Shown here: one piece after another, positions 1-39,778 of the stretch | Layout of the letters: each line of letters starts with the position of its first letter | Numbering within the stretch: the first letter of the stretch is position 1 | The notes under the pieces: model-generated | Told to the model about the DNA's origin: nothing | The model's database searches: none | What the model saw: only the letters and a program-made list of their open reading frames with translations | From: Cocleimonas sp. | GTDB taxonomy: Bacteria > Pseudomonadota > Gammaproteobacteria > Thiotrichales > Thiotrichaceae | Assembly (NCBI GenBank): GCA_023146545.1 | Contig: JAGLBW010000008.1 | Location: 1 to 39,778 of the forward strand | Length of the DNA: 39,778 bases | Direction: 5' to 3' | Program-made: the position numbers and the translations under genes

Positions 1-74
1 TTGCTGACTAATATATAGTCAAATGTTCCCGTGTTGTTTTTTTGTCTTCTAATTTCTGATGGGTCTAGAATATT

Positions 75-380
75 ATGACTGATGGTGAATCTTCTTTTGA
101 AAATGATATAACTGATTTTATGGGTGAAATTAGCAATACCCTTAAAAATATGAACACACGCTTTGATCACATCGAAAATGAACTGTCTAATCAGGCAAAT
201 CAACTCAGCCATATTGATCATCAGTTGACTGATTTAGATCATGATATATCACGTTTGCGTGATCGAGTTACGGATCAAACAGCATCAAAGAGAATTATTG
301 ATCAGCGAGGTTTAAATCCATCGGTTGATCGGTTTAGTGGTGGTGCTAAATTGGTTGGTGATAATCGACGTGTAAGATAA
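75..380 (+). CDS. Small hydrophilic coiled-coil protein, function unknown
   Basis: This 101-residue protein has no signal peptide and no membrane segment. Residues about 15-70 show heptad-like spacing of Ile, Leu and Met (ISNTLKNM, IENELSNQ, LSHIDHQLTDLDHDISRLRDRV), as expected for a coiled coil that oligomerises or scaffolds. The last 30 residues are basic and Gly-rich. It lies 22 bases upstream of the membrane protein at 403 on the same strand, so the two are probably co-transcribed and the membrane protein may be its partner. The Shine-Dalgarno is weak (GGG about 11 bases before the ATG). I do not recognise a family; the upstream genes lie outside the window. Confidence 0.6.
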   Translation: MTDGESSFENDITDFMGEISNTLKNMNTRFDHIENELSNQANQLSHIDHQLTDLDHDISRLRDRVTDQTASKRIIDQRGLNPSVDRFSGGAKLVGDNRRVR

Positions 381-402
381 TTTACATTTTAAAATAAATA
401 TT

Positions 403-1512
403 ATGCTATCTCTTCAGCCGTTTAAAGAATGGTTTGCTTTAAAGTATGAGAATATTCGATTATTATTATCACCTAAATTTCCTTTTCTACTCGAAGTGCA
501 TTATCGGGATGAACAGGTAATAGATATTGATTATGATGATTATGCCAATGTGCATGTCTCCCCGCCAGGGTTAGAAGGAGGCAAGCCGAAATCTGGTGCA
601 CCTCCAATAACAAAATATGATTTAATTTTAAACCCAATTGGTCTAAAATTTTGGCTTCGTTTATTTTTTATTGTAGGTATAGTAAGTTACTTACCACTTG
701 TAGCTTATAATGCCTTTAGCAAAGAAAATTTATTCTTCTCTTTTTTGTTCTTTCTGCCCTTGGTTTTATATTCATTAATCTTTCTTTTATTTGATTATTT
801 AATTTATTATTATCACCGGAAGAAAGTATTGTTTTCTCAAATATGGCATAAATTACAAAATAAAAACACAGAGAATAGTTTTCGTCTTTGGTTTAGAAAA
901 ATACCACAACGCGTTTATTTACATAAAAGAGACGAAGGTCTTGCTTGGTGGGGTATGAGAAAAAAAAGATCCCTTATTTTAGAGCCATTGGCTATACGAA
1001 TGCCAATTAATATATCAAAAGCAGGATCCGCGCAAAAAAGCTTATTGGTTACTGCAATGCAACGGCATTTTTCTAACCTAGAACGGGGCCATTTTTTATT
1101 TTTTACAGGTGAATTTAATATTTACCTGTATATGATGTCCCCTCTCATCATCCCTGTATTAATTCAGTTTTTTTATATTATTATTATTTTCATTTTTCTT
1201 CCTTATTATTCAGAGAGTGGTTTTCCTTCAATACTTTTAATCCCTCCTGCTTTCCTATTTATTACTTTATCTATTTTTTATATTTTTTGGATAAAACGTT
1301 TTATAGAGGAGCGTAAAAATGACCACGATAGTTATAAAAAATATATGCCTGCTGCAGTTCAGTCTTATATTAATTACGACTCTCATTTTTATGATTTTTA
1401 TGATAAAAAAGATGTTATCGTTAAATTGACATATACAATTGTTACGGTTGTTTTTTCAGGACTTATTTTTTTAATTTCAATTCTTAATTCATATAACCCT
1501 CCCAAAACCTGA
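403..1512 (+). CDS. Five-helix integral membrane protein, function unknown
   Basis: The 369-residue product starts with about 80 soluble residues including an acidic patch (DIDYDDY), then has hydrophobic helices at about 85-103 and 110-137. A basic loop of roughly 100 residues rich in Arg, Lys and Trp follows (RLWFRKIPQR, AWWGMRKKR), then helices at about 246-268 and 276-298, a charged segment, and a last helix at about 342-361. The loop is probably cytoplasmic because it is strongly positive. No catalytic motif is visible. The ATG has no obvious Shine-Dalgarno but lies only 22 bases after the coiled-coil gene, so translation may be coupled. It is convergent with the large metallopeptidase-like gene. 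Function unknown. Confidence 0.7.
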   Translation: MLSLQPFKEWFALKYENIRLLLSPKFPFLLEVHYRDEQVIDIDYDDYANVHVSPPGLEGGKPKSGAPPITKYDLILNPIGLKFWLRLFFIVGIVSYLPLVAYNAFSKENLFFSFLFFLPLVLYSLIFLLFDYLIYYYHRKKVLFSQIWHKLQNKNTENSFRLWFRKIPQRVYLHKRDEGLAWWGMRKKRSLILEPLAIRMPINISKAGSAQKSLLVTAMQRHFSNLERGHFLFFTGEFNIYLYMMSPLIIPVLIQFFYIIIIFIFLPYYSESGFPSILLIPPAFLFITLSIFYIFWIKRFIEERKNDHDSYKKYMPAAVQSYINYDSHFYDFYDKKDVIVKLTYTIVTVVFSGLIFLISILNSYNPPKT

Positions 1513-1545
1513 AAATCCTATTGAGGTTAAAATAGAGGGTTTTTT
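1512..1545 (+). terminator. Probable terminator of the 403-1512 gene
   Basis: Immediately after the stop codon, an interrupted stem (AAAATCC and TATT pairing with AATA and GGGTTTT across a small bulge) runs into a T tract. It lies in the 50-base gap between two convergent genes. The stem is imperfect, so confidence is moderate. Confidence 0.4.
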
Positions 1546-1562
1546 AAATCAAAGTTAAAAAA

Positions 1563-4500
1563 TTACAACGTATAATGTTTTTTTATTGATGTTTTTGTGT
1601 GATCAACGAATTTGTGTCGGCTTATCCTTGATATGATTTCGGTTAATTTATATTGATTGTAATTTGCAGTTTTACTGATTGTTATTTCAAAATCAGTAGC
1701 CCCCATAATTTTGTAAAATTTTAATGAAAACTCTGGATAATCTTTACTTATTTTTGTTAGGTATTGACGGAATAGTTGGTTGCTTAAGGTTAGGTGTCTA
1801 TCCTCAAGCATTCTGATTGAAAGTGAAAGAAGGTAGTCCTTATTATTGCTAAAGGTATTTTCTGCATGATGGAGCGTTTCTGACATCAATGTTAATCGTG
1901 TTCGATCAACCATACAATCTTGATAAATTGCATTTTGAAGTGTATAAATATTATTAATTCTATGATTTATTTTTTCTGGGTTATGTTCAGGGCTCATAAA
2001 AACAATAAGAATATCACCCCAACCATCAGTGAGAAAAGCACAATCTTCAGCATCGTTTAAGCATTGAGGGTTCCATTGCGTTTGAAATAATTTTCCTGTC
2101 CAGTCTAATAAATATTCGTGTGGATATTCTTGTGATATAGGGGTGTTTTTACAGGCCATTCTTAAGCGGTGTAAAAACGATAAACGATAGCCCCTTTGCT
2201 TTAATATAATTTGTAAAGTAGCAATTGGTTTTAACTGCGTGAAATTTCCAGCCCATTTCCCTTTTCCTAATTTGAAAGGAATAGACATCTCTCGTCTAAT
2301 ATTAAAATTGTAAAAATTTTCTTGTTTTTGATCCTTTTCAATGTCTATTTTTTCTTTATCGCGGTCTAAATAACCAATATAAGGAAGGTCGCACCGGCAC
2401 ATAGAGAGTGCAGGGTAGATGCTAAGAATATCATAGCGCCCTAAAGTCATTGAGTAATGTTTATCAAGTTGATTTATTTTATTCTTTATTCTTATATATT
2501 TATTTTTATTATTGATTACCGAATAAACATTTTTATTATGGATCTCAGACGGGTAAGGTGACGATACGGCAATTTTACCAATCATATAATTAGTACACCC
2601 TTGATCTTTATCGAAATCTTCATGCACTTCAAAGCCCCTGACGGTTTCCTCTACTGTATTTGCATAGGATAATTGATGATTGCTAGAGGTGCTTTCGAAT
2701 TGTTCATTTGTTGCCAGTTGTATAAAGAAGACCAGTTGCGATATTTCTGGTATTTTTTTATCATCAATCTTTAAAATTATTTTATTAATATCGATAAGAA
2801 TGTGGATGTATCTTTCATCTTTTTGGTTTTCAGAGCGATTATTCTCATCTAGTTTTTTTAACTTGTCTTCTATTTCTAAGAATTGATCTTGAGCACTTTT
2901 CAATAGCTTTGGATAGGCTGGCTTTATTAGAGGGATTTCTTTTAATAAATTAAGTACGGTATAACATTTATCTTTAGGAGAGTCAGCATCATGAAGATAA
3001 AATTCTAAAGCCAGTGAAAATAAATCTCGCCCAAAAGGAAAACCATAATGGAGTTGTTGTAATAGGTCGTTATTTTTAATGATTTTATTTGTTTTTTTAT
3101 TATCACTTGGTTTCCAAAGTAAATCATGCGAGCGTAACATTCCCACTTGCCACGGAATATCATAAATATAACGATATAAACCTGATGGGTTAGCATGACA
3201 GGGGATCTCAAGGGGGATCTCAATATCATAAAAAATCTCCGCTTTTATTTTTAGCTTACGATAATAAGCTAATTTTTTAGCTGCTGTTAAATTGGCGATA
3301 TTGTCATTGAGTTGGTTGCTTTCAAAAGGTCGGCCTGATAATGTTTTTTGCCATAGCTGTCGTCTTGCTAAGGTTTCTCTTGCTGTGTTGAATAATCGAG
3401 TAGTGCTGTCCCGTTTATAATATTTTTCGGAATGATTTTCTTTCTTGGAATATCGTCGATCAACTTCTTTTGTTCGTTCTTGCTTCCACTCTTTAACCGT
3501 AGAAATTGCTTTTGATGACTTTAATATATTACACATTTGTTGCGTAAAATCGTGCCAGAATAATTCATAATCAATACTGCTCGAAGTTGCTGCAAGTGAA
3601 TGATAATAACAATGTATTTCTTTTAGTGTTTGTTTTAACCCTTCTAATAGTTTTTTCTCTAATGTTGTCGTCTGATCACGGTGATGGGTTAATTCTATCC
3701 ATGTGATAATAAGGTGCAATCTTAAGTAAAAGGTACGCCTTTCTTTAGGTGAACGAGAATCAGTGGCTATAGAGGTTCGCAATGTATCTAATAGGTGTGT
3801 ATCAAGATTGCCACGGTCATCTTGTAATAAACCATAAATGGCCTCTTCATTTGACATTAATTGTAAAAAAGCCGCAAAAAGATAAGAGAAACCTTCAATA
3901 CTTGCCGCTAATAGATCACAACAAATTTCTTTAATAAAATCATGTGAAGGCATTAGCCAGTAAGCAGCATCGGTATTGCTAAAATCGGCAAGCTTGGTTT
4001 TAAGACGGACTAATAAATAGGTGAAGTCGTCCTCTTGAGAAGACAGCATCGATTCAGAGAGATTATCAAGGTGGAGTTTGATTTTTGCATGAGCAACTTC
4101 ATGTGCGATGGTAGGTTGTAGATCAGGACGTTCTGGCATCCAATAATCAGTGCTGATATTGGTGATAAAAGACTGTTTTCCGTTGGATAAATTGACTCTG
4201 AATGAAATAGATGAAGATGAAAAATCATGAGACCAATTATGTAACGTTATGCTTTCTTCGTCTTTATTTTCAATGCCTAGTGCTCTTAATAAAGCGGTTA
4301 TTTCATGGTCTAAGCTGACAGTGCGTCGATCAAGAAAATCGGTATAAACACCCAGTTCTCTTCGTCGTCTAAGGCTTGATTGCGGCAAACCTTCAGACAA
4401 AACATCAATGACACGACCGAGCTGGCTTTGATAGTGACTGAGTTTATTCACGTAGTTATGTGCAGCATGGTACAAAATAGCACCTCTTAAAACCATAAAT

Positions 4501-5054
4501 TCAGCTCTAGAGTCTCTAGGCATCAGATAAACATCATCAACTGATTCTCGATGTTTTGATAGACATGATTTGAAAAGAGCGTGATGGGTTAAGACTAATT
4601 TATCCCTAAAAATTTTTCGTTTGAGATGTTGTATTGCCTGCAAGGTATAATAATTGCTGTATTGTTCTTTTCCCCAAAGGCTTTCCTCAAACACGCTGCT
4701 AATGATGTGATGAAGGCGGTCTCTAATGTCTTGATTTTTTTTGAAATCAGTCGTTGACTGTTGGTATGATTCAAGATGATAAGGGTGAGGGTAAGCGACC
4801 ATCCAACGATTGACTAAATCAGAGGGTTCACTTTTTGATAGGTCGTGATCCCAATCATCTCCCCACAAATATTTTTCCTCATAGCGAATGGCATAGAGTA
4901 ATTCGGGTACGCGTAATGTCGATATAATATTAACTTGTAAATGCCGTGCTTCAAGCAATAAGGTGTCCAGACGATCCAAGGCATCATACCAACTTAATAA
5001 ATACAGTTGTGATGCACCTTCTAAAGCCTTTTCGTTGTTATTATCGTTCCCCAA
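1563..5054 (-). CDS. Large protein with gluzincin-type HExxH zinc-metallopeptidase site
   Basis: The 1163-residue product contains IAHEVAHA with His318, Glu319 and His322, the HExxH zinc-binding and catalytic motif. About 54 residues later comes KEICCDLLAA, with Glu376 and Asp380 placed like the ExxxD third-ligand helix of gluzincins such as M48 peptidases. The motif lies about a quarter of the way in, between an alpha-helical N-terminal region and some 780 C-terminal residues that I cannot assign. There is no signal peptide or membrane helix, so it is probably cytoplasmic. The start is TTG, supported by a strong Shine-Dalgarno (GGGAGG-like, 5064-5070 on the reverse strand) and by the absence of an in-frame ATG until residue 85. 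It is convergent with the coiled-coil and membrane-protein pair. Zinc peptidase activity is inferred; substrate and pathway are unknown. Confidence 0.75.
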   Translation of the reverse strand: MGNDNNNEKALEGASQLYLLSWYDALDRLDTLLLEARHLQVNIISTLRVPELLYAIRYEEKYLWGDDWDHDLSKSEPSDLVNRWMVAYPHPYHLESYQQSTTDFKKNQDIRDRLHHIISSVFEESLWGKEQYSNYYTLQAIQHLKRKIFRDKLVLTHHALFKSCLSKHRESVDDVYLMPRDSRAEFMVLRGAILYHAAHNYVNKLSHYQSQLGRVIDVLSEGLPQSSLRRRRELGVYTDFLDRRTVSLDHEITALLRALGIENKDEESITLHNWSHDFSSSSISFRVNLSNGKQSFITNISTDYWMPERPDLQPTIAHEVAHAKIKLHLDNLSESMLSSQEDDFTYLLVRLKTKLADFSNTDAAYWLMPSHDFIKEICCDLLAASIEGFSYLFAAFLQLMSNEEAIYGLLQDDRGNLDTHLLDTLRTSIATDSRSPKERRTFYLRLHLIITWIELTHHRDQTTTLEKKLLEGLKQTLKEIHCYYHSLAATSSSIDYELFWHDFTQQMCNILKSSKAISTVKEWKQERTKEVDRRYSKKENHSEKYYKRDSTTRLFNTARETLARRQLWQKTLSGRPFESNQLNDNIANLTAAKKLAYYRKLKIKAEIFYDIEIPLEIPCHANPSGLYRYIYDIPWQVGMLRSHDLLWKPSDNKKTNKIIKNNDLLQQLHYGFPFGRDLFSLALEFYLHDADSPKDKCYTVLNLLKEIPLIKPAYPKLLKSAQDQFLEIEDKLKKLDENNRSENQKDERYIHILIDINKIILKIDDKKIPEISQLVFFIQLATNEQFESTSSNHQLSYANTVEETVRGFEVHEDFDKDQGCTNYMIGKIAVSSPYPSEIHNKNVYSVINNKNKYIRIKNKINQLDKHYSMTLGRYDILSIYPALSMCRCDLPYIGYLDRDKEKIDIEKDQKQENFYNFNIRREMSIPFKLGKGKWAGNFTQLKPIATLQIILKQRGYRLSFLHRLRMACKNTPISQEYPHEYLLDWTGKLFQTQWNPQCLNDAEDCAFLTDGWGDILIVFMSPEHNPEKINHRINNIYTLQNAIYQDCMVDRTRLTLMSETLHHAENTFSNNKDYLLSLSIRMLEDRHLTLSNQLFRQYLTKISKDYPEFSLKFYKIMGATDFEITISKTANYNQYKLTEIISRISRHKFVDHTKTSIKKHYTL

Positions 5055-5063
5055 GTGTTATAT

Positions 5064-5070
5064 CCTCCCT
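5064..5070 (-). promoter_or_regulatory. Shine-Dalgarno fixing a TTG start
   Basis: On the reverse strand an AGGGAGG-type ribosome-binding site ends nine bases before the TTG at 5054. It is the best match in this region and the reason for placing the metallopeptidase-like start at a rare TTG. Confidence 0.6.
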
Positions 5071-5433
5071 TTTAAATGACTGCTTTTAAAATCAAGCACA
5101 AATGTACGGATACTATCAATATAATAGTTGATTCAGACGAGGTGTTTTAATGATGTTTTTTTCGGAGGTTAGTATAAAGGCTTACTTTTATTAAGTCTTT
5201 ATTTTATAACGAATATGACTAAAGAGAGTATAAAAAATTAGAGGTGTTTGTTTTAAATTGTTTTAAATCAATTATTTATAGGTTTATAAAGGGTGATAAT
5301 TTTCATGGATTGAAATAGAGCTTCACACTAATAACACTAAGGAAAAAGTCGATTATTTTTTCTTCCTTCGTCTCTTTTATTACGTTAAAAACTAATAATA
5401 ACAAGCAAATAGACGGGTTACTTTAGGGAGCGA
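5071..5433. other. Non-coding gap between two minus-strand units
   Basis: This stretch separates the end of hslR from the start of the large metallopeptidase-like gene. It must hold the latter's promoter, but I could not pick convincing -35 and -10 boxes. An imperfect inverted pair, AAGGAAAAA and a T-rich TTCTTCCTT, lies near 5339-5369. I see no gene here. Confidence 0.4.
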
Positions 5434-5862
5434 TTAGCCTGCACTTTTAAATCGAATAATCTTACGTCGTTGTTGTTTATTCGGTTTTTTATCAGACCTG
5501 ATTCTACTGGCATTTTGTATTTTTCGCATGGCATGTTGTTGTTCACGTTTTTGTATGCTTTCTTCCGTTTCAATATATAATAATTGTGCTTCTTTAGCGG
5601 GGCGGCGTTTGTCGTTAATCCCTTGGATAGTGATATGGTATCGGTCAACACCACGTGTTACGTTTAATTGATCACCGATGTGTACTGTACGCGAGGGTTT
5701 AATACGAATTCCATTTAAATGAACTTTACCACCATTAATGGCCTCGACGGCTACGGTGCGGGTTTTAAAGATTCGGGCTGCCCATAGCCATTTGTCGAGT
5801 CTAAGTTCGGTTAATTCGGGTTTTATGTTTGGTTTTTGTTTTTTTCTTCGATTAGTGGCCAT
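5434..5862 (-). CDS. hslR: Heat-shock protein 15, S4-domain RNA-binding protein
   Basis: The 142-residue protein has an S4 RNA-binding domain at about residues 18-70 (LRLDKWLWAARIFKTR, then AINGGKVHLNG and the hydrophobic GDQLNV segment), followed by a very basic C-terminal tail. Known HslR binds stalled 50S subunits carrying peptidyl-tRNA and helps recycle them after heat stress. Length and layout match the family (about 130 residues). It overlaps the upstream YcgN-family gene by 40 bases and is the last gene of a three-gene overlapping minus-strand operon, so it is probably translated by coupling. Confidence 0.93.
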   Translation of the reverse strand: MATNRRKKQKPNIKPELTELRLDKWLWAARIFKTRTVAVEAINGGKVHLNGIRIKPSRTVHIGDQLNVTRGVDRYHITIQGINDKRRPAKEAQLLYIETEESIQKREQQHAMRKIQNASRIRSDKKPNKQQRRKIIRFKSAG

Positions 5863-6308
5863 TCGACAACGTGCTCCTCAAAGTCTTCATTATGTTTTAT
5901 TGTTTTTTCAAAGATGGTTTTATCTTTTACTGAATACCCTTGGTGATGAATGGTTTTTTTATCGTTGCTAATCAGGTGATGCCATTGAGGTAAGCCTTGT
6001 TGGTCTTGAAGTCGTCGGTAGGCACAACTGGGGGGCATCCAGTGAATTTGATCAAGGTTGTTTTGGGTTAAACGAATACAGCTTGGAACAAGGGTTTCTC
6101 GATTCCAATAATCGTTACAATGGCAGTCTTCATTATTAAATAGATCACAGACAATATCGGTGTAATAAACTTGCCCGTCGGCTTCATCTTCTAACTTAAT
6201 GAGACAACATTTTCCACAGTGATCACAGACACTTTCCCATTGACCCCGTGACATTTCGGTTAAGGGGATGGTATTCCACCATGCTTTATTCATTTGGCTT
6301 TTTGTCAT
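5823..6308 (-). CDS. YcgN-family (UPF0260) cysteine-cluster protein
   Basis: The 161-residue protein aligns along its length with E. coli YcgN: an N-terminal WxxxPLxEMSxxxWESVCDHCGKCC segment with a CxxCxxCC cluster at about residues 33-40, further cysteines in VCDLF, CHCNDYW and SCIRLT, and MPPSCAYRRL. The cysteine pattern suggests a metal or Fe-S site, as proposed for the YkgJ/UPF0260 group; its biochemical role is not established. An alternative start lies five codons in (6293). It overlaps the upstream lipoprotein gene by 23 bases and hslR downstream by 40, so the three form one transcription unit. Confidence 0.9.
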   Translation of the reverse strand: MTKSQMNKAWWNTIPLTEMSRGQWESVCDHCGKCCLIKLEDEADGQVYYTDIVCDLFNNEDCHCNDYWNRETLVPSCIRLTQNNLDQIHWMPPSCAYRRLQDQQGLPQWHHLISNDKKTIHHQGYSVKDKTIFEKTIKHNEDFEEHVVEWPLIEEKNKNQT

Positions 6309-6972
6309 CGTGGAGTGGTGATGCTTTTTGTGTGGGTTGTACGATTTTCATGGGAAGTATGGCTTTTAAACGAGGAAAGTCTTTTGGCGCAACATAGTAA
6401 AAAATTTCACCCCCTTCGGTATCCCACAGTAGTGCAATGCCTTTCTGGGGAAATAATCGGTATTGTGCTGTTTTAGTGACGCTAATGGTCTCTTCAGGTT
6501 TGCCAAAAAATTTAATTTGTTTTTCTTCATATTGACCTGTTGGCATATAGACCATCCGCCAGACCTTCATTTGCAAGGCTTTATTGCCTGCGGCATGGCT
6601 GATTTCATATTTCCAATTATTATTCGGTGTCGCATCACGGTCTTTGGCCTGTTTTTTCTCTGTTTGAAGGAAAACATCACTGGCTTCTAAGTCAGCAACA
6701 ATGCGTCCTTCTAAGATACCGCCAACCCCTACTTTGCCAAAGTAAGCTTCCAAATTTAATGCTCCTTTGGGGGTTTCAAAGAGGCTGACTTCAGCCGCTT
6801 TGTGCAAGCCAATGCTGAGTGCTTGAAGGGTAACATCTCCAATGGGGATACCAAAAACTTCGGTTGCGCCTGTGGCTGTTACCGCTGTCTTCCACGGTAG
6901 TTTGCTGGTGTCTCTTGGTTGTGAGTCACAAGCGGTTAGTAGTATAAACAATACTAAAAAGAGTGGCTTCAT
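6286..6972 (-). CDS. Predicted lipoprotein, function unknown
   Basis: The 228-residue precursor has a short signal peptide ending in the lipobox LLTAC, with Cys15 as the lipidation site. The residue after it is Asp, which in enterobacteria signals retention in the inner membrane. The mature part has no recognised motif. It looks like a compact beta-rich periplasmic domain (GVGGILEGRIVADLEASDVFLQ, IFYYVAPKDFPRLKAILP) with a charged tail. It is the first gene of an overlapping operon with the YcgN-family gene and hslR, and is divergent from citrate synthase. Lipoprotein status is well supported; its role is unknown. Confidence 0.75.
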   Translation of the reverse strand: MKPLFLVLFILLTACDSQPRDTSKLPWKTAVTATGATEVFGIPIGDVTLQALSIGLHKAAEVSLFETPKGALNLEAYFGKVGVGGILEGRIVADLEASDVFLQTEKKQAKDRDATPNNNWKYEISHAAGNKALQMKVWRMVYMPTGQYEEKQIKFFGKPEETISVTKTAQYRLFPQKGIALLWDTEGGEIFYYVAPKDFPRLKAILPMKIVQPTQKASPLHDDKKPNE

Positions 6973-7115
6973 AACATAATCCGACTTATGAAAGAGAGTA
7001 AAGAGGTATTAACCCTATTATGAACAGAGTTTAGCTGCATTGTATCAGTATTACTTGGTGATGGATTGAGACTATCTGCTATTATCGCCATCTTGATAAA
7101 AAGATAGGTATTTTC

Positions 7116-8420
7116 ATGAGCAAAAAGGATACAGTTACACTCATCGACAATTCAACAGGGAAAGAGATTGAACTTCCTATCTTGCACCCTACTAATGGTA
7201 TTTCGACAATTGATGTGCGACAGCTTTATCGTAAGCTGGGTTATTTTACTTATGATCCTGGTTTTCTATCAACAGCAAGTTGCCACAGTTCGATTACTTA
7301 CCTTGATGGTTTAAACGGTGAGTTGCAATATGGGGGTTATCCTATTGAACAATTGGCAGATCACAGTAACTTTTTAGAAGTCTGTTATCTGTTGTTGGAG
7401 GGAGAATTACCGACAAAGGAAGAGTTCGCTGAATTTAAAACAATTATTACTGAGCATACGATGTTGCATGAAGCCTTAAAGCGCTTCTATAGTGGTTTTC
7501 GTCGTGATGCTCATCCAATGGCGATTATGGTCGGCGTGGTGGGTGCATTGTCGGCATTCTATCATGATGAGATTGATATTCATGATCCTAAACACCGCAT
7601 GATTGCCGCGCATCAGTTGATTGCTAAAATGCCAACCATTGCGGCATGGAGTTATCGCTATTCTCACGGCTTGCCATTTGAATATCCGCGTAACCATCTC
7701 GATTATGCGAGTAATTTTTTACATATGATGTTCAGTTTGCCGACTGTAGCCTATGTGCCTGACCCTGTTTTTGTAAAAGCTTTGGATCTTATTTTCATTC
7801 TTCATGCCGATCATGAACAAAATGCGTCCACGTCTACCGTACGTTTAACAGGAAGTTCTGAGGCTAACCCTTTTGCAGCGATATCAGCAGGTATTGCTTC
7901 GCTTTGGGGTCCTGCACACGGGGGGGCTAATGAAGCAGTGATTCGGATGTTGACTGATATTGTGGAATCAGATAATGACGTGGAATATTATATCGAACGG
8001 GCTAAAAATAAAGATGATCGGTTTCGTTTGATGGGCTTCGGACATCGTATTTATAAGAACTATGATCCACGCGCCCGAATTATTCGTAAAACTTGCCATG
8101 AGCTATTAACGGGACTAGGCTCTAGTAATGAGTATAGTGATCTATTCAAGGCGGCGATGGAGCTAGAACAGATTGCGTTAGAAGATGAATACTTTATTTC
8201 GCGCAATCTTTATCCTAATGTTGATTTTTATTCGGGTATTATTTTATTAGCGATGGGTGTTCCTCTCAATATGTTCACCGTTATTTTTGCTGTAGCGCGT
8301 ACTGTGGGTTGGGTTTCACATTGGGATGAAATGATCCAAGATCCTGAATCACGCATTGGTCGCCCACGTCAATTATATGTGGGTGCTTTACCGCGAGACT
8401 ATCCAAAAGATAGCGATTGA
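7116..8420 (+). CDS. gltA: Citrate synthase (type II)
   Basis: This enzyme condenses acetyl-CoA and oxaloacetate to citrate, the entry step of the TCA cycle, in the cytoplasm. The 434-residue length and the N-terminal domain (ELPILxPTxGxxxIDVR) match the hexameric, NADH-sensitive type II enzymes of gammaproteobacteria. The catalytic triad is visible: His268 in [11 protein letters not shown], His310 in [13 protein letters not shown] and Asp370 in [10 protein letters not shown]. The [10 protein letters not shown] motif is at about 230-239. The gene is divergent from the lipoprotein operon and followed by a DUF2892 gene and a terminator. Confidence 0.97.
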
Positions 8421-8471
8421 TTTATCATTTACTCTTTCTTAAATATTTAAAAAAACAAATTGGAGATTCTT

Positions 8472-8657
8472 ATGAGTTTAAATAATGCAGTAATGGCAAT
8501 GGCAGGCGTGATGGTTTTACTTAGTGTGGTACTTGCCGCAACGGTTCACCCTAATTTTATGATTATGACAATTGTTGTGGGCGTGATGATGCTTCAATCT
8601 GCTTTTACAGGCTTTTGTCCTGCAGCAATGATTCTTAAAAAAATGGGGTTTAAGTAA
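8472..8657 (+). CDS. DUF2892 / YgaP-like transmembrane small protein
   Basis: The 61-residue protein consists of two hydrophobic helices (about residues 5-24 and 29-49) and ends in the family signature LQSAFTGFCPAAMILKKMGFK. This is the membrane module that in YgaP is attached to a rhodanese domain; standalone copies are common and their function is unclear. I place the start at the ATG at 8472 because GGAG (8462-8465) sits seven bases upstream; a longer reading from a TTG at 8460 would put the ribosome-binding site inside the gene. It lies 51 bases after citrate synthase. Confidence 0.88.
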   Translation: MSLNNAVMAMAGVMVLLSVVLAATVHPNFMIMTIVVGVMMLQSAFTGFCPAAMILKKMGFK

Positions 8658-8708
8658 ATTAAACTTCCATTTAAATTGGTAAATTAAGGTGTTATTTTAG
8701 CCTTGCTG

Positions 8709-8733
8709 AGCGGGATTAATATCCCGCTTTTTG
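8709..8733 (+). terminator. Rho-independent terminator after the DUF2892 gene
   Basis: AGCGGGAT, loop TAAT, ATCCCGCT, then a T run forms a perfect 8-bp GC-rich stem with a U tract. It ends the citrate synthase/DUF2892 unit before the convergent zinc-ribbon gene. Confidence 0.9.
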
Positions 8734-8754
8734 TTGTCCAAAAAATAGAGAGTA

Positions 8755-9420
8755 TTAAAATTTTTTTTCTAGGTATGACTTCCATAGGGCATAAGCAACA
8801 GCCGCAGGCCAGAAAATAATTAACAGCAAAATGAAGACCCATAATGAAAACCCTTTGGTGTTATTGTGTGTTGCACTGGAATGACGAATTTTATCCATTG
8901 CTTCTGATTTCAGTTGATTTATTTTATTTGCGGACACCGATTGACCACAATAAGTACACGTTGGCGTTTTATGCGTGTCCAATCGAGTTATTTCATTGAT
9001 TTTTGCACCACAATTTCCACACTTTACATCGGTTAGCACGACGGTGCGTAAACGCCCATCAATAATTTTATCTTGATCTTTATCCCATATATAGTAGGCG
9101 TGTCCACGTCCATTAATTAATCGTAAAGCATCCTCAATAAACAGTGTATTAAAGCCTGTGTGTTGCCTTAATTCCTGTGCTGAAACTTCTGTGCTGTGTT
9201 CTAAAATATTCCAGACGGCAATAATTTGTTGTTCTCGACGGCGAATAATGTTGCCGACAATGAGTAAGCCAATGGCAATAAATAGCCCGAGTGCAGGGGA
9301 AACCCAGTCATAGTTTTGATCACTTGCACGAGAACAGGTGCTAATGAAAAAAATAACAAAGAGAATGCGCCCGATATTAATTAACCAATTATCAATGGTG
9401 TAGATGTTTTTTTTAGGCAT
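8755..9420 (-). CDS. Membrane protein with a four-cysteine zinc ribbon, function unknown
   Basis: The 221-residue protein has N-terminal helices at about 12-28 and 42-59. A soluble region follows that resembles a small helical, possibly winged-helix, segment (AVWNILEHSTEVSAQELRQ), then a zinc-ribbon pattern CGNCG, 17 residues, CTYCG, and a final helix at about 192-212. The ribbon suggests a zinc-stabilised cytoplasmic domain between membrane anchors. It lies downstream of recC on the same strand, but the 248-base gap makes a shared operon uncertain. I do not recognise a named family. Confidence 0.7.
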   Translation of the reverse strand: MPKKNIYTIDNWLINIGRILFVIFFISTCSRASDQNYDWVSPALGLFIAIGLLIVGNIIRRREQQIIAVWNILEHSTEVSAQELRQHTGFNTLFIEDALRLINGRGHAYYIWDKDQDKIIDGRLRTVVLTDVKCGNCGAKINEITRLDTHKTPTCTYCGQSVSANKINQLKSEAMDKIRHSSATHNNTKGFSLWVFILLLIIFWPAAVAYALWKSYLEKKF

Positions 9421-9668
9421 AGTTTTTTTAAAAGCGTTTAAGGGCTTGCAGTGAAGTAACCTAGGGAACTTAACTTGTCCTTTTATTTTTGCATGAATGA
9501 CTTCAATCAGGACGCAAAATAATGATGCGTTTTTTGAGATAATTCAAACAGAGAAAAAAACCTGCAGCACGTTCCCTATCTTATTTATTTATAACGGTTA
9601 ACAAGGTGTCATTTTTATTCAGATAATCAATTATTTGATTAGTTCCATTGTCCGAGGGCGTTAATCTC
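9421..9668. other. Non-coding gap with a long-range inverted repeat
   Basis: TAGGGAAC at 9462-9469 and its exact reverse complement GTTCCCTA at 9571-9578 are about 100 bases apart. A small hairpin ACGCA...TGCGT followed by T residues lies near 9511-9535 on the plus strand. The gap lies between recC and the zinc-ribbon gene. No gene or clear promoter is visible. Confidence 0.35.
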
Positions 9669-12600
9669 TTAGTTTTTAGTCAATGTTTCACTTAAGTCAA
9701 ACAGTCGTCCAAAGGTCATTTCTGCAAAAGTGCGAAACTCATCATCATTAATAATATCTATTTTAGGCGTTGTACTTGTTTCTGAAAATAATAATTTATT
9801 TTCAAATTTTTCAGATTCACTTTGATACTGATGGTTATTGAGCCATGCGTCTAATGCTTTTTTAGGATTCGCTTTACCCGTTCCATCAGCATACAGTTTA
9901 TAGGCAGATTTAGGAAAAAATCGCAACGGGGTTTGTAGACCCGACCAGTAACCTATCAATAATTGTTGCAGTAAGGTTTTAGCATCTTCTACTTCACCTA
10001 AAGTAAACACATTGTCGGGTTGAAGTACGGTGGTTATTATCTGCTTTTTTTTGTTTTGGTTCACTACATTAAGGACTAGATGGTGTAGCCAAATAGCTAA
10101 TAAATCACCTGCATAATGGCTTCCTAAATGGTATTTAATACAGCCTTCTGTTTCGGTTAGGTGCGTTAATTTACCTGAGAGTGTAAAATCATCGAAGGTG
10201 AGAGAAAAGCGTTGATGTTGTGTTTTAAGCTGTTGTAAATTAGGGTATTCTTTAAAAAAACGATGTACAATGTGCGCTTCTTTTTTGAAGGCTTGATCAC
10301 CGATAATGCCATGCGGTAACAAGCCTTTTGCACGGCTGATTAAGTTGGCGTGATGCGTTTGTTTTGAGGATAAAGAGGTGGCAACTTGTTGACGGATACG
10401 GGTATTAACAAAAGATTCTAATGCAAACGGTTCTCGAATGGGAAGAACGGTGGTTTCATTATAGGTTTGTAGCCCCAGTCGTTGTTGTAAGAAGCGACGA
10501 GCAGGGGCTTTGTAAAAGTGGGTGAGTTGCTCCAGATTTAATGTTTTAAATGTATCATCAGGTGGCGGTAGTTTTTTATGGATAAAAGCAGGGGCTAGGG
10601 TTTGTTTGGACGGTATGATTTTCTCGTGCAATATTTTATAGTCTTCAACATAAGAAAATAAAGCATCTGCTTGATCATAATAACGTAAGCTAAAGGCTTG
10701 TAGTGGGTGTTGGTGAACCCAGCTTTCGGCATCAAAAGTTGTCAGTTTGGTTAAATAATCCAGTAGATCACTGACGATGACAGAAGGCGGGAGTGGGCTG
10801 TTATCTAATACGCTTTGCCCAATAAAACTCAAATAAAAGCGTTCACGAGCGGCGAGTAAGGATTCTAAGAATAAATAGCGGTCTTCATTGCGGCGAGAAC
10901 GATCCCCCTTTTTATAGTTATTTGCCATTTTATCAAAACTATGGTGTTGATCTTGTCTTGGAAAATGCCCGTCGTTCATTCCCAGTAAGGCGACCATTTT
11001 AAACGGTACGCTTCGCATGGGAACTAAGGCACAAAATGTAATGCCCCGACTAATAAAACGTTCTTCTCCACTGCTTTCTAATAATTGAGATAATACATTT
11101 TTAATAATGTTAAAGCTGAGGGTGTGATCAAATTCAGCTAAACGTTGCTGCTGTCTGAGACTATCCAAGATGGTATAAATCAGTTGACACCCTGCTTGAT
11201 TGATGATGTTGGGCGACTTTTCATCATCAGGAAAGATGGCTTTGAGTAAGGATTGAAATTTTTCGATCCATTCATCAATGATTAGGGTTTCTGAAGTCCA
11301 GTCCCACAATTGAAACAGCGTATCCGTAAATTGCTTGAAGGCAGAGAGAACTTTAACATCACTTCCTTCGATTTCATTAAACGGTAATAAGTTTGAGTGC
11401 TCAAATAATTGTTCGCTGGGCATCATGTAACCCAATAACATACGGTCTAGCCCGTATTTCCAACTGTGCTCATAGGTCTTGGGTAATCCACTTTCTGCCC
11501 GCATTGTATCACTTACTCCCCAACGAATATTGGTGGCTTGAACCCAGTGACGGCATTGCAGAACGTGTTTTTCATCTAAGCCAAACCGTAGGCGAATACT
11601 TTCGTATTCTAATAACTCGAAGACAGCTTCTACATTAAACCGTTGCTCAGGCAATGCTAATAGTTTTAGAAAAGCTTCTACTTCTGGTTTATTAGTGATG
11701 GAAATGCGATCTGCAATACTAAACGGTAAGTTATATTTTTTATTGGAGAATACGGCATCAATATAAGGGGCATAAATTTCTATTTCTGGTGTCATGACGA
11801 CAATGTCGGTCGGGCTTAGATCATCGGACGCATCCAATGCCGCAAGGATTTGATCGTGCAGCACTTCAACTTCACGCAAAGGCGTATGGCAGGAATGAAT
11901 TTGAAGCGATTGCTGTTCCTCACATTCATTATGATCGGGACGATTATCAGCATCGTAGAGATTTAAAATATCCGATTGTACACAATGCAATACACTATCC
12001 GTTTGAGGTTCAACCCACTGCTCCTCATTGGATTGTACAACAGGTAACTCTAATAATTGATCAATAAAATCGCCCCCTTGCTGACCTAAAGCGGCTAATA
12101 ATGAATTACCTACAATAGAGGATAGGCGTTCGTCAACAGGACGTTTTGATTGCCGTTTGCGTGATTCAATATCTCCCCAATATTCACGGCAAGGGTTGAT
12201 AATAAATAAATGCACATCGATTTTAGTCGAGAGCTGGGCTAATAAATTCAAATAGCCTGAAGAGAGTGCAGGGACATTAAAGAAAGAAACACGTTGAGGA
12301 AAATTTGTGCCGTGATGTTGTTGATATTTTTTGTCAAAGGATTGAATAAAGCCTTCTTGTAGCGCTCCCCAATGCATGATTTGGCGCTGATCATTGGTCT
12401 CGTTCATTATGATACGTTGCCACAAACGTGCTTGCCAATCATTGGCTTTAAACTCACCTTTCTCCCATTGTGTTGTCCATTCTGGGCGATAAAATAAGTA
12501 TTGATCCATAACAGGGGCAAGCGTTGAGGCTAAATCCCATGCAGCCAGTTCATCAGTAAGGTAATGATCAAGTTCAGGATAATCTTCTTTTTTATCCAGA

Positions 12601-12893
12601 AATAACGTCAGTAATCGCCACCTTAAAACATCGGGCTTACTAGGATCATGAAGGGGAACATCATCAACCACTTTACGCAATAATTCCCACATATATTCTG
12701 CAGGAAAAAGATAATTAACATTAGCACTAATGCCGAGTTGTTGCGCAGTTTGTAAGGATAACCAGCGTCCCATGCCTGCATTTTGAACCACGATCTGCTC
12801 TGTGGCAAACACATCCTCTAAAGGTTGAGTGAGTAATTCAGCGAACTGTTGGGAGAGATTTTCTAAATGATTGCTGGAATGAAGAAATAGCAT
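9669..12893 (-). CDS. recC: Exodeoxyribonuclease V gamma subunit, RecC
   Basis: RecC is the Chi-recognising scaffold of the RecBCD helicase-nuclease, which processes double-strand ends for recombination and degrades foreign linear DNA. The 1074-residue length is close to the family's roughly 1120. The N-terminus (LHSSNHLENL, VQNAGMGRWLSLQ, NVNYLFPAEYMW) and the central motifs VVMTPEIEIYAPYIDAVF, PFSIADR, ALLGMNDGHFPRQ and RRNEDRYLFLESLLAAR are characteristic. The last match the inactive helicase-like core. recB and recD normally lie downstream; here a 248-base gap and an unrelated gene follow, so the partners must be elsewhere. Confidence 0.95.
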   Translation of the reverse strand: MLFLHSSNHLENLSQQFAELLTQPLEDVFATEQIVVQNAGMGRWLSLQTAQQLGISANVNYLFPAEYMWELLRKVVDDVPLHDPSKPDVLRWRLLTLFLDKKEDYPELDHYLTDELAAWDLASTLAPVMDQYLFYRPEWTTQWEKGEFKANDWQARLWQRIIMNETNDQRQIMHWGALQEGFIQSFDKKYQQHHGTNFPQRVSFFNVPALSSGYLNLLAQLSTKIDVHLFIINPCREYWGDIESRKRQSKRPVDERLSSIVGNSLLAALGQQGGDFIDQLLELPVVQSNEEQWVEPQTDSVLHCVQSDILNLYDADNRPDHNECEEQQSLQIHSCHTPLREVEVLHDQILAALDASDDLSPTDIVVMTPEIEIYAPYIDAVFSNKKYNLPFSIADRISITNKPEVEAFLKLLALPEQRFNVEAVFELLEYESIRLRFGLDEKHVLQCRHWVQATNIRWGVSDTMRAESGLPKTYEHSWKYGLDRMLLGYMMPSEQLFEHSNLLPFNEIEGSDVKVLSAFKQFTDTLFQLWDWTSETLIIDEWIEKFQSLLKAIFPDDEKSPNIINQAGCQLIYTILDSLRQQQRLAEFDHTLSFNIIKNVLSQLLESSGEERFISRGITFCALVPMRSVPFKMVALLGMNDGHFPRQDQHHSFDKMANNYKKGDRSRRNEDRYLFLESLLAARERFYLSFIGQSVLDNSPLPPSVIVSDLLDYLTKLTTFDAESWVHQHPLQAFSLRYYDQADALFSYVEDYKILHEKIIPSKQTLAPAFIHKKLPPPDDTFKTLNLEQLTHFYKAPARRFLQQRLGLQTYNETTVLPIREPFALESFVNTRIRQQVATSLSSKQTHHANLISRAKGLLPHGIIGDQAFKKEAHIVHRFFKEYPNLQQLKTQHQRFSLTFDDFTLSGKLTHLTETEGCIKYHLGSHYAGDLLAIWLHHLVLNVVNQNKKKQIITTVLQPDNVFTLGEVEDAKTLLQQLLIGYWSGLQTPLRFFPKSAYKLYADGTGKANPKKALDAWLNNHQYQSESEKFENKLLFSETSTTPKIDIINDDEFRTFAEMTFGRLFDLSETLTKN

Positions 12894-12999
12894 AGGGTTA
12901 AATTTTTTTAAATAAGTTGAGCTGTTTTAAAGGACGATTGCGCTTTCTATAAGTATCAGAAATAAAAATATAATATTCTGATTTTATTATAAATAATAA

Positions 13000-13014
13000 A
13001 GGAGGGTCTTCCCT
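13000..13014 (+). promoter_or_regulatory. Strong Shine-Dalgarno within a small hairpin
   Basis: AGGAGGG precedes the ATG at 13016, but its last bases pair with CCCT in AGGG-TCTT-CCCT (13003-13014). The short stem could partly mask the ribosome-binding site; whether it regulates anything is unknown. Confidence 0.4.
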
Positions 13015-13015
13015 T

Positions 13016-13588
13016 ATGAAAAAACTACACCTTATGGTTGCAACAACATTACTCGCACTTGGCACGGTACAAACGAGCTTAGCAACACCGAGTAAAAATA
13101 CTGTTTTCTTTAAAGCACCCGCAATTAATGGTAGCGGCTGTCCTAGCAGTAGTACTCATTTTGCGATTACACCTGATGGTAGTACCTTAAGTATTTTATT
13201 CAGTGGTTACACTGCGGAGGGTAGTAAAAAATCGTGTAATATTGCCGTGCCTGTTCATGTTCCTAACGGTTATCAAGTCTCGGCAATGACGGCTGATTTT
13301 CGTGGGTTTGTTGAGGGAAAAGCGGAATTACGGCGTTCTTATTTCTTTGCAGGGCAAAAGGCAAAAACTAAAAGAAGTAGATTATATTCTAAAAGTGGTA
13401 ATGATTATTTAAAACGCGATAATTTATTGATGTTAAGTAATGTTTGGTCGAAATGCGGGGTGGATGTGAATATGCGGATTAATAGCCGTATTATTGCGAA
13501 AAGTCGTCGCTCTTCTGTCAGTGTTGATTCTTTAGACTTGGCTAATGGCATGTTGTTTCACCTTCAATACCGTCGTTGTAAGGGATAA
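13016..13588 (+). CDS. Secreted DUF4360-family protein
   Basis: The 190-residue precursor has a Sec signal peptide (MKKLHLMVATTLLALGTVQTSLA). The mature part follows the DUF4360 pattern: GSGCP near the start, FAITPDGSTLSILFSGYTA, a Cys in the SCNIAVPVHVPNGY strand, the DFRGFVEG segment, a basic stretch, then VWSKCG and a final Cys near the C-terminus. The four cysteines of the mature chain probably form disulfides. DUF4360 is best known from fungi and actinomycetes and has no known activity. The gene is divergent from recC, monocistronic, and followed by a hairpin. Confidence 0.8.
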   Translation: MKKLHLMVATTLLALGTVQTSLATPSKNTVFFKAPAINGSGCPSSSTHFAITPDGSTLSILFSGYTAEGSKKSCNIAVPVHVPNGYQVSAMTADFRGFVEGKAELRRSYFFAGQKAKTKRSRLYSKSGNDYLKRDNLLMLSNVWSKCGVDVNMRINSRIIAKSRRSSVSVDSLDLANGMLFHLQYRRCKG

Positions 13589-13644
13589 AGCCGTAGGGTT
13601 TAACGATGATTTAAACAGAAAATGAGGGTTCTAACGAGACGTGA

Positions 13645-13681
13645 AGCGGGTATTGAAACCACCCGCTTTCTCACTTGTTTT
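13645..13681 (+). terminator. Probable terminator after the DUF4360 gene
   Basis: AGCGGGT and ACCCGCT form a 7-bp stem around a nine-base loop, followed by a pyrimidine-rich stretch with an interrupted T run. Confidence 0.5.
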
Positions 13682-13791
13682 ATCCTTACTCTTTTCGAAC
13701 TATTTGGTAAGAAGGGTATGGTTTTTTTGCGAATGAGGTCTCAATACTAATCGGTAACTTATTGCTTGTTTGATATTGCTTGAAAGCTGTT

Positions 13792-13826
13792 CTTGAAGTG
13801 GTTTGTTTTTTGATCAACCATTCAAG
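13792..13826. repeat. Inverted repeat at the rsuA stop codon
   Basis: CTTGAAGTGGTT and AACCATTCAAG pair as an 11-bp stem with one bulged base around a T-rich 12-base loop. It overlaps the rsuA stop. No U tract follows on the minus strand, so it is not a standard terminator. Confidence 0.4.
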
Positions 13827-14509
13827 TTGATCTCACGTTGATTTAATTCTCTCCATTCTCCAGTGCTTAAATTAGGATCTAAACGGATCGTGCCAATTTG
13901 TTGACGATGCAGTGCGATGACATGATATCCAACAGCAGTTAACATCCGTTTTATTTGATGATACCTACCTTCGTTAAGCGTTAATAATAGGGTGGTATTA
14001 TTTAACTTCGTTACTTCAGTAGCGAGGGTTGGTTTTTTTTCACCTTTTAATAAAATACCTTGTCTTAGTGACTGAATTGCTTCTGTTGTGATTGCTTCTG
14101 TCAAGGATACACGGTAAATTTTGGCTTGTTTATGTTTGGGCGAGGTAATACGGTGAGACCATTGCCCATCATCTGTAATTAAAACCAACCCTGTGGTATC
14201 AATATCCAAGCGTCCTGCAATATGCAGTTTCTTTCGGTTTGAAATAAACAGAAGATCTAAAACCGTTTTATGTTCACGATCTGATGTTGCACAGACCACA
14301 TCCTTAGGCTTGTACAACATGATGTAACGCTTTTTGGCTTGATTGATCTCAATCCCTAAGTAATGAACGTGATCGTCAGGTAAAATTTTATAAGCAGATT
14401 TTTTGATCACTTTTCCATTCACTTTGATCAGACCTTTACGAATAAGTTTACCGGTTTGAGAGCGGGTAAAAACAGTTGAGTGACTAATGAGTTTATCGAG
14501 GCGCATCAT
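13814..14509 (-). CDS. rsuA: 16S rRNA pseudouridine(516) synthase RsuA
   Basis: RsuA isomerises U516 of 16S rRNA to pseudouridine. At 231 residues it has the same length as E. coli RsuA and matches it throughout: an N-terminal S4 domain (MRLDKLISHSTVFTRSQ), then the synthase core with GRLDIDTTGLVLITDDGQW, where Asp102 is the catalytic aspartate, SHRITSPKHKQAKIY, and the C-terminal EGRYHQIKRMLTAVGYHV. The strict GRLDIDTTGL and ITSPKH motifs favour RsuA over RluB/E/F. It is monocistronic and points away from the tRNA genes. Confidence 0.94.
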   Translation of the reverse strand: MMRLDKLISHSTVFTRSQTGKLIRKGLIKVNGKVIKKSAYKILPDDHVHYLGIEINQAKKRYIMLYKPKDVVCATSDREHKTVLDLLFISNRKKLHIAGRLDIDTTGLVLITDDGQWSHRITSPKHKQAKIYRVSLTEAITTEAIQSLRQGILLKGEKKPTLATEVTKLNNTTLLLTLNEGRYHQIKRMLTAVGYHVIALHRQQIGTIRLDPNLSTGEWRELNQREINLNG

Positions 14510-14649
14510 AGGAAAAATTCCTAAAAAATAAAAGAGCGTAAACTACAGGTTTTTTTCAGTGGGTTATAGGTTTTATATTGATGAAATATTCATCATTTTT
14601 AACAAATAGGACTAAATTAAAATTTTATGGCGTTTTTTAAAAAAAGCAC

Positions 14650-14677
14650 TTGTGCGTCCGTATTTGTTCTGTATAAT
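14650..14677 (+). promoter_or_regulatory. Sigma-70 promoter of the tRNA-Lys pair
   Basis: TTGTGC (14650-14655), a 16-base spacer and a perfect TATAAT (14672-14677) are followed by a GC-rich discriminator, typical of stringently controlled stable-RNA promoters. The first tRNA begins 13 bases downstream of the -10 box. Confidence 0.7.
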
Positions 14678-14690
14678 TCCGCGCTCAGTT

Positions 14691-14766
14691 GGGCCGTTAG
14701 CTCAGTCGGTAGAGCAGTTGACTTTTAATCAATTGGTCGAGCGTTCGAATCGCTCACGGCCCACCA
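14691..14766 (+). tRNA. tRNA-Lys (UUU), first copy
   Basis: A complete 76-base cloverleaf: acceptor GGGCCGU pairs with ACGGCCC, the D arm is AGCTCAGTCGGTAGAGC, the anticodon loop is ACTTTTAA with anticodon TTT, the T arm is GAGCG TTCGAAT CGCTC, and CCA is encoded. The sequence is very close to E. coli tRNA-Lys. It differs from the second copy at one D-loop base. Confidence 0.97.
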
Positions 14767-14830
14767 CTGTCTATAGAGATTTATCATAGTAATGATAACT
14801 TTTTATTTTTTAGCTTTCTTAAGCTAAACG

Positions 14831-14906
14831 GGGCCGTTAGCTCAGTTGGTAGAGCAGTTGACTTTTAATCAATTGGTCGAGCGTTCGAATCGCTCACGGC
14901 CCACCA
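14831..14906 (+). tRNA. tRNA-Lys (UUU), second copy
   Basis: Identical to the first copy except for T instead of C in the D loop (CAGTTGG). CCA is encoded. It lies 64 bases downstream with no separate promoter visible, so both are probably processed from one transcript. Confidence 0.97.
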
Positions 14907-14913
14907 TTATTTT

Positions 14914-14946
14914 AAAAAGGCTTGAACAATTGTTTAAGCCTTTTTT
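14914..14946 (+). terminator. Terminator of the tRNA-Lys operon
   Basis: AAAGGCTT, an AACAATTGTT self-complementary centre and AAGCCTTTTTT form a long stem with a U tract directly after the second tRNA. Confidence 0.88.
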
Positions 14947-15452
14947 GTTTCCTGATATTCTACCTTTCTGATAAACGATCCCCTTCACAGTTAACGTGTA
15001 TACGTCCTAAAGGTTCAGTAGCCGTCGCTATAAAGCTTGTTGGAGTGGTGTGTCCTCTTATCTAAAAGGGGGTGTTGCTATTTTATATTAATTAGCAGTT
15101 CAGCATCCTATGTGTAACCTGTCCGAGCGAGATGAAGAACAGTTTGTTTTTCATCGTGACGTATTTTTTTATGGGCTGAATGGATCAATACTTCGGGCAC
15201 TTTTTAAAAATGAAGTAATGCTACTCTGTAAGTCATTGATATTTAATAAATTTAGTTTGCGGACTAAAAATAAAAATCACTTTAAAGTCAATGCCTTAAA
15301 AAAAAGTGTTCGAAGTGTTGATGGAGCAATGCTTTGATAGGAGCAGGATGGGGAGCATGACAACATTTTTGTTGCTATGAGAACGGTTACAATCATCGCA
15401 ATTTATTCTATATAAAAATAATAAATAAAAACAATTTACCAAGGGGTTTTTT
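14947..15452. other. Non-coding gap before the surface-protein locus
   Basis: No supported gene lies in these 506 bases. A 75-codon reading frame at 15110-15337 lacks a Shine-Dalgarno and any family features, so I do not call it. The last 70 bases hold a candidate promoter and an AAGGGG ribosome-binding site (15441-15446) for the gene at 15453. Confidence 0.5.
15387..15414 (+). promoter_or_regulatory. Candidate promoter of the DUF11 locus
   Basis: TTACAA (15387-15392), a 16-base spacer and TATATA (15409-15414) precede the gene at 15453 with a 38-base AT-rich leader. The boxes are plausible sigma-70 matches but unconfirmed. Confidence 0.4.
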
Positions 15453-15950
15453 ATGTTAAAACGTGCTATTTATGGGGCAACTTTTGCGGCAGTTATCGGT
15501 TCGGTTGTGATGGTTTCTGCAAGTAAACAAGAACCAACATTATCAAGTCATATGAGAGCTTCGGTTGTTACCTTAGATTCACAAGGTCGGGAAGCTATTC
15601 ATGAGCTAAAGAAAGCAGCACCAGGTCAAACGATCCAATATGATCTAACATATTCTAACAATAGTGATCAAGCATTTAAGGGGCTGGTTGTTACAGGACC
15701 TGTTCCAACACATACTCATTACTTAGCGAATACAGCAGCAACTAAAGTAACGGCTCAGCGTTTAGTTAGTATTGACGGTGGTCAAACCTTTGAGGAAGAG
15801 CCTGTTAAACGTCAGCAAAAAATGGCAGATGGGAAAATGAAAACGGTGATTATTCCTGCTGAAAAATATACGCATATTCGTTGGAAGGCAAACGATTCTC
15901 TGGATTCTCAAGGGCATCAACAGTATAGCTATCGTGTAAAAGTTGACTAG
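15453..15950 (+). CDS. Secreted single-domain DUF11-type protein
   Basis: The 165-residue precursor has a signal peptide (MLKRAIYGATFAAVIGSVVMVSA). The mature part is essentially one DUF11 beta-sandwich: APGQTIQYDLTYSNNSDQAFKG, a GPVPTHTHYLANTA segment corresponding to the usual 'DxxPxGxxYV' strand, SIDGGQTF, and a C-terminal strand YSYRVKVD. DUF11 domains occur as repeats in bacterial surface and secreted proteins. This stand-alone copy opens a cluster of three much larger DUF11 proteins, 85 bases before the first. A small subunit or cap of the same surface structure is a reasonable inference; no function is proven. Confidence 0.8.
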   Translation: MLKRAIYGATFAAVIGSVVMVSASKQEPTLSSHMRASVVTLDSQGREAIHELKKAAPGQTIQYDLTYSNNSDQAFKGLVVTGPVPTHTHYLANTAATKVTAQRLVSIDGGQTFEEEPVKRQQKMADGKMKTVIIPAEKYTHIRWKANDSLDSQGHQQYSYRVKVD

Positions 15951-16035
15951 ATATCTGTTGGTATCTTTATAAACGCCATTAACTCTATTTTTTCAGATAG
16001 AGCATTAATAATTAAAATAAAAAAAGAGAAAATTA

Positions 16036-19000
16036 ATGAATAATACTCCATTTAAGCGTAAGCCATTGGCGCGTTGGGTTGCTTTTGCCTTTGCCGCAAC
16101 GACTGTTGCAGGTGTCGTTCAAGCGGCTGCACCTTTAGCAGGTACAGAAATTAAAAACCTTGCAACTGTTAGCTATGAAGATGAAAACGGTAATAAATAT
16201 ACTGCACAATCAAATGAAGCCGTTATTACCGTTGCTCCACAATATAGAGCGACGCTTGAAAATGATAAAACCTTAATATCAAGTGCAGGACAAACCGTTT
16301 ATTTTGCACATATTTTGACAAATATTGGTAATGAAAAAGACACTTATCAACTGGCAACAACGGCTGTTGATAAAAGTGGAACGAATGTTAATCCTGCCAT
16401 TACAATTTATAAAGACACCAGTGGTAATGGTCAGCCTGATGCAGGAGAGCCTGAGATTACAAGCCTTTCTCTATTACCGGGGAAAAGTAGTAGTATTGTT
16501 ATTGCTTATATCGTACCCGCAAATGCCCTTGAAGGGGATACGGTTGATATTAAGCTAACCGCAACTTCAGTAGAGACAGGTGCTATAGTTAAAGATATTG
16601 GTGATAATGGTGATGGTGATACTGATGATATTTCAGCGACAAATGATGATAAATTAACAATTAGCAGTGGTTCAGTTTTGGTACTGAATAAGCAATCTGT
16701 AATTGATACGACCCAGCGTAAAGTTACCTATACCTTGACCCTTAAAAATACAGGCAGTACTGCAGCAATCAATGTTGATATTTTGGATGCTTTACCTAAA
16801 GTCGATACGAATGGTGATGGTACTTTAGATACTCAAACAAGCTTAATTGCAGGGTCTATTCTTACAAATGGTTTGCTTGATTCTAGTGATGTAAAAGCAG
16901 TTGAGACAGATGAAACAACATTGGGTGTTGATGTTGATGGCGATAATGCGACGGATGGAACTAAAGTTATTCATGCCTTTGATAACACGTTACCACCAAA
17001 TACAACAATTTCGATTGAATATTCGATTAATTATGAAGACACATGGGCAGCATTAGGCAGTATTGAAAATACCTTTACCGCATTTGAAGATCCTGATGGA
17101 GACCATTTGCCACCAACAGGAACAACACCGCCAAAGTCGAATAAAACGCATGATGAAGTACCTCAAAATTATGGTGTTAACGTTCGAGATGATGGGACAA
17201 CAGCTACTGTTAGTAAGGGCGTTAATGATGGTGGTGATGATAATACTGATACCAATACAGATGGTACAGGTGATGATGATATTCAACATGTTGATACTAT
17301 TTCATCAGGTGATACGGTCGTTTTCACACATACTGTTGAAAATAAAGGTAATGGTGATGACAAATTTAACTTGATGATTGACAGCACTGACTTTCCCTCA
17401 GGAACTGTCTTTACCTTCTGGAATGCGGATGGTTCAGTACAGCTGACGGATAGTGATGGTGATAATGTACCTGATACGGGTGTTTTGGGTCAAAATAAAA
17501 CCATGAAAATTGTGGTTAAAGCGGATCTACCTTCAGGGGTTTCAAAAAGTACTGAAAGTACTGCAACCATTAGTGCCACTTCCTCGGCAGACCCTGCAGC
17601 AACAGGGAATAAAAAAAGTGATGTCACAACCCTAACCTTAGGTAGCATTACAGCCCCTGCGGTTGATTTGTCTGCTGTAGGTGCAACACAGCCTAATACA
17701 GGGTTTAATGATGGTGGTCTAGAAAATGCTCATGATGAAGGACCTGTTTTCTTAAAACAAGGTTTGGTGGGGGGTACTGTTACTTTCCCGATGAGTGTTT
17801 CTAATGAAGCAGGTAGTCCAGACTCTTTCTTATTGAGTTATGCTAAGTTACCAAGTGGTTGGACGGTTGTTTTTAAAGACAATAGCGCAACAGCAAGCAA
17901 GGGTGATACGATTACTTCAACCCCTTTTATTCCTGCTGGAAAAACCTTTGAATATATTGCTGTAGTGAGTGTTTCAAGTGCCCCCGCACAAGCTTTGGCT
18001 AATTCAGACCGTACAGCGGATGTTGATGGGCATGATATAACTAACGATAATGGTTCTGTGCTTGCGGGTGCGGATACTGATAAAGATTATGTGATTGACT
18101 TTATCGTGACGTCTGCTGTTGATGATACACGTAAGGATAGTATTTCTCATGCGATTGATGTCGCTGATATTAAATCCATTGAAATTACACCTGATGGACA
18201 AAATCAGATTCAACCTGGTGGAACTATTGATTATCCACATAAATTAAGCAATAACGGTAATATTGATGAAGCGGTTGAAATTGTCGCCTCAAATAATGAT
18301 CCTGACTGGAACTCTAGAACATTAATTAAGAAAGCTGATGGCACATTGGTTGAAGTAACTAACCTTAAGTCAGGTGATAGCGTTTTGGTGAATAACCCTG
18401 ATGGAACAACAACACCCGTTACGTTAACCGATACTGATGCGGATAAGATTGTTGAATTTTCTTTAAAGCCAGGACAGTATATTAATATTATTGATACTGT
18501 TTTTGCCCCTGCGGTTGCAGCGCAAGGTGAAACGAATACAACCTTAATTAAAGTAACGAATACTGATGGCACTGATCGTAGCTCATCAAAAGATAACACC
18601 AATGTTATTTTAGGTCAGGTTCGTTTGGTTAAGAAAGTTGCATTAGATGTTAATTGTGACCATACCGCTGAGGGTGCTTTTGCAGAAATACAACCGTCAA
18701 AAGTACAGCCAGGTCAATGTGCTATTTGGCAGATTACAGCAAAGAATGAAGGTGATGTGCCAGTCAAAAATGTGATTGTGAATGATTCTATTTCCGCTTA
18801 TACCGATTATGTTGCGGGTTCGTTACGCATTGCTGGTGTGCAAGCTAATCCAACCGATGCTGTTGGTGATGACCAAGGTGAAATGGATGCGGCAACAAAT
18901 AAAGTAACCTTCTATTTAGGTGATGATACTGACTCGTCGAAGAAAAAAGGCGGTGAATTAAAGTCAGGTGAGTCCGCTGTTGTACAATTTACGGTTAAAG

Positions 19001-19044
19001 TTGAGGGTGGTATTACAGCCCCCACAGCACCCGTTACAAGATAA
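16036..19044 (+). CDS. Large secreted DUF11-repeat surface protein
   Basis: The 1002-residue precursor has a signal peptide ending near VVQA (about residue 30). The mature N-terminus is a module shared with the two other large proteins of the locus: PLAGTEIKNLATVSYEDENG, then VAPQYRATLENDKTLISSAGQTVYFAHILTNIGN. DUF11-like sandwiches follow at about 210-340 (LTLKNTGSTAAINVDILDALP), 400-510, 580-680, 710-850 and 860-995. Calcium-loop-like motifs are DTSGNGQPDAGE, DNGDGDTDD, DTNGDGTLD, DVDGDNATD and DSDGDNVPD. It is acidic and Thr/Ser/Asp-rich, and has no LPxTG, PEP-CTERM or membrane anchor, so attachment must rely on other proteins. The C-terminal 130 residues resemble those of the 904-residue protein. 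It is probably extracellular and structural or adhesive. Confidence 0.85.
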   Translation: MNNTPFKRKPLARWVAFAFAATTVAGVVQAAAPLAGTEIKNLATVSYEDENGNKYTAQSNEAVITVAPQYRATLENDKTLISSAGQTVYFAHILTNIGNEKDTYQLATTAVDKSGTNVNPAITIYKDTSGNGQPDAGEPEITSLSLLPGKSSSIVIAYIVPANALEGDTVDIKLTATSVETGAIVKDIGDNGDGDTDDISATNDDKLTISSGSVLVLNKQSVIDTTQRKVTYTLTLKNTGSTAAINVDILDALPKVDTNGDGTLDTQTSLIAGSILTNGLLDSSDVKAVETDETTLGVDVDGDNATDGTKVIHAFDNTLPPNTTISIEYSINYEDTWAALGSIENTFTAFEDPDGDHLPPTGTTPPKSNKTHDEVPQNYGVNVRDDGTTATVSKGVNDGGDDNTDTNTDGTGDDDIQHVDTISSGDTVVFTHTVENKGNGDDKFNLMIDSTDFPSGTVFTFWNADGSVQLTDSDGDNVPDTGVLGQNKTMKIVVKADLPSGVSKSTESTATISATSSADPAATGNKKSDVTTLTLGSITAPAVDLSAVGATQPNTGFNDGGLENAHDEGPVFLKQGLVGGTVTFPMSVSNEAGSPDSFLLSYAKLPSGWTVVFKDNSATASKGDTITSTPFIPAGKTFEYIAVVSVSSAPAQALANSDRTADVDGHDITNDNGSVLAGADTDKDYVIDFIVTSAVDDTRKDSISHAIDVADIKSIEITPDGQNQIQPGGTIDYPHKLSNNGNIDEAVEIVASNNDPDWNSRTLIKKADGTLVEVTNLKSGDSVLVNNPDGTTTPVTLTDTDADKIVEFSLKPGQYINIIDTVFAPAVAAQGETNTTLIKVTNTDGTDRSSSKDNTNVILGQVRLVKKVALDVNCDHTAEGAFAEIQPSKVQPGQCAIWQITAKNEGDVPVKNVIVNDSISAYTDYVAGSLRIAGVQANPTDAVGDDQGEMDAATNKVTFYLGDDTDSSKKKGGELKSGESAVVQFTVKVEGGITAPTAPVTR

Positions 19045-19599
19045 AATAGACTTAATTGTAACGATAATATTACATTTCTTACCCCTTTAAGGTACTGATA
19101 AGTTTTTTATTTGGGTGAGCAGTGTAATAACAATAATATGATAGGTATTTATTCTAAGCCTTTGATTAAAAATAAAGGGCTTAGAATAAATATCGGTTCG
19201 ATTGTAAAACAGTAAAAATAAAACAAGGTGGGTTTCCCCTTTTGTAATGGTTTTTATTAAAAAATCATTAGCATATGCCTAAGTTTTGTTGGTATTTGGT
19301 TATTGTCACTTTTCAGCTGATTTTTTAATGTGGATAGTTAATGCAGATAGAAGGAAAAATAACAAAAAGGGGACATTAATTATCAAACCTCAACAGCGCC
19401 TAAACCCATAAAAATAATGTAGGTGTAATTAATAAATATCTTGATGGAGTCAGTTTTTTGTTCACTTTGAACAGCTTATTCCACAGGGTTGGATATTGTC
19501 TTATTTAATTTTCCTTAAAAAACTCAAAGCATAATGGCTTCCTGTCCAAAATAATGGGGTTGTTTTGAGTCAAAAATAATAAAAATAATGGTGGTAAAA
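19045..19599. other. Long non-coding gap inside the surface-protein locus
   Basis: These roughly 550 bases separate the 1002-residue gene from the giant barrel gene. They contain a strong hairpin (19146-19192), listed separately, and AT-rich sequence with no supported gene. The length suggests a second promoter or an untranslated regulatory leader for the giant gene, but I could not identify convincing boxes. Confidence 0.45.
19146..19192. repeat. 15-bp perfect inverted repeat (hairpin)
   Basis: TATTTATTCTAAGCC (19146-19160) and its exact reverse complement (19178-19192) flank a 17-base centre whose TTT and AAA add further pairing. No U tract follows. It could stabilise the 3' end of the upstream mRNA or act as a weak terminator. 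Confidence 0.7.
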
Positions 19600-22500
19600 A
19601 TGCGGGCTAGTTCTCAGGTTTGGCATAGTTTTCTTTCAATATTGTTACTGGGTATGGTAACCCTTTTGCCCGTTATGGCGGGTATTCCTCCAGCAGGGAC
19701 AAGTATTACCAATCGCGCTGAAGTGTCTTGGTTTGATCCACAAGATGGTTTGGTGAAAAAACGCTATTCCAATATTGCGATTATTATTGTTGCTCCTCAA
19801 TTTGGCGTATTATTTGAAGATAATAATAGACGTTATGCCAGTTCAGGACAAATTGTAGATCTACCTCATCGTATTAAAAATATTGGAAATATTGCTTCTA
19901 GTTATACGCTGCAAATTAAACAAAAAACCTCTGATTCGGGTAACTTGAAAAATATTGAAGTGTTTATTGATCTGAATGGTAATGGGGTTGTTGATCAAGG
20001 TGAAGAGAAATTATTTCCTATTGATTGTCAACAAGATGTGAAAGATAAAACGTGTTATTCCTTGCCACAGTTAAACACGGGGAAAATCGTTCAATTTGTT
20101 ATTCGGGGAGGCACTTCAATTAATGATCTGATTGGTGATACTTATAGTATGAGTGTTTCCGTTATGCCCTTAGACCATCCCGACAAAATCAAAATACGGC
20201 AGAATACGGTAACAGTGATTGAAGGCGCTAATATCAACATCATAAAAACGGTTGGTCCTGTTTGTGGGACACCGATTAAACCGAATGAGATTGTTAAATT
20301 TACGATTAACTTTAATAATGTGGGAGATCAAGAGCCAATAGCTAACGAGATTGTAATTGATAATGAGTTATTGTCTGGGGTTGTTGTGGAAGATACGATT
20401 CAAGCTAATTTAGTATTACAAAAAACAACACCATTGCCGATACATGCACCCGTACAATCTATTTTATTAGTTCAATTAGTGGAAAATAATAACAGCAACC
20501 GTTGGGTGAAGTTTGAAACATGGGATGGAAAAGCGGTTGTCAGCAAAATAGGCTTATTCCTTCCTGTATCAGAAATGAAACAGAATCAAAGTGGTAAATT
20601 GGTTTATCAGTTAACCGCGAATAATAAAATAATCTCACGTACTGTTTCAGGGGCTGCGACTTTAAACTTAGGGAAAACTGTGTTTAAGAGTAATAGTGTT
20701 TGTGTCACCTTAGCGCCTAATTCAAAGGAAATTGAAGGCAGTAAAGAAAACGCCAAAATTCGTTTTCTTACGCCACGTTTTGATTTAAAAAAGAAAAATC
20801 AAGCCCCAGATTTTTATAATGATGATGACTTTAAAGATGCGAGCTTCTATCGTATGGATCATGACAATAGCCATTATCAAGTCGCACGTGATGGTGTGTA
20901 TATTGAAGTACATTCAACGGGTTTGAATGATGATGATGCAAACGTTGAAATACATACCGTTAAAATAAGTTCAGGTAAGGGTGATACACTTTATGTGGTG
21001 ATAAAAGAAACGGGGGTGAATACAGGAATCTTCAGAGCCATTCGCCCGATTCGTTTAAGTGTCAAAGATAAAGGTGCAGGACAAACATGTCCTGCGGGGA
21101 AAAATAAGCAGGTACTTTATAATAATATCATTGATGGCAGTTGTACCTTGCAAGGGAGTCCTGATGGCGCTATTCAAGTCAGCATGGATGATCCCGGTGT
21201 GGGTACGTTGTTAAAGGATGCTGCCTTAATTGATCCTTTAGGAATTGTTTTTGATGCTGCCTTTAATACACCGATTAAGGGAGCGACTGTTGTGATTCGC
21301 ACCCCTAATGGTGAGATTGCAATAGACCCTTTAACTGACGAACCCTATGAAATTCAACACACTAAAGAAGATGGAAAATATCAATTCCCCTTCCTTTTTC
21401 CTGGTTATTATTATATTGATGTAGTCGCCCCTAAAAATTATAGCTTTCCCAGTAAAATGAAAGCAGAGGTCTTTAGGAGTAGAGAAGTGAACCAATATTC
21501 TTATGGTAAAGATGGTTATTACAGTACGCTAGGATCAGGGGTTTTTAAACTTGAATCGTTGTTGATTTCTGATATTCCACTTGATCCCAATGAAACGATT
21601 AAAAATGGGCTCGTGTTGACTAAAACCGTAGGCTCTGAAGTGGTTAGTGTCGGTGATTTTGTTAACTATTCATTGAAAATTGAAAATAAAACGGGACAGA
21701 ATCTATACGCAATAAAAGTGGAAGATCATCTACCCTATGGTTTTCGTTATGTTGAGGGCAGTACTTTTCTGGATAAACAATCTATTGATGATCCTGAGGG
21801 TGCGCCAGGTCCTATTTTAACGTTTTCCAACCTTTCTTTTAATAGTGCTTTAGATAAAAAACCGCATTTTTTAACGTATAAAGCCAGAATTTCTGCGGGG
21901 GGGATGGGAAGTGACGGTATCAATCGTGCCAAACTGATTGGGCGTACGATTACCAGTTATTACTTTAGTTCAAAAGAATCTGCTGCTAAAGTCAAAATAA
22001 GTCAATCTAATGTACTGGGTGATCACGGTATTATTTTTGGTAAAGTCTATGTTGATGCCGATTGCAGTAATCTTCAATCAGGGGGAGAGTGGCCCATCGG
22101 TGGGGTCAAAATCTATTTGGAAAATGGTACGTGGGTAATTACTGATGGTAATGGTCAATATAGCCTGTACGGTATTAAAACAGGTAACCATATGGTTAAA
22201 GTTGATCCAATTAGTTTGCCAGAAGGTATTATATTAAAACCATTGGATAACCGTAACATGGCAGATGGAGGGAGTCGTTTGGTTGATATGAAACGTGGTG
22301 GATTCCATCGTGCAGACTTTGCTGCTGCTTGTCCTAAAGAAGAAACTGAAATTATTTACGAGCAAATTATGGCACGTAATGGGGGAAATACTGATTGGAT
22401 GTTGGATCGTGCCAGCAAATATAATCCGTCTAAAACAACAAAAAATAACAATCTACCCTCATCCAGGGCAGATGGTGATCTTTCTAATGGTACGGTTGGT

Positions 22501-25500
22501 TTTATTAGAAATGCTTTAAAAGCTAAAATTGCGGCAGGAAAGGCGATTAATCGGGGATATTCCATCGAACTAGGGCGTTATGCTGATTCTGAAAAGGCAA
22601 AAAAAATGCAAGGGGGTTTACCCCAAACGATTCAATATAGAAGCTTTATTTATAAAACAGGGGATACCTACTCCTTACGGTTTAGTTTCGATTTAAAGAA
22701 AGCTAATATGGTTGCTTTACAATCTAAATTTAACGATAAATCCTTTAGACCTAAAGTCGTTGCTACGATTTATGAGCGTTTGCCTGATGCGGTTGTAGAC
22801 CGTTTAGAATCCTCCTCAACAGGGGAAACCATGTTGCAACCTACAGTGGCAGCGAAAACGATTACCAAAAAACAAGGGAGAGCAGGGACATGGTTATGGC
22901 CAAAAAATAAGATCAGCCTTGATGGTCGTTTTATGGCAGTGATTCGTTCTGGCATGGTGCCAACGTTACGGGTTAATGGCAAAAATATCCCTAAATCTAA
23001 AATTGGGGAGCGTATTTCAAACCGTCGAGAACGTGCTCAAGTGGTTGCTTGGTATGGTGTCGAGCTTAAAGCAGGTGATAATCAGGTTGAAATTTTTGCT
23101 AAAGATCCTTTTGGTAATTCACGTACCCTTGCTAAGGGTGTGTTTAGACGACCTGTTATGGCAGAAACGTTAACCTTTTCGAGTCATAAAGATGAGCTTC
23201 CAGCAGATGGAGGACGTTCTTATTTACCCTTAACGATTAAATTATTAGATGCAAATGGTCACCCTGCACGTGGTATTCACTTTGTGACGCTTGAAACGAG
23301 TGATGGCAGCTGGGTGGAGCGTGATATTCAAGATCAAACTAGAGGACATCAGGTCAGGGTCATGAATGGTGAGCGTGTTGTTCATTTACGTAGCTCTGAG
23401 CACACAGGGGATATTACATTGCGTGCCTATGATGGAAAAATGAAAGCGGAACTTAAAATCGTACAAACAGCCCCTCTGCGTCCCCTTATGGCGGCAGGTA
23501 TTTTCGAAATTGGAGCGAGTCGAAGTTATTTTAATAACCGTAAACAAGCCCCTTTATCACAGAAAAATGCAATAGAACGTCATGGACGTGCTGCCGTCTT
23601 TATGAAAGGGCGTGTTCGGGGTGATGTCCATTTAACCTTTGCTTATGATTCGGATAAAAAGGCGAAGGGTGAACGCTTTAGAGATATTAACCCTAATGAG
23701 CAGTACCCTGTTTATGGTGATGATTCTCGGCGGGGTTACGAAGCTCAAAGTCGCAGTAAATTGTATGCCAAGATTGAGAAAAATAAGAACAGCGTCATGT
23801 ACGGTGATTATTTGACTGATTCTAAAACTAATCATGACAGTGTGGCACGCGTACAACGCAGTCTAACAGGATTTAATGCCGTGATTGATACGGGTAAAAC
23901 CCGTGTTCAAGCGTATATTTCACGTCCTGAAGATGGTCATATTGCGAATGAAGAACACCGTGGCAAAGGCACTGCCTTGAATTATCGAATGCGTTATTAT
24001 CCGATTGTCCGTAATAGTGAAGTTCTTGAGATTGTAACCTACTCGCGTGATAACAAGGGCGTGGTCATTAACATTCGTAAAATGAGTCGGTTTGGTGATT
24101 ACAATGTGGATGATTTGACGGGTGATTTAAGCTTTAGCGATGTAATTCCTACTGTCGATGAGAATCAAAACCCTGTCTTTATCCGTGTTAGTTATGATGT
24201 AGAGGGTGATGGGGAGAAATATACCGTTGCTGGGGTAAGTGTCAATCAACAAATCGGCAAAAATTTGAATGTTGGGCTCAGCCATTCTTATGATGATAAC
24301 GCCAGCAAAGGGAAGACGGTGACAGGAATTTCTGCCGAATATAAAACAAAAGATACTCGTATTACGGCAAGTGTAGCGACATTGAAACACCGTGCAGAAA
24401 GTAAAAAACAAGCCAATGCTGTCCGTATTAGTGTTGATCATCAATGGAATGAGGGAGCTAAAACGAATGTTATTTATGGTCGTGCCGATCACGGTTATGA
24501 TAACTCATCAGGTGGTGTAACCGCAGGGCGGGAGGAGTTACGCGTTGCACACCGTCAACGTTTGACTAAAAATGTGGGGGTTAATGTTGAAGCTATCCAC
24601 AGTAAAAGTTTAACGAGAGCAGAGTCTGAACAGAGTGTTGGTGTAACAGCGGATGCTAACGTTGGGGACTGGACATTAAAAGCAGGGGCGCGCCACATTA
24701 AAAACACAAGGGATGAAGAACCTTTTAATACGATTATTGTCGGTGCAAAAGCCCCTATTAATATCGGTAAACGCAGAGGTAATGTCTTTGCAGAGTATGA
24801 GCAGGACATTAGTACGACAGAGCGCAAACGTATTGCAGTCGGTGCAGATTTGCAAGTGCATGATAAAGTGAAGTTGTATACCAAGGCAGAACAGATCAAT
24901 AGTGCATCAGGAGTGTCAGGGTTAACGAAAGGTCAGGCGCAAACGACATTCTCGGCTGGGGTTAGATCCAATATTTTACCCTCTACAGAAATCTATTCGG
25001 AGTATCGTTTACGTGGTACAACGACAGGGCGTGATCTGGAAACCGCATCAGGTATTAAAGGTGACTATGAATTAAAGAAAGGATTATCTGTTGCGCCCCA
25101 TTTGGAGGTTGTAAAAAACATTGAAGATTCAACAAAAGATTCTGTCTCCGTGTCATTAGGTGCAAAAGATCTGAGGGATAAAAATGCCCGAAAAAGTGGA
25201 CGTATTGAAGTGCGCCATACTGATAAGCGTGATTATGTGGGGGTAGAAGGAACGTATGTCTCCCGTTTAGATGAAGAGTGGAGTATGTTAATGCGTGATT
25301 CTGCCCGTTTTGATTGGAATCGGGAAAAAGAAGAGCTAGGATTTAATAATACCTTTTCCATTGGCTTATCCCTGCGCCCTCGTAATAGCAATAAACACAG
25401 CATGTTATTTTTGTATGAGAATAAAGTAAAGCGTGGTTTTGGTGCAGAAGAAGATTGCAGTAAAAATATTTTGTCCACACATCAAAGTTATAATATTAGC

Positions 25501-25971
25501 GAAACCTTGACGATTTCAGGGCGGTTGGGTGATAAATATACGGTTTGTTCTGATGAGGGTGTGAGTACTCACTCTAATACAGGATTGGTTGATGGGCGTT
25601 TGATTTGGGATATTAATAAACGCTTTGATATTGACCTACATGGGGGTGTGTTAACAACAAATTACTTTAAAGAAAGACAATACTCAGCAGGTGTAGGTCT
25701 AAATTATTTAGTTCGGGAAAACCTACGGGTGGGGGCGGGCTATAATATTAAAGGGTTTAGTGATGAAGACCTTGATAGTGAAGGCTATAACAAACAAGGT
25801 GTCTATGTTGGCATGCAGTATAAGTTTGATGAAAAAGATTTAGGTTGGCTCAGTGGTGAACAGCAGCCTGATCGTAACCGTGTAGAAATACCAACAAATA
25901 ACAATTATATTGATAATGACCGTCCTAAAAAAGGTGCTTTGGATACGGTTAAATCATGGTTTGGGGGATAA
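19600..25971 (+). CDS. Giant DUF11/SdrD-B-like outer-membrane beta-barrel protein
   Basis: About 2123 residues. After a signal peptide (WHSFLSILLLGMVTLLPVMA) comes the locus-specific N-terminal module (PPAGTSITNRAEVSWFDPQDG; APQFGVLFEDNN). DUF11-like sandwiches lie at about 210-370 and 670-800, carboxypeptidase-regulatory-like modules at about 540-625 (IKGATVVIRTPNGE...EDGKYQFPFLFPGYY) and 810-885 (FGKVYVDADC...GVKIYLENG...DGNGQYSLYGI), and an Ig/invasin-like domain at about 1195-1285 (LPADGGRSYLPLTIKLLDANG). From about 1297 to 2076 the chain alternates short amphipathic strands and turns, starting near YPVYGDDSRRGYEAQS and ending in GVYVGMQYKF, a typical outer-membrane terminal strand. A polar tail of about 45 residues follows. 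I start at 19600, where GGTGG gives the better ribosome-binding site; an ATG at 19588 is the alternative. An outer-membrane location is likely; the transport or display role is inferred. Confidence 0.85.
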   Translation: MRASSQVWHSFLSILLLGMVTLLPVMAGIPPAGTSITNRAEVSWFDPQDGLVKKRYSNIAIIIVAPQFGVLFEDNNRRYASSGQIVDLPHRIKNIGNIASSYTLQIKQKTSDSGNLKNIEVFIDLNGNGVVDQGEEKLFPIDCQQDVKDKTCYSLPQLNTGKIVQFVIRGGTSINDLIGDTYSMSVSVMPLDHPDKIKIRQNTVTVIEGANINIIKTVGPVCGTPIKPNEIVKFTINFNNVGDQEPIANEIVIDNELLSGVVVEDTIQANLVLQKTTPLPIHAPVQSILLVQLVENNNSNRWVKFETWDGKAVVSKIGLFLPVSEMKQNQSGKLVYQLTANNKIISRTVSGAATLNLGKTVFKSNSVCVTLAPNSKEIEGSKENAKIRFLTPRFDLKKKNQAPDFYNDDDFKDASFYRMDHDNSHYQVARDGVYIEVHSTGLNDDDANVEIHTVKISSGKGDTLYVVIKETGVNTGIFRAIRPIRLSVKDKGAGQTCPAGKNKQVLYNNIIDGSCTLQGSPDGAIQVSMDDPGVGTLLKDAALIDPLGIVFDAAFNTPIKGATVVIRTPNGEIAIDPLTDEPYEIQHTKEDGKYQFPFLFPGYYYIDVVAPKNYSFPSKMKAEVFRSREVNQYSYGKDGYYSTLGSGVFKLESLLISDIPLDPNETIKNGLVLTKTVGSEVVSVGDFVNYSLKIENKTGQNLYAIKVEDHLPYGFRYVEGSTFLDKQSIDDPEGAPGPILTFSNLSFNSALDKKPHFLTYKARISAGGMGSDGINRAKLIGRTITSYYFSSKESAAKVKISQSNVLGDHGIIFGKVYVDADCSNLQSGGEWPIGGVKIYLENGTWVITDGNGQYSLYGIKTGNHMVKVDPISLPEGIILKPLDNRNMADGGSRLVDMKRGGFHRADFAAACPKEETEIIYEQIMARNGGNTDWMLDRASKYNPSKTTKNNNLPSSRADGDLSNGTVGFIRNALKAKIAAGKAINRGYSIELGRYADSEKAKKMQGGLPQTIQYRSFIYKTGDTYSLRFSFDLKKANMVALQSKFNDKSFRPKVVATIYERLPDAVVDRLESSSTGETMLQPTVAAKTITKKQGRAGTWLWPKNKISLDGRFMAVIRSGMVPTLRVNGKNIPKSKIGERISNRRERAQVVAWYGVELKAGDNQVEIFAKDPFGNSRTLAKGVFRRPVMAETLTFSSHKDELPADGGRSYLPLTIKLLDANGHPARGIHFVTLETSDGSWVERDIQDQTRGHQVRVMNGERVVHLRSSEHTGDITLRAYDGKMKAELKIVQTAPLRPLMAAGIFEIGASRSYFNNRKQAPLSQKNAIERHGRAAVFMKGRVRGDVHLTFAYDSDKKAKGERFRDINPNEQYPVYGDDSRRGYEAQSRSKLYAKIEKNKNSVMYGDYLTDSKTNHDSVARVQRSLTGFNAVIDTGKTRVQAYISRPEDGHIANEEHRGKGTALNYRMRYYPIVRNSEVLEIVTYSRDNKGVVINIRKMSRFGDYNVDDLTGDLSFSDVIPTVDENQNPVFIRVSYDVEGDGEKYTVAGVSVNQQIGKNLNVGLSHSYDDNASKGKTVTGISAEYKTKDTRITASVATLKHRAESKKQANAVRISVDHQWNEGAKTNVIYGRADHGYDNSSGGVTAGREELRVAHRQRLTKNVGVNVEAIHSKSLTRAESEQSVGVTADANVGDWTLKAGARHIKNTRDEEPFNTIIVGAKAPINIGKRRGNVFAEYEQDISTTERKRIAVGADLQVHDKVKLYTKAEQINSASGVSGLTKGQAQTTFSAGVRSNILPSTEIYSEYRLRGTTTGRDLETASGIKGDYELKKGLSVAPHLEVVKNIEDSTKDSVSVSLGAKDLRDKNARKSGRIEVRHTDKRDYVGVEGTYVSRLDEEWSMLMRDSARFDWNREKEELGFNNTFSIGLSLRPRNSNKHSMLFLYENKVKRGFGAEEDCSKNILSTHQSYNISETLTISGRLGDKYTVCSDEGVSTHSNTGLVDGRLIWDINKRFDIDLHGGVLTTNYFKERQYSAGVGLNYLVRENLRVGAGYNIKGFSDEDLDSEGYNKQGVYVGMQYKFDEKDLGWLSGEQQPDRNRVEIPTNNNYIDNDRPKKGALDTVKSWFGG

Positions 25972-25976
25972 TAATA

Positions 25977-26681
25977 ATGAAAAACTTACAACAACAGATA
26001 AAGAAAGCAATGATATCAAGGCTAAAACAAGCCACTTTAATCAGCATTAGTTTGATACTGGTGTCAGGTTGCTCAAGCACGGATACGTTGTATGCTAAAT
26101 ACGATGATAATTGTGATATCCCGAAGCCAAAAGTGAAAATTGTTGAGCGTGTGGTCGAAAAAGTTAAAATACAGAAAGAGTACGTTACTCAATATAAGAC
26201 GAAATACAAAACTAAAATAAAGTATAAGACAAAATATAAAACTAAAATAAAATATATCACCAAAGGTAGTCAAGGCATTCATTGGGAGCCTGCGGTTTAT
26301 TTTGGGTTTGATAAATCAATCCTAACCGTCGTAGCTCGACAACGTTTAAATGAAGATATTCGGGTATTAAAAAAATATCGGCAACTTACTTTGAGTGTGC
26401 AGTCGTTTACTGATCAAAAAGGTTCGAATCGTTACAATCGTAAATTAGCATTAAAACGGCAACAAGCGGTTATTTCATTTTTGGTTTCTCAGGGGATTAA
26501 AAGTAGCCGTATCCGTGTTTCGCCCTTAGGTGAAGAGTTGCCTATTTTAGGTCAATCGAAACAAGAGCGAAGTATTAACCGTCGCGTAGAATTGATGTTG
26601 CTGGATAACACAGGTCGCCCTCTGGCATTGGATATTCAGCCCAAACCCTCACCTTTTAAGCCACCATTGCCAATGCGTTAA
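25977..26681 (+). CDS. OmpA-family peptidoglycan-binding lipoprotein
   Basis: The 234-residue lipoprotein has lipobox LVSGC with Cys32 and Ser after it, consistent with outer-membrane sorting. Residues about 50-85 form a Lys/Tyr/Thr-rich linker built from two copies of YKTKYKTKIK. The C-terminal OmpA-like domain (about 90-220) carries FGFDKSILT, FTDQKGSNRYNRKLALKRQQAV with the Asp and Arg that bind diaminopimelate in this family, the GEELP strand and the final NRRVELML. The start at 25977 is chosen because GGGGG (25963-25967), inside the end of the upstream barrel gene, is at the right distance. The gap to the barrel stop is five bases, so translation is probably coupled. It is likely the wall anchor of the barrel protein. 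Confidence 0.9.
   Translation: MKNLQQQIKKAMISRLKQATLISISLILVSGCSSTDTLYAKYDDNCDIPKPKVKIVERVVEKVKIQKEYVTQYKTKYKTKIKYKTKYKTKIKYITKGSQGIHWEPAVYFGFDKSILTVVARQRLNEDIRVLKKYRQLTLSVQSFTDQKGSNRYNRKLALKRQQAVISFLVSQGIKSSRIRVSPLGEELPILGQSKQERSINRRVELMLLDNTGRPLALDIQPKPSPFKPPLPMR
26193..26252 (+). repeat. Two 30-bp tandem direct repeats in the lipoprotein linker
   Basis: Units 26193-26222 and 26223-26252 match at 27 of 30 bases and encode two copies of YKTKYKTKIK. All three differences are synonymous, suggesting duplication followed by selection on the peptide. Confidence 0.8.
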
Positions 26682-26732
26682 TATTGTATCGCTTTTCGTA
26701 ATACCTAAAATAATGATAATAATAAGTGAAAA

Positions 26733-29447
26733 ATGGTTATGAAATTCATCTATCAAAAACAAGGGTTAATAATAGGGTGTTTAATTCTGAGTGTCTTGTT
26801 TTTTAATGCACAAGCTAAGTCGCCAACCGCAGGTACCTTAATACAAAATCAGGCGACAGCAACCTATAAAGATGCGGCGGGTGTTGAGCAAACCGCAACC
26901 TCTAATATTGTATCCACTTTAATACAGCAGGTCGGAGCAATGACCTTGGTTGAAGATAAGACTAGCATGAGTGTAGCGGGTAATATGGTGTATTTGCCGC
27001 ATATTTTAACCAATACAGGGAATGGGGATGATACCTATCATCTAACGGCTACTAATGTTAGTGGGGATGATTATAACTTTGATTTATCCTTAGTTTCATT
27101 TTATGCCGATGTGAATAAGGATGGTATCCCTGATAGCTCCGCTTCAATTATATCAACAGGTGTGTTATCTCCCAATGAAGCGTTTTATTTGGTTGTTGGG
27201 GTAATGGTTCCTGTTTCTGCTACTAAAAACCAGCAGGGCAAATTAAGCCTTACAGGTCGCAGTACGTTTGTGGAAAACCCCGTTGATTTGGATATCAAAC
27301 AAACGAATACAGATACTATTATTGTCTCTGATGATGCGGTTATTAGCGTGGTGAAAAGTATGAACGCTAATAGAGGAGCATCGCCTAGTGGTGCCTATAC
27401 AATTACCTTAACCTATAAAAATACAGGTCGCGTTGCGGCAACCAATGTCGTGTTAATGGATACATTGCCCTCAGGAATGCGTTATTTTTCTGATGGTGGA
27501 ATGGATCATGCCTTATGGAGTAAAGGAAGTATTACACTGAGTGATACTAATCAAGATAATCAAAGTGGGATAACATACTGCGCGTATGATCCTTCGTGTT
27601 CATCTGCTCCCTTTTCTAGTTCAAAAGTAACCGCTGTTATTGATAATATTCCCGCAGGAACAACAGGAAAGATAAGCTTTGAAGTGATGATTGATGCTAG
27701 TCTTCCTGTGAGTACGCTAAAGAATATTGCTGAATTTTCTTATCATAATGGCAGTGGGTCAATTCCTGTTGCTAAAACCAATCAAGTGCCTTTTGATATT
27801 ATGCCGCAACCTAATGTTGTCGCGAATGGTGCAAACTCTAATATTGATGGTGTTGATAATAAAGGCGGGACAACGGATGCCTTTATTGTTGATGTTGCGA
27901 CCCGAGGTGAAACGGTGGTATTTAATAATATGATTCACAATACAGGCAATAGTAATGATGTGTTTGATATGACAGTAGATGCTGCCAACACAACGTTTCC
28001 TGTTGGTACGGTTTTTCAATTGTTTCAAGCAGATGGTTTTACTCCATTAATGGATACCAATAATAATGGCATCGATGATACGGGTATCGTTGCTTCTGGT
28101 GCTTACTATAAAGTAGTTTTAAAAGCGGTATTACCTGCGAATGCAGAAGGCAGTACAGGGTTTGAAATTGTAAAAACAGCAACGTCCTCATTGGATAGCC
28201 GAATTTTTAACACCGTTATTGATCGCTTAAACCGTATCACAGGAGATTCTGTCGACTTAACGAATGATGCCGCAGGAGCAGGAGCCGCAGGAGCGGGGCT
28301 AGGACCTGAGACGAATGCGGTCACGACCAAAAATATTATGGCAAATGGCAGTGTTATTTTTAGTTTATTTATCAATAATACCAGTGATCAACAAGGCAGT
28401 TATGAGTTGCAATACAGTATTAAAAAACCGTTTGAAGCTCATGCTATTGAAGCAGGCTGGAAAATTAGTTTACACCATACGGGGACGACGGGGGATTGTT
28501 CCACATTGGGTAAAATATCGAACAGCACGGGCAATATTGTTGCACATCAGAGCCAACAAATGTGTGCCAAAGTGAGTGCACCTGCGAATGCTGTGGCGGA
28601 TGGTAAACGACACCCTATCTATTTTAAAGTGCTATCCCGTTTGACAGGGGCGAGTGATATAAAGCATGATGCCGTTAAACTTATCATGCAGCCAAAACTA
28701 AGCATTGCACCCAATCAAGCAGGGCAAGTAGAACCAGCTAATGCGGTAATTTATAGTCATCATGTCACCAATAATGGTAATACTGATTTAGAATGTGTTC
28801 ATGTTACAGCAACAGATCTTGATCCTCAATCGGGTTGGTCTTCAGTGATCTATAACGATATGAATGACGATGGTAAATTGGATGCTGGTGATAAGCCGTT
28901 AACAAAGCAAACATTGAAAGCAGGGCAAGGTTTTTCCCTTTTAATTAAAGTATTTGCTCCAGCAACAGCACCCATGGGAATAAAAAATATACAAAAATTA
29001 GTATTGATGGGTCATCAAGATAATGGTGATGGTAATGCGACAACGTGTGTTGGGAGTGTCTTACGTGATGCGGTACAAGATGTAACATCTGTGAACACTT
29101 CAAAAGTGGTGATTGTGAAAAGACAAGCGATGGATGCGAATTGTGATAGTGTTGCCGAGGGCGCCTTTACCACCACACCCTTTCAGGTAGACCTTGGCGC
29201 TTGTATTCTGTATCAATTAACCGCAACCAATACGGGTTCGACTAACGTTAAGAATGCACGTATTGATGATGCAACGCCTACCTTTACACAATTCATTGGT
29301 ATACCAAGCGTAACAAGCGGCAACATTATAGGCGGTGCTCTAGGAACAGAAGGTATTATTGCAGGGGGTAGTGTGACTAAGGGTGTTAATGTGGTGTTGA
29401 AATCAGGTGAGTCATTGGTATTAGTATTTGGAGTGAAGTTAGATTAG
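26733..29447 (+). CDS. Large secreted DUF11-repeat protein, paralogue of the 16036 gene
   Basis: The 904-residue precursor has a signal peptide (GCLILSVLFFNAQA) and then the shared N-terminal module: PTAGTLIQNQATATYKDAAG and LVEDKTSMSVAGNMVYLPHILTNTGN. DUF11-like sandwiches follow, for example around 205-320 (ITLTYKNTGRVAATNVVLMDTLPSG). Calcium-loop-like motifs are DVNKDGIPD, DTNNNGIDD and DMNDDGKLDAGD. The C-terminal region (KRQAMDANCDSVAEGAF...NVKNARIDDATP...LKSGESLVL) aligns with that of the 1002-residue protein, showing common ancestry. A short Gly/Ala run lies near residue 512. It starts 51 bases after the lipoprotein gene, so it is probably in the same operon. No Shine-Dalgarno is obvious; an ATG two codons in (26739) is possible. 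Confidence 0.85.
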   Translation: MVMKFIYQKQGLIIGCLILSVLFFNAQAKSPTAGTLIQNQATATYKDAAGVEQTATSNIVSTLIQQVGAMTLVEDKTSMSVAGNMVYLPHILTNTGNGDDTYHLTATNVSGDDYNFDLSLVSFYADVNKDGIPDSSASIISTGVLSPNEAFYLVVGVMVPVSATKNQQGKLSLTGRSTFVENPVDLDIKQTNTDTIIVSDDAVISVVKSMNANRGASPSGAYTITLTYKNTGRVAATNVVLMDTLPSGMRYFSDGGMDHALWSKGSITLSDTNQDNQSGITYCAYDPSCSSAPFSSSKVTAVIDNIPAGTTGKISFEVMIDASLPVSTLKNIAEFSYHNGSGSIPVAKTNQVPFDIMPQPNVVANGANSNIDGVDNKGGTTDAFIVDVATRGETVVFNNMIHNTGNSNDVFDMTVDAANTTFPVGTVFQLFQADGFTPLMDTNNNGIDDTGIVASGAYYKVVLKAVLPANAEGSTGFEIVKTATSSLDSRIFNTVIDRLNRITGDSVDLTNDAAGAGAAGAGLGPETNAVTTKNIMANGSVIFSLFINNTSDQQGSYELQYSIKKPFEAHAIEAGWKISLHHTGTTGDCSTLGKISNSTGNIVAHQSQQMCAKVSAPANAVADGKRHPIYFKVLSRLTGASDIKHDAVKLIMQPKLSIAPNQAGQVEPANAVIYSHHVTNNGNTDLECVHVTATDLDPQSGWSSVIYNDMNDDGKLDAGDKPLTKQTLKAGQGFSLLIKVFAPATAPMGIKNIQKLVLMGHQDNGDGNATTCVGSVLRDAVQDVTSVNTSKVVIVKRQAMDANCDSVAEGAFTTTPFQVDLGACILYQLTATNTGSTNVKNARIDDATPTFTQFIGIPSVTSGNIIGGALGTEGIIAGGSVTKGVNVVLKSGESLVLVFGVKLD

Positions 29448-29516
29448 TATGGCATCTTTTGGTGTTAAGGCCTTGGAGCTTGCTGTTTCAGGTACTTAAT
29501 CAATGAGGTGTTTTAA

Positions 29517-29933
29517 GTGTTGTGGTTAAAGGTCTTTCATATTTTATTTGTCATGTCATGGATGGCAGGCATTTTTTATCTACCCCGAATTTTTGTCCAT
29601 TATGTTGAAGGGGAAAAAGCAGGGCAAGCTGTTGATCGTCTAGAAATTATGGCGAGTAAACTTTATACTTTTATGACATTAATGATGGTGCTAGCACTCA
29701 CAACAGGGCTATGGATCTGGTGGGCTTATTTTCCATTGGTAATGGCTTGGTTGCATTTAAAATTGTTGGTGGTTGCTTTGTTGATACTCTATCATTTTTG
29801 GACAGGACAACGAGTGAAAGAAATGCAACGCGGCACGATTAAAGCATACCCTCTAAGCTATCGCTGGCTTAATGAATTACCGCTTTTTCTTGTCCTTGCT
29901 ATTTTAATATTGGTGGTTGTTAAACCTTTTTAG
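29517..29933 (+). CDS. hemJ: HemJ-type protoporphyrinogen IX oxidase (UPF0093)
   Basis: HemJ converts protoporphyrinogen IX to protoporphyrin IX in the inner membrane in bacteria that lack HemG or HemY. The 138-residue protein matches the family in length, in the N-terminal KVFHILFVMSWMAGIFYLPRIFVHY with conserved His8, in WLHLKLLVV, and in the C-terminal LNELPLFLVLAILILVVVKPF. Four membrane helices are visible. The start is GTG, with GAGGTG (29505-29510) six bases upstream. It lies 69 bases after the 904-residue surface gene and may be read through from that operon, though a biochemical link is not evident. Confidence 0.9.
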   Translation: MLWLKVFHILFVMSWMAGIFYLPRIFVHYVEGEKAGQAVDRLEIMASKLYTFMTLMMVLALTTGLWIWWAYFPLVMAWLHLKLLVVALLILYHFWTGQRVKEMQRGTIKAYPLSYRWLNELPLFLVLAILILVVVKPF

Positions 29934-30125
29934 CCCTACGTTGAAAATATTACTGAAACGTCCTGCTTTTTTAAAAGCAAGAAACCGCATAACACGGGGT
30001 AACGATTTAAAATCATTGATTATTAAATATAAAAAAAGTGGTGCTGTATTATTAATGATCTATTCAGGTGCTTATTATTATACTGGTCAACTCTAATAAG
30101 AATAAACCATAAGGTTAAGATAACA

Positions 30126-31775
30126 ATGAGAAAAAAAATATTATCAATGTCGATTACGGCTGTCTTTACCGCACTAGTGAGCTCTAGCTTATTAGCCTTT
30201 GATACACTTGATGGTGATACCGGTCCTGATAGAACCTTAGCAGGCAGTGATCCTATTTTGGTTCAGGGTACAACACAACTTGCAGGATATCAGGGTAACT
30301 TGAATCCTTTTTCAGGAGGGTTGAATGATCATCCGCCAAAGGAGTCAACATCAGCGTTAAGAATCTCTGCACTTTCATCAGTTTCCCCAAGTGCATCAAC
30401 GTATCCTCGTGCACCGAGTGGTCGTGGTGATGCCTTAATTTTTCCTCTATTCAATCAAAAAGATGATTGGGGAACAGAAATTGTAGTGCGTAATACCAAT
30501 AAATTTCATGCAGTTGTTGCTAAAGTAGCGATATATGATAAAAAAGTTTCAGAAGAAGTTTTAGATTTTAACTTGTATTTATCAGCGACTGATGTCGCAC
30601 GTTTTAGAATTGAAAATGGGAAAGTGGTCAGTGGCGATGGTTCTATTCTTCGAGATTTTCCTGATCCTGCGAGTAATTTAAATGATGTGGATGAAAACGA
30701 TTTCGCTTCTGAAGCGAATCCATTTACTGCTAAGCTAGCATCAGAAGCAGGTTATATTATTGTCTATGGTATGGCTCAAGCTTCTACAGATGATGATGCA
30801 ACAGATTCCCACGGTAAACGTTATCATAACCAGCATGCTCGTTTATTTGCAAATTATCGTCGAGAACTGGATTATTGCCGTTCAGGGTGGCGTATAGGAC
30901 ATCATAATGCAATGGTTAAAGGGACTTATACAAGAAGAACCACCCATTCTGCGGTAGATAATTATAGTGTTGCTGCACCGAATCAAAAAGAAAATTGTAG
31001 AACCGATACTAAAGCAGCCCCAGGTAATTTCTTTGGTGATGTTGATCCGATCTTAACGGGTACAGTAAGACTTTATAATGCGAGTAATAACCCCCGTGAT
31101 ATGGTGCTTCCTGCAACTGCCATTGAGAATTTTACGGATAAAAATAAAATTATATGGACTGAAGGTGAAATTGCAAACTTACAAGACAGAAGAATTCAAG
31201 GGACGCAGAAAACGGCTGCAGGTTATGTCGATGATCAATGGGCTTCGTATAATGAAGAGGGTGTGCGTGCAGATGCTTATTCTGCATTTAAAGTAGCGAA
31301 TACAGCTTATACTTTTAATGCGGATTCAATTGCCAACCAGTTAGTGATTACACAGCCTTACAAAAGGGTTCTGGTTCAAATGGGTAATGATGATGGTTAT
31401 TGGCAAGATGTAAACAATAATTTCGGTGGGTTCGCTTTTATTTATAATTTATTTAATGAAGATGAGAGAATGATTAATACGGCTTATACAACGTCGCCTT
31501 ATGATTCAAAACCCATTTGTAAAAATGATGATAAAGTAGAAGATTCTTTGTGTCGTGATGAATTGGAGTCTATGTCAAATTTAGAGAAAGGTAGTGCGTT
31601 TGAAAAGAAAAATGGCTTTGCCTTAATTCGATTTACGGGTCTGAATGGACGAGATTCTATTGTTCCTGCGGTGATTACACAAATGATCGGTAGTGTTGTC
31701 GGTGATCAGCCACAAGTCAACTGGGTTTATTCTCAAACTGATATGTTTTTAGAAGAGCAAAATCTCAAGCACTAG
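30126..31775 (+). CDS. Secreted protein of unknown function
   Basis: The 549-residue precursor starts with a clear signal peptide (MRKKILSMSITAVFTALVSSSLLA, cleavage before FDT). After a low-complexity Ser/Pro stretch (about 70-97), the mature part has a beta-rich domain beginning RGDALIFPLFNQKDDWGTEIVVRNTNKFHAVVAKV. Later segments include YIIVYGMAQAS, YCRSGWRIGHHNAM, GTVRLYNASNN and a C-terminal NGFALIRFTG. Four cysteines in the mature chain may form two disulfides. No membrane anchor is seen. It has its own leader (AAGG ten bases before the ATG) and is followed by a hairpin. It has the look of a periplasmic or surface structural protein, but I do not recognise a named family. Confidence 0.7.
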   Translation: MRKKILSMSITAVFTALVSSSLLAFDTLDGDTGPDRTLAGSDPILVQGTTQLAGYQGNLNPFSGGLNDHPPKESTSALRISALSSVSPSASTYPRAPSGRGDALIFPLFNQKDDWGTEIVVRNTNKFHAVVAKVAIYDKKVSEEVLDFNLYLSATDVARFRIENGKVVSGDGSILRDFPDPASNLNDVDENDFASEANPFTAKLASEAGYIIVYGMAQASTDDDATDSHGKRYHNQHARLFANYRRELDYCRSGWRIGHHNAMVKGTYTRRTTHSAVDNYSVAAPNQKENCRTDTKAAPGNFFGDVDPILTGTVRLYNASNNPRDMVLPATAIENFTDKNKIIWTEGEIANLQDRRIQGTQKTAAGYVDDQWASYNEEGVRADAYSAFKVANTAYTFNADSIANQLVITQPYKRVLVQMGNDDGYWQDVNNNFGGFAFIYNLFNEDERMINTAYTTSPYDSKPICKNDDKVEDSLCRDELESMSNLEKGSAFEKKNGFALIRFTGLNGRDSIVPAVITQMIGSVVGDQPQVNWVYSQTDMFLEEQNLKH

Positions 31776-31818
31776 TTGCTGTTCAGAGTACTTACTCTAT
31801 ATTCTTCAATAGCTAAAG

Positions 31819-31846
31819 AGTAAACATAGTTTTTGCTGTGTTTACT
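31819..31846 (+). terminator. Hairpin after the 549-residue secreted protein gene
   Basis: AGTAAACATAG, loop TTTTTG, CTGTGTTTACT forms an 11-bp stem with one G-U pair, 44 bases after the stop codon. No proper U tract follows, so termination is only likely. Confidence 0.45.
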
Positions 31847-32003
31847 TGCCTACTGATAGAAAGAGTGTGCTTTATTTATATAGATAATGTAAAAAAATAG
31901 TTTATTTTTAATGATCAGACAAGGTAATAAATAAAATTTATCAAAGAAGTGAATTAATTTCACCTGTCTTTTAAGGTCATTGGAAAAATAAAAGGGGATA
32001 ATA

Positions 32004-33482
32004 ATGAAAGTCTTAGCACTGACACCTATCGTTTTAGGGATATTAGCAAGTACTGTTATAACAGGTTGTAGCAAAAAAGACCCAGAACCTGAAAAAAAGC
32101 CGCAACCCTGTGAATATAAAATAACAGGGGGCAATGAGGTTAATCTTGCTATTGGAACCGCTTATTCAAAGCCAGTGGTTAAAGTAATGCAAGAGAAGAA
32201 AGAAATTACTTATACGACAAAAGGTTCCGTTGATAGCAAAAAGTTGGGAACTTATATTGTGACGTATGAGGGTAAAAGTTGTTCAAATAAACAAAATTAT
32301 ACGGTTAAAGTTGTTCCTTCTTCTTGTAGTTATAAGTTATCAGGCGCTAATCCTTTGGAACTTGCCTTTGGAAAAAAGTATGTCGAGCCAGGATTTGAGG
32401 TAAAAGATTTTAATAATAAAGTATTGAAGGAAAGCAGTACGGGAGCAATAAATAGTTCAAAGGAAGGTAGTTATACGTTAACGTATAAAGGAGAAGGTTG
32501 TAGCAATACAGCTAAACGTATGGTTAAAGTATTGGCTAAAGTAGTACCTGCTGCTTGTACTTATACGTTGTCAGGATTGACCGCAGACAAGATCGCATTA
32601 GGAAATACCTATAAAGACCCTGGGGTTAGCGTTAGAAGTAGTAAAAATGAGATTGTAAGTGATGTTGTTAAAACAGGAATCGTTAATAGCACAAAAGCAG
32701 GAACCTATACTATAGAATACAAAGGTAAAATGTGTACTAACAGTATTAAACGTACGGTTAAAGTGTTTGCTGAAAAATGTCAATATACTTTACTCGGAAA
32801 GAGTACGGTTGAAATGGCGGTGGGCAAAGCATATCAAGAGCCTGGTGTTGTGGTGAAAGGCAGTGAAGGAGAAGATATTAAAGATACGGCGACATTGGGA
32901 ACGGTTAATACCAAAAAAGAGGGTAGCTATACTTTAGAGTATAAAAGTAAACTGTGTAGTAATTCAATTAAACGTACCGTTAACGTTGTTTCTGCAAGCT
33001 GTACTTATACTTTAAAAGGTGAAGCCCATTTGTTTGTTGATAAGGGAAGTAAATTCACTGATCCAGGTCTTGTTGTTAAAGATCATGCAGGAAAAATAGT
33101 CAATACAACAACAAAAGGCAGTGTTGATACAGGGAAGTTGGGTGACTCTACTTTAGAATATAACGGGGCGGGTTGTGTTAACACTGAAAAACGTACAGTG
33201 ACCGTTGCTTTACCAAAGTGTGAATACAAGCTACATGGTGCATCTCCTTTGGTTATTCTTAAAAATAGTACATATGCTGATCCGGGAGTAGATGTTAAAG
33301 ATAAAGAAGGGAAAGTTATTAAGAGCAAATTAATAGGAACAGGTGCTGTTGATACCGCTAAGCTCGGGCGATATATTGTTAGCTATAAAATTGAAGGGTG
33401 TGCTAATACACAGGACCGTATTGTTAATGTAAAAATGCCAACAAATGAAGAGTTAGGAAATGGTCTTTTGCCCGAAAATTAA
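32004..33482 (+). CDS. Lipoprotein with six DUF5011/Ig-like repeats
   Basis: The 492-residue precursor has lipobox VITGC with Cys22 and Ser after it, implying the outer membrane, then a short Pro/Glu/Lys linker. Six repeats of 72-77 residues begin at Cys36, Cys108, Cys185, Cys259, Cys333 and Cys406. Each follows C-x-Y-x-L-x-G, then G-x-x-Y-x-x-PG-x-x-V, a G-x-(V/I)-(D/N)-(T/S)-xx-x-G-x-Y-x-(L/V)-x-Y segment, a second Cys in G-x-C-x-N, and a terminal V-x-V strand. This is the DUF5011 bacterial Ig-like pattern; the two cysteines per repeat probably form an intradomain disulfide. The architecture suggests a rod that projects from the outer membrane, either outward or into the periplasm. A good ribosome-binding site (GGGG, 31994-31997) supports the start. 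Confidence 0.85.
   Translation: MKVLALTPIVLGILASTVITGCSKKDPEPEKKPQPCEYKITGGNEVNLAIGTAYSKPVVKVMQEKKEITYTTKGSVDSKKLGTYIVTYEGKSCSNKQNYTVKVVPSSCSYKLSGANPLELAFGKKYVEPGFEVKDFNNKVLKESSTGAINSSKEGSYTLTYKGEGCSNTAKRMVKVLAKVVPAACTYTLSGLTADKIALGNTYKDPGVSVRSSKNEIVSDVVKTGIVNSTKAGTYTIEYKGKMCTNSIKRTVKVFAEKCQYTLLGKSTVEMAVGKAYQEPGVVVKGSEGEDIKDTATLGTVNTKKEGSYTLEYKSKLCSNSIKRTVNVVSASCTYTLKGEAHLFVDKGSKFTDPGLVVKDHAGKIVNTTTKGSVDTGKLGDSTLEYNGAGCVNTEKRTVTVALPKCEYKLHGASPLVILKNSTYADPGVDVKDKEGKVIKSKLIGTGAVDTAKLGRYIVSYKIEGCANTQDRIVNVKMPTNEELGNGLLPEN
32109..33456 (+). repeat. Six tandem Ig-like coding repeats
   Basis: Repeat starts are at 32109, 32325, 32556, 32778, 33000 and 33219, a period of 216-231 bases. The protein pattern is well conserved but the DNA is diverged, so these are old duplications rather than recent slippage. 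Confidence 0.8.
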
Positions 33483-33519
33483 TGACAACTTAACCTTGTA
33501 AGGTAATTGATATAACAAT

Positions 33520-33561
33520 AAAAAAGCCCGAACTTACTGAAAAGTGAGTCGGGCTTTTTTA
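33520..33561. terminator. Bidirectional terminator between convergent genes
   Basis: AAAAAAGCCCGA and TCGGGCTTTTTT are exact complements around a partly paired centre. An A run on one side and a T run on the other let it serve both the repeat lipoprotein (plus) and the H-NS-like gene (minus). Confidence 0.9.
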
Positions 33562-33621
33562 TTACTAAGCTTTCAGGAAAAATTCTTTAGTTCCCTGTTT
33601 TTCTATTGGAATAGAAAATAA

Positions 33622-33936
33622 CTAGATCAGCAAGTCTTCAATTTTTTTACCATCAGCAAGTGCCGCTTCAACCCATTTTGGTTTTCTGCCTCTGCCTGTC
33701 CATGTTTGCTCTGAATTATTAGGATTAATATATTTAGGTTTGACTTTGCTTTTTTTACTTGGCTTCGCGCCAGAGATAACTTCTTCAAAGGTAAAGCCTG
33801 ATTCTTCAGCAAGTTCTTCCATTTTTCTGCGAAGGCTAATTCGTTCTGTTTTCTGCATTTCTTTTATTTTAGCGGTTAACTCCTTTTGCAATTGGATTAA
33901 TTCAGGGAGTTTCATTTTATCTAAATCGATAGACAT
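33622..33936 (-). CDS. H-NS family nucleoid-associated protein
   Basis: The 104-residue protein has an N-terminal helical oligomerisation region (about 5-50, LPELIQLQKELTAKIKEMQKTER), a basic linker (AKPSKKSKVKPKY) and the C-terminal DNA-binding core TWTGRGRKPKWVEAAL, the family's conserved minor-groove motif. H-NS proteins bind and silence AT-rich DNA. The start at 33936 is chosen over 33978 because GGA lies eight bases upstream and the longer form adds an atypical N-terminus. In this AT-rich chromosome the nearby surface locus is a natural candidate target, but that is inference. Confidence 0.93.
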   Translation of the reverse strand: MSIDLDKMKLPELIQLQKELTAKIKEMQKTERISLRRKMEELAEESGFTFEEVISGAKPSKKSKVKPKYINPNNSEQTWTGRGRKPKWVEAALADGKKIEDLLI

Positions 33937-33978
33937 TCTGTATATTCCTTTAAGGATTGGGTTTTGAATGGTCATCAT

Positions 33979-34445
33979 ATTATAAATAATTTAACTGCTT
34001 TTCAAGTTATTAATATTTATTGCCCCTTATTTTTTTAAAGGTGAGGTTTAGTGGGTCTACTGTATTAATAATACGCGCTATAGAGGAGAAGGTGCTTTAT
34101 AATTGTTTTTATCTTGTTAGTCTTGTGTTACTTGAGGGTCGCATTTCATCAGAATTTATTCTAATAGACTAGAAGTAAGGCTTGTTTTTATGAGATTATT
34201 GAAGACGCTTTTTAAGCGGTAAAGAAGTATTTATCCTCTTGATGTTTCTCTACTCAATCTCCTTTAGGAAGAAGGAACCAGTAAAGGGGGCTTTTTATCG
34301 GTATTTTTACGTTGGTTTTAATGCTCTCAACCGTTGTGTAGTCCTACGTTACACTGCTTGAAATCCTTAAATAGACGAAAAAATACGGTATCAAAATGCC
34401 CTGTTATTTAATTTCTCTTTCTCACTCTTTTTAAGATAGATAATA
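33979..34445. other. Non-coding gap between the H-NS-like and cyclic-di-GMP genes
   Basis: The two genes are divergent, so both promoters must lie here. I found no convincing boxes, no supported gene and only short hairpins (for example CGCTTTTTAAGCG near 34210). Confidence 0.4.
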
Positions 34446-34490
34446 ATGAAAATAATAAATTCTATAAAGAGAGCAAATGGGGATGGCGAT

Positions 34491-36422
34491 ATGATCTCAG
34501 TGGTGAGTATCGTCACTTTATTTGTTTTTAGTTTGTTGATTGCTATTTGGCAAATTTTGTCGAACAAAGGCAGTGATTTAGTCTCGAATGTTCCTGTTTT
34601 CTTGCCGTTACTACAAGCCATTTTATTGCTTTTAGTGATTGTTTTTGGAACAATACTTTACAATTTGAGGTATCGCTCGATCCTCAATAAAGATGTGATG
34701 GGTGTAAGTGACCAAAATGTTAACGTAGCCGTTGCTAATACCGAAAGTTTTTTAGACGCAGCCGCAGGCGGTATTATACGTTTAAACCCTGCCTTTGCTG
34801 TGGAGTATATTAATGATGCGGCAGCCACAATTTTAGGGTTTAAGGGCGATTTTAAGGAAGAAGGCTTATCCATCTATGATTTAATTAAGGATTATGAGGA
34901 TAATAAAGGACATTTCATTTTAAAAAGGGTGTTAGAGCAACAATTTAAGAGTAAATCGATCCCTTCTGTCTTTTATAAATTAACTTTAGTTAACCTGAAA
35001 GGTGAGCAGCGCTATGTAAAGATAAAAACCGTTCCTGTGAAAAACAATAGGGGAAAGGTTCGCTATATCATTGTTATTCTTCAGGATTTAACTGAGGAGC
35101 GCCGGATGATATCACAGCTATACCGTCAAGCCTCGGTGGATTCCCTAACAGGTTTGATGAACCGACACAGCTTTCAACGTGCTTTAGATGAGTTGTTATC
35201 AAACGCAACACATACCACTGAACGGCATGTTTTATGCTATATGGATCTCGATCACTTTAAAGTGGTGAATGATGTTTGTGGACATGCGGCAGGCGACGAG
35301 TTATTGAAGCAAATTTCGGATATTTTTGCAAAAATGGTGCGTTCTTCGGATAAGTTAGCGCGGGTTGGTGGCGATGAGTTTGCGATTTTATTGCCACAGT
35401 GTGAGATTGAAACCTCTCGAAATATACTCAATCGTATCTTAAATGATGTGCATCATTATCGTTTTACGTGGGCGCAAAATAGCTTTTCGGTTGGCGTGAG
35501 TATCGGCGCGGTTGAATTTGATTCTAAATGCCGTGTTTCAGACCGTAGTAGCCTAATGGTTAAAGTAGATAATGCGTGTTACAAGGCGAAACAAAATGGG
35601 CGCAATCAGCTTTATGTTGAAGATATAAAAGAAGCGGCTATTAGTGATAAATCCCAACTGTCCGAACAGACTAAAAGCTGGGATCAATCGATTAATGAGG
35701 CGTTGAGGAACAATCAATTTTCACTTTATATTCAGCCGATTGTTTCATTAGATAGTGAAAGTAGTGATCAATATGAAGTTTTGGTTAGAATGAATCACCG
35801 TGGTGAATTATTATCCCCAGGTAGTTTCTTGCCTTCTGCGGAACGTTTAGGTTTAATGACTAAAATAGACCGCTGGGTGATTGTTAAAACAGTAGAGGTT
35901 ATGGCAACCCATTACCCACTTAAAAAGAGTGGTGAGGAGCCTTTATTCACCATTAATATTTCTGCGGATACGGTCATTGACGCTAGCTTTGTTCCCTTCG
36001 TTAAGACTTTACTAAAAGACAAAAATATTGATCCAAGTGCCTTGTGTTTTGAAATATCGGAAAGCATTGCTTTAGCCAATTTTTTAGAAACCCAAACGAT
36101 TTTGAAGCAGCTTTCAGAAATAGGGTGTAGTGGTTCTTTAGATGATTTTGGTAGTGGGTTTGCTTCACTGAGTTATTTACGGGATTTAACCCTTAAGTAT
36201 TTAAAAATTGATGGTTCTTTTATTCGTAATATGAGTAAAAATAGAATTGATGCAGCAATGGTTGATGGGGTTAATAAAGTAGGGCAAGTAATGAATCTAC
36301 GCACCGTTGCTGAATTGGTTGAAAATGAAATCACCATAAAACTGCTTGAAAAAATGGGTGTTAATTATGCACAAGGTTATTTTTGTGGAAAACCTTTTCC
36401 TATTGAAGATATTTATATATAA
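34491..36422 (+). CDS. Membrane PAS-GGDEF-EAL cyclic-di-GMP turnover protein
   Basis: About 643 residues: two N-terminal helices (about 2-22 and 35-57), a PAS domain (about 87-205), a GGDEF domain (about 215-375) and an EAL domain (about 395-643). The diguanylate cyclase motif GGDEF is intact at 293-297, and RSSD five residues before it matches the RxxD inhibitory site. In the EAL domain the first motif reads EVL (Glu429), and Asn in INISAD, FEISES, DDFGSG (Asp551, Asp552), LKIDGSF and AELVEN are all present, so both activities are possible. Cyclic di-GMP usually controls surface attachment and matrix. I prefer the start at 34491 because GGGG (34479-34482) lies at the right spacing; the ATG at 34446 is an alternative. 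Confidence 0.92.
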   Translation: MISVVSIVTLFVFSLLIAIWQILSNKGSDLVSNVPVFLPLLQAILLLLVIVFGTILYNLRYRSILNKDVMGVSDQNVNVAVANTESFLDAAAGGIIRLNPAFAVEYINDAAATILGFKGDFKEEGLSIYDLIKDYEDNKGHFILKRVLEQQFKSKSIPSVFYKLTLVNLKGEQRYVKIKTVPVKNNRGKVRYIIVILQDLTEERRMISQLYRQASVDSLTGLMNRHSFQRALDELLSNATHTTERHVLCYMDLDHFKVVNDVCGHAAGDELLKQISDIFAKMVRSSDKLARVGGDEFAILLPQCEIETSRNILNRILNDVHHYRFTWAQNSFSVGVSIGAVEFDSKCRVSDRSSLMVKVDNACYKAKQNGRNQLYVEDIKEAAISDKSQLSEQTKSWDQSINEALRNNQFSLYIQPIVSLDSESSDQYEVLVRMNHRGELLSPGSFLPSAERLGLMTKIDRWVIVKTVEVMATHYPLKKSGEEPLFTINISADTVIDASFVPFVKTLLKDKNIDPSALCFEISESIALANFLETQTILKQLSEIGCSGSLDDFGSGFASLSYLRDLTLKYLKIDGSFIRNMSKNRIDAAMVDGVNKVGQVMNLRTVAELVENEITIKLLEKMGVNYAQGYFCGKPFPIEDIYI

Positions 36423-36480
36423 AATAATTAAATTAAATGAGCTTCGCTATCCCTTATGTGTGAGGGTTAATGTCGCTTGA

Positions 36481-36503
36481 AAGGAGTTGAAAAAATGAAA
36501 TAA
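36481..36503 (+). other. Two-codon minigene with a strong Shine-Dalgarno
   Basis: AAGGAG (36481-36486) is followed eight bases later by ATG AAA TAA. It lies 60 bases upstream of the fxsA start, out of frame with it. It may be a chance arrangement or a leader affecting fxsA translation. Confidence 0.3.
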
Positions 36504-36562
36504 GTAACCATCATTGGATGATAATATCATTATCTATATACAATATTTTGGGGCAACTTATT

Positions 36563-37033
36563 TTGAGACTATCCTCTGTTTTTTTTATCTTATTTCTATT
36601 CGTTCCCATTGTTGAAATTTTTCTTTTGATTCAAGTCGGTGGGATGATTGGAGCCTTTCCAACCATTTTATTGGTATTGCTGACCGCGATTATTGGTGCA
36701 GTACTTTTACGTCAACAAGGTTTATCCACCTTAGCCCGTTTTCAGAATAACTTATCATCTGGCTCATTGCCTGCTCAAGAAATGATTGAAGGGGTTTTAT
36801 TAGCAGTTGGAGGTGCTTTGTTAATGACGCCTGGTTTTGTTACCGACACGATGGGGTTTTTCTGCCTAATACCCTTTACACGTAAAATTTTGGTGTATTC
36901 TATTTTAAAACATTCCGCTGTGAAAGTGCAGGAAGGGATGTCAGGGTTTTCGAAAGGAAAAGCGTCAACATCTCATCATGATAAGACCTATGAAGGTGAC
37001 TTTGTGCGGAAAGATGATAATAAATTAAACTGA
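36563..37033 (+). CDS. fxsA: FxsA family membrane protein
   Basis: About 156 residues. N-terminal membrane helices (SSVFFILFLFVPIVEIFLLIQV and TILLVLLTAIIGAVLLRQQG) are followed by the family core LPAQEMIEGVLLAVGGALLMTPGFVTDTMGF and a C-terminal charged tail with the typical YEGDFVRKDD ending. E. coli FxsA is an inner-membrane protein that eases exclusion of phage T7 by F plasmids and also lies just upstream of groESL. I start at the TTG at 36563 because it has GGGG (36550-36553) and aligns with the E. coli N-terminus; the ATG at 36518 has no ribosome-binding site. Confidence 0.88.
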   Translation: MRLSSVFFILFLFVPIVEIFLLIQVGGMIGAFPTILLVLLTAIIGAVLLRQQGLSTLARFQNNLSSGSLPAQEMIEGVLLAVGGALLMTPGFVTDTMGFFCLIPFTRKILVYSILKHSAVKVQEGMSGFSKGKASTSHHDKTYEGDFVRKDDNKLN

Positions 37034-37037
37034 TAAT

Positions 37038-37070
37038 AAACGGTATTTTTCTTTTTTATTACTGTTTTTT
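37038..37070 (+). terminator. Probable terminator after fxsA
   Basis: AAACGGTA and TACTGTTT pair over 8 bp with one G-U pair around a T-rich loop, followed by more T residues. It separates fxsA from the heat-shock promoter. Confidence 0.5.
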
Positions 37071-37120
37071 AAGCAATTTATACTACTCCACTCCCTTTTT
37101 TGAAAAAAAACACTTTTTTT

Positions 37121-37146
37121 CTTGAATTTAAACAGACCGACCCTAT
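37121..37146 (+). promoter_or_regulatory. Sigma-32-like heat-shock promoter of groES-groEL
   Basis: CTTGAA (37121-37126), a 14-base spacer and CCCTAT (37141-37146) resemble the sigma-32 consensus CTTGAA and CCCCAT. It lies just upstream of the CIRCE-like element. Confidence 0.55.
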
Positions 37147-37148
37147 CA

Positions 37149-37175
37149 TTAGCACTCCTTGAGCTAGACTGCTAA
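37149..37175 (+). promoter_or_regulatory. CIRCE-like HrcA operator upstream of groES
   Basis: TTAGCACTC (37149-37157), nine spacer bases, then GACTGCTAA (37167-37175) matches the CIRCE consensus TTAGCACTC-N9-GAGTGCTAA with one mismatch. HrcA repressor binding here would hold groESL down until heat stress. Confidence 0.88.
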
Positions 37176-37234
37176 TACTCAATATACCCTTGAGATATAC
37201 GCGTTTAAAATACAAAAATGTATGGAGTAAAAAT

Positions 37235-37525
37235 ATGAAAATTCGTCCTTTGCATGATCGTGTACTGGTACGTCGTACAGAAGAAGAACGTAAAAGTGCA
37301 GGTGGAATCATTATTCCTGATAATGCAACTGAAAAGCCAAATGCAGGCGAAATCATCGCAGCAGGTAACGGTAGAATTACAGATTCTGGTGATGTACGTG
37401 CTATGGATGTAAAAGTAGGTGATCAGGTTTTATTTGGTCAATATGCGGGTACCGAAGTTAAGGTAGATGGTGAAGCCTTATTAATGATGAAAGAAGAAGA
37501 TATCCTAGCCGTTATTGAAAGCTAA
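37235..37525 (+). CDS. groES: Co-chaperonin GroES
   Basis: The 96-residue heptameric lid of the GroEL chaperonin. [14 protein letters not shown], the mobile loop ([19 protein letters not shown]), the [10 protein letters not shown] strand and the C-terminal [10 protein letters not shown] are all canonical. The start at 37235 follows GGAG (37222-37225) and matches the family N-terminus; an upstream in-frame ATG at 37190 would add 15 unrelated residues. It is followed by groEL after 102 bases. Confidence 0.97.
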
Positions 37526-37564
37526 ACTCTGTTGATAGTTAATAACAGTGGTAACCATGAATAA

Positions 37565-39271
<1,707 letters not shown>

Positions 39272-39330
39272 GTCATCTCCCTTAAACTTTAGTTGAGTAA
39301 AATTAGAGTTTACCGTTAGACCTAAAGGTA

Positions 39331-39360
39331 AGGCTACCCTGTTATTTTAAAGGATAGCCT
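39331..39360. repeat. Imperfect hairpin between groEL and rpsT
   Basis: AGGCTACCCT and AGGATAGCCT pair with one mismatch around a ten-base loop. No U tract follows, so it may mark the 3' end of the groEL message rather than a classic terminator. Confidence 0.45.
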
Positions 39361-39392
39361 GCTAAACAATTTGATGAAAAAGGGAAAGATTA

Positions 39393-39421
39393 TTGCTATC
39401 TATTGTTAGAATCGGCATAAT
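39393..39421 (+). promoter_or_regulatory. Promoter of rpsT
   Basis: TTGCTA (39393-39398), a 17-base spacer and CATAAT (39416-39421), followed by a GC-rich discriminator, lie 40 bases before the start codon. Confidence 0.65.
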
Positions 39422-39461
39422 ACGCCCCTTATTTTAAACAAGCCCTTATGGGAGAAGCATT

Positions 39462-39722
39462 TTGCCAAATATTACATCTGCCAAAAAACGTGCACGTCAA
39501 TCTGAAAAGCGTCGTATGAGAAACAAGCATCAGCGTTCAGGAATGCGTACAGCTGTTAAGTCGGTTGTTTATGCGATTGAAGCAGGCGAAAAAGAAAAAG
39601 CACAAGTCGCTTATAACGACGTTGTTCCCGTTCTTGATAGAGCAGTGAGCAAAGGCTTAATCCATAAAAATAAAGCAGCACGTCATAAAAGCCGTTTGGG
39701 CGGTCGTATTGTTAATATGTAA
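39462..39722 (+). CDS. rpsT: 30S ribosomal protein S20
   Basis: The 86-residue basic protein matches S20 throughout: [30 protein letters not shown], and the C-terminal [20 protein letters not shown]20 binds 16S rRNA early in 30S assembly. The start is TTG, placed seven bases after GGAG (39451-39454). E. coli rpsT also uses UUG, and there the weak start codon is part of autoregulation by S20. It has its own promoter and terminator. Confidence 0.97.
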
Positions 39723-39746
39723 ATTCTGTTATCTTTGGAATTTTGA

Positions 39747-39774
39747 AAAGGCTGATTTTTATCAGCCTTTTTTT
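39747..39774 (+). terminator. Rho-independent terminator of rpsT
   Basis: AAAGGCTGAT, loop TTTT, ATCAGCCTTT form a perfect 10-bp stem followed by a T run 25 bases after the stop codon. Confidence 0.95.
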
Positions 39775-39778
39775 ATGC

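What the first reader, a model, noticed from the sequence alone, without database searches (positions are those of the whole stretch)
1563..5054. 1163-residue unrecognised protein with a gluzincin zinc site
HEVAH at 318-322 and KEICCDLLAA at 375-384 together look like an intact HExxH plus ExxxD metallopeptidase site, yet about 800 other residues match nothing I know. It is cytoplasmic by appearance, begins at a TTG behind a very strong ribosome-binding site, and faces a coiled-coil and membrane-protein pair. A stress or defence role is possible but unsupported by further evidence.
Basis: partly seen in the sequence, partly recalled or inferred. Interest (0 to 1): 0.6.

Follow-up and report, generated by a model that had tools for sequence, protein, structure and literature searches.

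The report
Unrecognised zinc-peptidase, membrane, coiled-coil gene trio
A large bacterial protein that matches no known family carries what looks like a genuine zinc-peptidase active site, belongs to a rare and widely scattered family, and travels with a membrane protein and a small coiled-coil protein as a probably mobile three-gene module whose job is still unproven.

Summary
The 1163-aa ORF (1563-5054, minus strand) has a TTG start behind AGGGAGG, HEVAH at 318-322 and KEICCD at 375-380, and no Pfam, NCBIfam, PADLOC, PDB, phage or plasmid match. The site is more than chance: all eight homologues outside one clade (22-37% identical over the domain) keep HExxH and ExxxD in register. The seven closest Thiotrichaceae relatives have lost it, as a single clade (support 99/99). 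The other two genes belong to it: a five-TM membrane protein beside the peptidase in most loci, and a small coiled-coil protein with a distinctive tail beside all 8 intact modules that could be checked and 0 of 5 degenerate ones. The module is rare (about 1% of Pseudomonadota sampled) and mobile in places: beside Tn7-like TnsC/TniQ-TnsD genes, in an element at a comM fragment, and at a synteny break in the window's genus. Defence is plausible, not shown. Folding gave no structural match, so the geometry is untested. Best reading: a new zincin-like family in a membrane-linked proteolytic module.

The parts
1563..5054 (-). Large protein (1163 aa, TTG start): helical N-terminal part, zincin-like peptidase domain (about 225-460), helical middle, C-terminal alpha/beta part
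4089..4103 (-). HEVAH, residues 318-322: predicted zinc ligands H318 and H322, catalytic E319
   Evidence: kept in all 8 homologues outside the degenerate clade
3915..3929 (-). E376-x3-D380 (of KEICCD): predicted third zinc ligand and supporting aspartate; D380 is invariant even in site-less relatives
   Evidence: aligned with the M48 ExxAD helix by hhalign
1566..2297 (-). C-terminal alpha/beta part (residues about 920-1163), low-confidence resemblance to two ferredoxin-like units; carries TDGWGDIL, and a GATDFEI motif that is (T)PGRTDYT-like in relatives
5064..5070 (-). AGGGAGG ribosome-binding site, 9 nt before the TTG
   Evidence: direct reading
75..380 (+). Coiled-coil protein, 101 aa, with basic tail ..AKLVGDNRRVR; a counterpart lies next to every intact module that could be checked
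403..1512 (+). Five-TM membrane protein, 369 aa; distant homologue of the one upstream of the peptidase in relatives

Best explanation
A three-gene accessory module built around a new family of HExxH/ExxxD (gluzincin-like) zinc metallopeptidase. The cytoplasmic peptidase works at the inner membrane with its five-TM partner. The small coiled-coil protein with a conserved C-terminal tail is its dedicated partner, most likely its regulated substrate or its activator: on a trigger the peptidase becomes active and cleaves that tail, or other host or invader proteins. Shown: an intact site shared with distant homologues, linkage of the three genes, absence of the tailed coiled coil where the site is lost, rarity and mobility. 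Inferred: zinc binding, peptidase activity, membrane tethering, the coiled coil as substrate or activator. Guessed (about 35%): the purpose is defence against phages or other mobile elements.
For: Site in register in the window and 8 homologues down to 22% domain identity. The seven site-less proteins form one clade, 99/99, and their catalytic columns drift while D380 and its surroundings stay fixed. hhalign with independently built M48 and M78 profiles puts HExxH in register, and for M48 the ExxAD helix too (M48: E 4e-4, prob 36%; M78: E 1.5e-5, prob 80%). Membrane gene directly before the peptidase on the same strand in L017, L018, L020, L021, L022, L030, L048, L054, L057 and L069, with a 2+2+1 TM pattern in several. 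Tailed coiled coil next to 8/8 checkable intact modules and 0/5 degenerate ones. Mobility: L057 follows a TniB/TnsC-type ATPase and TniQ-TnsD; L069 lies between a comM fragment and conjugation-type ATPases; the window trio lies at a synteny break after the conserved gltA-to-hslR block. The KAP NTPase after L055 matches PADLOC PDC-S20, E 6e-97.
Against: No biochemical evidence. No solved-structure match by sequence or fold. The hhalign scores are modest and partly driven by HExxH itself. The site/coiled-coil link rests on one evolutionary loss. Most neighbourhoods are housekeeping, not defence islands. The coiled coils are too short and low-complexity for homology to be proven, and the tails in L055 and L056 are acidic at the end rather than basic.
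Confidence: 0.7

Rival explanations
1. It is an anti-phage or anti-plasmid immune system: the membrane and coiled-coil proteins sense infection and unleash the peptidase, which cleaves an invader protein or shuts the cell down.
For: Rare, patchy, fast-diverging; beside Tn7-like genes, in a conjugation-type element, beside a KAP NTPase of PADLOC PDC-S20; a weak relative lies near a Bil system gene.
Against: No PADLOC model matches the window proteins or the distant members convincingly; most loci are alone among housekeeping genes; no phage or plasmid hit.
Confidence: 0.35
2. It is an envelope- or stress-response protease system: the membrane protein senses a membrane condition and the peptidase releases or destroys a regulator, possibly the coiled-coil protein.
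For: Five-TM partner directly upstream; coiled coil with conserved tail missing where the site is lost; housekeeping neighbourhoods in most genomes.
Against: Too rare and too mobile for a core stress response; no regulator domain recognised.
Confidence: 0.35
3. The HExxH is a relic: the family is a scaffold and the window copy is no longer enzymatic either.
For: Seven close relatives have lost the site yet keep a full-length protein and the membrane partner; no fold match to a peptidase.
Against: The window and 8 homologues, some only 22% identical to it over the domain, keep H, E, H, E and D exactly, and the site-less proteins form one clade.
Confidence: 0.15
4. The neighbours are there by chance or by an assembly join: in the window the genes converge instead of forming the usual operon, near a contig end.
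For: The window's orientation differs from most relatives; the contig begins 74 bases before the coiled-coil gene.
Against: L056 shows the same convergent order independently; L030, L048, L057 and L069 have coiled-coil, membrane and peptidase genes in a row.
Confidence: 0.05

Closest known systems
Peptidase family M48 (HtpX/Ste24/BepA type, Pfam PF01435)
   Same: HExxH, then Glu with Asp four residues on in a second helix; hhalign puts both in register
   Different: No Pfam match; no TM segment in the peptidase itself; large extra N- and C-terminal parts; score below confident homology
Peptidase family M78 (ImmA/IrrE type; CapP of CBASS CapH/CapP)
   Same: Cytoplasmic-type HExxH peptidase; HExxH helix aligns (hhalign 80%); L055 has a non-significant CapP hit (E 0.013)
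   Different: 54 residues from the second His to the Glu, and ExxxD after it, unlike the M78 sequences gathered here; no Pfam or NCBIfam match
KAP NTPases and PADLOC candidate PDC-S20
   Same: One module (L055) is followed directly by a KAP NTPase matching PDC-S20
   Different: Only one locus; the window has none
Zincin peptidase plus short-peptide (FxSxx-COOH) processing systems attached to VMAP/FtsH ternary conflict systems (PMC7159879)
   Same: Zincin-like peptidase with a small protein whose C-terminus is conserved and cleaved; suggests the coiled coil may be a substrate
   Different: None of the ternary-system components was recognised here; different proteins; an analogy only

Membership tests
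HExxH zinc metallopeptidase (zincin, gluzincin type) | HExxH with two His ligands and catalytic Glu | tested here: met
   H318, E319, H322; kept in 8 of 8 homologues outside one clade; in 0 of 7 inside it
HExxH zinc metallopeptidase (zincin, gluzincin type) | Downstream Glu as third ligand, with Asp at +4 | tested here: met
   E376, D380; kept in the same 8 homologues
HExxH zinc metallopeptidase (zincin, gluzincin type) | Zincin fold with the three ligands around one metal | tested here: inconclusive
   Models of mean pLDDT 55 and 70; the order strands, HExxH helix, Glu helix fits; no Foldseek match at E<=0.001; coordinates not available
HExxH zinc metallopeptidase (zincin, gluzincin type) | Zinc binding and peptide-bond cleavage | not testable with these tools
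   needs purified protein
Peptidase M48 | Match above the Pfam PF01435 cut-off | tested here: not met
   No M48 match for the window domain or 8 others even at E<=10; hhalign prob 36%
Peptidase M78 | Match above the Pfam PF06114 cut-off | tested here: not met
   hhalign prob 80% over the HExxH helix only
Known or candidate anti-phage defence system | PADLOC-DB model match to a module protein | tested here: not met
   (only generic coiled-coil hits and non-significant ones); only the KAP neighbour of L055 matches
Known or candidate anti-phage defence system | Regular location in defence islands or mobile elements | tested here: inconclusive
   L055, L057, L069 yes; L017, L018, L020, L021, L030, L048, L054 no
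Known or candidate anti-phage defence system | Protection against phage | not testable with these tools
   needs a plaque assay

The most novel reading that the evidence does not exclude
An undescribed bacterial immune module in which a five-TM sensor and a tailed coiled-coil protein control a giant zinc peptidase, with the coiled coil's conserved C-terminal tail as docking or cleavage site, and with a derived branch that became a non-enzymatic version after shedding both the active site and the coiled coil.
Probability: 0.3. Interest if true: 0.78.

Novelty: new variant of a known kind. Interest (0 to 1): 0.55.

Why it matters
HExxH peptidases are a known kind, but this family and its three-gene context are absent from every library searched here. 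The window sits in the same genus as relatives that have lost the active site, so one lineage offers a natural comparison of an enzymatic and a site-less version of the same module. The joint absence of site and coiled coil gives a concrete, testable guess for the substrate or activator.

Tried and rejected
Pfam, NCBIfam and PADLOC scans of the three window proteins: nothing (the coiled coil gives only generic coiled-coil hits). PDB by sequence with the protein and with the domain profile: nothing. Plasmids and phages with two divergent members: nothing. Viral contigs: nothing. CATRA/VMAP ternary conflict systems were considered from the literature and dropped: no library match. Full-length AlphaFold model (pLDDT 55): best hits are double ferredoxin-like folds, none at E<=0.001. 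Domain model (pLDDT 70): no useful match. The invariance of the five catalytic columns in A9 is not used as a statistic, because A9 holds only intact members. A six-term papers search found nothing, nor did PDC-S20 as a term.

Full report
Observation. The ORF at 1563-5054 (minus strand) encodes 1163 aa from a TTG. AGGGAGG lies 9 nt before it, and homologues begin at about the same place. HEVAH is at 318-322 and KEICCD at 375-380. No TM segment is predicted. Pfam, NCBIfam, PADLOC, PDB, plasmids and phages give no match.

Relatives. Eight of 95 related genomes hold a match with the single sequence, and 9 of 63 in the order with a profile, the window's own genome counted. They are Thiotrichaceae MAGs; one in the window's genus is named Cocleimonas sp. 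(the same 10,382-base contig). Two Ca. Thiosymbion genomes hold further copies. Wider sampling found one more gammaproteobacterium in 369 genomes (G235); three genomes of another class of Pseudomonadota (G526 with two copies, G529, G457); and two genomes of one further gammaproteobacterial family (G656, G973). The frequency is about 1% or less in the phylum and class samples.

The site. In the seven closest Thiotrichaceae relatives that cover it the site is gone: NPIAK, HEIAD, HEIAK, KEVAY, KYVAE, REVAV and HEVAN stand at HEVAH, and E376 becomes E, Q, V, D, H, I or K, while D380 stays. In Ca. Thiosymbion (HEVAH/ELACD), G235 (HEVAH/ELAVD), G526 (HEVAH/EIASD and HELGH/EIASD), G529 (HELGH/ELLCD), G656 (HECAH/EVWSD) and G973 (HECAH/EVWAD) it is intact and in register. 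A maximum-likelihood tree puts all seven site-less proteins in one group with support 99/99 and the window outside it; the tree is otherwise weakly resolved, has long branches and is not rooted by an outgroup. One loss of an ancestral site is the simplest reading. hhalign of the intact domain with M48 and M78 sequences gathered from relatives puts the active-site helices in register: M48 prob 36%, E 4e-4, including the ExxAD helix; M78 prob 80%, E 1.5e-5, HExxH helix only. These are one-against-one scores and partly reflect the motif itself.

Structure. The full-length model is poor (pLDDT 55, pTM 0.55, nine sequences) and the domain model moderate (pLDDT 70, pTM 0.72). Both show strands, then the HExxH helix, then the Glu helix, as a zincin needs. 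Foldseek finds no match at E<=0.001 for either. The best full-length hits are double ferredoxin-like folds, presumably the C-terminal 240 residues.

Membrane partner. A membrane-protein gene lies immediately upstream of the peptidase, same strand, in L017, L018, L020, L021, L022, L030, L048, L054, L057 and L069. In the window the pair converges instead (403-1512 against 1563-5054), as in L056. Window and relatives match by profile over residues 27-178 (prob 82%, E 1e-5), and the 2+2+1 TM pattern recurs in L018, L021, L030, L057 and L069. In L048 the membrane gene is broken into two ORFs. In L055 no such gene was seen; a KAP NTPase follows instead.

Coiled coil. Small coiled-coil proteins with a distinctive C-terminal tail lie beside the module in the window (..AKLVGDNRRVR), L030 (..GLIDPEWRWEREHPFRR), L048 (..SLVEPSGTFRRARPYRR), L054 (..GLVEPKNRYKRVRTHNRA), L057 (..HPKRVRVGYAG), L069 (..MPRRVRLGYTG), L055 (..DWRLYLDDD) and L056 (..RYRDSYDDG). 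That is all eight intact modules whose surroundings could be read. None was found beside the five degenerate modules that could be read (L017, L018, L020, L021, L022); L020:7360-7656 looks like UbiK and was set aside, from memory. The degenerate modules are one clade, so this is one correlated loss, not independent replicates.

Mobility and setting. In L057 the trio follows a TniB/TnsC-type ATPase and a TniQ-TnsD protein. In L069 it lies between what reads as a comM fragment and conjugation-type ATPases (named by reading, not by a search). In L055 a KAP NTPase follows, matching PADLOC PDC-S20 at E 6e-97. In G002, G006 and G012 the block from gltA to the S4-domain (hslR-like) gene is followed by a small ORF that reads like the ProS anticodon-binding domain, whereas in the window it is followed by the peptidase; so the trio sits at a break in local synteny. 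Elsewhere the neighbours are ordinary housekeeping genes. Defence is therefore possible, not shown.

A weak distant relative, a 454-aa stand-alone HEVGH/EELISD protein next to a dCTP deaminase and near BilD, was found in G1050 (E 2e-4; hhalign 86%). It may mark a larger superfamily.

Verdict. A genuine, undescribed zincin-like family in a three-gene module. Enzyme activity and biological role need the bench.

Noticed in passing
L075:5631-6995 (minus), L075:8249-9634 (minus), L075:5023-5634 (minus): A 454-aa stand-alone HEVGH/EELISD protein with no Pfam match, next to a dCTP deaminase and near BilD of a Bil system; a weak relative of this family.
   Followed up: partly
L055:262-1605 (minus): KAP NTPase matching PADLOC candidate PDC-S20 directly downstream of one module; that module's large protein is split into two ORFs (3386-5638 and 1608-3389), and a second coiled-coil gene with a similar DWxxxLDDD tail lies at 6772-7173.
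   Followed up: partly
window 16036-29447: Run of very large secreted proteins with repeated extracellular-type domains (1002, 2127 and 904 aa), plus an OmpA-like lipoprotein at 25956-26681; reads like a surface-protein cluster.
   Followed up: no
L048:7503-8970: The membrane-protein gene of this module is broken into two ORFs, either a frameshift in the assembly or a real break.
   Followed up: no
L022:5422-6549: CHAT-domain protein (Pfam E 2e-9) close to one degenerate module.
   Followed up: no
window 1497-1545: Possible two-stage hairpin followed by TTTTTT between the convergent membrane and peptidase genes; the terminator scan does not report it, the loop being long.
   Followed up: no
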